Below are positions 1-64,000 of a stretch of DNA of 64,000 nucleotides, one piece after another. The stretch spans positions 1 through 64,000 of the forward strand of contig JAKLKA010000020.1 in NCBI GenBank assembly GCA_023150915.1, written 5' to 3'. Numbering within the stretch: position 1 is the first letter of the stretch; each line of letters starts with the position of its first letter. Below the pieces are notes generated by a model. That model did not search any database. It worked only from the letters and a program-made list of their open reading frames with translations, and was not told the origin of the DNA. A program made the translations under genes and the position numbers. Origin of the DNA: Polyangiaceae bacterium. Lineage in GTDB: Bacteria > Myxococcota_A > Polyangia > Polyangiales > Polyangiaceae.

Positions 1-249
1 GAGGCTTCCATGACCGGCGCGCAGATGTTGATCGAACAGGGCAAGGCCGAAGGGCTCGCGAAAGGCCGAGCTGAGGGTGAGGCCAAGGGCAAGGCGGAGC
101 TCCTGCTTCGGCAGATGCGGCGGAAGTACGGGAGGGTCCCGGCCTGGGTGGCCAAGCGCCTGCGCGGCGCGGCCAGCGCCGATCTGGACCGCTGGGCCGA
201 GCGCGTGGTCACCGAGGCTTCCCTCGACGCGGTGTTCGAAGGTCGCTAG
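1..249 (+). CDS. Rpn family recombination-promoting nuclease/putative transposase, C-terminal part (truncated by window start)
   Basis: Frame is open from base 1 (EASMTGAQMLIEQGKAEG...RKYGRVPAWVAKRLRGAASADLDRWAE). Near-identical to the C-terminus of the complete ORF at 55505-56479 (-). Confidence 0.8.
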   Translation, partial: EASMTGAQMLIEQGKAEGLAKGRAEGEAKGKAELLLRQMRRKYGRVPAWVAKRLRGAASADLDRWAERVVTEASLDAVFEGR

Positions 250-253
250 CCGG

Positions 254-1555
254 TCAGAGCCCGTACACCTTCGACCGATCGCCCGCCACGCCGCGCAGCG
301 CGTCGCGCGTGTCGACCACCAGCTTGGCTTCGCGCAGCAGGCGCTCGCGATCGAGGCGCTTGTGGTCGGTCACGACCACCACGCAGTCGTAGGGCGCGAA
401 GCTCGACGCGGGATCGACGCCGGCCATCTTCAGGCCCTCTTCGTCGAAGCTGGGCACGTGCGGGTCCATGTACGTGACCTCGGCGCCGCGCCCGATCAGA
501 TCGTGCATCACGTGGAAGGCGGGGCTCTCGCGCATGTCGTCCACGTCGCGCTTGTAGGCCACGCCGTAGATCAGCACCTTCGACCCCTTCACCGCCTTGC
601 GGTGGTCGTTCAGCGCCTCGGTGACGCGCTCGACCACGTAGGCCGGCATCGAGCTGTTGATGGTGTCGGCCAGCTCGATGAAGCGCGCCTGGTACTTCAG
701 CGTGCGGAGCTTCCACGACAGGTACAGGGGATCGATGGGGATGCAGTGCCCGCCCAGGCCCGGCCCCGGATAGAAGGGCATGAAGCCGAAGGGCTTGGTG
801 GCCGCGGCGCGGATCACCTCGAAGGGGTCGAGGCCCAGCCTGCGGCTCATCATCGCCACCTCGTTCACCAGGCCGATGTTCACTGCGCGGAAGGTGTTCT
901 CGAGCAGCTTCACCATCTCGGCGGCCTGGGTGCTCGAGACGGGCACCAGGGTGTCGATGATGTTCGAGTAGAGCTCCGTGGCCACGCGCAGGCACTCGGG
1001 CGTAGCCCCGCCGATCACCTTGGGCGTGTTCCGGGTCTTGTAGACCTCGTTGCCCGGATCGACGCGCTCGGGCGAGAACGCCACGAACACGTCCTTGCCC
1101 AGGACCGCGCCCTTCTCGGTGAGACGGGGCACCACCACCTCGTCCGTCGTCCCCGGGTAGGTCGTGCTCTCGAGCACGATCAGCATGCCCGGGTGCTGGT
1201 GCTTCACGATCTCGTCGGTGGCCGCGACGATGAAGCGCATGTCCGGATCTTTGGTCTTGTTGAGCGGCGTGGGCACGCACACGATCACCGCGTCGGCCTC
1301 GGCCAGGATGGCCGGGTCCGCGGTGGCCGCGAGCCGTCGCGCCTTCACGTGGGGCGCCAGATCGGCGGTGGGGACGTCCTGGATGTAGGACTCGCCGGCG
1401 TTGAGGAGGCGGACCTTCTCGCGGTCGTAGTCCAGGCCCGTGACCCGGAAGCCTGAGCGGGCGAGCTCGGCCACCAGGGGCAGGCCGACGTAGCCGATGC
1501 CCACGACGACGACGTGGGCGGATTTCTGCGCGATCTTATCGGAAAGGGTGGCCAT
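254..1555 (-). CDS. Nucleotide sugar dehydrogenase (UDP-N-acetylglucosamine/UDP-glucose 6-dehydrogenase family, WbpA-like)
   Basis: Rossmann motif VVVVGIGYVGLPLVAELARSGFRVTGLD; VCVPTPLNKTKDPD; GLGGHCIPIDPLYLSWK catalytic Cys motif. Confidence 0.92.
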   Translation of the reverse strand: MATLSDKIAQKSAHVVVVGIGYVGLPLVAELARSGFRVTGLDYDREKVRLLNAGESYIQDVPTADLAPHVKARRLAATADPAILAEADAVIVCVPTPLNKTKDPDMRFIVAATDEIVKHQHPGMLIVLESTTYPGTTDEVVVPRLTEKGAVLGKDVFVAFSPERVDPGNEVYKTRNTPKVIGGATPECLRVATELYSNIIDTLVPVSSTQAAEMVKLLENTFRAVNIGLVNEVAMMSRRLGLDPFEVIRAAATKPFGFMPFYPGPGLGGHCIPIDPLYLSWKLRTLKYQARFIELADTINSSMPAYVVERVTEALNDHRKAVKGSKVLIYGVAYKRDVDDMRESPAFHVMHDLIGRGAEVTYMDPHVPSFDEEGLKMAGVDPASSFAPYDCVVVVTDHKRLDRERLLREAKLVVDTRDALRGVAGDRSKVYGL

Positions 1556-1766
1556 GGCGTTTCCCCGGCGCGGGAGGGCGCGGACTTTACGAGAATCGGG
1601 CTTTGGATGCCAGGGCGAGGGTGGGGGTTCAGGGCTCGAGAGCGTCCGCGAATGGCGTCAAACCGCTGTGTGTCATAGCCGAGCGCCCAAGGCCACCCGC
1701 CGAAGGGGCGAAAGACCGCAACGTCGGCTGTGGGCGTGCTACTGACCCGTTCTGAGGTCCGCCGGC

Positions 1767-2480
1767 TTGAGGTTTCGGCATCTCGTTTCCAAGCTCTGCC
1801 CAACCGGCACGGCGCTTCCGGTCCTCGCAGGGCCGCTGCGCGGCGCGAAGTGGATCGTGGGAGCCGCAAGCGGAGCTGGAAAAGGGATGTCCGTCTTGGT
1901 CAACCAAGCCGAACCGAGGCTGCTCGCCGTGGCGAGGAGCTGGTTGACGCCTGCGAGCGTGTCGCTCGACTTGGGAGCCAACGTCGGCCTATATACGCTG
2001 CTTTTCGCGCGATACGGCGCGCACGTGCACGCCTTCGAGCCGGTCCCTCGTAACATCGCCTACCTGTTCCGCCACTGCGAGCTGAACCGCGCGAGCAACG
2101 TCACCATCTTGCCTTGGGCTGTTTCGGATCACCTCGACCTGGCCAGATTCCAGATCGGGCGCTCCAACGCTCTGGGGCGCCTGAGCGAAGCCGGCAACCT
2201 CCCCGTTGTCTCGATGAGCCTCGACAAGTACGCGAGGGCGATGGACCGCACGCCTAACCTGCTGAAGATCGACGTGGAGGGTGCCGAGGAGCGCGTGCTC
2301 GAAGGTGGAAGGTACCTACTGTATGAGGCTCGTCCGAAGATCCTGCTCTCGGTTCACGGGCCAGCGGCGCGGGCAGCGTGCCAGCGCCTGCTGGGAGAAC
2401 ATGGCTATCGCCTAACGCCCCTCGACAACCCCAACGCCGGCGAGGCGAAAAACTTCGCCTGCTTGCCAAGCTCAAGCTGA
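1767..2480 (+). CDS. FkbM family methyltransferase
   Basis: SLDLGANVGLYTLLFARYGAHVHAFEPVPRN and LLKIDVEGAEERVLEGG motifs typical of FkbM methyltransferases. Confidence 0.9.
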   Translation: MRFRHLVSKLCPTGTALPVLAGPLRGAKWIVGAASGAGKGMSVLVNQAEPRLLAVARSWLTPASVSLDLGANVGLYTLLFARYGAHVHAFEPVPRNIAYLFRHCELNRASNVTILPWAVSDHLDLARFQIGRSNALGRLSEAGNLPVVSMSLDKYARAMDRTPNLLKIDVEGAEERVLEGGRYLLYEARPKILLSVHGPAARAACQRLLGEHGYRLTPLDNPNAGEAKNFACLPSSS

Positions 2481-2488
2481 GGCGACTC

Positions 2489-2656
2489 TCAGGAGTCCGG
2501 TCCGCCGCCAGCCAGATCAGACTCGCCTCCACCCCCGTGAGTGAGGTCTCGCAGCGAGCCCAACTCCACCAGTCGAGGCGCCTCGTAGCCGCGGGGCTCA
2601 GGCGTCCGCTCGGGGTTCTGGTCGATCGGCTTGTTGGGCTCATGCCCATGTGACAT
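2489..2656 (-). CDS. Lasso-peptide-type RiPP precursor (55 aa): leader MSHGHEPNKPIDQNPERTPEPRGYEAPRLVELGSLRDLTH, predicted core GGGGESDLAGGGPDS
   Basis: Translated by hand from the minus strand; below the ORF-track cutoff. Leader motif Y-x2-P-x-L-x3-G-x5-T (YEAPRLVELGSLRDLT) with Thr at penultimate leader position, core starting with Gly and Asp at core position 7. SD-like AGGGAG 7 nt upstream of ATG. Start overlaps the 3' end of the cyclase gene; stop TGA is tca at 2489-2491 on the + strand. Confidence 0.88.
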   Translation of the reverse strand: MSHGHEPNKPIDQNPERTPEPRGYEAPRLVELGSLRDLTHGGGGESDLAGGGPDS

Positions 2657-4337
2657 GGCGGGACTCCCTCTGCACCCCTCTACAGGTGCGGACGGCAGAG
2701 ATGATATTCAACAGAACTCTCAGGCGCAACGCATCTCTTGCGGCAAGCGCAGCCGGGGCGCGTTCGAGCCAGTCATCTCTCACGATTCCGGCTAGCTCCG
2801 GCGGCAGAGGCTCGCTCCAGTCCAGGTCTTGGGCAGGGTCGTGCCAGACGTGTTTGGGGGTCTCGGAGCAATGGCGGGGGACGACCCCCCGGAACGCCGC
2901 TCGAACCAAGCGTTTAGGCTCCGCATTCGTCAGCTCGAGGGGGTCGCAGCGGTACGCGAGCTCGATGACCTCACGGTTGAAGAAGGGGAAATAGCGCCGA
3001 ATCCCCAGGCCGCTGCACACCTCCCAGTTCTGCACCGTCGCCACGCCGGTGTGCAGGACTCGGTGGGTCAGGTAGGGGCGGTCGGATCGCGACTTGGCGA
3101 AGGCGGCTTGCTCGGCTCGTGCTTGGTCTCGGTACTCCGCTGCCGCGGCCCTCGCCAGGAAGCTCGGCGGCGTCAGGCTGCTCAACAGCGGCGCCCGGCG
3201 GAATGTGCGCCGCAGTCGGAAGCTGGACCAGAACCGAATCGCACCCGTCCGCGGGAGCGCCTTCGGGTACGCAAGAGCGGCCGAGCGTGGACTTGCGGAC
3301 GATGCCCAATCGAACAGGGCGGGGCCTCCCCCCAAGTGCTCGTCACAGCCTTCTCCCCCGAAGAGGCAGCCCAGCGGCTCAGCCTGAGCGATCGCGGGCA
3401 GCAGGCACAAGACCGGGTGCGCCACGGTCCAAACAACCACCGGAGCACCGCGGAGATACTCCATCCGGCGCGACGGGGAGATCTCCCTCTCCCAGGTCCG
3501 GCGCGCATGCGGTCCAATCTCCGCGCGCAGCCTGGCGAGGCGCGTGCTGACCCAGTCCAGCGCCGCGCCGGGAGGCGGCACCAGTGTCAGCGTGCTGAAG
3601 TCGAGCCCCAACGGACCCGCGGTCAGGGAGGCGAGGACGGACGAGTCGAAACCTCCGCTGAGGGCGAGGAGGTTCTTCCCGGAAGCGTCGAGCGTTCGCT
3701 GCAGGCCGTCGAGGACAACCCTCCGCAGCTCAGCGGCGTGATCCTCGAAGGTGACGTTGGCGGACTCCCTCGACGGGGGCACCCACCATTTCGTGGATCT
3801 CAGCGCGCCGCCCTTCGTCCACCGCAACACGCTGCCGCTCGCGAGCAGCTCCACTGAGGCGAGTGGGGTTCGCCCCGCGGGGGGCATGAATGCCAGTCTG
3901 CTCAGGACGGCGAGGGCGAGAGGGTCCAATCGCGGCTCTTCCGGCATGAACCGAGCGAGATCGGTCAGCCGGCTCGAGACACCGAGCATGGCGCGGCCGT
4001 GCCAGACGAACAACGGCGATGTTCCAACCGCGGCCCTCACGAAGTGCGCTTCGTTCGGTGATCGAAACCACGCGAACGTGAAGTCGCCCGGCAACGCGCG
4101 CAGCGAGCCCTCCAGCGTTCGCTGCCCCAGCTCGGACGTCGTAACGCCTGCCAATCGCTCCGCGCCCTCGACGAAGAAGACGGAGTCGCGGCGCGCGCGC
4201 AGTGAGCCGCCAGAGTGCGCGACGACCCAGCTATCGCCACGCCTCTCGACGTGATCGAAGACCCCTGAGGCGAGGAGCTTCGCTTCGAGCTCGCCGAGCG
4301 CCGCTGAATCGGGGGAGTGGAAGGCCAGGAGTCTCAT
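2640..4337 (-). CDS. Asparagine synthetase-like lasso cyclase (C protein)
   Basis: LLALSGGFDSSVLASL PP-loop (SGGxDS) ATP-binding motif. N-terminal domain starts MRLLAFHS without the catalytic Cys2 of glutamine-hydrolysing AsnB, as in lasso cyclases. Start chosen at internal Met giving an ATGA overlap with the kinase gene. Confidence 0.85.
   Translation of the reverse strand: MRLLAFHSPDSAALGELEAKLLASGVFDHVERRGDSWVVAHSGGSLRARRDSVFFVEGAERLAGVTTSELGQRTLEGSLRALPGDFTFAWFRSPNEAHFVRAAVGTSPLFVWHGRAMLGVSSRLTDLARFMPEEPRLDPLALAVLSRLAFMPPAGRTPLASVELLASGSVLRWTKGGALRSTKWWVPPSRESANVTFEDHAAELRRVVLDGLQRTLDASGKNLLALSGGFDSSVLASLTAGPLGLDFSTLTLVPPPGAALDWVSTRLARLRAEIGPHARRTWEREISPSRRMEYLRGAPVVVWTVAHPVLCLLPAIAQAEPLGCLFGGEGCDEHLGGGPALFDWASSASPRSAALAYPKALPRTGAIRFWSSFRLRRTFRRAPLLSSLTPPSFLARAAAAEYRDQARAEQAAFAKSRSDRPYLTHRVLHTGVATVQNWEVCSGLGIRRYFPFFNREVIELAYRCDPLELTNAEPKRLVRAAFRGVVPRHCSETPKHVWHDPAQDLDWSEPLPPELAGIVRDDWLERAPAALAARDALRLRVLLNIISAVRTCRGVQRESRHVTWA
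2664..2669 (-). promoter_or_regulatory. Shine-Dalgarno-like ribosome binding site (AGGGAG) for the RiPP precursor
   Basis: Minus strand reads ...AGGGAGTCCCGCC-ATG; 7-nt spacer to the start codon at 2656. Confidence 0.6.
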
Positions 4338-5230
4338 CGGCCTCGCAACACGTCGAGCAGCGCGTGCGACGCGGATTCGTCGAAGGCGAGGCGGGGTAGA
4401 TCGGCACGGTAGACTGGAATCGATCGCGCCAGCGATGCGAGCTGAGCGTGAAGGCGCGAAAGGACCTCGCGGTCCGTCCACTCCGGAACCCGTGACGCCG
4501 CCAACAGCGACCGGACCGCTTCGACTCCACGCAGCCTCAGAAGCGCGGGCGTTCGTCTGCCCACATCGAACCTCGGGATCACGATCGTATCAAGGGGGTC
4601 AGCGGTCGCGTTCCCACCGGGTGGCGACAGTGCCAACCGGCCGTCGTGCGTCTCCTCCGCATCCCAGGTCGGCAGAGCCTCGGCGATCTCCCGCACGCGC
4701 TCTCGAAGCCGGAGGCGCGCGGTTCCAGTGAAACAACGTAGACCAGTCTGATCGATGGCGACGCGGAGCACGTCGTCCGCGACCAGCCGAGCTCCGCTCA
4801 GGCACATCAGGGCTGCGAGTGTGGTCTTGCCAGCGCCAGAGGCACCGACGAAAGCCACAGTTCGGCCATCCAGAGAAACGGCGCTCGCGTGGAGGGGTAG
4901 GTCCCCTCGGGCGTTCAGTACGACCGAGAGCGCGAGTCCCTCGACCACGGCGCTGATTTGCTCGGTAGTCGGAGTGCGCTCGAACACGTCGATCCGGTCG
5001 GGTCCCACGGCGAAGGTCGCAACGTCCGGCACATCGACCGTGAACCCGGTGGGCGCCCGATGGATGGTGAAGCCCGATGAACCCGACCGACCTCCCACGC
5101 TGTCGGACTGCGACACGGGTTCGACCGCGGTCTTCGCGACGCGAACGTCGATCCGACTGGCGGACGGCTCCCAACCCGCGAGCGCGTAGTCCGACAGAAT
5201 CTCGAGCCCGTGCAGCGCGACGCGATGCAT
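4334..5230 (-). CDS. HPr kinase/phosphorylase-like protein (lasso-peptide kinase type)
   Basis: VAFVGASGAGKTTLAALM P-loop preceded by LPLHASAVSLDGRTVAFVGASGAGK, followed by GARLVADDVL, the characteristic layout of HprK-like kinases in RiPP/EPS loci. Confidence 0.88.
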   Translation of the reverse strand: MHRVALHGLEILSDYALAGWEPSASRIDVRVAKTAVEPVSQSDSVGGRSGSSGFTIHRAPTGFTVDVPDVATFAVGPDRIDVFERTPTTEQISAVVEGLALSVVLNARGDLPLHASAVSLDGRTVAFVGASGAGKTTLAALMCLSGARLVADDVLRVAIDQTGLRCFTGTARLRLRERVREIAEALPTWDAEETHDGRLALSPPGGNATADPLDTIVIPRFDVGRRTPALLRLRGVEAVRSLLAASRVPEWTDREVLSRLHAQLASLARSIPVYRADLPRLAFDESASHALLDVLRGR

Positions 5231-5248
5231 CTCCAGCCGCTCCGGAAC

Positions 5249-5617
5249 TCAGCTCAGTGCTTGGTACTCGCCATGGCTCGGCTCGCCGACAGGTGTCCCC
5301 TCGATCTCGATCCAGGCGTGCGCGACGATTCCATCACCTCGCCGTCGCACGCCGATTCGAAGCACGGGACCGTGCTCTCGGAGCAATGCCCCGAGCACGA
5401 GAGACCGCCGCAAGCAGCGCCCCCGCCGTGGCCAGACGCCGAGCACGCGGTCGGTTGCTGCGACGACCCCGTGGACCTCGCGGGATGGCGGGCCGCTCGA
5501 TGCCGTCGGCGTCGTGCCCAGCCCAAGCCACCGAGACAGCCGATTCACTGACACCACGCGCAACCCCGTCTCTACCAGGACGCCAAGGCAGGCAGCTTGC
5601 AGGTGCTCGAACATCAC
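5249..5617 (-). CDS. Lasso peptide biosynthesis B2 protein (transglutaminase-like leader peptidase)
   Basis: RRGRCLRRSLVLGALLREHGPVLRIGVRRRGDGIVAHAWIEIEGTPVG: Cys (RCLRRSL) and His (AHAWIE) motifs of B2 proteases. Confidence 0.9.
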   Translation of the reverse strand: MMFEHLQAACLGVLVETGLRVVSVNRLSRWLGLGTTPTASSGPPSREVHGVVAATDRVLGVWPRRGRCLRRSLVLGALLREHGPVLRIGVRRRGDGIVAHAWIEIEGTPVGEPSHGEYQALS

Positions 5618-5910
5618 TTTGGTTCGTCCGGTACCAAGAGGCCGCGTCGCGTCAACTCGTTGACGAGCGCAGATAGATCCCGCGCAACGGTCTCCTCGTC
5701 GACACCGAATTCGGTCGCTACCACAGATATGATGCGCGGCGCGCTTGCAGATTCACTCAGAAGCTGCCACATGCGCGTGCCCGTTGGGTTCAGTCCGAAA
5801 TACCTTCCACTTTCCAGGTGCAAGAGCACCGCCTCGCCGTCCACCACCTCACTCAGCACGCCGGGCGGCACTGTGAAGCCGCACGGTTGGTGTGAGTGGG
5901 GCGCTGTCAT
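5614..5910 (-). CDS. PqqD family protein (RiPP recognition element, lasso B1)
   Basis: GVLSEVVDGEAVLLHLESGRYFGLNPTGTRMWQLL...VDEETVARDLSALVNELTRRGLLV is PqqD/RRE-like; ATGA overlap with the B2 gene. Confidence 0.9.
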   Translation of the reverse strand: MTAPHSHQPCGFTVPPGVLSEVVDGEAVLLHLESGRYFGLNPTGTRMWQLLSESASAPRIISVVATEFGVDEETVARDLSALVNELTRRGLLVPDEPK

Positions 5911-5995
5911 TGGCGCTCTCTAGCACCTTCGGCAGCCGTAGACACGCGAGGCGCACTAGCTATACTGCACTGGGTTTTCGTCTGGGGAGTTCTTC

Positions 5996-8900
5996 ATGAG
6001 AAATAGCGCGTTCTTGGCCTGCTTCGCGGTTGCCATGTCTTTCGGTTTCGCCACGGGTTGCGGAGATGGGGAAGAAGGGGGCAGTGGCGGTAGTGGGACT
6101 GGTGGCACAGGCGGGACCGGCGGAGACGGCGGCAAGTGCCCGAACCTGAGCTTCACGGCCCCGACGTCAGGGACCAAGCTCGGCGCCGGCGCCGACAAGG
6201 ACGGCGACTGTTCCAACGGTATTCAGGTCGACGTCGCGGTGTCGACCAGCGCCAAGGACGGCGCTGCGGCGACTCTGCGCGCCGACGGACAGTCCGTCGG
6301 AACCGCTACAGCCGCTGGCTCGAAGCTCCTGTTCAAGGACGTGCAGCTGGCGTCCTCAGGGTCCACGACGCTCGAAGTCGAGCTCGATGACGACCCGTCG
6401 TGCACGGCGACCATCGACGTCACTTCGGAGTGCGGGGGCGCGGCGTGCGAGATCAGCAAGCCGGTCGTGAGCGCTACTCATCCCGAGCTGAATGGCGTGC
6501 CGGTCGCGGAGGGTGGCGACCGGGTCAGCGCCCCTGGGCAGGACTACCAAGTCGCGTTCGAGGTCAAGACGACCATCGAAGACGGACAGCCCGTGACCCT
6601 GACCGTCGATGGGAAGGCACAAGCCGCCGTCGCGCTGGCTCAGGGCGGGACCGCGAAGTTCGCCGGTGTCACGCTGGTCCCGGATGGGGACCACGAGGTC
6701 TCAGCGACCTGCGCGCCGAAGGTCGGCTCGAATGGCACGAGCGCCAAGGTGAAGCTGCCGGTCGATACGACGCCACCTGATCTCGTCAACGCGACCCCAG
6801 TCGACGATACGTTCATCGGCCCGACGGAGGACGTGAACCCCTCCAAGACCGGACTGCAGTTCAAGGTTTGTGGTGAATCGACCGCCGCAGATGCGGTGGA
6901 CCTGCCTGCGTCCCTCGGTGCAGGCAAGGACAACTTCTGCGTGGCCATCGGAACGGCCTCGCCCCAGTGCAGCGCGGCCCAGGCCGGCGCAGTTGGTGGA
7001 AAGAACGGCGGCTGCGTCGAGCTCGACTGCCCCGGTGGAGCGCCCTTCGACCTGAACGTCACCCTCAAGGACGACGCCGGGAACCCGACGATCAAGTCGC
7101 TCAAGGGGATTCGATGCGCGTCGTCGCTCCCCGGCGTTCAAATCATCGAGCCGGTAGACGGGACGGGCTCCGACGTCTCGAAGCACATCCTCGCCGCGAC
7201 GGCGACCCAGGTTCGAAAGGACCAGGACGGGACCAAGGCGGGCGCACAGTATTCCGTGACAGCCTGCTCTAACGTTGCGGGTACCGGGACTCTCCGGGCA
7301 GGAATCAGTGGAAGCACACTCACTGTGGTTGCCAGCAACGTGGCCACGGCTCCCGCGCAGGCGTCGGACAACTGCCCCGCCGGCTACGGCCACGTCGTGA
7401 AGTTCACGAATGCCGACCTTCCGGACAGCACGGTCACGACGGACGGGAAGAACGCACTCGTCGCGGGGACCGAGCTCGAGGTCGAGGTGACCGACGTGAG
7501 CACCGCGAAGGGCAAGAGCCCGGCCGTGAAGGTGTGGGTCGATTCGACAGCGCCGAACATTTATGCGTGGGTGCCGGCCGACCTGTGCGGGAAGCTGTTC
7601 CAGAGCCCGACCGACGTCACGCAGAACGTCGTGTTCGGTTCCACGAACTCTCCGGTAGCGCTCACGGTGACGAGCAACGGCACTCCCGCGAACTACACGG
7701 AGACGAGCTGGGCGAATGGCTTCAGTACGTTCAACAACGTCACTTTCAAGGTCGGCTCCAATGACATCGCGGCGACCACGACAGAGCCGTCTGGGAACAC
7801 CGCGGCGCTGAAGACTCCCTGTGCCGCGATGGTGGGCAATCCCCCAGTCGTGACCTGGACGGCTCCGACCCAGTCGAGCGCGTTGAATGCGTCAACGGAC
7901 GGGGACGGCGGAACGGCGGGCTGGCAAGGGGCGGTCTCGGTGCAGACCGACATCGGCGGCTCCGGCGCGACGGTCACCTTCACGGTGACGTGCGGCGCGA
8001 CGGAAACGACGCTCGGAACCGCGAACGTGAATGCCTCCGGAGTCGCGTCGCTCGCCAACGTCACCCTGCCGGAGTGTGGTTCTGCGACGCTCAAGGCGAC
8101 GACGAGCTCGGTAGCAGGGAAGGGTGTCGGTACCTCCTCGTTGGCCAACAAGGTTGTTGACACCGTGGCCCCCAGCGCTGCCACGGGGATCACCGCAACC
8201 GTCAAGGACCGCCGTGCCACGAGCTTCACCCTTTCCTGGACGGCTCCGGGCGACGGGTCAGCGACGGTCGCGGGCTACGACATTCGCGTGTCCAAGTCGC
8301 CCATCACGGCCGGCAACTTCTCTGCTGCCGAAGCCGTCACCTACTCGGGCACGCCGAAGGCCGCGGGGCAAGTCGAGACGCTGACGGTGAACGGCCGGGT
8401 GATCGAAACGGGCTACTACTTTGCTGTCGCGGCCATCGATGCGGGTGGCAACAAGGGGACCATCGCAGCTACCGCGAGCGCAGCCAAGGCCACCTTCAAC
8501 CAGACGATCCTGTCGGGTGGGACCGGCGAACGGATGGGCTTCAGAGTCGACGGGGCGTCCAGCATCAATGGCGACTCGTTGTCGGATCTGATCGTTGGCA
8601 CCGCGGGCCAGAACAAGGCCTACGCTTGGTTCGGCTCGGCCACCGGGTACGCGACGGCTCCGTCTATCACCTTTACAGGCGCCTCCGGCACCTCATTTGG
8701 GATCGCGGCGACTCCTGTCGGTGACATCGACGGTGATGGCTTGGTCGATGTCGCCATCGGCGCGTCGGCGGACGCGGGCCGAGGGCGCGTGTACGTCTTC
8801 AAGGGCCGCGCCAACTGGGCGGCGTCTTACTCCCAGGCCCAAGCCGACTACGTCATTGACGTCGATCCCGTCGCGGACTCGAAGTTCACGGCGTCGAGCT

Positions 8901-9796
8901 TTGGCGTCACCATTGCAGCACTGGGCGACTTCGATGGCGACGGCCCCGCCGACTTCGCGGTGGCCGCGTACTTCTACGGCGTATCGGGCGCACGCCAAGG
9001 CTACGTCGCGGTCATTCGCGGCGTCCCGACCGGCCAGACCTTCCCGGCCACTGTCACCCTCCCGGCGGATGTTGGCACCCGCGCCATCGCCTACGTGGGT
9101 GAAGCAGGAAACAACCAGTTCGGGTTGGCGATCACCTCCATGGGCGGTTTCTACGGAGGAAGCAAGTCCGCGATGGTTGTCGGTGCGCCGCTCGGCGGGA
9201 AGGTCTACTCGTTCCAGGGTGGAACAGGGACGACCGGGACCATTCAGGCAGGGACGGCGAAGGAGATCTATACGGGGTCCGTCGCGCTGCGCACGGGCAA
9301 CCCGGTCACCCACTTGGGAGCGTCAGGGGTGGGTGTCGGGAGCCCGGGCTTGGCGTCGAACGCGGGTGGTGACGCGAGGCTCTTCTTCGGGAACGGCACG
9401 ACGGTGTTCAGCGCGAGCGCCACGACGTTCTCCAACTCCGCGGCGCCTGCGCTGGGTGATCGTTTTGGCAACGCGGTCTTCGGCAGTGCATTCTCGGGCT
9501 CAGCGGTAGCCGCTAGCTGGATCGGAGGAGCGGGCGTCGACATCGCCATGTCGTCCGTGGCGGAGAACGGAGGGCCAGCCCGGCTCTACCTCGCCGAAGC
9601 CTCCAAGCTCACGGCGTCGGGCGACATAGTTGCGCTCGCGGACATCGTGGTGCCACTCCCGTCGGGCTGGGTCGGATCGTCCTCTGGATCCAGCTCAATC
9701 CGCGACTGCGACGGCGACGGATACGGCGACATCGCCGTCGGCGAGCACCTGGTCACGGCCACACCGTACGACGGGCGGGTACTGGTCCTCTGGTGA
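5996..9796 (+). CDS. Secreted lipoprotein with Gly-rich linker, Ig-like/fibronectin III and FG-GAP (integrin-like) repeat regions
   Basis: Signal peptide with lipobox SFGFATGCGDG; GGSGGSGTGGTGGTGG linker; FG-GAP-type DxDGDGxxD repeats (VGDIDGDGLVDVAIGASADAGRG, LGDFDGDGPADFAVAAY). Confidence 0.82.
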   Translation: MRNSAFLACFAVAMSFGFATGCGDGEEGGSGGSGTGGTGGTGGDGGKCPNLSFTAPTSGTKLGAGADKDGDCSNGIQVDVAVSTSAKDGAAATLRADGQSVGTATAAGSKLLFKDVQLASSGSTTLEVELDDDPSCTATIDVTSECGGAACEISKPVVSATHPELNGVPVAEGGDRVSAPGQDYQVAFEVKTTIEDGQPVTLTVDGKAQAAVALAQGGTAKFAGVTLVPDGDHEVSATCAPKVGSNGTSAKVKLPVDTTPPDLVNATPVDDTFIGPTEDVNPSKTGLQFKVCGESTAADAVDLPASLGAGKDNFCVAIGTASPQCSAAQAGAVGGKNGGCVELDCPGGAPFDLNVTLKDDAGNPTIKSLKGIRCASSLPGVQIIEPVDGTGSDVSKHILAATATQVRKDQDGTKAGAQYSVTACSNVAGTGTLRAGISGSTLTVVASNVATAPAQASDNCPAGYGHVVKFTNADLPDSTVTTDGKNALVAGTELEVEVTDVSTAKGKSPAVKVWVDSTAPNIYAWVPADLCGKLFQSPTDVTQNVVFGSTNSPVALTVTSNGTPANYTETSWANGFSTFNNVTFKVGSNDIAATTTEPSGNTAALKTPCAAMVGNPPVVTWTAPTQSSALNASTDGDGGTAGWQGAVSVQTDIGGSGATVTFTVTCGATETTLGTANVNASGVASLANVTLPECGSATLKATTSSVAGKGVGTSSLANKVVDTVAPSAATGITATVKDRRATSFTLSWTAPGDGSATVAGYDIRVSKSPITAGNFSAAEAVTYSGTPKAAGQVETLTVNGRVIETGYYFAVAAIDAGGNKGTIAATASAAKATFNQTILSGGTGERMGFRVDGASSINGDSLSDLIVGTAGQNKAYAWFGSATGYATAPSITFTGASGTSFGIAATPVGDIDGDGLVDVAIGASADAGRGRVYVFKGRANWAASYSQAQADYVIDVDPVADSKFTASSFGVTIAALGDFDGDGPADFAVAAYFYGVSGARQGYVAVIRGVPTGQTFPATVTLPADVGTRAIAYVGEAGNNQFGLAITSMGGFYGGSKSAMVVGAPLGGKVYSFQGGTGTTGTIQAGTAKEIYTGSVALRTGNPVTHLGASGVGVGSPGLASNAGGDARLFFGNGTTVFSASATTFSNSAAPALGDRFGNAVFGSAFSGSAVAASWIGGAGVDIAMSSVAENGGPARLYLAEASKLTASGDIVALADIVVPLPSGWVGSSSGSSSIRDCDGDGYGDIAVGEHLVTATPYDGRVLVLW

Positions 9797-10770
9797 CAAG
9801 TCGAAGAGCGGTCAGCTCCAGCGGGCCCCGTCCGGAGCTGACCGCGGCTTGGAACCTCGCGGTAGAGGCCGAGCTTGCCTTCGTTCTCGGCGCATTTGCG
9901 CGAGAACGCCTCGAAGTGGTGGTGCTGAAGGGGACGCCGCTGCTGCGGCGTCTCGGCGAGCCGCTCGTGGAGCGGACGCTCGCAGACAACGACCTGCTCG
10001 TGCGCGGCTCTTCACTGATTGCCGCCGAGAGGATTCTCGAGAGGCTCGGCTATCAGTCCACACGGCCACTGAGCCTGAGCGTTCGTGCCGGCTCCGGGCA
10101 GCACTCCATGGTGCGCCAAACGCCCGTAGTGCGCCACGTCGTCGACTTGCACTGGGCAGCATTCCACGCACCGTTCAGGGGAGTCAGTCCCGAGCTCGTC
10201 TGGGCTCACACCGAGGTGAGCTCGGTGTGCCAGCAAGAGGCCCGAGTCCTGGACCGCCCGATGACGCTGCTTCACACCGCTGCCCACTTCGTCTGGCACT
10301 CGATGGGCCAGCTCCGACTGTTGCGCACGCTGGGCCGTGCCTGGGATGCGTGGGGGCACGAGCTCGACCCGGCGGAGCTCAGGCACCTCGCGCTTCGAAC
10401 CGGCACGTTGCCGTCTCTCGAGTACTCGCTTCGTGCTGCACAAGAGCTCGGGCTGGCGCGTGGGGCGCTCCGTTTCACCACGCTTCGGGCCCGGACGGTC
10501 CGGGAGCTCCTACCCCCGGCAGAGTTGCTCCTGAAGCGACCCGTCCCGGACTACGAGCGCATGGCCGTGGCGCTGATCCTGGTATCGACGGAGCGTGCCC
10601 TCATCCATGCGCTGCGCTTGGCACTTCCCAGCATCCCGGAGGCCGAAATCCTGGCGGGAGCTTCCGGCCCCCAAGCAGTGGCCCGGACCTACCTGCTCCG
10701 CCCGTTCTACGCCGCCCGAAGGCTGAGAGCGTATCGCCGTCACTTGGCCCGCGAAGTCGACGACGCATAG
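9793..10770 (+). CDS. Nucleotidyltransferase family protein (NTP_transf_5-like)
   Basis: LEVVVLKGTPLLRRLGEPLVERTLADNDLLVRGSS, HHxx-rich C-terminal half (HTAAHFVWHSMGQLRLL); GTG start overlaps preceding stop (GTGA). Confidence 0.78.
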   Translation: MTSRRAVSSSGPRPELTAAWNLAVEAELAFVLGAFARERLEVVVLKGTPLLRRLGEPLVERTLADNDLLVRGSSLIAAERILERLGYQSTRPLSLSVRAGSGQHSMVRQTPVVRHVVDLHWAAFHAPFRGVSPELVWAHTEVSSVCQQEARVLDRPMTLLHTAAHFVWHSMGQLRLLRTLGRAWDAWGHELDPAELRHLALRTGTLPSLEYSLRAAQELGLARGALRFTTLRARTVRELLPPAELLLKRPVPDYERMAVALILVSTERALIHALRLALPSIPEAEILAGASGPQAVARTYLLRPFYAARRLRAYRRHLAREVDDA

Positions 10771-12005
10771 CCATCCGGAGGGCTTGGACCGTCGGTCAGG
10801 GCGGCGTAAAGCGACCGGAGCGAGGCGCGGAGGCCCAGCCAGCTGGTCACGAGCCGCTCCCGAGCCGCCCGTCCCATCGCTGCCAGCTCCTCGTCGTTTA
10901 GCGCAGCGGTGCGCTCGAGAGCGAGCGTGAGCCCGTCGACGCTGCCTGCTTCGTGTAGGAAGCCGACCGTCGAGTCCACGAGTGCGCGAAACAGGGGGAT
11001 ATCCGATGCGACTACAGGCTTCCGCGCGAGGAAGGCCATCAGCGCCACCGAGCTGTGGGCGTACCACCGCACGGAGTAGGGCAGCACTACCACATGACTG
11101 GATGCCAAGGCCGCGCAGAACTCCTCCGGCGTGAGATAGCGGTCCAAGATCACTGAGTTCCGGAGCGACTTGGCGCGCTGGCGATCGAAGCCGGGCGTTG
11201 GTTTGCCGGCGATGAGCAGCCCGCAGCGCGTGCCGGCCGGGAACTCGGCTTTCTCCCATGCATCAAGCAGCGTGTCGATGCCCTTCTCTTTGCGGAGAAC
11301 ACCGAGCAACAGAAAGACTCGGTCGTAGCGCTGGAGCTTCGCCCCGAGGGCCGACCGGTGCTCGCGGAGCTTCTTGGCGTCGAGCACCGGCTCGACATCC
11401 GCCCACGGAAACGGGTGGACACAGATGGTCTCGCACGGGACGCCCATGCGACGCTGCAGCTCCTCACGGACGTGGTCGAAGTGGACGATCAAGCGGTCGG
11501 CGAGCTCGAACACGCGGCGACGCCTCGCGGAAGAGCTGCGCGGCCCCTCGAAGACGACGTCGTGCGCCGTGACGAGCAGAGTCTTGCCGAGGGCCTTGAC
11601 CGCGAGCGCGAACAGCCAGGTGGGAAGCTCGTCGTCGATGACGCTCAGGTTGACAACGTCGATGCGTTCCCGACGGATGTACGGGACCAGCCGGACGTAG
11701 CCGAGCGCTAGCTCGGCGTAGCGTATCGGCAGACGGAGCCCGGAAAGCTCGAGGAATCGCAGGTATGGGTTCCGGTCCGTGTTCTCTGTCAGCGGGAAGA
11801 AGACCCTCAGCACCTTCTCCCCGGCCGGCGGCCTGAACGTGAAGTAGCGGTTTGTCGCGAGCGTCAGGTCCACCGACTCGACCGCCCGTAGCGCCTCTGC
11901 GATCCCCGCCAGATAGGCTCCGGCCACCCCCGCAGTTCCATGGTAGACGTACAGCACCCGGAGCGGTTCGCGAGGCCCGGGTGCTCGCGACCCGATGTCG
12001 TTCAT
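10740..12005 (-). CDS. Glycosyltransferase family 4 protein
   Basis: VFLLLGVLRKEKGIDTLLDAWEKA...LLIAGKP and HVVVLPYSVRWYAHSSVALMAFLARKPVVASDIPLFRALVD donor-binding motifs. Confidence 0.87.
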   Translation of the reverse strand: MNDIGSRAPGPREPLRVLYVYHGTAGVAGAYLAGIAEALRAVESVDLTLATNRYFTFRPPAGEKVLRVFFPLTENTDRNPYLRFLELSGLRLPIRYAELALGYVRLVPYIRRERIDVVNLSVIDDELPTWLFALAVKALGKTLLVTAHDVVFEGPRSSSARRRRVFELADRLIVHFDHVREELQRRMGVPCETICVHPFPWADVEPVLDAKKLREHRSALGAKLQRYDRVFLLLGVLRKEKGIDTLLDAWEKAEFPAGTRCGLLIAGKPTPGFDRQRAKSLRNSVILDRYLTPEEFCAALASSHVVVLPYSVRWYAHSSVALMAFLARKPVVASDIPLFRALVDSTVGFLHEAGSVDGLTLALERTAALNDEELAAMGRAARERLVTSWLGLRASLRSLYAALTDGPSPPDGYASSTSRAK

Positions 12006-12035
12006 CGGGCCCCGAGATGACGTCGAGTGCGACGA

Positions 12036-13145
12036 TCAGGCCTTGCCATAGAACTGGCGAACGGTCGCAATCACGTAGTCGAGCTCGTCGTTCGTGATTT
12101 CCACGTTCATCGGCAGCGAGCAGACCTCTCGGCTCAACGCTTCCGTCTCCGGGAAGCCCCGGTCCTCCAGTCCGAGCGCGGCGTGCTTGTAGTACGGCTT
12201 CCGGAACTGCGTGAGCACTTCGACGCCGCTTTGCTTCAAGTGCTCGGAGAAGGCGTTGCCCTGCTTCGAGCGAACAGTGTAGTTCTGGTACACGTGAGTG
12301 AAACCCGGCCGATCATAGTGAGGCAGCAAGAGATCTGGCAGGTTCGACAGGTTCGTTCGATAGCGCTCTGCAATCTCTTGCCGACGAACGATCCAGCGCG
12401 GTAGGTGCCGGAGCTTCACGTCAAGGAACGCAGCCTGCAGATTGTCCAACAGCGCCGTGAAGCCATGCCCGTGGTACTCCCCCGTCTCGCGGTCCTCGCC
12501 GTTGTAACGCATTCGGCTCACCCAGCGGGCGACCTCAGGGTCGTCGGTCGTGATGGCTCCACCGTCACCGTAGCCACCGAGGATCTTGAACGGATAGAAA
12601 CTCCAACATCCGGTCTTGCCCCAGGCACCGGCGCCCTTGCCGTTGATGCTCGCTCCGAGCGACTGGCAAGCGTCTTCCACGACCACCAGGCGGTGCTTCT
12701 CTGCCAGCGCCACGATCCTGGGCATGTCTGCCATCCAGCCGGAGAGGTGCACCGGGAGAAGCGCCTTGGTGCGCGCGGTGATCGCGGGCTCGATCAGGTC
12801 CACGTCGATGTTGAAGTCCTTGCCAACGTCGACGAGGACAGGCGTTGCACCCACGTTCACGATCGCCGAGCAGCTCGCGACGAACGTGTGCGCCGGCACG
12901 ATGACCTCGTCTCCCGGTCCAATTCCGGCTGCCCGCAGCGACAGGTGCAGGGCGTCGTATCCGCTGTTGAGCCCGACCGCGAAGCGCGTCCCGACGAACT
13001 TCGCGAGGTTCTCCTCGAAGCTTCGCAGCTGGCCCCTCATGATCAGGTCACCGCGAGACATCACGTCGCGATACGCTGCGTCGATCTCGTCTTTGATCAG
13101 CTCGTAGTTCCTGACTGCATTGACAAACGGGACTTTGTAACCCAT
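12036..13145 (-). CDS. DegT/DnrJ/EryC1/StrS family sugar aminotransferase
   Basis: GLNSGYDALHLSLRAAGIGPGDEVIVPAHTFVAS; VVVEDACQSLGASINGKGAGAWGKTGCWSFYPFKILGGYGDGGAI PLP-Lys motif. Confidence 0.93.
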   Translation of the reverse strand: MGYKVPFVNAVRNYELIKDEIDAAYRDVMSRGDLIMRGQLRSFEENLAKFVGTRFAVGLNSGYDALHLSLRAAGIGPGDEVIVPAHTFVASCSAIVNVGATPVLVDVGKDFNIDVDLIEPAITARTKALLPVHLSGWMADMPRIVALAEKHRLVVVEDACQSLGASINGKGAGAWGKTGCWSFYPFKILGGYGDGGAITTDDPEVARWVSRMRYNGEDRETGEYHGHGFTALLDNLQAAFLDVKLRHLPRWIVRRQEIAERYRTNLSNLPDLLLPHYDRPGFTHVYQNYTVRSKQGNAFSEHLKQSGVEVLTQFRKPYYKHAALGLEDRGFPETEALSREVCSLPMNVEITNDELDYVIATVRQFYGKA

Positions 13146-13162
13146 GGCGAATCCTCGTGGCC

Positions 13163-13711
13163 CTAGCCGGGTGACTCTCGAGTGGGAACGAAGGCGCCGA
13201 GCAGCCGGAGCCCGAGCCTTCGGGTGCGATGTCCGATGCGGTACCGAGAAAGCCCGGCCTTCTCAGCGGCACGGATAGAAGCCAGATTCGCCTCCTCCGT
13301 GAGGTACCAAAGTCTCCCGCAGGTAGTCCTCTCGAGCGCCGCGACTTTCCGGATCGCTTCCGATGCGATGCCTCGCCCGCGGTAATCCGGGTCCGTCCAC
13401 GTGTCACCGATTTGAAGGTCGTCCACGGCCATGAAGGGAAATCGGAACCACCCTGGTGTCACCACGGAGCGGTGAATGGGCTTGTCGCCATCGTACACGG
13501 TGAGCACGCCGTAGCGTCGGTTGCGGAAGACATGGAGCTCGTGGAATATCCACCACACGGCGAGGGGCGGAGTGAACATGCGGCGTGGCCAGGGCCTCCG
13601 AAGCGAAGGCCGCCAGAGTGCCACTCGGAGATCGCCGCCACCCTCCGGAGGCGCAACCTCCGAGGGCGCTGCGAAGTAGAAACGGCAAACGTGGTCGTCT
13701 GAGCTTGCCAT
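13163..13711 (-). CDS. GNAT family N-acetyltransferase
   Basis: DLQIGDTWTDPDYRGRGIASEAIRKVAAL...LWYLTEEANLASIRAAEKAGL acetyl-CoA binding motif. Confidence 0.85.
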   Translation of the reverse strand: MASSDDHVCRFYFAAPSEVAPPEGGGDLRVALWRPSLRRPWPRRMFTPPLAVWWIFHELHVFRNRRYGVLTVYDGDKPIHRSVVTPGWFRFPFMAVDDLQIGDTWTDPDYRGRGIASEAIRKVAALERTTCGRLWYLTEEANLASIRAAEKAGLSRYRIGHRTRRLGLRLLGAFVPTRESPG

Positions 13712-13722
13712 TCCCGAGCAAT

Positions 13723-14832
13723 CTAGCCTTGCGGCGGTGCCGTCGACAATCGGCTATCTTCAGCGGGCTCTGCTCTGCGTTTCGCCACGGCACGCCGCCA
13801 GCCCAGCCAGAGCTGAATGGTCCACGCCCCCAAACTGGCCAGCAACGCATAGAAGCCGACTGCGACAAGTCGACGTTTCCAAACTTCGGAGGTGGCCGGC
13901 CCATCGACGATCGCGACGTAGCGCGGTCTGACGCCGCCGAGATGACTGATGAGGCGTGCCGCCGGCTTGGGCAGCAGCCGCAGCCGGAGGTTCAGTTCGG
14001 TCGCCTCGAAGACGTTGTTGCCCCAGGGGAACGCGAGCATGGCGAGCCCCTCGGGTGAGTAATAGGGAGTGCGAGAAAGCTGAACTTGGCGTCCGTCCAT
14101 CTCAAAAGCGTTCTTCTCGACGGTGGCTCGGTTCACCGCTGCGAGTGCCGCTTCCTGGAAGAACTCGAGCTGGAAGGGATGGTACTGGAGTACCGCATCG
14201 CGGAAGGCCAGAGCCGACAATGGCACTCCATCTTCGCCGCGCACGATGAATCCGAACTGCGCATCAATGAAGACCCACTTCTTGAGTCCTCGGTCGTAGA
14301 ATTCGTTGAAGCCGTGGCTGTTGCTGGTGACTTCGCGCGCCGGCATTCCCACGGCGGTGGCAAGCGCGACGAACACCTGCGTAAAGTCTGAACAACAGCC
14401 GCGGGCTCCATTGGCCAGGTCGCGGGCCTTTTCGGCGAGGTCGTCCGTGAATCCACAACCCGTGCGGGGCACTGCAGGGTGCCGGGCCACTAGTCGCGCG
14501 AGCCCCTTGGCTCGCTCAGTGTCGTCGCCGAGCGTTCTCAAGCGCGCAAGCGAGCCAGCTCCAAGTGCGGCATCAATCTGGTGCACCGCTCGAGGCGACT
14601 CGGCTCGGTCAACCCGGAACCCTGAGGTCGAAAGAGCCGGATAGTCCGCGTATACGGCGCCTGGGTCAGACGTGTAATCCGTGAAGATCGCGTCCCGGAC
14701 AGCGACATACGCAATCTTGTTCCCTAGGTAACCCGCCAGCAGAAGCAGGATGGCCACGAGGCATGGCGCAGCAAAGAGCCTGCCTCGGAAGCGGCGGACC
14801 CGAGGACGACCAAGCGCTGTCAATGCTTTCAT
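13723..14832 (-). CDS. Membrane protein with transglutaminase-like domain
   Basis: GARGCCSDFTQVFVALATAVGMPAREVTSNSHGFNEFYDRGLKKWVFIDAQFG gives a Cys-His-Asp transglutaminase core; N- and C-terminal TM segments. Confidence 0.82.
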   Translation of the reverse strand: MKALTALGRPRVRRFRGRLFAAPCLVAILLLLAGYLGNKIAYVAVRDAIFTDYTSDPGAVYADYPALSTSGFRVDRAESPRAVHQIDAALGAGSLARLRTLGDDTERAKGLARLVARHPAVPRTGCGFTDDLAEKARDLANGARGCCSDFTQVFVALATAVGMPAREVTSNSHGFNEFYDRGLKKWVFIDAQFGFIVRGEDGVPLSALAFRDAVLQYHPFQLEFFQEAALAAVNRATVEKNAFEMDGRQVQLSRTPYYSPEGLAMLAFPWGNNVFEATELNLRLRLLPKPAARLISHLGGVRPRYVAIVDGPATSEVWKRRLVAVGFYALLASLGAWTIQLWLGWRRAVAKRRAEPAEDSRLSTAPPQG

Positions 14833-14950
14833 GCGTTGCGTGGGCTATGGGGCGCGTTCACGGGTGGAGCGCGAGGTTAGCGCGAGCCAGTGGTGCGCAC
14901 CAGACCCGAATCAAATGGCCAGATTGCCAATCGAGCCACGCTGCGCTCGA

Positions 14951-16261
14951 ATGCGCGACGACATGCCCGGTCCGGGAAGTTCCTCTGCGTCTGGGGTAGC
15001 CCCCCTGACCATCGCTTTCGTGATGATCAGCTTCGATCCCGAGCCCGGCGCACAACATGGGCTGCCTTTGGCACGGTGGCTGATGGAGCGTGGGCACCGT
15101 GTCAAAGTGCTGACGTCTTTCCCCCAGTACCCCGCCGGGAAGACCTATCCGGGGTACCGGCAACGGTCGTTCTTCCGCGAGGTGATGCAAGGCGTTCCGG
15201 TTCTGCGCGTGCCGATCTACCCGAGTCACGACACCTCTGCGCTCCGGAGAATCGCGACTTATGGGAGCTTCGCAGCCTCGGCGACCTTCATCGGCGCGCC
15301 CCTGGTGGGTCCTGCAGACGTGGTCTTTCTCTACGATCCACCACCCACCACCGGGGTGCCGGCGCTGGCGCTGAGTCTCCTCCGGCGTGCTCCGGTGGTC
15401 CATCACATCGCGGACATGTGGCCCGAGACGGTCACTGAGTCTGGAATGCTGCGGAGTGAGCTCGCCAGGTCGGTCGCGCATGCGAGCATCGGTGCTTACT
15501 GCAAGATGCTCTACTCCCACGCCCAGCACGTCTCGGTGCTCTCGCCCGGGTTCAAGCGGCTGCTCGTCGAGCGCGGCGTGCCCGCGCAGAAGGTGTCGGT
15601 CATCTACAACTGGGCGGATGACGCCTTCCGGCCGCTGCCCAAAGACGCCGAGTATGCTCGCGCGCTCGGGGTGCAGGGGGGATTCAACGTTCTCTACGCC
15701 GGCAACGTTGGCCCGTTGCAGAACATCGAAGTTGTGGTTCGCGCCGCGGCGTTGATCAAATCCCATTCCGACATCCAGGTCCACGTCGTCGGAACGGGGC
15801 CGCTGCTCGACCGGGTGAAAGCCGTTGCGAAGGAGGTTGGTGCGGTGAACGTCAACTTCGTCCCGCGGCAACCGTTTGGCGACATGCCCCGAATCCAGGC
15901 GCTCGCCGACGTCCTCCTGGTGCATCTCAAGGATGTGCCCTTTCTGCGCGCGACGATTCCCAGCAAGACCCAGGTTTCGATGGCGTGTGGCAGGGCAGTT
16001 CTGATGGCGGCGCGCGGGGATGCTCCTGACCTGATCCTCAGGGCTGGCGCAGGGTCCGCATGCGAGCCGGATAACCCCAACGCGTTGGCAGCCGAAATGC
16101 TGAGGTTGCACTCGCTTCCGAGACCCGAGCTGGAAGCGATGGGGCGCAACGGCAGACGCTACTACGAGGACCACCTGAGCCTGGACGCTTCAGCTCGGGC
16201 GATGGAGTCGCTGTTCTGTGAAGCTGCCCGCTCCGGGCGCCGCGCTGGAAAGCTCGCCTAG
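14951..16261 (+). CDS. Glycosyltransferase family 4 protein (WbuB-like)
   Basis: FDPEPGAQHGLPLARWLMERGHRVKVLTSFPQYPAGKTYPGY...VVHHIADMWPETV...VLYAGNVGPLQNIEVVVRAAALI. Start placed at internal Met. Confidence 0.88.
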   Translation: MRDDMPGPGSSSASGVAPLTIAFVMISFDPEPGAQHGLPLARWLMERGHRVKVLTSFPQYPAGKTYPGYRQRSFFREVMQGVPVLRVPIYPSHDTSALRRIATYGSFAASATFIGAPLVGPADVVFLYDPPPTTGVPALALSLLRRAPVVHHIADMWPETVTESGMLRSELARSVAHASIGAYCKMLYSHAQHVSVLSPGFKRLLVERGVPAQKVSVIYNWADDAFRPLPKDAEYARALGVQGGFNVLYAGNVGPLQNIEVVVRAAALIKSHSDIQVHVVGTGPLLDRVKAVAKEVGAVNVNFVPRQPFGDMPRIQALADVLLVHLKDVPFLRATIPSKTQVSMACGRAVLMAARGDAPDLILRAGAGSACEPDNPNALAAEMLRLHSLPRPELEAMGRNGRRYYEDHLSLDASARAMESLFCEAARSGRRAGKLA

Positions 16262-17250
16262 AGGGCCCACTTCTTCTTGAGCGCGTTTGTCGCCTCAGCG
16301 CGTTCCAGTGCAGTGAGCCGGTGTGAGAAGACCACGAACTCGGAGACGCCGAATGCCCCATGCTCGACGTTGAGCGGATCGTGACAAAGATGGCCGGCGC
16401 CCAGGAGCGTTGCGAGCCCCGAGCTTCCGGTGAGGCTCTGCTCGAACACCCCGTTGCGATACAGCGCGCGGTCGCCCATTGTCGATACTGCGAGTTCCAG
16501 TAGCATGGGGTTCCCATCGGGCATCGGCGCCCCTTGCAGCACGGGCGTGGGGGTAGCCGTGCCCTGGTACACGAGGAGAGTTCCGCCGAGGGTGCCCCAC
16601 CAAGTCGAGGTGGCCCCGACTGGTGGGAGCACGCTACGGTTGCTCAAGAGGACCTGCTGAGTCGCTGCGCCGGGGTGCTTGTAGACGACGAACAGGATCG
16701 AGTATTGGTCGGCGAGCTTCGCAGACTGACCGAATACGAGCGCGTCATCGAGGCCATCGCAGTGCACCGCAGGCCGGCCGTTGTTGAGGGTTAGCAACGG
16801 GCGCTTGGTGCCCGACGCTGTCGCGAGCGCCGCCCCGCACTTGCTGGCCCAGGAGTCGACGTAGGGTCCCGCGGACTTCAAGGTGGACGGATCCGCGGCG
16901 TCGAGCCAGACGACGCAGTCTGGAGAGGTCGCAGGGTTCCAAGCGGGGGCTCCGTCTGTCGCATCCGCTTCTGGCGAGTCCGCGGGAGCGTCGATCGCGT
17001 CCATGGCATCGTCGGCGTCACCTGCGGCATCCTGGTCTCCGGCTGCATCGCTCGGTGCACCGCCAAGCGACCCTGCCCAACCCCCGCCGCCGCCCGATCC
17101 CCCAAACGGTGCGCCAGAGACCCCAGCGGTCCCCCCCTGCACGGTCTTGCCAGCACCCGGCGCAGCCCCGTCCTCCTCCAGCGCGCACGCGAGCAGCACA
17201 CACGAGGCCGCCCACAGCGCCGACGCGCGGAACGGAAGCATGCTCCGCAT
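16258..17250 (-). CDS. Secreted lipoprotein with LamG/concanavalin-like domain
   Basis: Lipobox ASCVLLACALEEDG; C-terminal NPATSPDCVVWLDAADPSTL...YRNGVFEQSLTGSSGLATLLGAGHL...FGVSEFVVFSHRLTALERAEATNALKKKW typical of bacterial LamG-like sandwich proteins. Confidence 0.7.
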   Translation of the reverse strand: MRSMLPFRASALWAASCVLLACALEEDGAAPGAGKTVQGGTAGVSGAPFGGSGGGGGWAGSLGGAPSDAAGDQDAAGDADDAMDAIDAPADSPEADATDGAPAWNPATSPDCVVWLDAADPSTLKSAGPYVDSWASKCGAALATASGTKRPLLTLNNGRPAVHCDGLDDALVFGQSAKLADQYSILFVVYKHPGAATQQVLLSNRSVLPPVGATSTWWGTLGGTLLVYQGTATPTPVLQGAPMPDGNPMLLELAVSTMGDRALYRNGVFEQSLTGSSGLATLLGAGHLCHDPLNVEHGAFGVSEFVVFSHRLTALERAEATNALKKKWAL

Positions 17251-17329
17251 CGTATCCCGCGTGTCGGCCAGCGCAAGCATGCGTATACGCGAGTGACAGC
17301 GCCCGTTTCGTCGGCTAAACCCGCGGTGC

Positions 17330-18517
17330 ATGGCGCTTCGCCCGAACCCCCTGCTCGACGCAGTCGTCCCCCCGCCGATCCCGGAGGCGCAGCGCTGGGT
17401 CGAAGGCCGCTCGTTCCCTTCCGAGTTGCCACGACTGGACCTCGCACAGGCTGTGCCCAGCGAGCCGCCGCCTCCGGCGATGACCGACTTTCTGGCGGCG
17501 CGGTTGAGCGACCCCGCGACGGCGCGGTATTCGGCGATCTCCGGGATCCCTGAGCTGCGACGCGCGCTCGCACGCGACATCTCGGCGCGGTACTCAGGGA
17601 ACGTCTCAGCCGAACAGGTACTGATCTCGGCGGGATGCAATCAAGCGTTCTGCCTCGCCACGATGTCGCTCGCGAGCGCCGGTGACGAGATCCTCTTGCC
17701 GGTGCCGTACTACTTCAATCACCAGATGTGGCTCGACATGCTCGGCATCCGGTCCACGCACCTACCGTTCCGTGCCGATCGTGGAGGTGTACCGGATCCA
17801 GCTGACGCCAGGTCGCGGATCGGTCCCCGTACCAGAGCAATCGTCCTGGTTAGCCCGAACAACCCAACGGGAGCAATCTACCCTCCGGAGATTCTCCGCG
17901 AGTTCATGGCCCTCGCCCGCTCGGAGGGGATCGCGCTGATCCTGGACGAGACCTATCGGGACTTCACACCGCGTGATGCGCCGCCACACGGGCTGTTTGC
18001 CGACGCGGACTGGGAAGAGACCCTCGTCCACCTCTACAGCTTCTCCAAGGCCTTCGCGATCACCGGGTATCGTGTCGGCGCGGTCGTCGCGGCGGCGTCC
18101 TTCATCGCGCAGGTCGAGAAGGCGATGGATACGATCGCCATCTGCGCTCCCCGCATCGGGCAGGAAGCGGCACTCTTCGGTCTCGGGTCACTTCAGGAGT
18201 GGCGAGCGCTGAGCGCGGACAAGCTGAACCAGCGTCTCTCGGCCCTGCGGCATGCGCTCGGGTCGGTGAGCGGGTACGAGCTGGTCAGTGCAGGCGCGTA
18301 CTTCGCGTACCTGAAGCATCCATTCCGCAACCGCGACGGCACGGCTGTGGCGAAATGGCTCGCGACCGAGCAGAACATGCTCTGCCTGCCGGGGAGTATG
18401 TTCGGACCGGGACAGGAAGCCTACCTGCGGCTGGCGTTCGCGAACGTGGACGTCGAGGCCATGCCTCGGGTCGCAGAGCGGCTGACGCGCAGTCTGCGAG
18501 GTATCGGCCTCGATTGA
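17330..18517 (+). CDS. Pyridoxal phosphate-dependent aminotransferase, class I/II
   Basis: YSAISGIPELRRALARDI; VLVSPNNPTGAIYPPE; LILDETYRDF; LYSFSKAFAITGYRVGAVVA (PLP Lys). Confidence 0.92.
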   Translation: MALRPNPLLDAVVPPPIPEAQRWVEGRSFPSELPRLDLAQAVPSEPPPPAMTDFLAARLSDPATARYSAISGIPELRRALARDISARYSGNVSAEQVLISAGCNQAFCLATMSLASAGDEILLPVPYYFNHQMWLDMLGIRSTHLPFRADRGGVPDPADARSRIGPRTRAIVLVSPNNPTGAIYPPEILREFMALARSEGIALILDETYRDFTPRDAPPHGLFADADWEETLVHLYSFSKAFAITGYRVGAVVAAASFIAQVEKAMDTIAICAPRIGQEAALFGLGSLQEWRALSADKLNQRLSALRHALGSVSGYELVSAGAYFAYLKHPFRNRDGTAVAKWLATEQNMLCLPGSMFGPGQEAYLRLAFANVDVEAMPRVAERLTRSLRGIGLD

Positions 18518-18579
18518 ACTCGACAGTGCCTCACGACACCGAAGCGGTTCGCTTCGCAGGCTTGACGAGGTGGTGAGCG

Positions 18580-20727
18580 ATGCAACAGGTATTCATCAAA
18601 CGTGGCAGGGCAGTCGTTGAGCAGGTTCCGTCGCCGACCCTCGAGCCGGGCACAGTGCTGGTGCGGGTCAGTCACTCGTGCATCTCGAGCGGGACGGAGC
18701 TGAGCGGCGTTCGGAACAGCGGTGAGCCGCTCTGGAAACGTGCGCTCAAGCACCCGGAGGAGGTGCAGAAGGTCGTCACGATGGCGGCGGGTCAGGGCAT
18801 TGGCAGCACCGTGAGCGTGGTCCGTGGGCGGCTCGCCGAGGGCCTGGTGGTGGGCTATTCCGCCGCTGGCGTCGTCGAGGCCGTGAGCACGGATGTCGAC
18901 GAATTCGGTCCGGGAGACCGGGTGGCCTGCGCTGGCACCGGCCATGCGAGTCACGCGCAGATGATCCGGGTGCCAAGGAATCTCATCGCTCGCATACCGG
19001 ACGGCGTCTCGTTTGCGCACGCAAGCACCGTGGCGCTGGGCGCGATAGCTCTGCAAGGTGTCAGGCGCGCGAATCCTACCCTAGGCGAGACCTTCGTGGT
19101 CGTCGGCCTGGGTGCCTTGGGACAAATCGCCACGCAGCTCCTCAAGGCGAACGGCTGCCGCGTCATCGGAACCGACATAAATCCGGATCGGATTGCTTTG
19201 GGGCGCGCAGCGGGGCTCGATGTGGGGCTGGATCCGTCGGACGGGGATGCGCACCTGAAGGTGCTGCGCGTCACTCGCGATCTGGGTGCTGACGGTGTCA
19301 TCATCACCGCGTCGGGCGCAGGGGACGAGATCGTGTCGAGCGCCTTCCGCATGTGCCGTCGCCGCGGACGTGTGGTTCTGGTTGGAGACGTTGGCCTCGC
19401 ACTCAAGCGGCAAGACATCTACGAGAAGGAGCTGGACTTCCTGGTGTCTACATCCTACGGGCCCGGGCGCTACGACGCCGACTTCGAGGCACGTGGGCTC
19501 AAGTACCCCGTCGCCTACGTTCGCTGGACCGAGACCGAGAACATGGCCGCGTTCCTCGATCTGGTTTCGGCGGGCCGCGTGAGCTTGACCTCACTGATCG
19601 GCGGCGAGTTCCCCGTGGAGGAAGCGCAGGCGGCGTATACGGCCCTCGAAACCACGGAGCGCCCGCCGATTCTAGCGCTCCTGAAGTACGCCTCCCCACA
19701 GGAGACTGCCTTTCCTGCACGTGCCACTCCGGCAACACCGACGCGCGCGTCGCCCAAGGATCGCATCGGAGTTGCGGTAGTGGGCCCAGGTGGCTTCGCG
19801 AAGGCGGTGCACCTTCCGAACCTGACGTCGCTGAAGGACTGCTTCGACATCCGCGCCGTCGTGAGTCACAGCCCACCCAGGGCGTCTCAGGTTTCGCGGC
19901 AGTTTGGCGGCTACCCTGCGACCGATTTCGACGCGGTGTTGGAGGACCCTGGCGTCGACGCCCTGGTGGTGTGCACCAGGCACGATCTGCACGCATCGAT
20001 GGCCCTGCGGGGGCTGCGGGCGGGCAAGCACGTGCTGCTCGAGAAGCCGCTCGCACTGACGCGCGCGGAGCTTGCCGAGGTCGAGGCGTTCTACGCCGAA
20101 TCAGCACCTTCGGCGAAACCCGTTCTCCTCACGGGTTTCAATCGGCGATTCTCCCCATACGCGCAGCGCGCCCGTGCCCTCGTCTCGAGTCGCACTTCGC
20201 CGATGGTCATCACTTACCGAATGAATGCGGGGCATATTCCGCCCGAGCACTGGGTGCACGGCCTGGAGGGCGGGGGGCGAAATCTGGGTGAAGCGTGTCA
20301 CATCTACGACCTCTTCACCTACCTCACGGATGCCAGAGTCACATCGGTAGCCGTCCAGTCCATCCCGCCGCCGTCCGGACACCGTGCACGCACCGACAAC
20401 TTCATGGCGAGCCTTCGCTTCGAGGATGGATCGATTGCGTGCCTGACCTATACGTCGCTGGGGCACCGTGCGTACCCCAAGGAACACTTGGAAGTGTTCG
20501 TTGATGGACGGGTCCTGGTCATCGACGACTACCTTGAGCTTTCCGGCGAGGGTTTCAAAGACGCGCGAATGAAGAACCGCGTGCCTGACAAGGGGCACCT
20601 CGAGGAGTTGAGGCAGTTCGCGAGCGGCCTCCGCTCAGGAATCTGGCCCATACCGCTCTGGCAACAGGTCCAAGCGACGGAAATCGCGCTGGCTGTGCAG
20701 GACGAGCTGTGCGGGCGCGCGCGTTGA
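18580..20727 (+). CDS. Bi-domain oxidoreductase: zinc-type alcohol dehydrogenase fused to Gfo/Idh/MocA oxidoreductase
   Basis: N-terminal VVVGLGALGQIATQLLKANGCRVIGTDINPDR; C-terminal IGVAVVGPGGFAKAVHLPNL...DALVVCTRHDLHASMALRGLRAGKHVLLEKPLAL. Confidence 0.93.
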   Translation: MQQVFIKRGRAVVEQVPSPTLEPGTVLVRVSHSCISSGTELSGVRNSGEPLWKRALKHPEEVQKVVTMAAGQGIGSTVSVVRGRLAEGLVVGYSAAGVVEAVSTDVDEFGPGDRVACAGTGHASHAQMIRVPRNLIARIPDGVSFAHASTVALGAIALQGVRRANPTLGETFVVVGLGALGQIATQLLKANGCRVIGTDINPDRIALGRAAGLDVGLDPSDGDAHLKVLRVTRDLGADGVIITASGAGDEIVSSAFRMCRRRGRVVLVGDVGLALKRQDIYEKELDFLVSTSYGPGRYDADFEARGLKYPVAYVRWTETENMAAFLDLVSAGRVSLTSLIGGEFPVEEAQAAYTALETTERPPILALLKYASPQETAFPARATPATPTRASPKDRIGVAVVGPGGFAKAVHLPNLTSLKDCFDIRAVVSHSPPRASQVSRQFGGYPATDFDAVLEDPGVDALVVCTRHDLHASMALRGLRAGKHVLLEKPLALTRAELAEVEAFYAESAPSAKPVLLTGFNRRFSPYAQRARALVSSRTSPMVITYRMNAGHIPPEHWVHGLEGGGRNLGEACHIYDLFTYLTDARVTSVAVQSIPPPSGHRARTDNFMASLRFEDGSIACLTYTSLGHRAYPKEHLEVFVDGRVLVIDDYLELSGEGFKDARMKNRVPDKGHLEELRQFASGLRSGIWPIPLWQQVQATEIALAVQDELCGRAR

Positions 20728-20742
20728 CTCTAGAACGAACGG

Positions 20743-22788
20743 ATGAACGTCTTCGGTCTGCTGAGGCGCGCCCGGAACATGCCGATTGACGTCGTGGCGC
20801 GTCGAGCGTGGCGAGAGGCGGGAGCGGAGCTCGATGCGACATTTCGGACGACTTTGCGAACCCACGGCACCACGGCCGCGCTGCTTCGTGCCAGCGGTGC
20901 GACAAGCGTCTCGGCGCTTTGGGAGCGATGCGGGCGCGCCCCCTACCCGGGGCCTGGGTCGGTGGCAGCGGACGAGCTGGATGCGGTCTGCCCAGGCTCC
21001 GTCGAACGGCTCCGCGCTTCGGCGGAGAGGGCGCTGGCTCACGAAGTCGAGCTGCTCGGCGCGCGCGTGTCGCTCGGCGCCGAGGTGGACTGGCATCGCG
21101 ACTACGTGTCTGGGTTTCGCTGGCCGCCGCTGAGCTACCGGCGCTTGGACGTCCATGGCTTCGCCGCGCCGAGCGACGTGAAGTTCCCCTGGGAGGTGTC
21201 CCGCTTCCAGTGGGTGCTCCCACTGGCACAAGTCTATCGGCTAACCGGTGACGAGCGGCTCGCCCAGGAGGCTCGTCGTCTCATCGAGAGCTGGCTGGAT
21301 GCGAACCCCTACGCCACCGGTGTCAACTGGGCATGTGCCATGGACGTTGCTATCCGCCTGGCCGTGTGGACCTGGCTGTTTCGGGCGTTCTGGCAGAGCA
21401 AAGCGTGGGCGGACGCAGCCTTCCAAGAACGTTTCCTGACGTCGGTGTGTGTCCAAGCGAGGTTCGTGGAGCGAAACCTCGAGGAGTCGGACCTAAACAG
21501 CAACCACTACCTTGCGGATGCGGCCGGACTGGTTTTCGCCGGGACGTTCTTTGCCGGTGGTGCCACGCCGAGGCGTTGGAGCGAGCGCGGGTGGCGCATC
21601 CTGATGAAGGAAGCCCCGCTCCAGATACTCCCGGACGGCGTCGACTACGAGGGCAGCGTCTCGTATCACCGCCTCGTGCTCGAGCTGCTCCTGTTTCCGG
21701 CGTTGTACCGCAAGGCAGTAGGGTTGGATGTGCCCCGGAGCTACTGGGATCGCCTCGTCCGAATGGCCGAGTTCGTTGCGGCCTACTCGGACCCGCTCGG
21801 CGAATGCCCACTCGTCGGCGACGCCGACGACGGGCGCTTCCTCCCGCTCGGTACCCAGACGATCAGAGACCACCGCTACTTGATCGGACTCGTAGGCGTT
21901 GCAGCTGACGACCGATCGCTGCGCGTCGCGAGCTCTGGCCGCGTCGACGAGGTGTACTGGTGGCTGGGCGAGTCCGCGTGTGCAGTGCTCCGGGACGGCG
22001 AGGGCCCTCCGACCAGCGCTGCGGCATTCCGCGACTCCGGGTTCTACGTGATGCGTCACTCCCGCAGCCACGTGTTCATCGACTGTGGCCCCGTCGGCCT
22101 AGCAGGTCGCGGCGGTCATGGGCACAACGACTGCCTGTCGTTCGAAGCGACTCTGGATGGCGTTCGCTTGGTCACAGACTCTGGCACTTTCACCTACACC
22201 CGGGCGCCGTCCGAACGAGACCGCTTTCGATCAACGGAAGCGCACAACACTCCCCGGGTCGACCACCGAGAGCTCAACCGGTTCTTGGGGACGAGGATGC
22301 TGTGGGCGCTGCGATACGATGCACGCCCGGAGGTCCTCGAATGGCGATGCGGCCCGGACCAGACTCGACTTCGAGCCAGGCACTCGGGCTACCAGCGCCT
22401 GCCCGAGCCCGTGATGGTCACGCGGACGGTCGCCCTGGATCAACGCTTCGCAGCCCTGGCTGTCCGCGACGAGATCTCAGGGAGCGGCCGACATCACGTC
22501 GAAGTCCCGCTTCACCTGGCGCCAGGCGTCGAGGTCGTGGGGGTCGAACCCGGACGCATCCGACTCGCGGCGGAGAAGCGTTCCTTTGTCATCCTCTGGT
22601 CGGGTGACCGAGTCTGGCAATGCGCGCTGGCGTCTAGCTTCGTGTCCGCTTCCTACGGCGTGCGGGAGATCCGTCGCTGTGTGAGGTGGTCGGCTGTCAG
22701 CGCGGTTCCCTTGAACCTTTCCTACGTCATGGCACCGGAACTATCCGAGGCTGAGTGCGACTGGCAGAGCTGGCTCGAGGTGGGATAG
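20743..22788 (+). CDS. Heparinase II/III family protein (polysaccharide lyase-like)
   Basis: SNHYLADAAGLVFAG; YEGSVSYHRLVLELLL; GRGGHGHNDCLSFEATLDGVRLVTDSGTFTYT; RSTEAHNTPRVD motifs of the heparinase II/III family. Confidence 0.93.
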   Translation: MNVFGLLRRARNMPIDVVARRAWREAGAELDATFRTTLRTHGTTAALLRASGATSVSALWERCGRAPYPGPGSVAADELDAVCPGSVERLRASAERALAHEVELLGARVSLGAEVDWHRDYVSGFRWPPLSYRRLDVHGFAAPSDVKFPWEVSRFQWVLPLAQVYRLTGDERLAQEARRLIESWLDANPYATGVNWACAMDVAIRLAVWTWLFRAFWQSKAWADAAFQERFLTSVCVQARFVERNLEESDLNSNHYLADAAGLVFAGTFFAGGATPRRWSERGWRILMKEAPLQILPDGVDYEGSVSYHRLVLELLLFPALYRKAVGLDVPRSYWDRLVRMAEFVAAYSDPLGECPLVGDADDGRFLPLGTQTIRDHRYLIGLVGVAADDRSLRVASSGRVDEVYWWLGESACAVLRDGEGPPTSAAAFRDSGFYVMRHSRSHVFIDCGPVGLAGRGGHGHNDCLSFEATLDGVRLVTDSGTFTYTRAPSERDRFRSTEAHNTPRVDHRELNRFLGTRMLWALRYDARPEVLEWRCGPDQTRLRARHSGYQRLPEPVMVTRTVALDQRFAALAVRDEISGSGRHHVEVPLHLAPGVEVVGVEPGRIRLAAEKRSFVILWSGDRVWQCALASSFVSASYGVREIRRCVRWSAVSAVPLNLSYVMAPELSEAECDWQSWLEVG

Positions 22789-22935
22789 GCGCCTGCACCA
22801 CCCCACCGGGTGGTTCTGGTGTCCAGCCTGCGCCCGGGGCTGACAGATTCTTGACGGCACCTGCTTCGGGTTGTCTCGATTCGGACATGCCCTATGCTCG
22901 AGCGTAGGGCCCTCTTTCGCGGGAGACGAGCAGGA

Positions 22936-25023
22936 ATGGAGATGCGGACGCGGCTGCGCCTCGCGGCGGTGTTGTCAGGGTTGGTGGTCGCCCTGGGATA
23001 CGAGGGCTTGCCCGCGGCGAAGTCCAGCGACGAGAAGTGCAAGGTGGGAGGAATCGTCTGTGGCGGCGTCGAGCTCGAGAGCAAGAAGGTGGCCGTCTTC
23101 GCCACCCTCGATGAAGTGGAAGCGTCTCCGAGTCCCGGGGAAGCCAAAGCCATCGTCGTAGCGGAGACCAAGTCGATCTACCTTTTTTCTCCAGGAGACG
23201 TGACACCTCCCGACCACGTCGTGGTGCTCGGGCACAAGGGAGGGCAGCCGGGGCGGTGGATCCACAGCGGTGAGGAGTTGGTGTTGTCGCCTCTCCCGAC
23301 CGGGGACGATGCCGCTCATGTCGCTGCCATCCTGGAAGGAAATGGGGGTCAACGCACGGTGGTGCTTTCCTCGGGCACGTACAACTGGGAGACGCCGTGC
23401 AAGGTGCCCAGCGGCACGCGCCTCCGGGGTGGCGCGGACGTCACCATCAACAGCCGGCTTCCGAACAACGGGGTCTACGTCACGGCGGCGTTCCTCGCGT
23501 TCAACACGGCCGGTGCGAGCGGGCATCCCGAGTCTCCCGTCGCGATCGGCGACACGACCATCAAGACGACCACGGACCTCGGCCCGGTGGGCACGAGGAT
23601 CATCGTGGTGTCACCGAACTTCCACGTCTCGGTCCGTACGATCACCGGCATCACGCAGGCCGGGGGGGCCTACGAGCTGAAGCTAGATCGACCTGTCCTG
23701 GATGCATTCGCCACCACCGACACCATCACCGCGCTCCCGAGCATTCCCCATGACATCGACATCGACGGTCGGGGGATGACGGTTACGGGCACTGGTGTTC
23801 GATTCTTCGAATTCATCATCTCCGAGCGCTGCACGATTCGAAACCTCACCATGCATGTGAAGAGCGGCGTCACCATGGATCTCCTGGCGTCGTTCGACGT
23901 CGGTGGCGTCGAGAATCGCTACGAGAACGTCAACGTGAAAGTCGACCAGGGAGCGAAGGTGCTCGCAGGCCTCGCGGTCGAGTCCACCGAGAGCACCCAG
24001 GTCAAGGACTGCACCGTCACCGGGCCAAGCTCGATGTACTACGGCATCGCGGTGTACGATTCGCACAATACCGAGGTCTCCAACAGCACGTCGATCGGCG
24101 CCGGCACTGCCGCTCTCGAGCTTGACGCCGACGCGAATTCCATCGGCTGCCGCAACACGCGTGTCGTAGGCGGCGTCTATACCGGAGCACTTACGGGTAT
24201 TCGGACTGCCAATGGCACCAGCGGTACGGTGATCCAGGACGTCGATGCGCAGTCGAACGTCAGCACCGGCATTCAGCTGGGTTGCGACGGCGTGCCCTGC
24301 GACGGCGTGAAGCTCGTGAATGTGAATGCGCGCAAGAACGGAGACATTGGAGTCTCGACCTGTTGCACTGGAACGCAAGCGCGGAACATCGACATCTCGA
24401 GCAATGGCAACACGCCGACGACGGGCAGGGGGCTGCTCGTGGCGGCTGGGTTCGATGGCCAGAACATCACGTCGACGGGCGGCAACGGTACCTATGCGGT
24501 CGTGGCCAGCACGTCCGATCGGGTGAGGCTCTCCAATATGGATATCTCGCACTCACAAGTGGCCAATGTGGTGTTGTTGAGCGGCACGGGTGAGTACGAA
24601 ATCCACGACAGCGCCATCGTTGGTGTGCCGGGCGCGAATGGCATCCACACCTTCGCCAAGCTCCTTGTCAGTGGGACCAAGATCTCCGGAATGGGCATCG
24701 GACTCGTCGTGACCGCGGGAACGACCCGGCTTGGAGCGGGCAACGATTTCGACGGCTCGACCCTTCCAACGCTCGTGCGCGCGTCGGGTAGAATCAACCA
24801 GGGCACAGCACAGCTGACCTCCTCGGGCGGCGTCTCGAGCGTCACGGTCGCTTGGCCGGATCTGAAGTCGACGGACCGCGTCAACGTCAATATCAAGCAA
24901 GCGGGGGGTAGCCCGGGGAGCTACCAGGTTGCGTATACGCCGGGCACCGGCTTCACGATCACGTCGACCAGCCCGGAGGATACCTCGTTGCTCGACTGGG
25001 ACTTGGGCCGGAACGCGGACTAG
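22936..25023 (+). CDS. Right-handed parallel beta-helix repeat secreted protein
   Basis: Signal-peptide-like N-terminus; repeated short strands (ENVNVKVDQGAKVLAGLAVESTESTQVKDCTVTGPSSMYYGIAVYDSHNTEVSNSTSIG) typical of pectate-lyase-like beta-helices. Confidence 0.82.
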   Translation: MEMRTRLRLAAVLSGLVVALGYEGLPAAKSSDEKCKVGGIVCGGVELESKKVAVFATLDEVEASPSPGEAKAIVVAETKSIYLFSPGDVTPPDHVVVLGHKGGQPGRWIHSGEELVLSPLPTGDDAAHVAAILEGNGGQRTVVLSSGTYNWETPCKVPSGTRLRGGADVTINSRLPNNGVYVTAAFLAFNTAGASGHPESPVAIGDTTIKTTTDLGPVGTRIIVVSPNFHVSVRTITGITQAGGAYELKLDRPVLDAFATTDTITALPSIPHDIDIDGRGMTVTGTGVRFFEFIISERCTIRNLTMHVKSGVTMDLLASFDVGGVENRYENVNVKVDQGAKVLAGLAVESTESTQVKDCTVTGPSSMYYGIAVYDSHNTEVSNSTSIGAGTAALELDADANSIGCRNTRVVGGVYTGALTGIRTANGTSGTVIQDVDAQSNVSTGIQLGCDGVPCDGVKLVNVNARKNGDIGVSTCCTGTQARNIDISSNGNTPTTGRGLLVAAGFDGQNITSTGGNGTYAVVASTSDRVRLSNMDISHSQVANVVLLSGTGEYEIHDSAIVGVPGANGIHTFAKLLVSGTKISGMGIGLVVTAGTTRLGAGNDFDGSTLPTLVRASGRINQGTAQLTSSGGVSSVTVAWPDLKSTDRVNVNIKQAGGSPGSYQVAYTPGTGFTITSTSPEDTSLLDWDLGRNAD

Positions 25024-25072
25024 GGGCTCCCGTCGCATTGACGTGCTCGGAGAGCGCCAGGCCCCGCCGCCT

Positions 25073-26494
25073 TCAGTTGCAGACCCAGGCGCGGCCCAAC
25101 CGTTTAGCCAACGCTCCGCTTCCGCCTGGGGCGCAGCGCGCGGCCACGGCGCAGTCGCTGCAATAGATGAGCATCCCATCGATGGGCGGCGGTAGCTCCG
25201 CGAAACGCACGCCCTTGCCGGCCATGAGGAAGCCCTCCGGACTCGTGAGCCGGACGGACGCCGAGCCGACCGCCAGTCCATGTCCATCAGGCGCAATCAC
25301 GGGCGTGCCGCCTGCGCCGCGCCCGAGGAGAACAACGGCGGCCCCATCGGCGCCTTCGCTCCCGAGCGCCGCGCCCTGCGCGAGGATGACGTTCCCAGAA
25401 ATTCGCAGTGCGCCGGTCCGGTCGACTTGAGCCAGAAAGGTGCTCGACGGCGAGCGATTAACGAAGGGCAGCGTCACCCGGGAAGGAAGCAGTAGGTTCT
25501 GGCCCGACGTATGCCCCGTGTTGGTGATCTCGCCCCAGGCGCCGCCCAGCATGGAAACGTTGCGGCAACGGTTCATCGAGAATCGGCCGCCTCCACCTTG
25601 GGTGACGTAGATGGAGTCGGATTCGTTGCCCGGCGGTCCGTCACAGATCAGGTTTCCTCCAGCGCCGTTCAACAGAACGTTGGTCACGAAGACATTCTGC
25701 GCACCGTTCATCCGGATCCCACTCGGGTCACCTCGGGTTGCGGTGCTCAGGATCCTCCCGTTGGTGATCCAAACGTCTCGTACGCCGTCCCGCCCTATTG
25801 CTCCGGTCGCGTCCAAGTCGATACCGGTGGTCCACGGAGCAGCTCCAGACGCCTCCTCGATCTGGACGTTCTCGACCCGCACCCAGGTGCTTCGAGAGGT
25901 CCCGGTCGTCGCGGTGATGCGGATGGCCGTGCCAACTCCGCGCGCGTCGTCCCCGCGGAGAGTCTGGCGCAGTACGAGGTTTCTAACGCCATACCCCGCG
26001 CCGGGGTTCCCGAGCCCAGAGCCATCGAGCGAGAAAAGCGTTCCTCGAAAGTCGTGGTCGATGACGCAGGGCGCGCCAGAGTTGTTGTTCTGCGCGGGGC
26101 TTGAAAGGCAGGCGAGCGTGACCGCCTCACCCACGTTGACGGTCGACGTGATCCGGCACGACCCGGATCCGGAGGGAAATTGCACCACGCCGACTCCCGA
26201 AGTCACGGCTCGATCGATGGCCCGCCGCACGGCACTCGTGTCATCAGTTGCCCCGTCGCACACCGCGCCGGCCTCGCGGATGTCAACGACAGTGTGCGAC
26301 CGGTACGGCCCCCGTGGTTCCGGGCGAGGCGTGCATCCCACGCCCGCTGCTGAGAGCGCGACCACTCCGAGGAGCCCTGACGCGGATCGCAAGAACGAGC
26401 CCTCTGAGTCGGTCACACGTCTAGCGCGCTCCCTGGGGAACGTTTCGCATCGGGCGCGCCCCGTCCGTGGCAGCCGAGTTGGCTTTCGGTGCAA
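25073..26494 (-). CDS. Secreted pectate lyase superfamily (Pectate_lyase_3/GH28-like) protein
   Basis: SHTVVDIREAGAVCDGATDDTSAVRRAIDRAVTSGVGVVQFPSGSGSCRIT signature; lipobox-like VGCTPRPE. Start uncertain (GTG near 26416 possible). Confidence 0.78.
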   Translation of the reverse strand: MHRKPTRLPRTGRARCETFPRERARRVTDSEGSFLRSASGLLGVVALSAAGVGCTPRPEPRGPYRSHTVVDIREAGAVCDGATDDTSAVRRAIDRAVTSGVGVVQFPSGSGSCRITSTVNVGEAVTLACLSSPAQNNNSGAPCVIDHDFRGTLFSLDGSGLGNPGAGYGVRNLVLRQTLRGDDARGVGTAIRITATTGTSRSTWVRVENVQIEEASGAAPWTTGIDLDATGAIGRDGVRDVWITNGRILSTATRGDPSGIRMNGAQNVFVTNVLLNGAGGNLICDGPPGNESDSIYVTQGGGGRFSMNRCRNVSMLGGAWGEITNTGHTSGQNLLLPSRVTLPFVNRSPSSTFLAQVDRTGALRISGNVILAQGAALGSEGADGAAVVLLGRGAGGTPVIAPDGHGLAVGSASVRLTSPEGFLMAGKGVRFAELPPPIDGMLIYCSDCAVAARCAPGGSGALAKRLGRAWVCN

Positions 26495-27821
26495 ACAGGA
26501 CGAACCACAAACTCAAGAAGAACACCCCACCGTAGCCGAATGACGCGTTGAAGACGCTTGCCTGCCCCAGGTGCATGCAGAATGTGAATGCGTAGATGAT
26601 GGCGAGCAGCCGCGACTCGCCCCGCGGGAGCGCGCGTATCAGTCGATCAAGCTGGGCAAGCGCGACGCCGAGCAGAGTGCAGCCGATCACCCAGCCCGGC
26701 CAACCCCACGCGCAGTAGAAATCGACGATCGCGGCGATGGCAGCCGATCCCTCATTGCTGTGGGTGAAGTACCTGAAAACGACCGCAGTGGTCTCGAACA
26801 AGGGCTCGCCGGTGACCAGTGCGAACATGCGGAGACCCGACAAACCGTAGTGGTCTCCGAGGTCCGGGAAGTAGTGGACGAACATCGGCGCGCCAACCGA
26901 GATGCGCCCGAAAATCTCGCGGAGTGAGACGCGTAGCGGGTCGGTTTGGGCTTCGCCGCCCTTCATCGCGCTCTGCAACAGTGAAATCAAGAACAGGAGC
27001 GCGAGCGAGACGACAACGAACCGCGGAGCCTGGCGGGCCGTGCTCACTGCCGTCTGGTCCGCGTTTCGCGCGCGCTGCGCTGCCAACTCTGTCGCGCCGA
27101 GCGCGATAGCAAATACCATGAGGGGCATTTTCTGGAACGTGAGGAGAAGCATCACAGCGGTAATGCTTGCCAGAAACACGCTGAAGACCTTGAGAACTGG
27201 AGAATGGCTCGAGCGCGAGTGGGCCCAGAGCGTAGTCGAAAGGAATGGCAGGACGTTGTAGACCGTGAGCACGAAGGGGTAGTTGGTCACTGCGGCGTAG
27301 CGGTACTCGTGGACGGCCGCTTTCTCCGCCCCGATGATCGCAGTCTCGATGCCTTGGGCGAAGACGTCGGGGTTCAGCGCAACGTGACCAACCGTGAGGA
27401 GGACCGCAGGGACGGCGACCGCCACTAGGCGTCCCACCCGGAGTTCGCGCGGAGATGCGTAGACGGCGTCCTGGAACCTTGCTAGTGACCCTGCAATACG
27501 GTGACCCAGGAGGGCCAGCAGGAACCCACCAACATAGATCAGAATACTGAGAGAGAGGTCCCGATCCGTGATCTTGCGCCAGTCGATGAACCCGAAGCCG
27601 ACGCGCAAGTCCTCCTCCAACACGACTCCCGCGCGGGCCCAAGGCAGAAGTAGAATGCCAACGAATCCGAACACCAGGTAAGCGATGAAAAGCCCAGAGA
27701 TCGTCGATGTGGAGAAAAGCCGCCGGCGCTCGAGGACGGTCACCAGCGCGAGAACCGCGCTGCCCACCGCGGAGTACCACTGGGGCTCGGTCATGAGATC
27801 CAACCCGGCGGAGCGTGCCAT
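26421..27821 (-). CDS. Oligosaccharide repeat unit polymerase (Wzy-like membrane protein)
   Basis: About ten hydrophobic segments (YSAVGSAVLALVTVLERRRLFSTSTISGLFIAYLVFGFVGILLL...) and position within the EPS locus. Start chosen at internal Met; upstream ORF extension overlaps asnB. Confidence 0.72.
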   Translation of the reverse strand: MARSAGLDLMTEPQWYSAVGSAVLALVTVLERRRLFSTSTISGLFIAYLVFGFVGILLLPWARAGVVLEEDLRVGFGFIDWRKITDRDLSLSILIYVGGFLLALLGHRIAGSLARFQDAVYASPRELRVGRLVAVAVPAVLLTVGHVALNPDVFAQGIETAIIGAEKAAVHEYRYAAVTNYPFVLTVYNVLPFLSTTLWAHSRSSHSPVLKVFSVFLASITAVMLLLTFQKMPLMVFAIALGATELAAQRARNADQTAVSTARQAPRFVVVSLALLFLISLLQSAMKGGEAQTDPLRVSLREIFGRISVGAPMFVHYFPDLGDHYGLSGLRMFALVTGEPLFETTAVVFRYFTHSNEGSAAIAAIVDFYCAWGWPGWVIGCTLLGVALAQLDRLIRALPRGESRLLAIIYAFTFCMHLGQASVFNASFGYGGVFFLSLWFVLFAPKANSAATDGARPMRNVPQGAR

Positions 27822-27924
27822 GGATGAGAAACGCGGGCACCTCAATTGCTCCGGACGTAATGGCTGAATTTCGTCCTGGTGGTGCGCCACTAACCGCTGC
27901 TGCAATCCCTGTCGCAGAGGAAAG

Positions 27925-29820
<1,896 letters not shown>

Positions 29821-29884
29821 TGGGGCCAGCGTGCCCGCGCGGCATGGCGCGTGGGCGAGCGTATCGAGCGACGAGGAGCGCCAG

Positions 29885-31363
29885 GTGAGCAAGCTCGGGA
29901 GAGACATCGTGACGAACGTGGTGTTCGCCGCGGTCAACGCTGCTGGGATCTGGCTGCTGATGCGGCTGAGCACGGGTTGGCTTTCTCCCGTTGCACTGGC
30001 GCTCTTCCTGCTCGTGCGACGCTATAGCGCGAGCCTGGTTGGGGTGCTTGCCTTGGGCGCCCCGACGTTTCAGCTGCGGTACGTTGGCATGTACGCCAAC
30101 GACGACAAGCTGCGTCAACTCATCGATCTCGTGGTGATGCTCGGGTACGCGGTGACGAGCGTGCTCGTGCTGGCTGCGCTCGCGCTCGGTGGGGACACCA
30201 TCGCTGGAGCAGTGTTCCCGGCCAAAGACTACCCGTCGTGGGTGCCTTGGTACGTTGCGCTCCTCTCCGTCCAGCAGCTTTATCACTTCGTCGTAATCAA
30301 CAACCTCCTGCTGAGCCGACGGATGGTGCTGTACAACGTGTACAAGCTGTTGTGCGCCTCCGGGCTCTACATCGCGGCGCTTGCCCTTGAGCAGAAGTCC
30401 GTGCAGCGGGTGTTCGTCTGGTACCTGGCCGGCTCGATGGTCCTATTGGGCATCGGGCACTGGCACTTCACCCTGCCCGCGCTTCGGGGGCTGCGCAGGC
30501 TGCCTTTCGAGCGGACGAAGTGGCTCGTGCGGGAGGCGCTCCTGTACGGTCCGCCGCGCAGTGCCATCAACGTCATGGATAGCCTTCTCTTCGTCATCAC
30601 CCCCTGGCTGATTCGCGGGGATGTCGAGGATGTGGGCTACCTGCTCACGATGTTCGTCCTCGTTCAGGCCACCGGCCTCATCGTGCTGCCCGTCAACGAG
30701 CTGGCCATGGTGGTCGGAGCGAAGCAGCTCGGCGCCTCGGAGGTCGACAAGGTTCGCGCCAGCGCTCGGACGCTGCTCGAGGTCATGGTCGGCAGTTCCG
30801 CGATACTGGTCGCTTCGATCTACCCTTTCAAGGCCGTCCTGCTCCGAGTGTTCATCGCGAGTGACACCGTGCTCGCCGGTGTCGACCGCTTCGGCTTGCT
30901 CCTGAGCTGCATCGTGCCGTTGACCGTCTACAACGGACTCAAGGGTATCATTGAAGTGCGCTGGCGGTTTCCGAAGAACTTGGTGAACTTGGTCGTGTCG
31001 TCGGCGCTCGGAATCGGGGCCTTCTACACCGTTCGGTCGAGCCATGACAGTATCGCCTCGGTGACGACCGCGTGCATGGTCACCTTCTGGTCGCTCGGCG
31101 CGCTGACGGTGGTGTCGGCTTGGGAACTCCTCCGCGGAGCGTCTTGGAAGTCGCTCTTCGGCGCGGTCGGCCCCTCGAGTGCCGTCTTGGTGGCGGCCCT
31201 AGTCGCCGCGCCCAGGCTCGGACTCGCGGGTTGGCCGACGCTTCTGCAGCTGGTCATCGTCGGCGTGTTGGCGTTCGCGCTGGTCGTGACTTGGTGGTAC
31301 ATCGCGAAACCCGAGGTTCTGCGTCACGCACACCGACTCCTTCAGCCACGCCGCAGCGAGTAG
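29885..31363 (+). CDS. Polysaccharide flippase-like membrane protein (Wzx-like)
   Basis: Multi-pass hydrophobic protein with MATE/PST-like pattern (KLGRDIVTNVVFAAVNAAGIWLLMRLSTGWLSPVALALFLLVRRY; LLTMFVLVQATGLIVLPVNELAMVVGAKQLG). GTG start at 29885 is one option within ORF 29831-31363. Confidence 0.75.
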   Translation: MSKLGRDIVTNVVFAAVNAAGIWLLMRLSTGWLSPVALALFLLVRRYSASLVGVLALGAPTFQLRYVGMYANDDKLRQLIDLVVMLGYAVTSVLVLAALALGGDTIAGAVFPAKDYPSWVPWYVALLSVQQLYHFVVINNLLLSRRMVLYNVYKLLCASGLYIAALALEQKSVQRVFVWYLAGSMVLLGIGHWHFTLPALRGLRRLPFERTKWLVREALLYGPPRSAINVMDSLLFVITPWLIRGDVEDVGYLLTMFVLVQATGLIVLPVNELAMVVGAKQLGASEVDKVRASARTLLEVMVGSSAILVASIYPFKAVLLRVFIASDTVLAGVDRFGLLLSCIVPLTVYNGLKGIIEVRWRFPKNLVNLVVSSALGIGAFYTVRSSHDSIASVTTACMVTFWSLGALTVVSAWELLRGASWKSLFGAVGPSSAVLVAALVAAPRLGLAGWPTLLQLVIVGVLAFALVVTWWYIAKPEVLRHAHRLLQPRRSE

Positions 31364-31398
31364 ACTCGAGGAGCAACCCAGGAGCAAGGAAAGCGAGA

Positions 31399-32175
31399 AT
31401 GGAAGGCACCACGCCTCGTGACCCGCCCGGCGTCGAAGAGACGGCGTACGGGTTCAAAAAACGATTGGAGTTCGTGGCCGCCGCGTTAGCTCGGCGCTCG
31501 ACTCGCCGAACGAACCTGCACGTGCTCGACGTTGGGTGCGGCACTGGAAACCTCCTGGCCGCGCCGCTCGCTCGAATGGGCTACCAAGTAACGGGAATCG
31601 ATGTCCACGAGGAGTCCATCCGGTACGCGCGAGAGCAGCATCGCGACATCCCCACGCTGACGTTCGATCATCGCTCCATCGAGGACTACCCAGCGGAGTC
31701 CTTCGACGTGGTCATCTGCAGCGAGGTGCTCGAGCACGTCAACGACCCGAAGGCGTTCGTTTGCGAGCTCAAGCGGTTGCTTCGGCAGGGCGGCACATTG
31801 GTGGTGACCGTTCCCAACGGGTACGGCCCATTCGAGGTCCAGAGCTGGATCTGGCGGAACCTGGTGGAGTCGAACAGGGCCTACGCCGCGATGCGGCGCG
31901 TGCGCGCGCGGTTCCGTCGCAACACGTCCGGGGCGGCGTTCCTGAACGCCGACAGCGGGCACGTGAACTTCTTCACCCGAGGGGCTCTGGAGTCGCTGGT
32001 TGCGGATGCAGGCTTTCGGATCGAGGACTTTCGCGCGCGTACCATCGTGTGTGGAGTCCTGTTTGCTCCGCTGTTCGTGGTGCCCGGGACCACCTGGGCG
32101 AATGCCCGGTTCGCCGATCGGCTGCCGACCTGGACGGTGTCGGGTTGGATGCTCGTGGCCACCGTCACGCGCTGA
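31399..32175 (+). CDS. Class I SAM-dependent methyltransferase
   Basis: LHVLDVGCGTGNLLAAPLARMGYQVTGIDVHEESI...FDVVICSEVLEHVNDPKAFVCELKRLLRQGGTLVVTVPNGYG. Confidence 0.93.
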   Translation: MEGTTPRDPPGVEETAYGFKKRLEFVAAALARRSTRRTNLHVLDVGCGTGNLLAAPLARMGYQVTGIDVHEESIRYAREQHRDIPTLTFDHRSIEDYPAESFDVVICSEVLEHVNDPKAFVCELKRLLRQGGTLVVTVPNGYGPFEVQSWIWRNLVESNRAYAAMRRVRARFRRNTSGAAFLNADSGHVNFFTRGALESLVADAGFRIEDFRARTIVCGVLFAPLFVVPGTTWANARFADRLPTWTVSGWMLVATVTR

Positions 32176-32251
32176 GTGCGGTGGGGGTGGGTGAAGATCC
32201 CCCGCTTCCGTGGACACCCCCGAAGGCGCGAAGATGCGCAAGGAGTGTTCG

Positions 32252-32413
32252 ATGGTGAAGCGAGTATCAATGAGGCCCCGCAGGCACTTCACCGCGGAGT
32301 TCAAGGCGGAGGTCGTGCGCCTCTGCAAGGTCGGCGACAGGACGATCGCGCAAGTGGCAAGGGACCCGCCGACCTCGCATGACCGTGCGAGCTACAAAGT
32401 GGCTAAGCCGTAG
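32252..32413 (+). pseudogene. Remnant of IS3-family transposase OrfA (HTH_Tnp_1)
   Basis: MVKRVSMRPRRHFTAEFKAEVVRLCKVGDRTIAQVARD matches the OrfA N-terminus; homology ends abruptly after about 40 aa and no OrfB follows. Confidence 0.72.
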
Positions 32414-32506
32414 TTCAGTAAGACTTCGCAGTCCCCCGTCGTTACGTGAGCGTTCGGGTTCCGGAGACTCGGCGCACGGAAGAGAAGCGCTGAGCGGGCA
32501 CGTCAA

Positions 32507-34111
32507 TCAGGGGCACGGACCCGATGCGAGTGGGCAGTGCTCGAAGCCTGTGAGGCCGTACGGGACCGGACTCGGGATTTGCGCCGCGAGGGCGTCGGCT
32601 CGGCATTTCGAGAGTGATGGGTTGTTGAAGAACTGCACACCGCCTTTCGTGAGGTTTGGCGCGACGATCTTCGAGAGCGAAACGTTGCCGGACTTGCACA
32701 AGACTGGATTGCCAGCGGGGTCGCCGAACAGCAGACACGCGGATTTCAGGGCTGGGAGCTGCAGAGTCGCAATCGTTGAAGCATCCAGGTCAAAGACCGG
32801 GCTCCAACCTGGCTTTCCGGTCGAGTCCATTGCGCACGGGGTTGCTGTTCCGGCGGGACCAACGGACTGGAGCGCGGAAAGATCGAGGTTCGATACGCTG
32901 CGAATCTTCAGACCGTTCTTCGCAGTCACAACCGCCGGCGCAGAAAACGCGCCCGGCACATCAATGGAAACCGACGCACCGTTGCCGTCGAGCGAGCTCA
33001 GTACGGGAAAGGAGACGGATTGGCCAGAGCCGGTACCTTGAATCTGTACGCTTCCGCCGAGCGAGGTGAGCTTCGGAAAGCTCATCGAGGGCGCAGCGGT
33101 TACCAGCAGGAAATCCCCTGCAACGGAGGTGAGTGCGGGGAACGTGGTCGTGCTGTCGCCCTTGAACCAAAACGAAAACGGCCATTGCGGGTTGGTGCCG
33201 GTGGTGTTCTTCAGCGCAGGAAGGTCTACCTGGCCGCCAGTGTTTACGATGAGAGCCACCACGGTCGTCAGGTTGTGCGCCGTGACTTTCACGATCCCCA
33301 CGAGTACGAACTCTTGCGCGGAGAGTAGAGCGTTGGCGCTGACAGACCCGCACGTGGCGGGCGGGTTGCAAGACACAGAAAACTGACTGACCGTCGTCAA
33401 TTTGGGAGCGTCGATCTGCGAAGGCTTGCCCGAAATGAAGAAATCGCCGGTCGATTGAAGCGATGCAAGGTTCAAAGAGCCGTCGATTGATAGGCTCAAG
33501 CTATTGGCGACCGTTGTGAGCTTTTCGAGGTGAACGGTCTTGAGTGGCGCGCCGTTCACGGAGATTCCACCAGCCGACGTGAGCGCAGGGAGATCGAGCG
33601 TAACAAGGTCCGGCGCGTCTTGCTCATCGACTTCGGCGCCCACTGAGCATAGGGAAGGGAGTGAGATGCTGGAAAGCCCTGGAGCATTGATCTGCAGTGC
33701 GCCCGTGATTTGCCCGTAGGCGGCGATCGACTGAACGTCGAGAGCGTTGTGGATGACAAAGCTTCCTTGAAGCACCGGGCCGCCGCACGCGGTGCCACCC
33801 GTTCCGCCCGTCGCGCCGCCACCGGCGCTGCCTGCTTGCCCGCCGATTCCACCACTGCCTGCGGCTCCGCCGGCGCTGCCAGCGGCACCTCCACCGGATG
33901 CCCCACCCGCGCCACCACTCCCGCCCGCGTCACCCGTCCCACCGCTCCCAGCAATTCCGCCGCTGCCACCGGAACCGCCCGTGGCAGTGCCGCCGGTGCC
34001 GGTGGAATGCTGCGACCCCTTGCCGCGGTCTGCGCCCGAGGTTGAGCACCCCGCGACGTGAGCCGTGCCAACGACGAGGACTGCGACAACGGCTGGGCTG
34101 GACCGATTCAT
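32507..34111 (-). CDS. Secreted lipoprotein with Gly-rich linker and receptor-L-domain-like repeats
   Basis: VGTAHVAGCSTSG lipobox; long GTGGTATGGSGGSGG linker; repeated short units such as LVTLDLPALTSAGGISVNGAPLKTVHLEKLTTVANSLSLSIDGSLNLASLQSTG. Confidence 0.65.
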   Translation of the reverse strand: MNRSSPAVVAVLVVGTAHVAGCSTSGADRGKGSQHSTGTGGTATGGSGGSGGIAGSGGTGDAGGSGGAGGASGGGAAGSAGGAAGSGGIGGQAGSAGGGATGGTGGTACGGPVLQGSFVIHNALDVQSIAAYGQITGALQINAPGLSSISLPSLCSVGAEVDEQDAPDLVTLDLPALTSAGGISVNGAPLKTVHLEKLTTVANSLSLSIDGSLNLASLQSTGDFFISGKPSQIDAPKLTTVSQFSVSCNPPATCGSVSANALLSAQEFVLVGIVKVTAHNLTTVVALIVNTGGQVDLPALKNTTGTNPQWPFSFWFKGDSTTTFPALTSVAGDFLLVTAAPSMSFPKLTSLGGSVQIQGTGSGQSVSFPVLSSLDGNGASVSIDVPGAFSAPAVVTAKNGLKIRSVSNLDLSALQSVGPAGTATPCAMDSTGKPGWSPVFDLDASTIATLQLPALKSACLLFGDPAGNPVLCKSGNVSLSKIVAPNLTKGGVQFFNNPSLSKCRADALAAQIPSPVPYGLTGFEHCPLASGPCP

Positions 34112-34279
34112 CGCGACCCTTCTGCGGTGCGGAGAGCTTGGGAGAACTCGGAGGAATCATAGGGCGCGGGCGGGGTGCTGTCGAGCCACTCGGCGGTGTG
34201 ACTTCGGGGCGCGCCGGCGCTGCTTGTAGACAGCGGATGGCAGCTCCCGAAGCAGGCGGGATTGGCGAGGGCGGCCTGC

Positions 34280-35422
34280 CTAGAGATCTCGAAACAGCGC
34301 CGTGTAGGCGGTGACGAGCTTCTGCGCTTCGGCTTCCCAGTTGTAGCGCTCGAGCACCGCCGCCCGTCCGCGAGCGCCAAGGGTCTTGCGGCGCTCGGGG
34401 TCGGAGATGAGCGCCTCCAGGCTCGCGGCGATGGACTTGGGGTCCGATGGATCGATCAGAATCCCGCAGTCCGCCTCGGACACGATGCGGGACACTTCGA
34501 GTGAGAACCCGGGGACCACAACTGGTAGCTCCGCCAGCATGTAGTCGAAGAGCTTGTGAGGAAAAGCGTGGACGTGGTTCAGCCGCCCCGGCTGGAGCAA
34601 GAGCAGCCCGATGTCGCACTGAGCCATGCGCTGGTAGGCCTCGTGGAACGGAAGCCACTCGACGATCTGGAATCGATGGTCGAGGCCGGCGCGCTGCGCC
34701 GCCGCCTCAAACTCCTGTTGCCCCCCACTCGGGAAGCCGCCCAGGAGGAGCACGTCGAGGTTCTTCAGAGCGGGGGTCCGCAGGGCCTCAAGCAGTTGCG
34801 GCCATCCCCGCTCCCTCGACATCCCGCCCACGTGGACTGCGGTAAGGCGCTCCTTCTTGGCCTTGGGGACGGAAGTCGACTGCGCTGCTTCGACCGAGGT
34901 GAAGTTCTGAATCAAGACCTGGATGCTCTCGGACCCGGGGTAGTCCGGCGCGGCTGATTGCTTGGCGAGCACCAGCCGATCGGTGAAGGGCAGGAGCGCC
35001 CGAATCGTCGCGCGGACTCCGGCGGCGATCACCGGCTGGAGCGGCTTGGGGAACCGAGACTCGGCAAACTCTGCGGGGTAGATCTCGTGCACGTCGAAGA
35101 CGACCTTTGCACCGGTCGAAAGTTTCAGCGCGACGCCGACCAGCCACGAGTCGACTTCGTTGCAGTGATAGCAAGCCGCGTCCACGGAGCGCGCGAGGCG
35201 GAACAGGCGAGGCAGTTGCGCGAGGCGGTCGACCAAGCGCGCGGGTGGCGCGTAGGTCCGAAGCTCCACGCCACGGTCGATTGCCGCAGCGGGCTCTCCT
35301 GGCGCGAGGTGCGCCACGCGAAAGCCCGCTTTCGCCAGGGATACCGCCTCCTTGTCGAAAACCCGCTTGTCCTTCGGCGGGTGCTTGGACGAAAGGAAGC
35401 AGATGTCTACTGGGCCGGGCAT
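34280..35422 (-). CDS. Glycosyltransferase family 4 protein
   Basis: ICFLSSKHPPKDKRVFDKEAVSLAKAGFRVAHL; VVFDVHEIYPAEF; FPHKLFDYMLAELPVVVPGFSLEVSRIVSEADCGILIDPSDPKSIAASLEAL. Confidence 0.9.
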   Translation of the reverse strand: MPGPVDICFLSSKHPPKDKRVFDKEAVSLAKAGFRVAHLAPGEPAAAIDRGVELRTYAPPARLVDRLAQLPRLFRLARSVDAACYHCNEVDSWLVGVALKLSTGAKVVFDVHEIYPAEFAESRFPKPLQPVIAAGVRATIRALLPFTDRLVLAKQSAAPDYPGSESIQVLIQNFTSVEAAQSTSVPKAKKERLTAVHVGGMSRERGWPQLLEALRTPALKNLDVLLLGGFPSGGQQEFEAAAQRAGLDHRFQIVEWLPFHEAYQRMAQCDIGLLLLQPGRLNHVHAFPHKLFDYMLAELPVVVPGFSLEVSRIVSEADCGILIDPSDPKSIAASLEALISDPERRKTLGARGRAAVLERYNWEAEAQKLVTAYTALFRDL

Positions 35423-35634
35423 GATCGGCGCAGGAGCATAGCGCAGTCCCGCGCTCAGTGGCACTTGCGGTGCCGCGGGAGCCCCCCGGACCGCGGACCG
35501 GGCCTCGAAGTGTGGTGCACCGCGGCGACGGATCGTTCATCCACGCGAAGCGCTAGCGACAGGCGCGCGCATGCCGCGCCTCCCGCTGGCGGAGGCGAGG
35601 GCAATAGACCGACGCGTGCTATCCTTCGTCGGTC

Positions 35635-38600
35635 ATGTCCTCGGCACCGATGGGGCTGGCAGCTGGAAGGGCCGCGGTAGGGGTACTGGTCCTTCTTGCG
35701 GGCCAAGCATCCGCAGATTGGCCCTCTGCGAGGCGCGATGCACAGCGCACGGCGTTGGCCTCCGGGCAGTCCAACCTGACGTCGCCGGTTTCCTACTGGC
35801 GCTACTACCTCGGCGGCGCGGTAGGGGTGACTGGTGCGATAGGCCTCGACGTAACCGGCGACCAGTCCGCAGAGGTCATCTTCGCGACGGGCGGCAAGCT
35901 GTCCGCGCGAGGACTGGCTGGTGCCACCATCTGGCAGACGCCGACGCGAGGGTTCCAGGGGATAGTCGGCACGGCCGACCTGGACGGCGACGGGAAAGTG
36001 GAACTGCTGACGCGCACCACCAGCCAAATCGTTGTAGTGGACTCATCCAACGGCGCGCTCGTGTGGGTCGAGCCTGCGACCGACTTGGGTACCCTGAGTG
36101 GTGTGCGGGTGGGGGACCTCGATGGAGACGGCAAGCTCGAGGTGCTGACCCAAGAGTGCGGCTGTTGCGCGGTCAACAACGGCGCGAGCGGATTCGTCTA
36201 CTCCTTTGCCAATGGCCTCTCCGCTCCGAAGAAGCTCTACACGTTGCCCTCCATCGTGTGTGGCAACTCGAACTCCACCACTCTGTTTACAGCATCAAGC
36301 GGCGCGGTGCGGCTGCTGTACGCTTCCCCGGGTGCGCTCGACGTACTCGACGTCGCGGCCGGCAAGAGCCTGGCGACTGCCTCAGGCCTCCCAGCACCGA
36401 CGCATTTGAGCCGCTGCGTTCCTGAGGACGTCGACGGCACGGCTGGCGAAGAGTTGCTGTGCGTGCTGTCCACCGCGGACTACTCGGCAGGCACTGGCCA
36501 CAAGGCCATGCTGGTGCGGTTCGACGAGTCGGTCCCGAAGGTGGAGGTAGGCTGGTCCGTGGACATCGGGAAGCTCGACGCGCGAGTCACGGTCGGATCG
36601 AATCCAGTCGTAGACTTGGACGCCGACGGTCTGTTCGAGCTGGTGGTGAGCGGCGAAGCCGCCGATGGCTTGCCACTCACCTACGTCATCGACGCAAAGA
36701 GCGGCCAAACGCTTTCCACCCTTGCTGGGGAGCGGGTAGTGGGCTCGGAGAGGGTCGGGCCCGGTTCCGCGTTCGATGTGCTGACGACATCGAACAACTC
36801 CCTCTCCGGGTACTCGTTCAGCCGCACGCCGACGCCGAAGCTCGCGCCGCGCTGGACGTTGCTGGGTAGGCGGAGCTTGTCGCAGTTCGACTACGACCTG
36901 GCGCGTCGCTCAAGCATTGCGGAGAGGTTGGTCACGGCGGACCTTGACGGCGATTCGCATGCGGAGCTGGCCACTTCAAACCTCGACCAGACCGAGCTCG
37001 CCGTCTACCGGGTAAGCGGCCCGCAGCCCGTCAAGGTGGCTTCGCATGTGACAGTCGGTGGCGCTGCGCTGCTGAGAGCGTGGAGCATGCCGCCGCTGGA
37101 TAAGCCGTACTCCCAGCTCGCGGTCGCCCGATCGGATGGGAGGTTCACGGCCCTGGATGCCGCGCTGGTTCCGACCGGCAAGGAGATGGAGTTCGGCGGG
37201 TACTACGCGAGCGGTGGTTGGCGCCAGCTCGAACTCGTCCCCGTCGCCGCGAAGCTGGAGAACGATCCGGCCCAGTCCATCGTCGTGCCCGACAGCCGTG
37301 GCGCGACTGTCCGGCTCGACACCAAGGACGCCGGGCTGGCGGACAAGCCGGCACCAGCGTGGTCCAAGTCGAACACGCTAGCTCCAGTCATCGCTTCGAC
37401 AGATCAGGGGCCGATCATCGCGTGCCGCGCCTTGGTCGAGCCCGTGACGGATCCCCCCAACCACGAAATCAGGGCGCTCAGCCCAGCTGGCTCGATTCTC
37501 TGGAGCACAGGCGTTGAGCGCTCTCCCTTGAACGATATCGTTGCAGCGAAGATCGACGTGGACGACGTGCCCGACTTCGTCGTGCAGTGGGGAGCGCCCG
37601 CAGACACGGTTCTGCACACCCGAGCGCTGTCGGGGAAAGACGGAGCCACTCTTTGGAATGGACCTGACCTCAACCCGGGACCGACCCGTCTCCCCGCCGG
37701 GCTCGCAGCCGTGGACTGGGACGGAAACGGCCGCGACGACGTGGTGCTCCAACACTACGTGACGCAAGTGCTCGGCGGGACAGATGGCAAGGTCTTGGCG
37801 ACCGGCGGTCCCAGCGCCGCCTACTTCATGCCGCTCCTTGTCGACCTCACCGGGGACGGTATGAAGGACGTCATCTACCAGGGCGGCTTCCTGGAGAGCC
37901 AGGCCTGGGGTCACGACTTGAGCACCACGCTCTGGGGCACGGATCCGGGAGACCGACCCTTCCCGTACGGCGCGATCGCGATTTGTCCGGGTGGAGCCAC
38001 GGTGCTCTCCGAAGCGGCGGCCGCAGTTGCAGGTCAGCTCCGCATCACCGTTGCGTCTGGCGTATCTGCTGGCACGTCGAAGACGGCATTTCTCGCGGGC
38101 GGCCAGCTCTTCGCGTCTGGCGCCGCGGCCGCTTCCGGCGCGCCGTTCGTGGGCGCCCTCGGTTCGAGCGTCGTACACCAGAACCTGACAGGTGCCGGAC
38201 ACCCCAGCGCAGTAGTGGGCTCGACCGACGGCTGGCTCTACGTCGTCGACGTGTGCGCGGGTAAGCTCGACTACGCCATCGACTTCGGTTGGCCCGTCGG
38301 CGCTGCGGTGCTGGCGGACACGGACGGTGACGGCAACGACGACATCGTCGTCTCGGTGGCGGACGGGTACCTCTACGACCTGCGCCAGCCACCCATCAAC
38401 GGACCGGCATTTGTCTGGGATACCGACCCGGCTCATGGAATCAGCAACGCCGACGTGGACGACGTCGAGACCGTGACAATGCTATCGGGCAAATGGGGGC
38501 CTGTGGCCGGCGCCACCGGGTACCGGGTTGCTGTGGTCGATCAAGGCACGGGCAACAGAATCTCGGAGTGGACGGACGTCGGGACGGTGACCGAGGCGAC

Positions 38601-38979
38601 GGTGCCCGGGCTCCCGCTCGCCGATGGCGAGAGCTATCAACTCGCAGTTCGCGCGATGAAGGGACAACAGAAGTCGCCGGACGTCTTGTCCGACGGAGTC
38701 GTGGTGCACTTCCCAGGCTCCAATGACGCTGGTGTGGACGCGGGCCCCGAAGGAGGAACGGACGCCGGTCCGGACGCGAGCCAGGACGCAGGGCAGGACG
38801 CAGGCGGGGATGCCGGTCCCCCCGACGGGAACGGGACCGACGACATCTTGAGCGGCCGCGCTTGCACTTGCGAGGTGATCGGTCGCTCGCCCGGAGCGGG
38901 TTGGAGCAGGGGTGGGCTGGCGCTTGTGCTGGCGGCTGCCATTGGCTGGCTGCGGAGGCCGCGAGCGACTCGGCGCTAA
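35635..38979 (+). CDS. Large FG-GAP/VCBS-type secreted protein with fibronectin-like domain and MYXO-CTERM-like tail
   Basis: Repeats VGTADLDGDGKVELLT, VGDLDGDGKLEVLT, LADTDGDGNDDIVVS; Asp/Gly/Ala-rich DAGVDAGPEGGTDAGPDASQDAG linker; C-term ACTCEVIGRSPGAGWSRGGLALVLAAAIGWLRRPRATRR. Confidence 0.8.
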   Translation: MSSAPMGLAAGRAAVGVLVLLAGQASADWPSARRDAQRTALASGQSNLTSPVSYWRYYLGGAVGVTGAIGLDVTGDQSAEVIFATGGKLSARGLAGATIWQTPTRGFQGIVGTADLDGDGKVELLTRTTSQIVVVDSSNGALVWVEPATDLGTLSGVRVGDLDGDGKLEVLTQECGCCAVNNGASGFVYSFANGLSAPKKLYTLPSIVCGNSNSTTLFTASSGAVRLLYASPGALDVLDVAAGKSLATASGLPAPTHLSRCVPEDVDGTAGEELLCVLSTADYSAGTGHKAMLVRFDESVPKVEVGWSVDIGKLDARVTVGSNPVVDLDADGLFELVVSGEAADGLPLTYVIDAKSGQTLSTLAGERVVGSERVGPGSAFDVLTTSNNSLSGYSFSRTPTPKLAPRWTLLGRRSLSQFDYDLARRSSIAERLVTADLDGDSHAELATSNLDQTELAVYRVSGPQPVKVASHVTVGGAALLRAWSMPPLDKPYSQLAVARSDGRFTALDAALVPTGKEMEFGGYYASGGWRQLELVPVAAKLENDPAQSIVVPDSRGATVRLDTKDAGLADKPAPAWSKSNTLAPVIASTDQGPIIACRALVEPVTDPPNHEIRALSPAGSILWSTGVERSPLNDIVAAKIDVDDVPDFVVQWGAPADTVLHTRALSGKDGATLWNGPDLNPGPTRLPAGLAAVDWDGNGRDDVVLQHYVTQVLGGTDGKVLATGGPSAAYFMPLLVDLTGDGMKDVIYQGGFLESQAWGHDLSTTLWGTDPGDRPFPYGAIAICPGGATVLSEAAAAVAGQLRITVASGVSAGTSKTAFLAGGQLFASGAAAASGAPFVGALGSSVVHQNLTGAGHPSAVVGSTDGWLYVVDVCAGKLDYAIDFGWPVGAAVLADTDGDGNDDIVVSVADGYLYDLRQPPINGPAFVWDTDPAHGISNADVDDVETVTMLSGKWGPVAGATGYRVAVVDQGTGNRISEWTDVGTVTEATVPGLPLADGESYQLAVRAMKGQQKSPDVLSDGVVVHFPGSNDAGVDAGPEGGTDAGPDASQDAGQDAGGDAGPPDGNGTDDILSGRACTCEVIGRSPGAGWSRGGLALVLAAAIGWLRRPRATRR

Positions 38980-40727
38980 TGAGCCTCGGCGCCCCGGTTC
39001 TTGATGTACCGGTTGAGCCAGAGGTCGAGCATCACCAGGCCGAAGACCTCGCGGGAGAACTTGGTCTCCGCGGTCAGGTTCATCTTGCGGAGATCGTAGA
39101 GGTCGCGGAAGCGGGACGACGTGAGCTGCTCGCGCACTCGATGCGACGAGCGGTTCACGAACGTGCCGATCGGGGTCGTGAACCCCATCTTGTCCTGGCG
39201 CTCGATCACCGTGTCGGGCAGGGTGCCGCGGGCCACCTTGCGAAGCAGCCACTTGAGCTCGTGGTTCTGGATGAACTCCTGGGAGTCCAAGCGCCGAACG
39301 TGACGAACGAACGCCTGGTGGAGGAAGCTCGGACGACTCTCGAGAGAATGCCGACCGCACATCTTGTCGTCGATATTGAGCAACCCGGATAGGAAGTAGC
39401 GGCGGTCGAAGGTGAGCATCCGGCGGAGCTCGTCGCTGCTCGAGCCGCAGGCGTCGTACGCCTCCTGGAACGTGCCAGCGACCTTGGGCTCGTAGAAGCG
39501 ATAGTACTGTGGGTCGCCCTTGCGATGAGCCAGCTCGAAGCGCTCGGCGGGGGTCTTGAGCCCCTGCATCTTGTCGTACAGGGCCCGATACGGGTCGTGG
39601 AAGCACTGGCCCAGCGCGAGCTGGTAGCGCACGTACCCGGCGAAGAGCTCGTCACCCCCGGTGCCCGTCAGGATGACCTTGTAGCGGCGCTTCACCTGGG
39701 TCAGCAGATCTTCCAAGGGTAGGATGACCGAGCCGATGCTCAGCTCGTCGAAGTCCTCGACGATGGACGCGAGCTTGTCGACGAGATCGAACTGCTCCTC
39801 GGCGTTGACGACGAACAAGCGGATGCGCGTGTCCTTGACCGCTTGCTGCGCAAAGAACGTCTCGTTGCACTCCGAGTCAGAGAAGTTGCAGTGGTACGCG
39901 ATCTCCGGGGTGGTGACCCGGGTGATCAGGCTGGAGTCGAGTCCGCCGCTGCAGAAGGTCGTGAAGGACGTATCGCTGATGGTGGAGTCGATGCAGCACT
40001 GCCCCAAGAGCTCGCGTGTCTTCTGGACCCACTCTTCGGATGCCGGCTCCTTCGTGTCGGCTTCGGACTGGAAGATGTCCTCGTAGCAGCGAGTGCGGAG
40101 CTCTCTGGTGTCCAGGTCGATCTCGACAAGGTGCCCGGGCAACACCTTCTTGATCTGCTTCACGAACGTCTTGTCGGCGAACGTGAACTGGTAGCGCACG
40201 TACTCGCTCATCGCTTCGTAATCGAGCTCCGGCGACTCATCCATGACGTCGAGGAGCGCTCCGATGGTCGAAGCAACGTGAAGCCCCTTCGCGGTCCGCG
40301 CGTAGTAGAGCGGCTTGATTCCCAGCTGGTCGCGAACCAGCGTGAGCTTGCGGGCCGCCTTGTCGTAAATCGCGAAGGCCCAGAAGCCCGTCAGGTCAGC
40401 GAGGACTTTCTCGCCGTAGCGGCTCCAGAGGTGGAGCAGCGTCTCGGCGTCGTTCGTGGCGGACACGTGGACGCCGTCGGACTTGAGGCGATTGCTCAGG
40501 TCGATGAAGTTGTAGATCTCGCCGTTGTAGATGAGAACGTGAGTGTCGTTCTCGAGCGGCTCGATGCCGCGTTCATCCAGGCCGAGGATGGCGAGGCGGG
40601 TGTGCCCCATATGCAGCGCGCCGTCGGTCCAGAAACCGACGCTGTCGGGCCCGCGCTTGCGCAGGCTCGCGAGCAGGCGATGGTGGAACGGACGACCGGT
40701 ACCGTAGGTGAGTAGAATTCCGCACAT
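38976..40727 (-). CDS. Asparagine synthase (glutamine-hydrolyzing) family protein, second copy
   Basis: MCGILLTYGTGRPFHHRLLASLRKRGPDSVGFW; IYNGEIYNFIDL; TFCSGGLDSSLITRV; GTGGDELFAGYVRYQ. Confidence 0.92.
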   Translation of the reverse strand: MCGILLTYGTGRPFHHRLLASLRKRGPDSVGFWTDGALHMGHTRLAILGLDERGIEPLENDTHVLIYNGEIYNFIDLSNRLKSDGVHVSATNDAETLLHLWSRYGEKVLADLTGFWAFAIYDKAARKLTLVRDQLGIKPLYYARTAKGLHVASTIGALLDVMDESPELDYEAMSEYVRYQFTFADKTFVKQIKKVLPGHLVEIDLDTRELRTRCYEDIFQSEADTKEPASEEWVQKTRELLGQCCIDSTISDTSFTTFCSGGLDSSLITRVTTPEIAYHCNFSDSECNETFFAQQAVKDTRIRLFVVNAEEQFDLVDKLASIVEDFDELSIGSVILPLEDLLTQVKRRYKVILTGTGGDELFAGYVRYQLALGQCFHDPYRALYDKMQGLKTPAERFELAHRKGDPQYYRFYEPKVAGTFQEAYDACGSSSDELRRMLTFDRRYFLSGLLNIDDKMCGRHSLESRPSFLHQAFVRHVRRLDSQEFIQNHELKWLLRKVARGTLPDTVIERQDKMGFTTPIGTFVNRSSHRVREQLTSSRFRDLYDLRKMNLTAETKFSREVFGLVMLDLWLNRYIKNRGAEAH

Positions 40728-40748
40728 CTCGAGATGTCTCTTTTCGCG

Positions 40749-41768
40749 TCAGCTGCCGAAGGCGAGCTTCGCGCCGTCTACGAACCGCACCGGGTCCCGT
40801 CCAAGCACCGCCCGCACCGTCTTGGGGTCGCCCAGGCAGTGGCGCATGTCGCCCTTGCGGTAGCCCCCGACGACCTCCGGGGGACACTCCCGCCCCATCG
40901 CACTCGAGATGGCTTGGCAGGCTTCGGCTAGCGTGGTGGGGACCCCCGAGCAGACGTTGATGACCGGCGGCGCAGGGCGCCCGTCGATGAGGTTCAGCGC
41001 AACATCCACGATGTCGCTCACGATGACCCAGTCCCGGATCTGGCGACCGTCCTCGAAGAGCTGCGGCCGCTTCCCCTCGCGGATCCATCCGGCGATCTTC
41101 GCGATGATGGTGGCCTCCCCGTCGTCGAGGCGGAGGCGGGTGCCGTAGACGGACGAGAAGCGCAGCACGGACAACGCTCCCCGCTCGAAGCCCCTGAAGC
41201 AGAGTTCCTGCATGTACTTCGACGCGCCGTACGTCTCGAGCGGGTTGGGTGACGCGGCCTCCGTGATGGGAACGATGCCCGCATCGGCGTTGCAGCTGGC
41301 GCACCGCACCTCGAAGCGCCCCGCGTCCATGTCCTGGGTGCTCCGCTCACCACGGCCTCGCGCGCCGCACTTCGAGCAAGCGTATTCGTAGTTGCTGCCG
41401 TAGATGCTGAAGCTGCTGCAGAGCACCGTGTGCCGGAGTCGTGGCCACTGGGCGGCCACCTCGAGAAGCCTGGCCGTGCCGCCGGCGTTTGCCGTCAACA
41501 CGTTCTCACGTTGGCGGGCCGCGCGCGCGACGCCGCCCAGCGCCGCCAAGTGGACCATCGCCTCGGTGTCGTTGAACTGCTCGGTAGGCTGAAAGTGGCG
41601 GAGGTCGGTCAGGAAGTACTTCGCCCCTGGGTTCAAATACCCGGGCGGCGAGCTGTAGATCTCGGGATCCAAGCTGTCGACCACCGTGACGTCGTCCCCA
41701 CGCGCCACGAGCGCGTCGACGATGTGTGACCCGATGAACCCGGCGCCGCCGGTGACCACGACCTTCAT
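40749..41768 (-). CDS. NAD-dependent epimerase/dehydratase (extended SDR) with Cys4 zinc-ribbon-like insertion
   Basis: MKVVVTGGAGFIGSHIVDALVARGDDVTVVDSL; insertion YACSKCGARGRGERSTQDMDAGRFEVRCASCNAD between SSFSIYG and the YGASK active-site motif. Confidence 0.9.
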   Translation of the reverse strand: MKVVVTGGAGFIGSHIVDALVARGDDVTVVDSLDPEIYSSPPGYLNPGAKYFLTDLRHFQPTEQFNDTEAMVHLAALGGVARAARQRENVLTANAGGTARLLEVAAQWPRLRHTVLCSSFSIYGSNYEYACSKCGARGRGERSTQDMDAGRFEVRCASCNADAGIVPITEAASPNPLETYGASKYMQELCFRGFERGALSVLRFSSVYGTRLRLDDGEATIIAKIAGWIREGKRPQLFEDGRQIRDWVIVSDIVDVALNLIDGRPAPPVINVCSGVPTTLAEACQAISSAMGRECPPEVVGGYRKGDMRHCLGDPKTVRAVLGRDPVRFVDGAKLAFGS

Positions 41769-42784
41769 CAGCTTCCCCCCGTCGAGCTTCGCGCCCGTTC
41801 CGTCTCCGCCGCCGCGCGAATGGCCTCGCGGTTTCCGTGGAACCACGCGACCGTGCGTTCGAGTCCGGCCCGCACGGTCACTGAGGGGCGCAGACCAAGC
41901 ACGGACTTCGCCTTGTCGATGTTGGCTTCGCGGTGAGTGCTCTTGTCCCATGCCCGCCGCGGTGCGTACTCGATGCGGCTCTTCGACTGGCAGGCAGCGA
42001 GCACCCACTCGGCGAGGTCGCCGATCCGGGTCTGGACGCCGGTGCCCAGGTTGATGGCGTCGCCGCGTGCCCCGGGGGTGGTCGCGGAGCGGACCAGACC
42101 GTCGACCAGGTCGTCCACGAAGATGAAGTCGCGCGTCTCGTCGCCGGTGCCCGTGATGATCAAGGGCTGACCGGTCAGCGCGCGCCAGATGAAGTTGGGG
42201 ATGACGTTCCGGTAGTGGCCAGGAACCTCCCCCGGCCCGTACGAGTTGAAGAAGCGGCAGCGGACGGTGTGCAGCGACTCGCCGAAGTAGTTGCAGTAGA
42301 ACTCACCGAGCGCCTTGGTGATTTGGTAGGGCGTGTCGAGGTGAAGGCTCACCGGCATGTCTTCGCGAATCGGCGCCTCGATCCCGTGGCCCGCAATGGA
42401 GCAGCCCGCCGAGGCGTAGACGACGGCCGCCGCTGAGCGCGCCCTGGCCCAGAGCAGCGTGGTCAACGTGCCTCGCCCGTTGGTGTGGAGGTCGTCGAGG
42501 GGGTGATCGACGCTGTTCTGGTTCGCGAAGAAGGCGGCCAGGTGGAACACGGTCGGCGCGTCCGCCGGGGCGGGTACGTCCCGCATGTCGCATACGTCCT
42601 TCACTAGCAGCTCGACGCGGTCGTCTTTTGGCAGCAGCCAGCGGTAGCCCGACGAGAGGTCATCGATGACCAGCACGCGCTCGGCGCCGTCGGAGAGGAG
42701 TCGGTGAACGAGACGCGAGCCGATGGCGCCCGCGCCGCCGGTGACAACGGCGGTCTTGATCCGTTGGGTGGCTGTGGAGCTCAT
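41768..42784 (-). CDS. NAD-dependent epimerase/dehydratase (extended SDR)
   Basis: TAVVTGGAGAIGSRLVHRLLSDGAERVLVIDDLSSGYRWLLP; YQITKALGEFYCNYF active-site region. Confidence 0.92.
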   Translation of the reverse strand: MSSTATQRIKTAVVTGGAGAIGSRLVHRLLSDGAERVLVIDDLSSGYRWLLPKDDRVELLVKDVCDMRDVPAPADAPTVFHLAAFFANQNSVDHPLDDLHTNGRGTLTTLLWARARSAAAVVYASAGCSIAGHGIEAPIREDMPVSLHLDTPYQITKALGEFYCNYFGESLHTVRCRFFNSYGPGEVPGHYRNVIPNFIWRALTGQPLIITGTGDETRDFIFVDDLVDGLVRSATTPGARGDAINLGTGVQTRIGDLAEWVLAACQSKSRIEYAPRRAWDKSTHREANIDKAKSVLGLRPSVTVRAGLERTVAWFHGNREAIRAAAETERARSSTGGS

Positions 42785-43869
42785 GATGCTGTCCTGCTCG
42801 AGAGGTATGAACGAACGACCTCGACGATGCGCTCGCCGGCCTTGCCGTCCCAGAGCGGCGGGATTTCGCCGTTCTTCCAGTCACCCGACAGCGCCTGACC
42901 CACCAGCTCGCGCATGCGCTTCACGTCCTTGCCGGCGAGCACGTTGGTGCCCACCGTCACTGTGATGGGACGCTCGGTGTTCTCACGCATCGTGACGCAG
43001 GGGACACGGAGGTAGGTCGTTTCCTCCTGGATGCCGCCGGAGTCGGTGACCACCACCGCGGCGCGCTGCTGCAAATACAGGAACTGGAGGTAGCCGACGG
43101 GGTCGAGCAGGCGCAGCCCGGGCGGTGCGTCGAATCCGAGCTCGGCGATCTGCTTCCTCGTGCGAGGGTGGACAGGGAACAGTACGTCGGTCCCCCGGGC
43201 AACGTCCGCGAGCGCATCGAGCAGCTCCCGCAGACCGGCTGCGTCATCGACGTTGGAAGGTCGGTGCAGCGTCACGAGCGCAAAGCGCGGAGGCAGGTCG
43301 AACGGCGGCGGCTTGCTCAAGGAGAGGGAGCGGATGAGGGTATCGATCATCACGTTCCCGACGAAATGGATGGCCTGCGCCGGGCGGCCCTCGTTCTTCA
43401 GGTTCTCGTCGCCGTCGGTCGAGGGGGTCAGCAGCAAGTCCGCGAGCTGGTCGGTGAGCAGGCGGTTCACCTCCTCCGGCATCGTGCGGTCGCGTGAGCG
43501 AAGGCCGGCCTCGACGTGCGAAACCGGGATCAGCAACTTCGCGCAGACGAGCGCAGCTGCGACCGTGGAGTTCACGTCACCGTAGACCAGAACCATGTCC
43601 GGCCTGTCGGTGGCGACGACCTCCTCGAAGCGAGTCATCACCTCGGCGGTCTGCTGAGCGTGGGTGCCGGAGCCGACGTTCAAGTTGACGTCCGGGGCTG
43701 GGATGCCCAGCTCCTGGAAGAACACGTCTGACATGTTGGCGTCGTAGTGCTGTCCGGTGTGAACGAGCACTTGAGTGAACCCCGGGGTGCGTGCGAATGC
43801 CGCATGGACGGGTGCCACTTTCATGAAGTTCGGGCGTGCGCCCACTACGTGCAGAAGCTTCATGCTCAT
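42781..43869 (-). CDS. wecB: UDP-N-acetylglucosamine 2-epimerase (non-hydrolyzing)
   Basis: MKLLHVVGARPNFMKVAPVHAAF; VLVHTGQHYDANMSDVFF; VYGDVNSTVAAALVCAKLLIPVSHVEAGLRSRDRTMPEEVNRLLTD; VVVTDSGGIQEETTYLRVPCVTMRENTERP. Start at MSMKLL gives a 4-bp overlap with the upstream gene. Confidence 0.96.
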   Translation of the reverse strand: MSMKLLHVVGARPNFMKVAPVHAAFARTPGFTQVLVHTGQHYDANMSDVFFQELGIPAPDVNLNVGSGTHAQQTAEVMTRFEEVVATDRPDMVLVYGDVNSTVAAALVCAKLLIPVSHVEAGLRSRDRTMPEEVNRLLTDQLADLLLTPSTDGDENLKNEGRPAQAIHFVGNVMIDTLIRSLSLSKPPPFDLPPRFALVTLHRPSNVDDAAGLRELLDALADVARGTDVLFPVHPRTRKQIAELGFDAPPGLRLLDPVGYLQFLYLQQRAAVVVTDSGGIQEETTYLRVPCVTMRENTERPITVTVGTNVLAGKDVKRMRELVGQALSGDWKNGEIPPLWDGKAGERIVEVVRSYLSSRTAS

Positions 43870-44636
43870 TCCACCACCGCGAACCCGATGTACGGGTCGA
43901 ACTCCATGCGCTGGATCCTCAGCTTGCCGATCCCGAGCTCGTCGAGGAGCGCGGACGTCTCGCCCGGCCAGAGCGGGTTGTCGAGCTCGTCGAAAGCAAC
44001 GATTCCGCCCTTGGGGATACGGGGGAAGAACTGCTTCAGCGCGACCCGTGTCGGCTCGTACAGGTCGAAGTCCAAGAAGAGCAAGCTGACTACGAGGTGT
44101 TGGTGTGACTCGATGAACTCGGGGATCGTTTTCGTCGCGTCGCCGCGCACCAGGTGGACCTTGTCGACGTGCCCGAGGAAGCGATACGAGTCGTAGATCT
44201 GAATTAGCTCCTTCAGCTCGTCGTGGGAGTTGGCGTAGAGATCCCCGACCTTCACGTGCTCCGAGCTGGGACCGCGATCCCGCTCGGACACGGACGGGAA
44301 GCCTTCGAAGGTGTCGAAGCCGTAGATGCGCCGCGTGAGGTTCACGGGCTCGAGGATCGCGCTGAGCTGAGCCCAGGACATCAGCCCGCCGCCTCGAAGC
44401 ACCCCGCACTCGACGACCGAACCCTTCACGCCGAGGATGCGCTTGAAGATCTCGTACTGTGCGAGCAAACGTGTCAGGTTCTGGCGCTTGACGTACTTGG
44501 GGAAGTTCTCGAGCTTCTTCTCCCACGGGTCGGGGCAGCGCTCGAAGACCGATTGAAGCCGAGTGCCGACCAGCTTCTCCGCCGGTGTCCGGAAGCCGCC
44601 CTCCACCGCGGGGGAGTTCGTCGGGTTGTCGCTCAT
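43866..44636 (-). CDS. TylF/macrocin O-methyltransferase family protein
   Basis: VVECGVLRGGGLMSWAQLSAILEPVNLTRRIYGFDTFEGFP...VSLLFLDFDLYEPTRVALKQFFPRIPKGGIVAFDELDN. Confidence 0.88.
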   Translation of the reverse strand: MSDNPTNSPAVEGGFRTPAEKLVGTRLQSVFERCPDPWEKKLENFPKYVKRQNLTRLLAQYEIFKRILGVKGSVVECGVLRGGGLMSWAQLSAILEPVNLTRRIYGFDTFEGFPSVSERDRGPSSEHVKVGDLYANSHDELKELIQIYDSYRFLGHVDKVHLVRGDATKTIPEFIESHQHLVVSLLFLDFDLYEPTRVALKQFFPRIPKGGIVAFDELDNPLWPGETSALLDELGIGKLRIQRMEFDPYIGFAVVE

Positions 44637-45550
44637 GAAGCAAGCTCCTTGATTCTGGCAGCAATGTCCGCAGCGCCGATGCCGTAGTGCGTGCGCAGCC
44701 ACTTCGGGGTTCCGTGCGTCGTGCAGTACTCGTCCGGCAGGCCAATCTTTACGAACCGCCCCGAGTAGCTCGACCCGTGGAGGGCTTCCAACATCGCGGT
44801 GCCCAGCCCACCGATGACGGAGTGCTCCTCGACCGTGACGACGACCTTGGCCTTCGTGGTCAACTGGCGGACAGACTCGACGGGGAATGGCTTCACACAG
44901 GGGAGGCTGAACACGTCGACCGAGACCCCCTGCTCCTGGAGCGACGCGGCTGCCTCCGTGACTGTGGCGAGCATGTGCCCGAGGGCGAAGACGACGACCT
45001 CACCGCGACCTCGTCGTATCGGGAGCGGCAGCCGGATGTCCGCCGGCGCTTCCTGGTGGAGCACTGGATCGTTGTTCTGTCCGAGGCGGATGAAAGACGG
45101 TCCGTCCAACTGCATCGCATAACGGAGCGCGGCCTCGGCCTCTACTGGATCTCCGGGACACAGCACCGTGAGACCGGGCAGGGAACGCGCGATGGCCACG
45201 TCCTCGATGGCGTGGTGGCTCATGCCCTCGTGGCCGTAGCTGAGACCCCCACCCACACCGACCAGCACCACCGGGAGACGAGGTGCGACGACGTCGAGGC
45301 GCACGTGCTCGAACGCTCTGAAGAACAGAAACGGAACCATCGAGTAGCAGATCGGGCGCTTGCCGGTCATCGCCAGCCCTGCCGCGACGCTGATCATGTT
45401 CGACTCTGCGACGCCGGCGTTCGTGAACCGCTCCGGGAACGGCTCGCGGAAGGGGTCGAGGACCTTGAAGCCCAAATCGGCCGTGAGGAAGTGAAGGTCC
45501 ACCCCTTCGCGCGCGAGGCTGGCGCAAGTTCGGACGATGGCGCTACGCAT
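44633..45550 (-). CDS. Transketolase C-terminal half (pyrimidine-binding + C-domain subunit)
   Basis: RFTNAGVAESNMISVAAGLAMTGKRPICYSMVPFLFFRAFEHVRLDV; GGGLSYGHEGMSHHAIEDVAIARSLPGLTVLCPGDPVEAEAAL. Confidence 0.93.
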   Translation of the reverse strand: MRSAIVRTCASLAREGVDLHFLTADLGFKVLDPFREPFPERFTNAGVAESNMISVAAGLAMTGKRPICYSMVPFLFFRAFEHVRLDVVAPRLPVVLVGVGGGLSYGHEGMSHHAIEDVAIARSLPGLTVLCPGDPVEAEAALRYAMQLDGPSFIRLGQNNDPVLHQEAPADIRLPLPIRRGRGEVVVFALGHMLATVTEAAASLQEQGVSVDVFSLPCVKPFPVESVRQLTTKAKVVVTVEEHSVIGGLGTAMLEALHGSSYSGRFVKIGLPDEYCTTHGTPKWLRTHYGIGAADIAARIKELAS

Positions 45551-46364
45551 CCTTCAGCTCCGCGAGAGCGGCCTCGTACTCCCGGGGATCCGGACACCGG
45601 TAGTGCCAGAGCAACGACCCCTCCATGAACGACACGCCCTTGCCCTTGACGGTGTCAGCGATGATCACGCTGGGCCTTCCTGCCTCGAACGGGAACGCGT
45701 GCAGCGCATCAACGATTTGGGGCATGGAGTGTCCGTCGATGCGGCGGACCCCCCAGCCCGCAGCGCGATACCGCGCGTCGAGCGGTTCGAGGTCCATGAT
45801 CTCGTTGCAGTCCCCGAGGGCTTGCATCTTGTTGAAGTCGACGACGGCGAGGAGCTGATCCAGCGCGTGGTGGCGCGCGAAGCAGGCAGCCTCCCAGACT
45901 GCGCCTTCGTCCTGCTCACCGTCGGACATCATCACGACAGTCCGGAAGCTCTTCCCCGCGAGCTTCGCCCCGAACGCGATTCCCGCGCCGACCGAGAGCC
46001 CGTGTCCGAGCGAGCCGGTGGATAGCTCGATCCCGAAGTCGACGTTCTTGTGCGGGTGGTGTCCCAACACGCCGCCCTCAACTCCATACTCGGCTAACGT
46101 CTCCGCCGGGATGAACCCTCGGCGAGAGAGGCTGACGTAGTACGGGGTGCAAGCGTGACCCTTGCTCATGATGAAGCGGTCGCGCTCCGGCCACGCGGGC
46201 TGCGCCGGATCCAGCCGAAGAAAGCGCTCGTAGAGGGCGACCAGCAGGTCGACACAAGAGAGCGACGACCCGATGTGGCCGCTCTTGGAGCTGTACGAAA
46301 GCTCTATCACCCGCCGCCGGGTCGTGATCGCCAAGCGTTCGAGGTCAGCCAGACTAGCGTTCAT
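45543..46364 (-). CDS. Transketolase N-terminal half (ThDP-binding subunit)
   Basis: SSKSGHIGSSLSCVDLLVALYERFL; STGSLGHGLSVGAGIAFGAKL; VVMMSDGEQDEGAVWEAACFARHHALDQLLAVVDFNKMQALG ThDP motif. Confidence 0.93.
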   Translation of the reverse strand: MNASLADLERLAITTRRRVIELSYSSKSGHIGSSLSCVDLLVALYERFLRLDPAQPAWPERDRFIMSKGHACTPYYVSLSRRGFIPAETLAEYGVEGGVLGHHPHKNVDFGIELSTGSLGHGLSVGAGIAFGAKLAGKSFRTVVMMSDGEQDEGAVWEAACFARHHALDQLLAVVDFNKMQALGDCNEIMDLEPLDARYRAAGWGVRRIDGHSMPQIVDALHAFPFEAGRPSVIIADTVKGKGVSFMEGSLLWHYRCPDPREYEAALAELKDA

Positions 46365-47053
46365 GCGAGGGTGCTCCTCGGAGGGGATTGGGCCGCCGGC
46401 ACCTGCGCGGACGCCGTGGAGCTAGACTCGAGCCCCGTCCTCGTCGCGAAGAGCTTGCGCAGCGTCTCGAGAATGATCTGAATGTCGGTCCACATCGTGC
46501 GCTCGCGCACGTACTTGAGCTGGAGTCGGAGCTTCTCGGGTCGGATCAGCTCCAGGTATGCCTGGTCTGGGTCATCGTAGTCTGATGCCGCGATGATCTC
46601 CCCTTCATTGTGGAACTTGATCGAGGCCCAGTCTGTGATCCCTGGCCGCACGGTGAGTATGGACTTCTCTTCCGCCGTGTAGAGGTCGACACACCAGCGA
46701 ACCTCGGGCCGAGGCCCGACGAGGCTCATGTCTCCGAGCACCACGTTGATGAGCTGCGAGAGCTCGTCTAGCTTGTACCTGCGAATCAGCTTCCCGACGC
46801 GGGTGACCCGTGCGTCGCCGTCCTTGGTCGTGTGCGGTCCCGTGCCGTCGTGCATGTGCATGCTGCGGAACTTGAAGATCCGGAACGCCTTGCCGTGCAG
46901 GCCCACACGTTCGCCACGATAGAAGACCGGCCCCGGCGAATCGACCTTGATGGCCACCGCGACCGCGGCGAGCGGGAGACCTGTCACCACGAGCCCAGCG
47001 GAGGCCGCGGTGAGGTCAAAAGCTCTTTTTGCCGCGCGGGAAAGGAGATTCAT
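46361..47053 (-). CDS. Initiating sugar transferase (bacterial polyprenyl-phosphate sugar-1-phosphate transferase family)
   Basis: KRAFDLTAASAGLVVTGLPLAAVAVAIKVDSPGPVFYRGERVGLHGKAFRIFKFRSMH...DELSQLINVVLGDMSLVGPRPEV. Confidence 0.95.
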   Translation of the reverse strand: MNLLSRAAKRAFDLTAASAGLVVTGLPLAAVAVAIKVDSPGPVFYRGERVGLHGKAFRIFKFRSMHMHDGTGPHTTKDGDARVTRVGKLIRRYKLDELSQLINVVLGDMSLVGPRPEVRWCVDLYTAEEKSILTVRPGITDWASIKFHNEGEIIAASDYDDPDQAYLELIRPEKLRLQLKYVRERTMWTDIQIILETLRKLFATRTGLESSSTASAQVPAAQSPPRSTLA

Positions 47054-47130
47054 GCGGGTTGAGGGGGCGGGAGCCTAGTCAATCGGCGGCGGGCGGGGTG
47101 GGATATTCGTTGCCGGAGGCCTTCAGAGGT

Positions 47131-49743
47131 TCAGATTCCGCCGTCTGCGGCGGGGTTTCGCCCCGGCGAGATGGCGTCGGCCTGCCGCAGAGCGGCCGCG
47201 CGCTCGCCCGCGATCCGCGCTCGGAGCTGCTCATCCGCACCGCCGCGGAGGCCCGCAACCTTCCCGAGCGCCTCGAGCGCCTGCGCGTGCGCGCCAATCG
47301 ACGTCGCGGCGTCGGCGAGCTTGAGCCACCGTTGCTCTGTCGGCGCCTCGGCGGCAGCCCGACGAAAGTGGGCGAGCGCGGACCCCGGCTCGCCTCGAGC
47401 GAGCTCGAGGTCACCGACGAACGAGGCGGCGGTCGCGCAGTCCTCGGCGTGCGAACAGCGCGATGCCAGGTACTCGCGGATCGCGCTGGCGAGCTGAGTC
47501 GGCGGATGGCATTCCGCCGCCGCCGTGAGCCGAGCTTGGAGGCAGACGGGCCGATCAGACATGGCGCGACAACGCTCGGCGAGGAGCCGCTCTGCCTCCT
47601 CGGGTTTGCGGTCTCGACGGAGTAACGCGGCGTGGACGCGAAGCCCCGCCGAGGTGCCTGGGCTCGTCTCCTCCAGTGCTCGCGCGAACCCTCTCACTTC
47701 TGCCATGCAGTTCGCCCGGGCTTCACCCGCGCACACGGGGGACGAGTCCTGTCGCGCGAGCTCGCCAAGTAGGTCCCATGCCAACTCTTCGATGGCACCG
47801 TGCCGCTTCGGATCACGCGCCAGAGCGTCGCGCAACAATCGACGTCGCAGCTCCCCGCCGTCCTTGGCAGGAACCGCCAACGCCAATGCCTCCAGCGTGC
47901 TCGCCGCGTGGGCCCCGTCGGGGACGACGCTCGAGAGCGCGGCGTGATCGCGCGACCAGCGGACCGCCCGATCGGCGACCTGACCGATTGCCACGGAGTC
48001 CCGTTCTGCAGCGAGGCGAAGATGCATGAACGCTTGGGGTAGTCTTCCTGCCTCGGCGAAGACTTCCGCCGCCAGAAGGTGCGGGCGTGCGCTGTGGGGG
48101 GACCGCTCGAAGGCGCGCGAAAGCCACGGCAGAGGGCTGGCATCTTTGCCGCCGCGCGCCAGCAGCGCGCCAAGGAGGGGAAAATAGGGTTCCGCTGGAT
48201 GGCGGAGCATGGCTCGGCGAAGCATCGCTCGGAGCTCCGCACGGCGCTCCGGATCCTTGGCGCCGCCACCGCCGGCGAACTTTCGGTGGAGCTCTGCGCG
48301 ATCGTGGCCGACGTCGTGCCAGCCCCACGCTAGCGCGCAGACCGCCGCTGCGCTGCCGAGGAGCGCAGCGACCGTGGCGGCCGCTCGCCGGGCCGCGGGC
48401 TTTGCTGGGGTGCGGGCGGATCGCGTCGTGCGCTCTGCTTGCCCAGCCAGCGCTCCCGCAGTCAGTGCCAGCGCGATCATGATGGCGGGCACCTCCATCC
48501 CCAGATCCGCAAGATTGTGCAGAACGACTGCCGCGACGCCGATCCAAGCGCCCAGAGTGGCGGTGCAACGAGAGGCAGCGAGTCGCGATGGTCGCACAGA
48601 CCAGAGCAGAGTGACCGCGGCGAGGACTGCGATCGGCAGGCCCCACTCCGCCGCCCACTGGATAGGGAAGCTCTCTGCGTGCGAGTAGATGACGTTCCCC
48701 GCCTCGGACCGATAGGCGGGAAAGACACTCTCGAACGCGCCCCGGCCGACGCCCAACCACGGATGCTCCGCGACCAACGGCCTGGCCCACGTCAGCATCT
48801 TCAGCTTCTCGAGATCCTTGTCGTAGAGCTCGACCCAAGTGCGTGTGCTGCCCCCTAGGTAGGCCAGCGCTCCTCCACCGACGCACACAGCCAGCACGCC
48901 GAGGGAAAGCGCGCGAGGAAGCGCCGCAGACCTGCCGCGTCGCGCTCCCCGGACCGCGACAGCCACGCCGAATGTGACCACAGCCGTGGCCAGCGCCAAT
49001 GCTCCGCCCCGCGAGGCCGACGTGACGCTCACGCCGACCACGGTGGCTACGCCCAGCCCTAGGAGCCAGCGGGGCGCGGCGGGCTTCTCGCTGAGCATCA
49101 ACCCCATCCCGATCAGCGCGGTCAGGTTGAGGTAGCTGGCGAGGTTGTTGGGGTTCAGGAGAGGGCCCACGTGCCAGGCGGCCACAGGGAAGGAAGGTTG
49201 GTAGAGGCCGAAGACCTTCTCGGCGCCGAGCAGACCGTGCGCGAGCGTTGTCAGCGCTGCCGCCGTCCCGGCCACCAGAACCACCAGGAGGGCCCAGGTT
49301 GCTCCGCGCTTCACGCTAACGATCGCCGAAGACACGAAGACGAACGCGTAGGTGAGCCACTTCGACGCTTCAACCACGCTTGCACCTGCGTCGAGCGAGA
49401 CGGACGTCCAACTCGGGCCCGACTCGCCGAACGGTGTCAGAGCGCGGCGCCACACGTCTGCGTTACTCGGAGCAATCGTCGCCAGCACCGAGATGGGTAT
49501 CGGGACCGCCTGGAGAGTCGTGTAAGCAGCGAGCAGCAGTGGGACGGCGGCCGGCCACAAAGCCGCATGCCCTTTCGGACTCGCACGCAGTGCAAGCGTC
49601 GCCGCAGCGGTCGCGAGGAGCCCAGCGACGACTGTCGCGGGCAGGTGCACCGCGCCGATGGCCAACACGGACCCGATCGTCGCCACGGCGAGCAACGCCA
49701 TGCAAACGCGCCCCGCGGTGCTTTCTCGAGAGGCCATAGGCAA
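47131..49743 (-). CDS. O-antigen ligase/Wzy-type membrane protein with C-terminal tetratricopeptide-like region
   Basis: Multi-pass N-terminal half with GVGRGAFESVFPAYRSEAGNVIYSHAESFPIQWAAEWGLP (O-antigen ligase-type periplasmic loop), followed by helical repeats. Confidence 0.85.
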   Translation of the reverse strand: MPMASRESTAGRVCMALLAVATIGSVLAIGAVHLPATVVAGLLATAAATLALRASPKGHAALWPAAVPLLLAAYTTLQAVPIPISVLATIAPSNADVWRRALTPFGESGPSWTSVSLDAGASVVEASKWLTYAFVFVSSAIVSVKRGATWALLVVLVAGTAAALTTLAHGLLGAEKVFGLYQPSFPVAAWHVGPLLNPNNLASYLNLTALIGMGLMLSEKPAAPRWLLGLGVATVVGVSVTSASRGGALALATAVVTFGVAVAVRGARRGRSAALPRALSLGVLAVCVGGGALAYLGGSTRTWVELYDKDLEKLKMLTWARPLVAEHPWLGVGRGAFESVFPAYRSEAGNVIYSHAESFPIQWAAEWGLPIAVLAAVTLLWSVRPSRLAASRCTATLGAWIGVAAVVLHNLADLGMEVPAIMIALALTAGALAGQAERTTRSARTPAKPAARRAAATVAALLGSAAAVCALAWGWHDVGHDRAELHRKFAGGGGAKDPERRAELRAMLRRAMLRHPAEPYFPLLGALLARGGKDASPLPWLSRAFERSPHSARPHLLAAEVFAEAGRLPQAFMHLRLAAERDSVAIGQVADRAVRWSRDHAALSSVVPDGAHAASTLEALALAVPAKDGGELRRRLLRDALARDPKRHGAIEELAWDLLGELARQDSSPVCAGEARANCMAEVRGFARALEETSPGTSAGLRVHAALLRRDRKPEEAERLLAERCRAMSDRPVCLQARLTAAAECHPPTQLASAIREYLASRCSHAEDCATAASFVGDLELARGEPGSALAHFRRAAAEAPTEQRWLKLADAATSIGAHAQALEALGKVAGLRGGADEQLRARIAGERAAALRQADAISPGRNPAADGGI

Positions 49744-49754
49744 TTCCAGGTTTT

Positions 49755-49785
49755 GTCACACCGGAGCAAATAGTTGCACTGTGAC
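49755..49785. promoter_or_regulatory. Inverted repeat GTCACA-N19-TGTGAC enclosing GCAA-ATAG-TTGC in the divergent Wzy/Wzc intergenic region
   Basis: Direct reading: gtcacaccggagcaaatagttgcactgtgac. Confidence 0.4.
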
Positions 49786-49820
49786 CTGCAGCGGTTCCGT
49801 CTGGTCGCTCTGACAGTGAC

Positions 49821-49911
49821 GGATGCCCAGTCTTCGCGCGGGACCGAGGGGTAACTTATTGAAGTTACAGGGGACGGTGACGGGTGAATCGCACTGACCC
49901 CCTGGGCATCC
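49821..49911. promoter_or_regulatory. Nested inverted repeats: outer GGATGCCCAG...CTGGGCATCC (10/10), inner GTAACTT-ATTG-AAGTTAC (7/7, 49851-49868); candidate structured leader or operator
   Basis: Perfect arms read directly from the sequence; lies 37 bp upstream of the BY-kinase start codon. Confidence 0.5.
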
Positions 49912-49947
49912 AAATGGTACAGGTAGCGGCCCCAGCTCGCCGGAGTC

Positions 49948-52194
49948 ATGTCCTCAACAACCGCAGAATCGGGTGCCGCCAGTCGGGCGACGGGCGCAGG
50001 TGAGCTCAACATCCTCAGCGTCTGGCGCAGTGTACGCAAGCACTGGGCCATGGCGGTGGCTACGGCGCTCGCCGTTGCGCTCGCGGTGACGTTCTACACG
50101 CTAGGTCAAACGAAGATCTATCGGGCCTCAGCCACGATTCAGCTGGACCCGAATCCCCCGAGGCCGCTTGGCAAGAGCGTCGACATGGTCGTCGACCTCG
50201 GAACCGGGACGTACTGGAACAACCGCGAGTACTACGAGACTCAGTACAAGCTCATGCAGTCCCTTCGGGTCGCCGTGCCCGTGGTGATCCAGCTCGACTT
50301 GCAGAACGATGCTTCCTTCGTTCGCAACCGCCCGCCCGGGGCGAAGCCGCTCGACCGCGCTTGGGCCCCGGAAGAAGCGGCGGAGTTGCTGCGAGCGCGC
50401 CTGAAGGTCGAACCGGTGAAGGAGAGTCGACTCGCGGTCGTCCAGTTCGAGGACGCCGACCCCGCCCGGGCGCAGCGGGTGCTTTCGGTACTCCTCGACA
50501 CGTACGTAGACCAGAACTTGGACTCCGCGCGGTCGTCGACGACTTCTGCGGTCGACTGGCTGGGGACTCAGCTCGACAAGGTGAGGGGAGAGCTGGAGAC
50601 GAACGAGCGCGCTCTGCACCAGTACAAACTGGACAAGAACGTGCTCTCTCTGGACCCCGATGCGCAGTCGAACATGCTGCGGGAGGAGATGAAGCAGCTC
50701 AACGACGAGCTCACTTCGGTTCGCGCGAAGAAACAGCAGGTGAAGGCCCAGCGCGACGAACTGATCAAGATCGAGGGCGAAGACCCTGCGGATCTTCCCG
50801 CGAACGAACTGCTCCAGAGCCCGCTGGTTCAGCAACTTCGTCAACGCTATGAGGACGCTGTACGAGAGCGTGCCGGGCTACTCGGCCAGGGCAAGGGCGC
50901 GGGCCATCCGGACGTCGTGGCTGCGGATGGTCGTGTGAACGCTGCCCAATCCGCGCTCAGATCCGAGGTCCGCAACGTCAAGCGGGCGACCGAACGCGAG
51001 TTCGCAACCGTAGCGCGACAGGAGGCAGGGCTTTCCGGGCTGTTCGAGGCGGCCAAAAGGCGGGCGCTCGAGCTGAACCTGCTAGAGGTCGACTACAACC
51101 GCCTGCGCCGTTCGAGGGACAACTCGGAGAAGCTGTACGGAATGCTCCTTGAGCGCACCAAGGAGAGCGACCTCGCCCGGATGATGCAGGTGAACAACAT
51201 TCGAATCGTCGACCGCCCGATGCAGCCGCGCACGGCGATCCGTCCCCGGGTCACAGTCAACATCGGGCTCGGTATCTTCGGCGGCATTGCGCTGGGCATC
51301 GCCGCGGCGATGGCGCGAGCACTCCTCGATCGCACGCTGAAGACCCCCGACGACGTCGAGACCGACCTCGGCCTGGCCTTCCTCGGCCTGCTCCCGGAGA
51401 TAGGAACGCGAGGTTTCGGTGGCTACTACGGCTCGTCCCGGCGCAGGCGGCGCCAGAAGGAGACTTCGCCGGTTAGACCGGAGCTCATCGTCCACGACAA
51501 CCCAATGAGTGGTGTGGCCGAGGCGGCGCGTGCCATCCGAACCAACCTGATGTTCATGTCGCCGGATGAGCCCTACAAGACTCTTCTCGTCACCAGCCCG
51601 GCGCCCGCAGAAGGTAAGACTACCGTCGCTGTCTGCATCGCCGTTGCAATGGCGCAGGCTGGACAGCGTGTAGTCGTGATCGACTGCGATCTCCGCCGGC
51701 CTCGCGTGCATAGGGTGTTTGGGAAGAAGAGCGTCGTCGGGGTAACTTCATCGTTGGTCGATGGTGCTTCTCTGGACGACATCGTCCAGGAGACGGAGGT
51801 GCCCAACCTCTGGTTCATCCCCGCTGGACCGCTCCCGCCGAATCCCGCGGAGCTTTTTCATAGCGAGCGTTTCAAGGCGTTTCTGCGGTCTGTCTCGGGG
51901 GCCTTCGACCGAGTCATCATCGACAGCCCTCCGGTCGTGACGGTTACCGACGCGGCGGTGTTGTCGACGCTGGTCGACGGAGTCGTCCTGGTGATCCGTG
52001 CGTTTTCAACGGCAAAAGACCTGGCTCGACATGGCGTGCGCGCCATCAGGGACGTCGGCGGAAAGACAGTCGGCGCGGTCTTGAATGCCGTGAACCTCGA
52101 TCGCCACGAGTACAAGTACCACTACTACTACTACCGCCGCGGCGAGTACTACCAGTCCGACGAGGCGCCGAAGAAGACGGATGCTGCCGCCTGA
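49948..52194 (+). CDS. Polysaccharide co-polymerase/tyrosine autokinase (Wzc-like BY-kinase)
   Basis: N-terminal Wzz-type domain and coiled coil; LLVTSPAPAEGKTTVAVCIAVAMAQAGQRVVVIDCDLRRPRVH Walker A/A'; C-terminal Tyr cluster YKYHYYYYRRGEYYQ. Confidence 0.96.
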   Translation: MSSTTAESGAASRATGAGELNILSVWRSVRKHWAMAVATALAVALAVTFYTLGQTKIYRASATIQLDPNPPRPLGKSVDMVVDLGTGTYWNNREYYETQYKLMQSLRVAVPVVIQLDLQNDASFVRNRPPGAKPLDRAWAPEEAAELLRARLKVEPVKESRLAVVQFEDADPARAQRVLSVLLDTYVDQNLDSARSSTTSAVDWLGTQLDKVRGELETNERALHQYKLDKNVLSLDPDAQSNMLREEMKQLNDELTSVRAKKQQVKAQRDELIKIEGEDPADLPANELLQSPLVQQLRQRYEDAVRERAGLLGQGKGAGHPDVVAADGRVNAAQSALRSEVRNVKRATEREFATVARQEAGLSGLFEAAKRRALELNLLEVDYNRLRRSRDNSEKLYGMLLERTKESDLARMMQVNNIRIVDRPMQPRTAIRPRVTVNIGLGIFGGIALGIAAAMARALLDRTLKTPDDVETDLGLAFLGLLPEIGTRGFGGYYGSSRRRRRQKETSPVRPELIVHDNPMSGVAEAARAIRTNLMFMSPDEPYKTLLVTSPAPAEGKTTVAVCIAVAMAQAGQRVVVIDCDLRRPRVHRVFGKKSVVGVTSSLVDGASLDDIVQETEVPNLWFIPAGPLPPNPAELFHSERFKAFLRSVSGAFDRVIIDSPPVVTVTDAAVLSTLVDGVVLVIRAFSTAKDLARHGVRAIRDVGGKTVGAVLNAVNLDRHEYKYHYYYYRRGEYYQSDEAPKKTDAAA

Positions 52195-52276
52195 AAAACA
52201 CCGTCGGCGCACCAGCGCCACTGCGCACAATGCGCGACGGAAGTGTGTGACGCGCGTGCTTGGACGGGGGAACTAG

Positions 52277-54253
52277 ATGCGACGCCTGGCGCTTCGCACG
52301 ACTCAGGTGTTGGTCGACTTCGCAGTCCTGAGCCTCGCCTTGGTTCTGGCATTCGCTGCGCGCTTCGACGCCAGCTTGGACGACGAGATGCAGAAGCGCC
52401 TCGTCTTCGCGCTCCCGTACATCGTCGGCTTCCAGTACGTGACGCTACTCGCCTTCGGCGTGCCGCGGTTCGTCTGGTCGTACGTGAGCCTGCGCGAAGT
52501 CCGAACCATCGGTGTAGCGCTGGCCATTTGTGCCGCCATTCTGTTGGGGGCGCGGTTCATCGCGCCGGAATTCATGACCTTCACCGGTCGGGCCCGCTAC
52601 GCCGCCATCCCCATCGGCGTGATCGTCATCGACTACGCCCTGGCCTTCCTCGGCATCTCCGGCGTTCGCGCCCTGCGCCGCATCCTCGCCGAACGCAGCA
52701 AGGCGCACGGGCTGCGCCACTCCCAAACCCCCCGAATTCCCACGCTGCTGGTCGGCGCCGGCCAGGCCGGTTCGCTCGTGGCCAAGGAAATCATCTCGCG
52801 TCCCGAGCTGGGGATCGACCCGGTCGGCTTCCTCGACGACGACTCGATGAAGCACGGCATGGCGATCCACGGCGTGAAGGTGCTCGGGCCCATCGATAGC
52901 TTGCCGCAGCAGGCGGCGCTGCGCCGGCCCCACCAGGTGGTGATCTCCATGGCCAGCGCGCCCGGGGACGCGGTCCGCCGGGTGCTGGCGCTGGCCGAGA
53001 AGGCCGAGCTTCCGGTCAAGATCATCCCGGGCATCTACGAGATCCTGGACGGGAAGGTGAACCTCTCCCGGATCCGGAAGGTGTCCATCGAGGACCTTCT
53101 GGGGCGCGAGCCGATCCAGCTCGATCTGGAGGGGATCGAGGGCTTCATCCGTGGCAAGCGCGTGCTGGTCACCGGGGCCGGTGGGTCCATTGGGTCGGAG
53201 CTCTGCCGTCAGATCGTTCGATTCGAGCCCGCGTCGCTCACGCTGGTAGAGCGGAGCGAGTTCCAGCTCTTCGAGATCCATTCCGAGCTGGCGCAGAGCT
53301 TCGATGCCGAGCGGGTGACCCCGCGCATGTGCGACGTGTGCGACAGCAAGCGGCTCGAGCACGTGTTCGAGGCGGACCGGCCCCAGGTCGTCTTCCATGC
53401 CGCGGCGCACAAGCACGTGCCGATGATGGAGTGGAACCCGGGCGAGGCCGTGAAGAACAACGTGTTCGGTACCCGGAAGGTGGCGGACATGGCGCACCGT
53501 TTCGAGGCCGAGCGCTTCGTGCTCGTGAGCACGGACAAGGCGGTCAATCCGACCTCGATCATGGGCGCGACCAAGCGGGTGGGCGAGATGTACGTCCAGT
53601 CGCTGTCGCAGCGCTCGAAGACGAAGTTCGTGGCCGTGCGCTTCGGGAACGTCCTCGGCTCGGCGGGCTCCGTGATCCCGACCTTCCAGCGGCAGATCGC
53701 CGCGGGGGGGCCGGTCACGGTCACGCACCCCGAGATGGTGCGCTATTTCATGACGATTCCCGAGGCGTGCCAGCTCGTCTTGCAGGCCGGCTCGTTCGGC
53801 GGCGGGGGCGAGATCTTCGTTCTCGACATGGGCACCCCCGTCAAGATCTCGGACCTGGCGCGGGACTTGATTCGTCTGAGTGGCTTCGACCCCGAGTCCG
53901 AGATCCGCATCGAGTACACCGGGGTGCGCCCGGGCGAGAAGCTCTTCGAAGAGCTCGGGTTCGATGGCGAGAAGATGAACAAGACTCGTCACCCGAAGAT
54001 CTTCGTCGGCAAGCTGGCGGCCTATCCGTTCGACGACGTCGAGCGGAACCTCGAGCTCTTGGCCTCGATCACCTCGTGTCAGTCTTCGAACGAGGTGCGG
54101 CGGGTGTTGCGGCGGGTGGTCCCCGAAATGCAGGACGACGCCACCACCTCCGAACCGCCCCCGGTGGCGCCCTCGCAGGGCGCACCCAGCAGCGACGCTC
54201 GCCCGCGCGAGGCCTCGCTGGGTTCAGCGAAGCTCACCGTTCGCACGACCTGA
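52277..54253 (+). CDS. Polysaccharide biosynthesis protein, membrane-anchored nucleoside-diphosphate-sugar epimerase/dehydratase (CapD/WbpM-like)
   Basis: N-terminal TM helices; LLVGAGQAGSLVAKEI; VLVTGAGGSIGSELCRQIVRFEPASLTLVERSEFQLFEIHSEL; FVLVSTDKAVNPTSIMGATKRVGEMYVQ. Confidence 0.95.
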   Translation: MRRLALRTTQVLVDFAVLSLALVLAFAARFDASLDDEMQKRLVFALPYIVGFQYVTLLAFGVPRFVWSYVSLREVRTIGVALAICAAILLGARFIAPEFMTFTGRARYAAIPIGVIVIDYALAFLGISGVRALRRILAERSKAHGLRHSQTPRIPTLLVGAGQAGSLVAKEIISRPELGIDPVGFLDDDSMKHGMAIHGVKVLGPIDSLPQQAALRRPHQVVISMASAPGDAVRRVLALAEKAELPVKIIPGIYEILDGKVNLSRIRKVSIEDLLGREPIQLDLEGIEGFIRGKRVLVTGAGGSIGSELCRQIVRFEPASLTLVERSEFQLFEIHSELAQSFDAERVTPRMCDVCDSKRLEHVFEADRPQVVFHAAAHKHVPMMEWNPGEAVKNNVFGTRKVADMAHRFEAERFVLVSTDKAVNPTSIMGATKRVGEMYVQSLSQRSKTKFVAVRFGNVLGSAGSVIPTFQRQIAAGGPVTVTHPEMVRYFMTIPEACQLVLQAGSFGGGGEIFVLDMGTPVKISDLARDLIRLSGFDPESEIRIEYTGVRPGEKLFEELGFDGEKMNKTRHPKIFVGKLAAYPFDDVERNLELLASITSCQSSNEVRRVLRRVVPEMQDDATTSEPPPVAPSQGAPSSDARPREASLGSAKLTVRTT

Positions 54254-54285
54254 GCGCGCACGACCTGAGCGCGCGCCTCCCGAGC

Positions 54286-55461
54286 TCACAGAAACCCATA
54301 CACCCTCCCATCCTGCGATCCGACGACCAGCATGCCGTCGGGGCTGATCGCGGGCGACGACGTGACGGCACCCCCGGTCCGGTGCGACCCCGCGATCTGC
54401 CCGCTCGGGAGGAGGGCGTAGACCGTGCCGTCTTCCGTGCCCACGAACAGGTTGCCCTCGAGGCTCACCGCGGCCGAGCTGCGGATCGGGGCGCCCAGGC
54501 GCTGCTTCCACAGCACGGCGCCGGCGGGGGAGAGGGCGTAGAGATGCTGGTCGTCGCTGCCCACCACCAGGGTGCCCTGCGGCGTGACGGTCACGCTCGA
54601 CTGCACCGCGGCGCCGGTCTGCAGCTTCCAGCGGATGCGGCCGCCGTACACGGCGTAGATCACGCCGTCGTCGGCGCCGAAGACCACCGTGCCGTCGGCC
54701 AGCAGGGTGGGGGTGGTGTGCACGGCAACGCCGGGCTCGAAGCGGCCCAGGACCTTGCCGTCCTTCGCGATCGCGACCACCGCGCGAGCGCTGTTGCCCA
54801 CGTAGATCTCGCCCGTGGGGCTCATGCTGGCGGACGAATCGACCGGCGCGCCGGTGTTGGCAGCCCAGGCCAGCTTGCCGTCGGGTCGCACGGCGTGCAG
54901 CTTCCGATCGTTCGACCCGACATAGATCATGCCGTCGGGGCCGATCAGCGGGGACGAGAAGCCGCAGTTGCCCAGCTGGTAGCTCCAGACCAGCTGGCCG
55001 CCGTTGATCGCGTACAGGTGCTTGTCGATGCTGCCGACGTAGACCGTGCCGTTCTGCGTGACCGCGGGCGAGGCCCAGACCGCCGCGAAGGTCGGGAACT
55101 TCCAGACCTGCTGACCGCTGCGGCTCAGCGCGTACACGCCGCCGTCGAGGGAGCCGAAGTAGATGGTACCGTCCACACCGATTGCCGGCGACGAGATGAT
55201 CGGGCCGCCGGTGGGGAACGACCACGCCAGCTCGAGCTTCGCGGGGCGCGAGACCTTGGCCTGACCCGTGCGCTGCGGGTCGCCGCGGTGCATGGGCCAG
55301 TGGGGCGCCGAGGCGTCGACGCGCAGCTCTTCGGGCCACTCTGTGACCTGAGGCAGCGCCCAGTCCATGCGCGTCGGCTTGCCGGCACACGCGCCCAGAA
55401 AGGCCAGCAGCGCGGCCGCGTGAACCAAGAGGGGGCGGGGGCGCATCGCGACTGACTTCAT
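54286..55461 (-). CDS. PQQ-like beta-propeller repeat lipoprotein
   Basis: Lipobox LLAFLGACAGK; repeated units xxSSPAIGVDGTIYFGSLDGGVYALSRSGQQVWKF. Confidence 0.9.
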   Translation of the reverse strand: MKSVAMRPRPLLVHAAALLAFLGACAGKPTRMDWALPQVTEWPEELRVDASAPHWPMHRGDPQRTGQAKVSRPAKLELAWSFPTGGPIISSPAIGVDGTIYFGSLDGGVYALSRSGQQVWKFPTFAAVWASPAVTQNGTVYVGSIDKHLYAINGGQLVWSYQLGNCGFSSPLIGPDGMIYVGSNDRKLHAVRPDGKLAWAANTGAPVDSSASMSPTGEIYVGNSARAVVAIAKDGKVLGRFEPGVAVHTTPTLLADGTVVFGADDGVIYAVYGGRIRWKLQTGAAVQSSVTVTPQGTLVVGSDDQHLYALSPAGAVLWKQRLGAPIRSSAAVSLEGNLFVGTEDGTVYALLPSGQIAGSHRTGGAVTSSPAISPDGMLVVGSQDGRVYGFL

Positions 55462-55504
55462 TAGCGCCCCGGCGCCGCCTGGCAAGCTCACGCCGGCCCG
55501 ACCC

Positions 55505-56479
55505 TCATTCCTCTTCGAACACCTCTCCGATGCTCTCCGCCGTGAACAGGCACTCGGCCCAGCGGTCCAGATCGCCGCTGGCTGCGCCCCGCAGACGCTT
55601 GGCCACCCCCGCGGGGACCCTTCCGAACTTCCGCCGCAAGAGGCGAAGCAGGAGCTCGGCCTTGCCCTCGGCTTTACCCTCTGCCTTGCCCTCTGCCTTA
55701 CCCTGTTCGATCAACATCTGCGCGCCGGTCATGAAAGCCTCCTTGGCCCGTTCCCCGAGCTGGTCGAAAAATGGCTGAAGCTGCTCGGGGGGTGCCTCCG
55801 TGGCCTGAAGAATATAGCTGACAATCAGCGCCAGCGCACCGACCCCCGTGGGCGCCTGGAGCACCGCCGTGAAGGCGTCTTGGAATCGCCCCAGCACGCC
55901 GAGCACGTCCTTGGCGCCGCGCACTCGCGTCAAGCACACCAGCGCCGCGCGCCCCAGGGCGCTGAGCAGCTCCGCGCGCAGCGCGTCGTCAGCGGTCTCC
56001 GACAGGTCGACCACGATGGGCTCGAAGCTCGGCACGTGGGGCTCGAGCTCCGGAAACTCGCCGCGCGGCAGCGCGAGCAGGTCGCGAAGCGCGCGCGCCA
56101 CCCTCCAGCCCGTCTTGCTGTGGTGACAGACGATGGGAATGATCGCCGGAAGCATCTGCTCGTACGGCGAAGCGCGCCCGAGCTCCTCCCAGATCCGCAG
56201 CATGTAGCCCAGCAGGCGCAGGGGCATCCTCCGGTCGGGCTTGCTCTGGTGCTCGACCAGCAGGTGCAAGATCGCCGGGCGCCCCGCGAGCTGGACGCTG
56301 AACAGCACGTCGGCGTAACGCGCTTGAAGCGCCGAGTCGACGAGACCGGTGCGCAGCGGCCTCAGCGTGGTCCAATCGATCTGCCTCGCCAGTCGCGCCG
56401 GCAGCGCCACGCGCAGCAGCCCCTCGGCATGCTCCGGCTCGGAGAAGACGGCGCGGAAGAGGCGGTCGTGCGGTTGCAC
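55505..56479 (-). CDS. Rpn family recombination-promoting nuclease/putative transposase (PD-(D/E)XK)
   Basis: PHDRLFRAVFSEPEHAEGLLR; LVDSALQARYADVLFSVQLAGRPAILHLLVEHQSKPDRRMPLRLLGYMLRIWE; GKAEGKAEGKAEGKAELLLRLLRRKFG tail. Confidence 0.9.
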   Translation of the reverse strand: MQPHDRLFRAVFSEPEHAEGLLRVALPARLARQIDWTTLRPLRTGLVDSALQARYADVLFSVQLAGRPAILHLLVEHQSKPDRRMPLRLLGYMLRIWEELGRASPYEQMLPAIIPIVCHHSKTGWRVARALRDLLALPRGEFPELEPHVPSFEPIVVDLSETADDALRAELLSALGRAALVCLTRVRGAKDVLGVLGRFQDAFTAVLQAPTGVGALALIVSYILQATEAPPEQLQPFFDQLGERAKEAFMTGAQMLIEQGKAEGKAEGKAEGKAELLLRLLRRKFGRVPAGVAKRLRGAASGDLDRWAECLFTAESIGEVFEEE

Positions 56480-56598
56480 CCGCGGGGGCTTCGCAAGCCG
56501 CGTGCCGAGCAGTCAGCTGGGATCTGCCCGCCGAAATCGATCCGTTGCGGGTGGCGAAGCGCGCCCTCGCCATGGCGATCGCCACTTGCAGATGCGCG

Positions 56599-57852
56599 TC
56601 ACGCCGGCGGCGGCGGGATCTCCACGATGCCCGTTGGGGCAAACGTGGTGTGCTCCCACTGGCCCACGGCGGCCGAGCCGGCGCCCAGGGGGACGGGCTC
56701 GCCGACCAGCTTGGCGCCGTCCCACTTGAGGCGGAACAGCCCGCTGGCGCCCGCGGCGCCGAACTCCGTGGTCAGCAGCACGTCGCCGATCATCGGCTTG
56801 AACTGATCGGCGGCGGCGCCCAGCAGGTGCGAGGTGCCGAAGTTCACGCCGAAGAAGTTCTCCTTCGGGCCGATGTAGTCGATGTCCTCGACCTTCACGC
56901 CGACGTCGTAGGTCGTGCTCGTGCCGTCGGGCGCGAAGGCGTGCAGCAGGTTCTCGTTTTCGGCCCCCGCGATCAGCTTGCCCGCGATGGGGCCGAAGCG
57001 CGCCGGCTTGTCGGGGACGACCAAAGCGCCCTCGAGGTGAACGCCCGCCGAGGCGATCTTGGTGGGCGTGCCTGCGGCCGTGATGCGCCAGACCTCCCCC
57101 GCAGTGGTGACCACGCACAAGTCGCCGCCGAAGGTGCCCACGCGATCGACGTAGAGCGAGCCGCGCATCAGCCCGTTGTTGTCCCCGGGCAGATCGACCC
57201 AGGGGTTGGTCACCGCCGCGCCGTTGTTCGAGATGCGCACGATCTGGCCGTCGATGCCGTTGCCCACGAACAGATCGCCGGGCACGAAGCCGCCCGGGTT
57301 GCCCGATCGCGCGGTCGCGATCTTCACCTCTTCGGTCAGCCCCGTCAGGTTCGAGAACTGCTGGTGCTTGCCGTCCTGCTCGATGCGCTCGAAGCCGCTG
57401 GGCGTGCCCGTGGGGTAGTTGACCGAGACCACCACCGACTTGGTGGGCTCGTGATAGTCGATGCCGATGGGACTATTGAACGTGGTCGAGATGGCCGTGA
57501 ACGTGATCGCCGGGGGCGCACCGTCGTTGATCGGATCGCTGATGTTCGGCTTGCCGTCGCCGTCGCTGTCGCCGCTGCCCTCGTCCTTGTCCAGCACGCC
57601 GTCTTGATCCGTGTCCTGATCGGGGGGGCCGCCGTCGGGCAGGACCAGGCCGCCACTGCCGCCTCCGCTGCCGCCGCTCGCGGACGATCCGCCGCTGCCG
57701 CCGCTGGCGCTGCTGCCTCCGCTGCCGCCGCTGGCGCTGCTGCCTCCGCTGCCCCCCAGGCTGGGGCCTGCCGTGGCCGCGGGGTCCGCGGAGCACGCGG
57801 CGAGGGCTCCGCAGACCAGTGGAACCACGCTGACCGCGGTGAGCGTCTTCAT
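56599..57852 (-). CDS. Secreted lipoprotein with Gly/Ser/Ala repeat linker and calcium-binding (thrombospondin type 3-like) motif
   Basis: Lipobox VCGALAACSAD; GGSGGSSAS tandem repeats; DQDTDQDGVLDKDEGSGDSDGDGKPNISDP. Confidence 0.8.
   Translation of the reverse strand: MKTLTAVSVVPLVCGALAACSADPAATAGPSLGGSGGSSASGGSGGSSASGGSGGSSASGGSGGGSGGLVLPDGGPPDQDTDQDGVLDKDEGSGDSDGDGKPNISDPINDGAPPAITFTAISTTFNSPIGIDYHEPTKSVVVSVNYPTGTPSGFERIEQDGKHQQFSNLTGLTEEVKIATARSGNPGGFVPGDLFVGNGIDGQIVRISNNGAAVTNPWVDLPGDNNGLMRGSLYVDRVGTFGGDLCVVTTAGEVWRITAAGTPTKIASAGVHLEGALVVPDKPARFGPIAGKLIAGAENENLLHAFAPDGTSTTYDVGVKVEDIDYIGPKENFFGVNFGTSHLLGAAADQFKPMIGDVLLTTEFGAAGASGLFRLKWDGAKLVGEPVPLGAGSAAVGQWEHTTFAPTGIVEIPPPPA
57676..57756 (-). 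repeat. 27-bp tandem repeat x3 encoding GGSGGSSAS in the lipoprotein linker
   Basis: Protein reads GGSGGSSAS GGSGGSSAS GGSGGSSAS; DNA repeats ctgccgccgctggcgctgctgcctccg. Confidence 0.7.
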
Positions 57853-58015
57853 GGGTGGCAGTGTAGCGGATCGGTGGCCGGAGGCCGCGCCCGACGCTCA
57901 ACCCCGCCCGATCGCTGCCACCTCCCCGCAGAACGCGGCCAGCGCGTCGCGGCCCGCCGCCGCCGAGCTGAACAGCATCAGCCCGTCGACCGCCGGCCAC
58001 CCGCACTGGTGGCGC

Positions 58016-58375
58016 TCAGGCCCGCGACAAGTAGTTCTCGGGCACGAACACGTTGCGGATCTTGAACGGGGCGGGGGACTCGACCATCAGCCGCAGGCGC
58101 ATCTCGAACGATCGCGCCGGGAATGGGAAGAACGGCTCGGGGCTGCCGACCTTTGCGACCCACTCGGGCGTGGGCGTTTCCGTCTCGCGACAGAGCGCGC
58201 TCACCACTGCGGCCACGAGCGCCTCGAGACAGCCGGAGGTGGGGAGCGGCTCGGCGACCTGGGCAGCCCGCTCGGCGGGCGGTGCGCGGCGAAAGTCGTC
58301 CACGAACTGATTGATGAACCGCTGGTACGACTCTCCCGCGGCTTTGGCCCGAGCCAGACATTCGACGGCGGTCAT
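58016..58375 (-). CDS. Hypothetical protein, 119 aa
   Basis: Internal Met start [40 protein letters not shown]...[30 protein letters not shown] has ordinary protein-like composition; family not recognised. Confidence 0.5.
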
Positions 58376-58487
58376 CACGAATCCGGGAGCTCTTCGAGCA
58401 AGAGGCGCGAACGTCGGGAACACCAGAGCCGGCGACCGCCAGGGCCACCTAAAGCCTTGCCCCGACGCGCCGTTCAACCCTGTTGGC

Positions 58488-59492
58488 ATGGCCTCCGACT
58501 TCACACCCTCTGTCCCCGCGCCGCGGAAGACTCTGTCCGTGGCCCCGATCCTCAGCATCTTCACGCTCCGGCCCAAGGCCCACACCCTACAGCCCCCCGC
58601 CGAGGCCGACGCGGCAGGCGCCGCGGCCCCGCCTACGCGGCGTCGCGCCCGGGTCGCCCTGTGGGGTCTGGCCGCCGTGCTCACCGGAACCAGCGCGCTG
58701 GCGGCGTGGCACTTCGCGAGGCCGCCCAAGGCGCAGCGCCACCAGGCGCCCGCGGTGTACGTGAATGGCGCACCCAAGGAGAAGGTCTCGAGCCACGGCA
58801 TGCCCCAGCGTTGGGGCGCCGGCGGCGTGACCGTGAAGATCGATGCGTCCGTCGAGGCCCTGGGGCCCGGGGCGGTGGCGGCCGTGCAGTCGGGGTTCGG
58901 GGCGTGGATTGCGTCCGACGCAACGCTGCCCAGCGTGACCTTCGACACCACCAGCGGGCTCGAGCCCAAGCTGAAGCCCGACGGCGTCAACGCCGTGATC
59001 TACGCGCCCATCGAGATCCCGGGGCACAGGCACGACTTGGCGCTGACCATCACCTTCGTGGACGAGGCCACCGGTCGCATCGCCGAGAGCGACGTGATCA
59101 TCAACGCCGACAAGAAGTACGCCGTGCTCGCGAGCGCGGAGGGTTGCGAAGCCAAATACGACGTCCAGAGCGTGATCGCGCACGAGGTAGGTCACTTCTT
59201 CGGCCTCGGCGAGGACGACGAGGACCCGACCACGACCATGTTCTACAAGACCTCGAGCTGCGACCTGGGCAAGCGTGACCTCGAAGTGCCCGACCGCAGC
59301 GTGATGGCGCAGCTCTATCTGCAGCCCGTGCCCGCCGGCGGCGGCAGCCCCGAGGCCAACGTTGGCAGCGAGGACAAGGCCGGCGGCTGCAGCGTGGCGA
59401 CGCCCGCAGGGCGCGGCTCGGAGGGCGGTCTGGGCGTGACCGGCGTGGCCCTTGCGGCGCTTCTGGGGCTGCGACGCCGTCGCGCGCGCTGA
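58488..59492 (+). CDS. Matrixin-like zinc metalloprotease with TM/MYXO-CTERM-like C-terminus
   Basis: [25 protein letters not shown] (HExxHxxGxxD then Met-turn-like TTMFY); C-term [36 protein letters not shown]. Confidence 0.83.
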
Positions 59493-59510
59493 GCGCGCCA
59501 GCGACGCGCT

Positions 59511-60701
59511 TCAGTACAGGACCCAGCCGCACAGCGCGGCGCCGAGGGCGAACCCGGCGCCGAGGGCGATGCTGGCCGTTCCCCAGGCGCGCCGGGGCTC
59601 CAGCCCCCGCACGGCACGCAGCGCTTTCTGGAGGTCGTCGTCGCGCGAGTCGTTGCCCGGGTCGTCGCGGCGGTCGTCACGCTCGTCCCAGTCGTAGGTG
59701 TATTCCAGGTCTTCCATCGACGGCATGCGCGGCGCGCGCGGGATGTTCAGGCCGTCGCCCGGATCGCGCGGGGCAACTTGCTCTGCGGGGGCCGGCGGCG
59801 CCGGCTTGGCAACCAGCGGGATGGGCTCACCCGAGGCCTGGGATGCCAGGCGCTGGGGGCGCCGCGATCCGCTGGCATGGAGCGACAGCACGGCCAGAAG
59901 TCCGTGAACGCTCTGCAGGCGCAGCTCGCGATCGGCGGCGAGCGAAAGCTCGACCGCCGCCGAGATCTCGGCCGGGACGGCGGGCAAGCGTGCGTCGAGG
60001 GGCTCGAAGTTGCCGCTCTGGGCGGCGATCACGATCTGGCGCAGCGAGTCGAACGGGAACGGCGGCTCGCCGGTCAGCATCTCGTAGAGCATGGCGCCCG
60101 CGGCGAACACGTCCGCCCGCGCGTCGACGTCGCCGCCCGTGGCCTGCTCGGGCGCCATGTAGAGCGGGGTGCCCGCGCCGCCACGGCGCGTGTGCATGCC
60201 GCCCTCGGCGATGCCGAAGTCGAACACCTTGACCACGGGCTGGTCGGGGCGCCGGTGCGAGACGAAGACGTTCGAGGGCTTGAGATCGCAGTGCACGATG
60301 CCTTCGCGGTGCGCCGCTGCGACGGCTTCCAGAACCTGCGCCATCAGCTCGCAGGCATAGGGCAAGGGGAGGGGGCCGCGCCGCTCCAGGATTTCGCTCA
60401 GCGTCTCGCCTTCGAGCAGCTCCATCACGATGAACGGCGTGCCCTCGCGGTCCAGCCCCAGATCGATCATGTCCACCACGTGCGGGTGGGCGACCCGGGC
60501 GGTGATGCGCGCCTCGGTCAGGAAGGCGTCGCGCAGCGAGCCGTCGCGGGCCAGATCGCGGCTCATCACCTTCACCGCCACCTTCTTGCCGACCAACAGG
60601 TTCTCGGCCTCGTAGACCGCGCCCTGGGTCCCCGACCCCAGCACGCGCCCGAGCGCATATTTCCCCCCGAGCACGCGGGGGGCTGACAGAGCGGAAGCCA
60701 T
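59511..60701 (-). CDS. Serine/threonine protein kinase with C-terminal TM segment
   Basis: YALGRVLGSGTQGAVYEAENLLVGKKVAVKVM; GIVHCDLKPSNVFVS; VKVFDFGIAEGG; GTPLYMAPEQATGGDVDARADVFAAGAMLYEMLTGEPPF. Confidence 0.96.
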   Translation of the reverse strand: MASALSAPRVLGGKYALGRVLGSGTQGAVYEAENLLVGKKVAVKVMSRDLARDGSLRDAFLTEARITARVAHPHVVDMIDLGLDREGTPFIVMELLEGETLSEILERRGPLPLPYACELMAQVLEAVAAAHREGIVHCDLKPSNVFVSHRRPDQPVVKVFDFGIAEGGMHTRRGGAGTPLYMAPEQATGGDVDARADVFAAGAMLYEMLTGEPPFPFDSLRQIVIAAQSGNFEPLDARLPAVPAEISAAVELSLAADRELRLQSVHGLLAVLSLHASGSRRPQRLASQASGEPIPLVAKPAPPAPAEQVAPRDPGDGLNIPRAPRMPSMEDLEYTYDWDERDDRRDDPGNDSRDDDLQKALRAVRGLEPRRAWGTASIALGAGFALGAALCGWVLY

Positions 60702-60756
60702 GGCCCCCCCTTGAACGGACGCACCCCGTCGGGCTTTAGGTGGTATCTGAGGCCGC

Positions 60757-62097
60757 TTGGCTTCGGTCCCGGATCCGGTCCCCCTGTTCTCTGCCCGCGA
60801 GAGTCACGCGCCGCTCGAGCCGGCGCTCGCTGCGGCGTTTGCGCGTGTGCTCCAAAGTGGGCGGTTCGTGCTGGGCGAAGAGGTTGCCGCGTTCGAGCGC
60901 GAGCTCGCGGCGTGGCTCGAGGTCGATGCCGACTGCGTGGTCGGCGTGTCGTCGGGCAGCGACGCGCTGGTGGCCGCGCTGCTGGCCCTCGATGTGGGTG
61001 CAGGTGCCGAGGTGGTCACCACGCCCTTCACCTTCGTGGCCACCGCCGAGGCCATCGCGCGGGTCGGCGCGCGCCCGGTGTTCGCCGACATCGATCCCGT
61101 CACCCTGAATCTCGATCCGGCCGCGGCCCGTGCCGCGATCACCGAGCGCACCCAGGCCGTCATCCCGGTGCACCTGTTTGGCCACCCCGCCCCGATGGAC
61201 TTCGGCAGCGTGCCGGTCATCGAGGACGCCGCCCAAGCCATCGGCGCGCGCACGGCAGGCAAGCGGGTGGGCACGATCGGGGCTGCGGGCTGCTTCAGCT
61301 TCTTCCCCACCAAGCCTCTGGGGGCGCTGGGCGATGGCGGCGCGGTTGTCACCCAAAGTGGCGGTCCAGCCGACCGCGTGCGGCGCCTCCGGCAACATGG
61401 CTCGGCAGACCGCCGCGCGCATCTCGAGCTTGGCGGCAACTGGCGGCTCGACGCGCTTCAGGCCGCCCTCTTGCGTGCGAAGCTGCCGCACCTCGCCGGC
61501 TGGATCGATCAGCGGCGAGCCCTGGCCGCCGCCTATTCCCGCGCGCTGGCCGACCTCGACGCGATATCGTTGCCCGCCGCCGCCGTCGGCAACGAGCCCG
61601 CCTGGGCGCATTACGTGCTGCGCGTCCACGACGGACGACGCGACGGACCACGCGACGGACCACGCGACGGACCACGCGACGGACCACGCGACGGACGACG
61701 CGACGGACCACGCGACGGACCACGCGGCGGACGACGCGACGGACCACGCGACGGACCACGCGACGGACCACGCGGCGGACGACGCGACGGACCACGCGAC
61801 GGACGACGCGACGGACCACGCGACGGACGACGCGACGGACCACGCGACGGACCACGCGACGGACCACGCGACGCGCTCGCGCAGCACCTCGAAGCGCACG
61901 CCATCGGATGCGCCGTCTACTATCGACGGCCGCTGCATCTCGAGCCGGCCTTCGCGCACCTCGGCTACGCGCGCGGCGCGTTCCCCCACGCCGAGCGCGC
62001 GGCCGACGAGCTGATCGCGCTCCCGCTCTTTCCCGGCCTGGACGCCGACCGCCAGGGCCGCGTCATCGACGCCGTCCGCAGCTTCTTCCGACCGTGA
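60757..62097 (+). CDS. DegT/DnrJ/EryC1/StrS family sugar aminotransferase with in-frame 20-unit (DGPR/DGRR) insertion
   Basis: GVSSGSDALVAALLALDVGAGAEVVTTPFTFVATAEAIARVGARPVFADIDPVTLNLDP; VIEDAAQAIGARTAGKRVGTIGAAGCFSFFPTKPLGALGDGGAVV; C-terminal GCAVYYRRPLHLEPAF. TTG start. Confidence 0.9.
   Translation: MASVPDPVPLFSARESHAPLEPALAAAFARVLQSGRFVLGEEVAAFERELAAWLEVDADCVVGVSSGSDALVAALLALDVGAGAEVVTTPFTFVATAEAIARVGARPVFADIDPVTLNLDPAAARAAITERTQAVIPVHLFGHPAPMDFGSVPVIEDAAQAIGARTAGKRVGTIGAAGCFSFFPTKPLGALGDGGAVVTQSGGPADRVRRLRQHGSADRRAHLELGGNWRLDALQAALLRAKLPHLAGWIDQRRALAAAYSRALADLDAISLPAAAVGNEPAWAHYVLRVHDGRRDGPRDGPRDGPRDGPRDGRRDGPRDGPRGGRRDGPRDGPRDGPRGGRRDGPRDGRRDGPRDGRRDGPRDGPRDGPRDALAQHLEAHAIGCAVYYRRPLHLEPAFAHLGYARGAFPHAERAADELIALPLFPGLDADRQGRVIDAVRSFFRP
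61630..61869 (+). repeat. 12-bp minisatellite (gacggaccacgc and variants), 20 units, inside an aminotransferase gene
   Basis: 240 bp; in frame encodes DGRR, DGPR x4, DGRR, DGPR x2, GGRR, DGPR x3, GGRR, DGPR, DGRR, DGPR, DGRR, DGPR x3. Confidence 0.97.
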
Positions 62098-62116
62098 CCG
62101 TGCCGCGCCGTGGGTG

Positions 62117-62720
62117 CAGGATGTCCGAAACGCGGACAAGTTGGGGTGACCGCGCCACGCGGTGGGCACAGGTTGTCCGCCACGCGGACAAGTCATGCAG
62201 ACCGCGCCACGCGGTGGGCACGGGTTGTCCGCCACGCGGACAAGTCATGCGGCCCGCGCGACGCGATGGGCACAGGTTGTCCGCCACGCGGACAAGTTGG
62301 GGTGTCCGCGCTACGCGGTGGGTGCAGGTTGTCCGCCGCGCGGACAAGTCATGCGGCCCGCGCCACGCGGTGGGCACAGGTTGTCCGCCACGCGGACAAG
62401 TCATGCAGCCCGCGCCACGCGGTGGGTGCAGGTTGTCCGCCGCGCGGACAAGTCATGCAGCCCGCGCCACGCGGTGGGCACAGGTTGTCCGCCGCGCGGA
62501 CAAGTCATGCAGCCCGCGCGACGCGGTGGGTGCAGGTTGTCCGCCACGCGGACAAGTCATGCAGCCCGCGCCACGCGGTGGGCACAGGTGTCCGCCGCGC
62601 GGACAAGTCATGCGGCCCGCGCCACGCGGTGGGCACAGGTTGTCCGCCACGCGGACAAGTCATGCGGCCCGCGCGACGCGATGGGCACAGGTTGTCCGCC
62701 GCGCGGGCAGGGCGGCCTCG
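62117..62720. repeat. 52-bp tandem repeat array, about 12 units, each with hairpin TTGTCCGC-(CAC/CGC)-GCGGACAA (REP/BIME-like)
   Basis: caggttgtccgcc unit starts at 62117, 62169, 62221, 62273, 62325, 62377, 62429, 62481, 62533, 62585, 62636, 62688; one 51-bp step. Confidence 0.95.
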
Positions 62721-62735
62721 GCGCGCGCCCCGGCG

Positions 62736-63560
62736 TCAACGGCGAGGCAGCGGCCTCACCAGGCGGATCAAGGTGTCGGGTAGGAGCAAGCGCGAGTCGC
62801 CAAGACAGAGCTGGGCTGCTCGCAGCAGACCGGGGTCGCTGGGTTCCATCGCGATGCGACGCACCGTCCGTGTGCTCAGCCCCGCCGCATGGGCGATCGC
62901 GTTGGTGTCGCGCCAACCCTGGTGCAGTGCAAGCTGGACCACCAGCCTGCGCCGAATCGTTGGCGGGGACCACGGCGTGGCGGCGAACGCCGCTCGGCGG
63001 ATCGCATCCAGAGGCACGTTGCAGACCTCGCGCGGTGCGGATGGGACCGGCGGTGGAGTCCCGCTCACGTCGACGGACGGGTCGCCCGACACGTAGCCGT
63101 GGAGCCAAGTTCCCAGCCCGCGGCTCGGCCGCCCAAGCACCTTCCCCAGTGTCTGCTCGCTGACCCACGGGTTCAGCTCGGCGCCAAGAAGCCCGCGGTG
63201 CGTGGACCACGGCCACGAGAGCGGGTCGCGAGTCAGCTTCGCGCGGCATGGATTCAGGTGGATGTACCGTACGAGTCGCTCGAGGTGCAGGCCGTTCGCC
63301 ACCTCCTCGGGCTCGGGGACTGGCTCGAACACTCGCTTCGATGCCGTCCTCGTCAGCCCGGACAGGATCCCTCCCAGGCGGATCTTGGCGGCGTTCGGGT
63401 TCGGTTCCTCCGTGAGCAGATGAAAGTGCTCCGGCAAGATGCACGCGGAGAGCGCGAGCGGAAACCCAGCCCGAAGACGCCACCAGAGCCACCAAGCCGT
63501 CTCCGGATCGGCGAGTGGCCTTTGACCCCTGAGCGCGTGAGCGACGACATGAATCAGCAT
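62736..63560 (-). mobile_element. REP-associated tyrosine transposase (RAYT; Y1_Tnp/HUH family)
   Basis: MLIHVVAHALRGQRPL...CILPEHFHLLTEEP (HxH metal site) and RLVRYIHLNPCRAKL (catalytic Tyr helix), DnaA/HTH-like C-terminus AIAHAAGLSTRTVRRI; flanked on both sides by hairpin repeat arrays. Confidence 0.88.
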
Positions 63561-63658
63561 GTCCCCTCATCGGCCGTCCGTCGCGCGAGTTGCGTGCAAC
63601 TTTGCGGCGCTGATGCGTCCACCCTCGCTTCGCTCGGAACCGCCGCAAAGCACCGCGC

Positions 63659-63990
63659 CACGTGTCGGGCCACGCGGACAAGTCGTGCGGCTCGCGCGAC
63701 GCGGTGGGCACAGGTTGTCCGCCACGCGGCCAAGTCACGCGGCCCGCGCGACGCGGAGGGTGCAGGTTGTCCGCCACGCGGACAAGTTGGGGTGTCCGCG
63801 CTACGCGGTGGGCACAGGTTGTCCGCCACGCGGACAAGTCGTGCGGCCCGCGCGACGCGGTGGGCACAGGTTGTCCGCCACGCGGACAAGTCATGCGGCC
63901 CGCGCGACGCGATGGGCACAGGTTGTCCGCCGCGCGGCCAAGTCACGCGGCCCGCGCGACGCGGGGGGTGCGGGTTGTCCGAAACGCGGG
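63659..63990. repeat. Second array of the same 52-bp REP-hairpin repeat, about 6 units, same orientation
   Basis: Unit starts at 63711, 63763, 63815, 63867, 63919, 63971 plus a degenerate 5' unit at about 63659. Confidence 0.93.
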
Positions 63991-64000
63991 GCGCTACCGG

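Follow-up and report, generated by a model that had tools for sequence, protein, structure and literature searches.

A lasso-type precursor gene and its maturation operon beside an FG-GAP lipoprotein gene in a Polyangiaceae bacterium

A small minus-strand ORF in the window, the stretch of 64,000 nucleotides of Polyangiaceae DNA analysed here, is, as judged from its sequence, a real lasso-type precursor gene (A), and it is the last gene of an operon in the order RRE (B1), protease (B2), HprK-like kinase (K), cyclase (C) and precursor. Comparative gene linkage furthermore suggests that an FG-GAP lipoprotein gene (FG) and a nucleotidyltransferase gene (N) on the opposite strand belong to the same peptide system. 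In the explanation that covers these observations jointly, and that is regarded as very probable, gene A encodes the precursor of a phosphorylated lasso-type macrolactam, which is matured by B1-B2-K-C and acts together with FG at the surface. The precursor itself is a variant within the bsf/paeninodin group of phosphorylated lasso-type RiPPs, with a predicted seven-residue, Gly-rich ring; the part that is new to specialists is the FG-GAP linkage. The positions of the features are collected in Table 1.

Table 1. Features of the cluster and its surroundings; positions refer to the window unless a locus (L) is named.
Feature	Position	Strand	Remarks
Nucleotide-sugar dehydrogenase gene	254-1555		polysaccharide region
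FkbM methyltransferase gene	1767-2480		polysaccharide region
Precursor gene A	2489..2656	-	55 aa; product MSHGHEPNKPIDQNPERTPEPRGYEAPRLVELGSLRDLTHGGGGESDLAGGGPDS
A, stop	2489-2491		
A, core	2492-2536		
A, leader	2537-2656		
A, YxxPxL...T(-2) motif	2540-2587		
Cyclase gene C	2640..4337	-	asparagine-synthetase-like macrolactam synthetase; intact SGGxDS PP-loop
Kinase gene K	4334..5230	-	HprK-related; His114-Lys135-Asp152-Asp153 motif
Leader peptidase gene B2	5249..5617	-	transglutaminase-like; NF033537 68.8 bits vs cut-off 33
RiPP recognition element gene B1	5614..5910	-	PqqD-like; first gene of the operon; PF05402 67.5 bits
Intergenic region	5911..5995	.	85 bp, divergent, between lasso operon and FG
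Sigma-70-like TAGACA-16-TATACT	5939-5966	+	towards FG; consensus match only
FG-GAP repeat surface lipoprotein gene FG	5996..9796	+	1266 aa; lipobox FATGC, Ig-like, FN3, FG-GAP C-terminal part
Nucleotidyltransferase gene N	9793..10770	+	NTP_transf_5, PF14907; start within FG stop codon
Glycosyltransferase gene	10740-12005		polysaccharide region
DegT aminotransferase gene	12036-13145		polysaccharide region
Heparinase-like gene	20743-22788		polysaccharide region
Second-family precursor	L112:12974-13177	+	
Second-family precursor	L113:7631-7792	-	
Second-family precursor	L114:12738-12899	+	
Second-family precursor	L117:13347-13544	+	
Second-family precursor	L119 about 13100-13283	+	
Second-family precursor	L120:7106-7273	-	

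Retranslation of the minus-strand ORF reproduced the translation, coordinates, start and stop given in the first-pass annotation. The leader, running from Tyr(-17) to Thr(-2), contains YEAPRLVELGSLRDLT, which matches the lasso leader consensus YxxPxLxxxGxxxxxT, and the core, GGGGESDLAGGGPDS, begins with Gly1 and carries Asp at position 7; the boundary between the two, as originally proposed, is backed by family models, by BsfA and by an ortholog. An SD-like run precedes the start (...GAGGGAGTCCCGCC-ATG, minus strand), and the ATG overlaps the end of the cyclase gene (stop 2640-2642) by 17 bp, an overlap that is identical in the ortholog (locus L011). The NCBIfam model NF033521 (lasso_leader_L3) scores the product with 31.2 bits against a cut-off of 19; the match is the only one in the 8.0-Mb genome, a draft of 295 contigs whose closest relative is a MAG, and there were no matches in 14 control genomes. 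The gene had been described as hidden, and it is indeed absent from the length-cut ORF list; since a standard model recognises it, however, it is hidden only from that list. GC-rich DNA opens many frames, and a chance ORF might be suspected for this reason, but the score of the curated model, its uniqueness in the genome, the empty control genomes, the synteny and the selection acting on the ortholog pair leave this reading a negligible probability, and it was rejected.

The search of genome contigs for related loci yielded one, on record JACPVJ010000008.1 of a congeneric Myxococcales MAG (G002; from groundwater, according to its isolate name). It has the same operon, with a cyclase that is 72% identical, and a precursor, MSHGHEPNKLADQNTDAPPAAHGYEAPRLVELGSLADLTHGGGGGDDQVSGGPES, with the core GGGGGDDQVSGGPES. 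The comparison with related genomes that had been proposed as a check of the small ORF thus found both the ORF and its leader motif conserved in syntenic context. The two precursors (55 vs 55 aa) align without gaps and are identical at 39/55 positions; the leader motif is nearly invariant (17/18 residues), more variation being found in the N-terminal part and the core, where Asp7 and the C-terminal Ser are kept. The differences between the genes fall on codon positions 1/2/3 as 9/10/19, with a dN/dS of ~0.34 in the frame of gene A; among the other frames, a comparable signal is seen only in the antisense frame whose third positions are in register with those of gene A. Judged by this comparison, the precursor gene is under purifying selection.

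The genes B1-B2-K-C-A look like one operon because they overlap by 4 bp (B1/B2), 4 bp (K/C) and 17 bp (C/A), with one gap of 18 bp (B2/K). B1 is the only PqqD-family gene detected in its genome, and its best non-repeat PDB match is the lasso RRE TbiB1 (5v1u/5v1v; E 1.6e-15). Across 24 myxococcal cyclase loci, Cys68 and His100 of B2 are both present in 24/24, the SGGxDS motif of C is kept and His114, Lys135, Asp152 and Asp153 of K are invariant or nearly so; this His-Lys-Asp-Asp motif is essential in lasso-tailoring kinases (PMC9266682). The window hence holds the hallmarks of a lasso BGC, namely the precursor leader, the B1 RRE, the B2 Cys/His pair, an Asn-synthetase-like C and the Asp7 acceptor, and the coupling of a lasso-type precursor to the cyclase, first proposed from this DNA by itself, is corroborated by family models, the syntenic ortholog, 25 homologous Myxococcota precursors and the cleaved BsfA. 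Several observations count against the best explanation, among them these: C matches PF00733 (E 8e-16) but lies far below the cut-offs of the lasso-cyclase models NF033535/NF033561 (24.6 vs 525 bits), the third catalytic residue of B2 is not clear in the alignment, an ABC transporter (D) was not found in the window operon, and the data come from a draft genome and, for the closest relative, a MAG. Assignment to a defence system was discarded; PADLOC gave just two marginal matches, both to the P-loop region of K.

For the family as a whole, 379 Myxococcota genomes were searched for lasso B2, and ~60 loci were taken and scored by window-seeded profiles. The cyclase profile matches 24 loci and the precursor profile 23, of which 21 have a cyclase and two do not; a 22nd cyclase locus with a precursor (L065) was detected by its motif. 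A cyclase is missing from many other surveyed loci that have B1, K, B2 and/or N; in L047, L048, L057, L067-L069 and others, where B1 is combined with K, B2 and/or N, neither a cyclase nor a recognised precursor is present. With residues counted from Tyr(-17), 20/26 precursors have their ring acceptor at residue 8 and four at residue 9; residue 7 is the acceptor only in the window and its ortholog. The C-terminal Ser is absent from most other Myxococcota cores; this lack of generality, like the Gly at the BsfK site Ser3, counts against the best explanation. The precursor profile also retrieved the precursor of locus L061 (6200-6367), whose core, GTSGNEVDGSTPADRGNNPGD, has a computed mass of 2015.8416 Da, compared to 2015.8417 Da calculated for the BsfA core (PMC10368454), and agrees with the description of BsfA in T2, S3, S10, T11 and the C-terminal Asp (PMC10368454). 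From this agreement in mass and residues, L061 holds either the bsf cluster itself or one identical to it; cleavage of the BsfA precursor was shown experimentally (PMC10368454), and this anchors the leader/core boundary in the window family. The L061 gene that occupies the bsfN position is likewise matched by the N profile.

Some surveyed loci are of interest in their own right. L056 has tandem lasso-type precursor genes with a 4-bp overlap in one cluster (12202-12453 and 12450-12638, +). Lasso-type precursors with the core GVTGPFPEVGDSTQL[TS]P lie beside B1/K/B2/N in L079 (4735-4914, -) and L081 (8318-8449, +); no cyclase was detected at L079, which is at a contig edge, or at L081, in >8 kb of upstream sequence. 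In L104 (8223-8492, +), an unusually long core of 30 aa with two Cys, GSGSGGLDVSTNCTTPGEDQVDPPPPTCSP, adjoins an FG-linked lasso cluster.

By homology, the operon could make its product in the following manner: B1 would bind the precursor leader, as suggested by its relationship to TbiB1, and K would phosphorylate the precursor before cleavage, most likely at the C-terminal Ser15. B2 would then cleave the His(-1)-Gly1 bond, with Thr(-2) as its guide, and C would activate Asp7 with ATP, yielding a Gly1-Asp7 macrolactam (isopeptide). N may elongate the phosphate group, an activity reported for PsmN of pseudomycoidin, and the product would probably act at the cell surface jointly with the FG-GAP lipoprotein, which is encoded divergently. 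The phosphorylated residue is Ser3 in bsf (PMC10368454) and the C-terminal Ser in paeninodin and pseudomycoidin (PMC9266682). Phosphorylation at Ser3, as by BsfK, is ruled out in the window, where residue 3 is Gly; since, moreover, no core hydroxyl other than that of Ser15 is common to window and ortholog, Ser15 is the predicted phosphosite, a prediction that draws on two sequences. A product of core minus 18 Da had been expected at first; the macrolactam part of this expectation stands, but the predicted phosphorylated macrolactam would have the mass of the core -18 Da +80 Da (perhaps with a hexose) because the cluster carries a tailoring kinase.

A threaded lasso form is plausible, and “lasso-type macrolactam” is the safe term. 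The tail, LAGGGPDS, has no bulky plug residue, which counts against threading, and the peptide may be unthreaded for this reason. The product could be a branched cyclic peptide, that is, a side-chain-to-N-terminus macrolactam that is unthreaded or only transiently threaded, its glycine-rich seven-residue ring (GGGGESD) and Gly-rich tail giving no steric lock; the ortholog core similarly lacks an aromatic or bulky tail residue, and the cyclase is divergent. On the other hand, the leader as well as RRE, B2 and C are of the lasso type, and small residues or a C-terminal phosphate or sugar could hold the tail in so tight a ring. Seven-residue rings are known from xanthomonins. An unthreaded product is accordingly a serious possibility, though somewhat doubtful.

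The C-terminal part of FG is similar in sequence to integrin alpha chains, and FG is the single member of its family in its own genome. Its gene overlaps N by 4 bp (GTGA), as in the ortholog locus L011. The first-pass annotation had proposed 2489-5910 for expression; this interval holds B1-B2-K-C-A, but the functional unit suggested by linkage extends past 5910 to FG and N. When the N-terminal half of FG, before the FG-GAP repeats, was used as the query, the family was found in 14/379 myxococcal genomes, and in 13/14 a PqqD-type RRE domain is encoded at a distance of 22-1366 bp from the FG gene, although only 1-3 of these domains occur in each of the 13. In the 14th (G004), FG and the adjacent lasso cyclase and precursor are at the edge of a contig, and the RRE is on another short contig. 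The chance product of this proximity would be ~1e-37 under independence, which is not a p-value because the genomes are related. The sole exception to the linkage is a second FG-GAP paralog in G041 (L115:9364-13239, +), without an RRE or kinase nearby.

FG occurs in two types of cassettes: (i) the lasso type, with B1/B2/K/C/A, in the window, G001, G002, G009 and G004; (ii) a radical-SAM type, with an RRE, K and a radical SAM/SPASM enzyme, in L112, L113, L114, L117, L119 and L120. In L110, L116 and L118, FG adjoins an RRE, and contig ends or divergence keep these loci out of both lists. In the radical-SAM loci, a short ORF encoding a YxxP leader and a core that contains Cys lies directly 3' of FG (for example, MSPENQILNPPALLPYEAPRVVEDLPLETYSLACDSGSGGKNPGACDTEGGIANT in L112 and ...RERYEAPRVLEDLPLESFSLACDPGKNEGQCDLDGLPIST in L114); in L113, overlaps of 4-8 bp connect the RRE, rSAM and FG genes to the genes next to them, and the FG stop of L112 is overlapped by the small precursor ORF. 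These ORFs form a second RiPP precursor family (YEAPRV..DLPLETYSLAC...C and relatives), and the three radical-SAM-type precursors scanned with NCBIfam models gave no match. Kinase matches are weaker in this type (e.g. 4e-09 in L119), and the assignment is less certain in L113 because two overlapping frames match the kinase profile. FG, RRE, K and often N are retained while the chemistry of the cassette changes. In bsf-type genomes, an FG-GAP gene is divergent from C in eight cyclase loci; HHalign of window-type and bsf-type FG aligns only the FG-GAP part (395 columns), so whole-length orthology is unsupported and just the same architecture and position are claimed for these genomes.

FG is best read as a surface partner of the modified peptide, with scaffold, receptor, acceptor and immunity as candidate roles. 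The wider statement, that the FG-GAP family is a dedicated surface partner (scaffold, receptor or target) of phospho/glyco-modified Myxococcota RiPPs of two unrelated chemistries, is evenly balanced between holding and failing. The authors who described bsf presumed the bordering FG-GAP gene to be uninvolved (PMC10368454), and a literature search for FG-GAP proteins tied to PqqD or lasso peptides found nothing beyond that paper. FG could indeed be an independent surface gene that descent has kept beside the cassette: its function has no assignment, and the paralog in G041 does without a nearby RRE. Yet the linkage spans 13/14 genomes, several families, two cassette types and differing orientations, the rSAM-FG and FG-precursor genes overlap in radical-SAM loci, and among the FG-GAP proteins of bsf-type genomes, the best match to the bsf neighbour is usually encoded at the lasso locus, all of which makes mere hitchhiking unlikely. 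In another rival explanation, K, B1 and N form a general surface-modification system acting mainly on FG or another substrate, the small ORF being one among several substrates. The overlap of N with FG, the linkage of FG to RRE and kinase with two unrelated maturation enzymes and the commonness of B1/K/B2/N sets without a cyclase in the phylum would fit such a system, but the closely examined FG cassettes mostly also hold a small YxxP-leader ORF and BsfK phosphorylates its own precursor peptide (PMC10368454), so that it is considered quite improbable.

The cluster lies in a polysaccharide region (Table 1), a setting similar to that of related kinase/RRE clusters (PMC13381572). Downstream of the ortholog cluster, L011 has two nucleotide-sugar dehydrogenase copies (14443-15741 and 16982-17998, +) where the window has one, and the gene of the heparinase II/III-like protein in the window precedes one whose product ends in a K1-lyase domain (20743-25023, +, for the pair). 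Lasso-peptide phosphorylation and the associated nucleotidyltransferase have no established role (PMC9266682, PMC10368454). Lasso mining mostly proceeds on the assumption that the product is a secreted antimicrobial; a conserved link to a surface lipoprotein, kept across changing maturation chemistry, suggests instead that the site of action of these peptides is the envelope of the producer itself. Culturable Bradymonadales have a similar arrangement, which makes the envelope question directly testable.

Among named systems, the GeoRSP and SynChlorMet radical-SAM-PqqD cassettes (TIGR04303, TIGR04302, TIGR04248-51) are among the nearest relatives of the radical-SAM and RRE proteins of the second type, with all matches far below cut-off; the window cluster itself is without a radical SAM enzyme. 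Clusters for linear polyphosphorylated peptides (LPP; PMC13381572) likewise combine an RRE, an HprK-like kinase and an NTP transferase in polysaccharide loci, with a YxxP leader element. They have no cyclase, however; their peptidase is SpI-like and their leader reads YxxPxVLxHQxIxFETxxS, whereas the window has a cyclase, B2 and a lasso leader; an LPP-type linear peptide was ruled out on these grounds. With paeninodin and pseudomycoidin (PadeK, ThcoK, SyanK, PsmK/PsmN; PMC9266682), the window shares the HprK-like kinase with its His-Lys-Asp-Asp motif, the C-terminal Ser of the core and a nucleotidyltransferase (PsmN), but its core is a Gly-rich 15 aa without plug residues, its predicted ring has seven residues and it has an FG-GAP lipoprotein as partner. 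From the bsf cluster of Bradymonas sediminis FA350 (BsfA/B1/B2/C/D/K/N; PMC10368454), the window differs in Thr(-2) instead of Ile(-2), Asp7 instead of Asp8 and Gly3 instead of the Ser3 phosphosite, so that the bsf-type pair of Ile(-2) and Ser3 is absent, and its operon is without the ABC transporter D and has a different gene order, with the kinase between B2 and C. The two nevertheless have the same set of A, B1, B2, C, K and N, the leader register Y(-17) P(-14) L(-12) and an FG-GAP repeat protein at the border in common.

Follow-up and report, generated by a model that had tools for sequence, protein, structure and literature searches.

A glycine-rich lasso-type peptide lacking a visible plug and its probable FG-GAP lipoprotein partner in a Polyangiaceae bacterium

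The short gene that ends a five-gene operon of a Polyangiaceae bacterium is, judged by its sequence and that of its homologue, a real gene encoding a true lasso-type precursor. The reading we favor, with somewhat better than even confidence, is that the operon produces a lasso-type RiPP, a Gly1-Asp7 lariat phosphorylated on Ser15, which works together with a divergently encoded FG-GAP lipoprotein. The operon, the leader, the kinase motif, the conserved Asp7 and Ser15 and the conserved lipoprotein can be read directly from the DNA. Most work on lasso peptides concerns locked molecules that are secreted as antibiotics or serve as scaffolds. In this operon the lasso enzymes appear to yield a plug-less glycine-rich lariat, the stable genetic partner of which is a surface protein having a ligand-binding fold. 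The peptide itself is a variation on a known lasso type, and the lipoprotein partnership, in which radical SAM loci share, gives more cause for interest.

The operon and its precursor

The window (the whole stretch of DNA analyzed, 64,000 nucleotides) comes from an 8.0-Mb genome that we call G000; G001, G002, G009 and similar designations denote relatives, and L-numbers denote loci. The relevant features of the window are as follows.

2489..2656, minus strand: precursor gene A, 55 aa; leader model NF033521, 31.2 bits (cut-off 19); homologue in G002
2492..2536, minus strand: predicted core GGGGESDLAGGGPDS, placed by the Thr(-2) rule; predicted Gly1-Asp7 ring; C-terminal Ser15
2537..2656, minus strand: leader with recognition motif YEAPRLVELGSLRDLTH; NF033521 match; mostly synonymous changes in codons 23-44
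2640..4337, minus strand: cyclase C, asparagine-synthetase-like, 565 aa; SGGFDS pyrophosphatase loop; PF00733, E 8e-16
4334..5230, minus strand: kinase K, HPr-kinase-like, putative tailoring enzyme, 298 aa; HKDD intact; TIGR04352, E 5e-10, below its cut-off
5249..5617, minus strand: B2 leader peptidase, transglutaminase-like; NF033537, 68.8 bits (cut-off 33); PF13471
5614..5910, minus strand: B1 PqqD-like RiPP recognition element; PF05402, 67.5 bits
5996..9796, plus strand: lipoprotein-like protein, 1266 aa, divergent from B1; PF01839, PF13517 and PF00041; conserved neighbor with a predicted fold

The operon genes run from 5910 down to 2489 in the order B1-B2-kinase-cyclase-precursor and overlap or almost abut; the precursor, which is last, begins within the final codons of the cyclase gene and overlaps its stop by 17 nt. 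The B1 recognition element, B2 peptidase and asparagine-synthase-type cyclase thus found in one operon are the enzyme set of class II lasso peptides, and no PqqD-domain protein other than B1 was found in the G000 genome. By profile comparison the cyclase matches structurally characterized asparagine and beta-lactam synthetases. Its homologues in G002, G001 and G009 are 72%, 33% and 28% identical, and SGGxDS is invariant. Distant copies of this type of cyclase are few (only four were found in the 377 genomes searched), and the single additional record from a scan of a genome collection turned out to be the G002 locus again.

Genes of polysaccharide metabolism flank the operon (window 254-1555 and 10743-25020) and encode a UDP-sugar dehydrogenase, glycosyltransferases, a DegT aminotransferase and a heparinase-like lyase. 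A second, full-length asparagine synthase is found at 27868-29817; its glutamine amidotransferase domain looks intact and the protein is clearly unlike the lasso cyclase. In G002 (L024, 10443-13998) the precursor is followed by two tandem UDP-sugar dehydrogenase copies, and there is no FkbM methyltransferase gene. The FkbM gene of the window (1767-2480, plus strand) was considered as encoding a tailoring enzyme and rejected because it is convergent with the operon and has no counterpart beside the G002 locus.

The 2489-2536 segment of the minus strand consists of the 15 core codons plus the stop codon and forms the end of the 55-codon gene. The first-pass annotation gave these coordinates exactly, together with the composition of the core: 15 residues, of which 7 are Gly, none is aromatic and just two, Leu8 and Pro13, are of notable size. 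The precursor protein reads MSHGHEPNKPIDQNPERTPEPRGYEAPRLVELGSLRDLTH / GGGGESDLAGGGPDS, where the slash marks the predicted cleavage site. The part before the slash is the sole match above cut-off in the G000 genome to NF033521, the NCBIfam lasso leader model, and has the YxxPxL...G motif and the Thr at -2 of class II leaders. The cleavage site assumed in the annotation agrees with that Thr, which is present in nearly all relatives. Cleavage one residue earlier, which would make His(-1) the first residue of an eight-residue ring and match the D8 norm, was not favored because it breaks the Thr(-2) rule. A Shine-Dalgarno-like GAGGGAG lies upstream of the gene and is kept in the G002 homologue. 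Across codons 23-44 the two precursor genes differ by nine synonymous changes and one non-synonymous change (binomial about 3e-5, assuming that a quarter of changes are synonymous by chance), and the DNA 3' of the precursor stop is unrelated between the window and G002.

Ring closure, threading and phosphorylation

The only close homologue of the predicted core is that of G002, GGGGGDDQVSGGPES. The two cores share Gly1-4, Asp7, Gly11, Gly12, Pro13 and Ser15 and differ at positions 5, 6, 8, 9, 10 and 14, so that Glu5, Ser6, Leu8 and Ala9 are among the residues replaced. Six non-synonymous differences in 15 codons, with most changes from position 5 onward being non-synonymous, are what a decaying locus might give, its core under relaxed selection and no product being made. 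Given that the shared residues include the putative ring and terminal positions, that all of the enzyme motifs are intact and that the leader is under purifying selection, we consider decay very improbable.

Class II lasso rings join the amine of residue 1 to an Asp or Glu at position 7, 8 or 9. Both homologues have Gly1, and Asp7 is their only acid at these positions, with none at 8 or 9. Closure at Glu5 was ruled out, as this residue is Gly in G002. Because Asp7 is kept and Glu5 is not, the sequences support a predicted Gly1-Asp7 macrolactam, which by our count would be a ring of 22 atoms, and this comparison of homologous cores, of the kind called for in the first-pass annotation although small (two homologues), favors the closure proposed there. 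In two more distant members of the cyclase subfamily the core has Glu9: GNDGPGGPEGRSGVSGG in G001 and SGPQSHTSEIPTFTNSG in G009. A survey of Myxococcota, covering 38 cores, places the ring acid at position 8 in 30, at position 9 in 5, at position 7 in 2 and unclear in 1. The two position 7 cores are those of G000 and G002, and therefore the seven-residue ring seems local to this lineage. The Gly1-Asp7 linkage is not new. It is already found in huascopeptin of Streptomyces huasconensis (Cortes-Albayay 2020, pmid 31931565), described in PMC7549694 and PMC12427821 as a Gly1-Asp7 lasso of 13 aa. Huascopeptin is thus a closer precedent than the xanthomonins put forward in the first-pass annotation, which close by Glu7 and of which, according to PMC4960549, the E7D variant was not produced.

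Threading had been doubted for want of bulky plug residues. The missing plug is real: only 3 of 37 Myxococcota cores, those of G000, G002 and G001, all of one genus, have no F, W, Y, H, R, K, M, I, L or Q beyond ring+3, and nothing bulky in the core would hold the tail. The lack of aromatic residues, the other half of the doubt, carries less weight, since 24 of 38 Myxococcota tails have neither aromatics nor His and their absence is therefore ordinary in the phylum. The sister core of G001 has a predicted 9-residue ring and its tail beyond ring+3, GVSGG, also has no plug; hence the plug is absent in all three cores of the genus although ring size differs (7 vs 9). As no plug is visible in the core or in this sister core, a stable thread is doubtful. 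The missing plug lowers the likelihood of threading short of excluding it; a plug is usual but not strictly defining, and a seven-residue ring may need less of one. Smaller lasso rings are credited with greater thermal stability in PMC7549694. Given this property and the Gly1-Asp7 macrocycle of huascopeptin, a threaded core is possible.

The full A-B1-B2-C set, the huascopeptin precedent and the stability of small rings are all points in favor of a more conventional reading, in which a threaded lasso peptide resembling huascopeptin is secreted to serve as a signal or antibiotic and the FG-GAP protein is an incidental neighbor. We think this unlikely, given a core without a plug, the finding of no ABC exporter by Pfam among the neighboring genes examined (up to about 30 kb), and an FG-GAP gene that stays with the cluster despite rearrangement and swapped cyclization enzymes (see below). 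A stronger contender is an unthreaded branched-cyclic peptide in which the ring is closed but the tail is never locked, and the ring and phospho-Ser are what matter. It would fit the three genus cores without a long residue beyond ring+3, the constancy of the lipoprotein partner while the ring is 7 (G000 and G002) or 9 (G001) residues, and the radical SAM loci that pair this lipoprotein family with a different type of maturase. However, the Gly11-Gly12-Pro13 block is kept, as expected of a threaded segment in a tight ring, and to our knowledge the products of known lasso cyclases are threaded; we find this reading credible, although we lean against it.

The favored reading also has the lariat phosphorylated. 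Motif alignment of kinase K shows all of the catalytic His, Lys, Asp and Asp residues of the paeninodin-type phospho-lasso enzymes, a motif essential in ThcoK (PMC9266682) and BsfK (PMC10368454). Both homologues have a C-terminal Ser15, as in the paeninodin type although not generally in the phylum. Since Ser15 is the only hydroxyl residue common to the core and its G002 homologue it is the best candidate site, and its phosphorylation is likely on sequence grounds. PadeK-type kinases modify the C-terminal Ser of the linear precursor, as stated in PMC9266682, whereas BsfK phosphorylates Ser3 (PMC10368454). An HPr-kinase-like gene, mostly with an intact HKDD motif, is present in 30 of 32 Myxococcota lasso-leader loci (L025-L038, L056-L072), and most cores of the kinase-bearing loci have no terminal Ser, many ending in Met, Gly, Pro or Ala. 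Hence, kinase presence was rejected as a predictor of a C-terminal Ser in the phylum and, given these cores and the Ser3 specificity of BsfK, K may act elsewhere than on Ser15. The many Myxococcota lasso-type cores that end in Met (NM, AM, KM or TM) form an apparent subfamily (L016, L019, L039, L042, L043, L046, L048, L051 and L053-L055).

The FG-GAP lipoprotein

The 1266-aa protein begins with a signal and a lipobox-like sequence (identified by eye) and has a Gly-rich linker, Ig-like and fn3 regions and a C-terminal integrin-type FG-GAP beta-propeller. Its gene adjoins B1 in the same orientation in G002 (85% identical), G001 (44%) and G009 (37%). A search with this protein alone, which made no use of the lasso genes, found homologues in 10 of the 108 genomes of the family, and in all ten (G000, G001, G002, G004, G009, G017, G018, G028, G044 and G047) the homologue lies at a lasso-type locus. 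The thinnest cases are G018, with a kinase, B1 and a short YxxP gene before the contig ends, and G004, with an Asn-synthase and a precursor before the contig ends. Gene order varies among the ten loci and therefore the link is not one of simple shared synteny. As a control for chance, PqqD-domain genes number only 1 to 3 per genome, yet one is beside the FG-GAP gene in all seven genomes checked. A short gene that follows the FG-GAP gene of G047 (L091, 7261-7500, minus strand) encodes the tail GGGAGADPDLDFVSYVSA, which has a Gly-rich start and would have Asp at position 7 if cleavage followed the usual pattern; it lacks Thr(-2).

Outside this family but within the order, genes of the FG-GAP protein family are preceded by those for K, PqqD and a radical SAM/SPASM enzyme, of which K was not detected in every locus. 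A radical SAM gene is present in 17 of the 20 FG-GAP loci read outside the family, or 17 of the 18 informative loci; the other three comprise two cut by contig ends and one (L111) in a genome that has another copy. L119, which is counted among the 17, belongs to a different order and has no detected K or PqqD, its contig ending just past the radical SAM gene. In many radical SAM loci the next gene after FG-GAP is a short one of YxxP type whose product contains Cys, as in L120 (RRPYEPPAVEDTVSFETLALSCNKQPGDFNCDFINPPPKFS) and L114 (RKRPYERPRVQETAQFETLALACAKLPGGPASCVFGGTTNS). Loci L110, L112, L114, L115, L116, L118, L119, L120, L121 and L138 make up an apparently undescribed radical SAM/SPASM RiPP family with the layout K-PqqD-rSAM-FG-GAP lipoprotein and then a short YxxP precursor; these precursors often have FETLALxC, contain Cys residues and in most cases end in Ser.

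Residues 823-1266 of the lipoprotein were modeled with a mean pLDDT of 88 and a pTM of 0.91, and the best matches of the modeled propeller are integrin alpha-subunit propellers (TM about 0.6, 13-15% identity). The predicted propeller is a ligand-binding fold, which by itself does not make the peptide its ligand. Given its conservation beside the operon, the FG-GAP lipoprotein is probably the partner of the peptide, and the data suggest that the peptide acts with it at the cell surface rather than as an ordinary secreted antibiotic. The lipoprotein, with no nearby ABC exporter found, also gives indirect support to the earlier idea of a structural or regulatory RiPP. The literature searched contained no paper that links FG-GAP proteins to RiPP loci, with the exception of the bsf cluster of Bradymonas (PMC10368454).

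From these features we infer a pathway, including its chemical steps, threading, export and peptide-lipoprotein contact. B1 would bind the YEAPRL leader, K would phosphorylate the C-terminal Ser15 on the linear precursor and B2 would cleave after the His that follows Thr(-2). The cyclase would then activate Asp7 and join it to Gly1 in a macrolactam of the smallest type known among lasso rings. This would give a small, acidic lariat rich in glycine that is either simply branched-cyclic or threaded, with a loose hold around Gly11-Gly12-Pro13, and the integrin-like propeller, on its surface stalk, might bind or display it. More broadly, and as a tentative proposal that we rate a little short of even, Myxococcota may have a two-part surface system in which a lipoprotein with an integrin-like beta-propeller displays, or binds as its ligand, a leader-guided short peptide that an HPr-like kinase phosphorylates and lasso or radical SAM enzymes modify; the kinase, recognition element and lipoprotein would be constant and the ring chemistry exchangeable. 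If the link is true, it gives a testable biological role to a set of silent myxobacterial lasso-type clusters.

Comparison with known systems

Xanthomonins I-III resemble the predicted core in having a seven-residue macrolactam, and we know of no C-terminal-Ser kinase acting on them. They are stable at 95 C for 8 h, as reported in PMC7549694. Huascopeptin differs from the window system in being actinobacterial, and the sources consulted on it mention no kinase or FG-GAP lipoprotein; it is likened to our core by its Gly1-Asp7 description alone. Paeninodin and the related phospho-lasso peptides (PadeK, ThcoK, SyanK) have in common with the operon a C-terminal Ser in the core and an HPr-kinase-like enzyme that carries the His-Lys-Asp-Asp motif. 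The operon differs from this type in its phylum, in having its precursor last and FG-GAP adjacent, and in that no exporter gene was found nearby. The radical SAM/PqqD/HprK-like loci (SynChlorMet ScmC/ScmD-like; L120, L114, L112) have the FG-GAP lipoprotein family, a PqqD element and a kinase, and their short YxxP-type precursors mostly end in Ser. They differ in that a radical SAM/SPASM maturase replaces B2 and C and that the cores have two Cys residues. The bsf cluster of Bradymonas sediminis (PMC10368454) is like the operon in its separate B1 and B2, HPr-like kinase and cyclase but differs in having Ile at -2, Ser3 phosphorylation, a core ending in Asp, and an ABC transporter and a nucleotidyltransferase. 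It is bordered by an FG-GAP repeat protein that its authors presumed not to be involved (PMC10368454) and that we liken to the window protein by description (FG-GAP repeat, cluster border). If the lipoprotein link is true, this dismissed border gene may belong to the system.

Follow-up and report, generated by a model that had tools for sequence, protein, structure and literature searches.

A gene for a RAYT-like HUH/Y1 protein in the genome of a Polyangiaceae bacterium lies between two tandem arrays of a 52-bp unit (family A), and this arrangement raises the question of whether the protein makes and spreads the repeats beside it or is a bystander in the same intergenic region. The window analyzed here is the whole stretch of 64,000 nucleotides that carries the locus, and the features to which the text refers are the following:

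62098..62706, minus strand: left tandem array of family A, 3' to the RAYT gene, made of 12 units (52 bp, in one case 51 bp)
62098..62149, minus strand: divergent unit at the outer left end, with GAAAC in the hairpin
62736..63560, minus strand: RAYT-like HUH/Y1 protein of 274 aa, with H45-x-H47, Y99 in Y-x3-NP, and a C-terminal HTH-like region (~205-237)
63585..63598, minus strand: conserved leader element TGCACG-CAAC-TCGC, ~25-38 bases upstream of the RAYT start
63669..63989, minus strand: right tandem array of family A, 5' to the RAYT gene, made of six 52-bp units
63952..63989, minus strand: divergent unit at the outer right end, with GAAAC in the hairpin and truncated at the end of the ABC-transporter gene

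Tandem Repeats Finder delimited the left array with a period of 52, 11.7 copies, 89% matches and a score of 910, and the right one with the same period, 6.2 copies, 86% matches and a score of 467. Units are arranged head-to-tail and both arrays have the same orientation, so the two same-orientation arrays of about 12 and 6 units described in the initial annotation were borne out; its left limit of 62117 belongs to a real feature whose start is at 62098, one base past the stop codon of a DegT-type aminotransferase gene (60757-62097). The right array terminates at the stop codon of the ABC-transporter gene just beyond, and the two flanking genes are convergent. A perfect hairpin, TTGTCCGC-n3-GCGGACAA with the loop CAC or CGC, had been ascribed to each typical unit; the full 8 bp are perfect in 12 of the 18 units, and 6 bp are intact in 13. 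About half a unit away, each family A unit carries a second hairpin, CCGCG-n3-CGCGG, and the unit as a whole is a double palindrome of two alternating hairpins. The array scores are far above chance, and the only array of comparable score in the window is an in-frame repeat of the 12-bp unit CGACGGACCACG, present 20 times at 61629-61873 within the aminotransferase gene; this insert is absent from the orthologs of two congeneric genomes (G001 and G002; the window genome is G000) and hence is a lineage-specific expansion inside a conserved enzyme.

The variant GTCCGAAACGCGG, with GAAAC in the hairpin, is indeed common to the outermost units of both arrays, which are also the most divergent ones. 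A role of these units as cassette borders is unsupported, because degenerate end units are ordinary in tandem arrays and because the RAYT gene is inherited at a fixed place in a sister species. In G002, an ortholog of the window RAYT (68% identical) occupies the same ABC-transporter/aminotransferase junction with different repeats, and in G001 this junction holds a family C array and no RAYT gene. Movement of array, gene and array together as an IS200-like element, with the outer variant units as its ends, would agree with the shared variant and with hairpins that lie on the same strand at both sides, since IS200/IS605 recognise their ends strand-specifically; nevertheless, the cassette is present in a single copy in the genome, the paralogs of its gene are only 40 and 56% identical to it, and the junction in G002 holds the RAYT with other repeats. 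We regard movement of the cassette as one unit as very improbable.

The window protein carries the catalytic motifs H45-F-H47 and Y99-I-H-L-N-P, and H45, H47 and Y99 are unchanged throughout 35 relatives with 33-68% identity to it. A Pfam search of the protein gave no match to Y1_Tnp, and the NCBIfam model REP_Tyr_transpos (NF047646) matched it with an E value of 7.9e-8 and 32 bits, under the curated cut-off of 80. Below this cut-off, the same model matches 15 of the 15 members of the clade alignment, and the profile derived from this alignment matches the TnpA-REP crystal structure 4er8 with an E value of 1.6e-10. In the C-terminal part there are weak HTH matches, to HTH_23 or HTH_29 in 5 and 4 of the 15 members (best E value 4.7e-4). 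These results support the view that the protein, identified early on as an HUH-type RAYT, is a divergent relative of RAYT/TnpA-REP with a C-terminal region that resembles HTH domains, both the HUH and the HTH folds being assigned from sequence.

A scan of GTDB genomes recovered 109 relatives, of which 80 were kept, mostly from metagenome-assembled genomes (MAGs) of Myxococcota and of Oligoflexia/Bdellovibrionales. MAGs labelled Klebsiella pneumoniae (L092, L094, L098, L148) and Bifidobacterium breve (L120) also carry RAYT relatives of a kind otherwise found in myxobacteria and bdellovibrios, and these record names look wrong. At two other loci, L089 and L096, the RAYT reading frame and a tandem repeat overlap in the 3' part of the frame. 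The window genome, an 8.0 Mb draft, has two catalytically intact members, the window gene on contig C205 and a gene on C26 that is 56% identical to it. Another paralog (C123:232-1038, L078) has lost both HUH histidines and the tyrosine and has an ortholog in G002 (C31, L067); the open frame and the synteny are kept in the two species, and no 52-bp array was found beside either gene, which apparently represent a catalytically dead but retained paralog.

RAYT-like genes that are active as judged by their sequence number two in G000, one in G001 and four in G002, and the adjacent tandem-repeat families are A and B in the first genome, C in the second, and D, E and F plus a 40-bp array in the third. 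These counts support a one-to-one pairing of RAYT genes and adjacent families in the window genome and its two congeners, in line with the earlier description of the window arrays as the gene's own. Beside the C26 gene is a separate 52-bp array, family B, unlike family A in sequence; the single RAYT of G001 has a 51-bp array, and so do three of the RAYTs of G002. The fourth, orthologous to the window gene, has 40-bp and 18-bp repeats in its flanks, and the 40-bp unit is not palindromic, so the RAYT is not strictly coupled to a palindromic unit of 52 bp. Arrays of 51-55 bp also accompany relatives in four further genomes (G025, G068, G183 and G008) and at an Oligoflexia locus (L130). Apart from a GTCCGC-n3-GCGGAC core that recurs in A and B, the families have no obvious common sequence; what most of them have in common is the 51-52-bp period and a REP-like palindromic design. 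Folding of the REP-like palindrome type was found for A, B, C, F, G, H and I, whereas D, E, K, L and the 40-bp and 31-bp repeats do not stand out from shuffled sequences. RAYT relatives at L149 and L153 are flanked by 31-bp tandem repeats that contain GTAG and in this differ from the 51-52-bp families.

Conservation of the hairpin was also examined by comparing family B units between species. Three compensatory double changes, affecting both sides of a base pair, distinguish the units of G000 from those at the C15 site of G002, and the covariation score of this comparison was reached by none of 500 shuffles; these changes back the idea that the hairpin has been conserved. When units of families B and C are compared inside a single genome, pairing is retained (92-93%), with no covariation beyond that of shuffles.

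The association of repeats with RAYT relatives was compared with flanks farther away. Of 161 flanks that lie no more than 700 bp from a RAYT relative, 36 have repeats above the threshold; at a distance of 1.7-2.4 kb the figure is 1 of 137 (Fisher p about 1e-9). These genomes are rich in other tandem repeats, and the comparison is partly confounded and overstates the effect, as sequence close to the genes is intergenic and most of the distant sequence is coding. Arrays with a period of 45-60 bp gave 11 calls in 150 kb of near sequence and 1 in 255 kb of far sequence. Period lengths cluster at 21, 31 and 51-52 bp, that is, at whole multiples of ~10.4 bp (Rayleigh p 1.5e-4; the helix guided the choice of the tested period, and the loci are partly dependent on one another). 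When periods are scanned, the peak is broad, at ~10.0-10.4; we take the helical multiples as a lead only.

Arrays could also grow because hairpin-forming DNA slips during replication or recombines unequally, with the RAYT-like gene as an intergenic bystander. Tandem expansions with no link to hairpins do occur in the window genome, such as the 12-bp unit repeated 20 times in the aminotransferase gene, a 32-bp repeat of 5.7 copies near the C26 gene, a 16-bp repeat of 7 copies near the dead paralog and a 25-bp repeat of 5 copies at the C15 site, and the ortholog in G002 with its non-palindromic array points the same way. Slippage would account for local growth, but not for the dispersal of one family to many unlinked loci, and it leaves aside the one-to-one pairing of active RAYTs with adjacent families, the 51-52-bp period common to unrelated sequences and the lack of such arrays at the catalytically dead paralogs; for these reasons we consider it unlikely as the full explanation.

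The dispersal itself differs among families. In BLAST-type searches of the whole genome the family A 52-mer is nearly confined to the window locus, and just two arrays elsewhere resemble it, both diverged (C205 at 70.1 kb and C240); the genome-wide search proposed in the initial annotation did find related arrays, but the dispersal of family A is minimal and it is family B that is dispersed. Arrays of family B without a RAYT gene are present at C200, C57, C67, C26 (4.3 kb), C15, C281, C40 and C205 (70.3 kb), and family C occurs at eight further loci in G001 with a spacing of nearly always 51 bp, so that each of these two families comprises ~40 units at ~9 loci. Array counts and lengths are lower bounds in draft genomes; several contigs end inside arrays (C192, C43, C152 and C168 in G002; C200, C57 and C67 in G000). 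Units are 92% identical within an array and 80-84% identical between arrays, a signature of local expansion. At a composite site (C205, 70.1-70.6 kb), A-like units are followed by B units. The six arrays on contig C1 of G001, which lie on both sides of a dif-like site, have no consistent orientation relative to replication. This dif-like sequence, GCATAAGATAGATTATGTTAACTT, was observed in the same intergenic space in the three genomes (C15:9754 in G000, L207; C38 in G002, L271; C1 at ~2397070 in G001, L272), and it is close to a repeat array in two of them.

With neighbouring genes called by a simple rule on third-position GC, 14 RAYT-less arrays had both neighbours assigned; 10 of these have convergent genes on their two sides, and none has divergent ones (binomial p about 3e-4 against 25%). 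Comparison of orthologous sites revealed filled, empty and differently filled versions. The C40 site carries family B in G000, D and E in G002, and is empty in G001, where the two convergent genes overlap by ~10 bp; the C15 site has nine B units in G000, four diverged-B units in G002 and none in G001; and the 3' end of an S1-like gene is followed by an A-like array in G000 and by family C in G001. The RAYT genes on C2 of G001 and C4 of G002 are syntenic orthologs, and their arrays (C and F, respectively) differ in sequence but are equal in period. On C15 of G000 (L207, ~1050-1180) the 3' end of the neighbouring PQQ-repeat-like gene is also present in about five tandem copies of 25 bp that include the stop codon.

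The positional bias suggests another explanation, namely that the arrays are mainly host-function elements selected between convergent genes, as bidirectional terminators, stabilisers of mRNA 3' ends or topological sinks of the kind of gyrase-binding BIMEs, and that the RAYT made them once, long ago. The absence of arrays from divergent promoters, the occupation of the same sites by different families in different species, the compensatory changes and the binding of gyrase by BIME-2 (cited in PMC2817692) would agree with such a role; on the other hand, the gene pair at the C40 site is still in place in G001 where the site is empty, the sequences turn over rapidly, the loci are few, and the homogeneity within arrays points to recent expansion. 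We find this explanation, with the functions listed taken together, quite improbable.

The leader element upstream of the window gene, TGCACG-CAAC-TCGC, is common to paralogs whose arrays are unrelated, and in the genus of the window it has the general form NGCACG-CAAC-TNGC. A sigma-54-like GGCA-n7-TGC motif precedes 36 of 79 RAYT relatives, where 0.6 would be expected from the rest of the loci, and it is often ~27 bases before the start codon (e.g. L121, L127, L129, L138 and L140). The window leader resembles a degenerate version of this motif, for which a palindromic transposase site is the alternative reading.

Considering these data together, we favor, with a probability of roughly 0.6, that the RAYT acts in trans on single-stranded hairpin units, expanding arrays locally and seeding new ones. 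The locus would be a REPtron-like system composed of a domesticated HUH/Y1 transposase and a cognate family of ~52-bp palindromic units in head-to-tail arrays, in which the protein would recognise the unit hairpin in single-stranded DNA, as TnpA-REP does on REPs, cleave at the unit edge via Y99 and rejoin the strands. Units would be excised and duplicated in tandem beside existing ones and would occasionally be seeded elsewhere in trans, with a preference for gene 3' ends and for sites that already hold arrays; the arrays would homogenise locally and be replaced over time, while the RAYT gene would stay put and be inherited vertically. We infer binding, cleavage, strand transfer, the strand involved and the dependence on the protein, as well as RAYT activity rather than replication slippage as the maker of the arrays, from the sequences, and mobility from the comparison of genomes. 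Counting against this scheme, family A is hardly dispersed, and D, E, K and L have little folding potential. A broader version is doubtful when its parts are taken together: HTH-bearing domesticated HUH transposases in Myxococcota would maintain scattered arrays of palindromic units in trans, with unit lengths of whole helix turns (~21, 31, 52 bp), with sequences rewritten wholesale between species at conserved convergent-gene sites and with expression maybe under sigma-54. If true, maintenance would act on the array instead of the single REP, and phase-dependent double-strand binding by the HTH would be implied beside single-strand cleavage.

Among known systems, the E. coli TnpA-REP recognises REPs in single-stranded form and, in vitro, cuts and rejoins them, and the mechanism of REP dissemination remains to be elucidated (PMC8266576). 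As in the E. coli REPtron with its BIME-2, the locus combines a single-copy HUH/Y1 gene with flanking palindromic repeats that form long imperfect hairpins and recur elsewhere, mostly in intergenic regions; a cognate palindromic family is also present elsewhere in the genome for A (weakly dispersed), B and C. In contrast to that REPtron, window-type units are strictly head-to-tail with a rigid 51-52-bp period, both window arrays run one way instead of being inverted, families B and C amount to tens of copies in about ten arrays and not to hundreds of singlets or doublets scattered over the genome, and the protein carries an HTH-like region at its C terminus and scores below the cut-off of the RAYT model. 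A description as GTAG-tagged REPs was rejected, given that the GTAG form of the GT(A/G)G foot is absent from the reference units of families B-I; it occurs once per window array, and GTGG is present in several units, often within a hairpin loop or stem.

A RAYT-like core followed by a putative C-terminal HTH (HTH_23 and similar) likens the protein, by description, to TIRYTs and to subclass 2.1 of the 2018 TnpA-Y1 survey, which is reported to have a C-terminal HTH and no REP-like flanks (PMC6006769). TIRYT repeats can be grouped, and some TIR families are self-complementary (PMC3733652); they are inverted and often carry GGGGWSAS, whereas here the hairpin arrays are direct, and GGGGWSAS occurs in none of the reference units B-I and a single time in the two window arrays. 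With IS200/IS605 the locus has in common hairpins on the same strand to either side and, judged by homology, the HUH/Y1 chemistry, but there is no tnpB beside the gene, there are no multiple near-identical copies, and inheritance is vertical at a fixed site. CRISPR arrays, which are also regular tandem direct repeats with palindromic parts, were rejected: no unique spacers and no adjoining cas genes are present, and consecutive units are near-identical throughout.

Our literature search found no paper on REP arrays in myxobacteria. Long tandem arrays around the RAYT, considered in the initial annotation more elaborate than single flanking REPs, are so in comparison with most REPtrons, but the E. 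coli RAYT is already known to be flanked on both sides by tandem BIME-2 (PMC2817692), and the locus is best filed as a variant of the REPtron. What sets it apart is the combination of rigid same-orientation arrays, no GTAG foot, few loci and a putative HTH-bearing RAYT type (possibly subclass 2.1, going by the description). With one family per gene and with filled, empty and differently filled versions of one site in congeneric genomes, the gain, expansion and replacement of arrays can be followed, and a RAYT type thought to lack REPs would obtain a clear candidate substrate.
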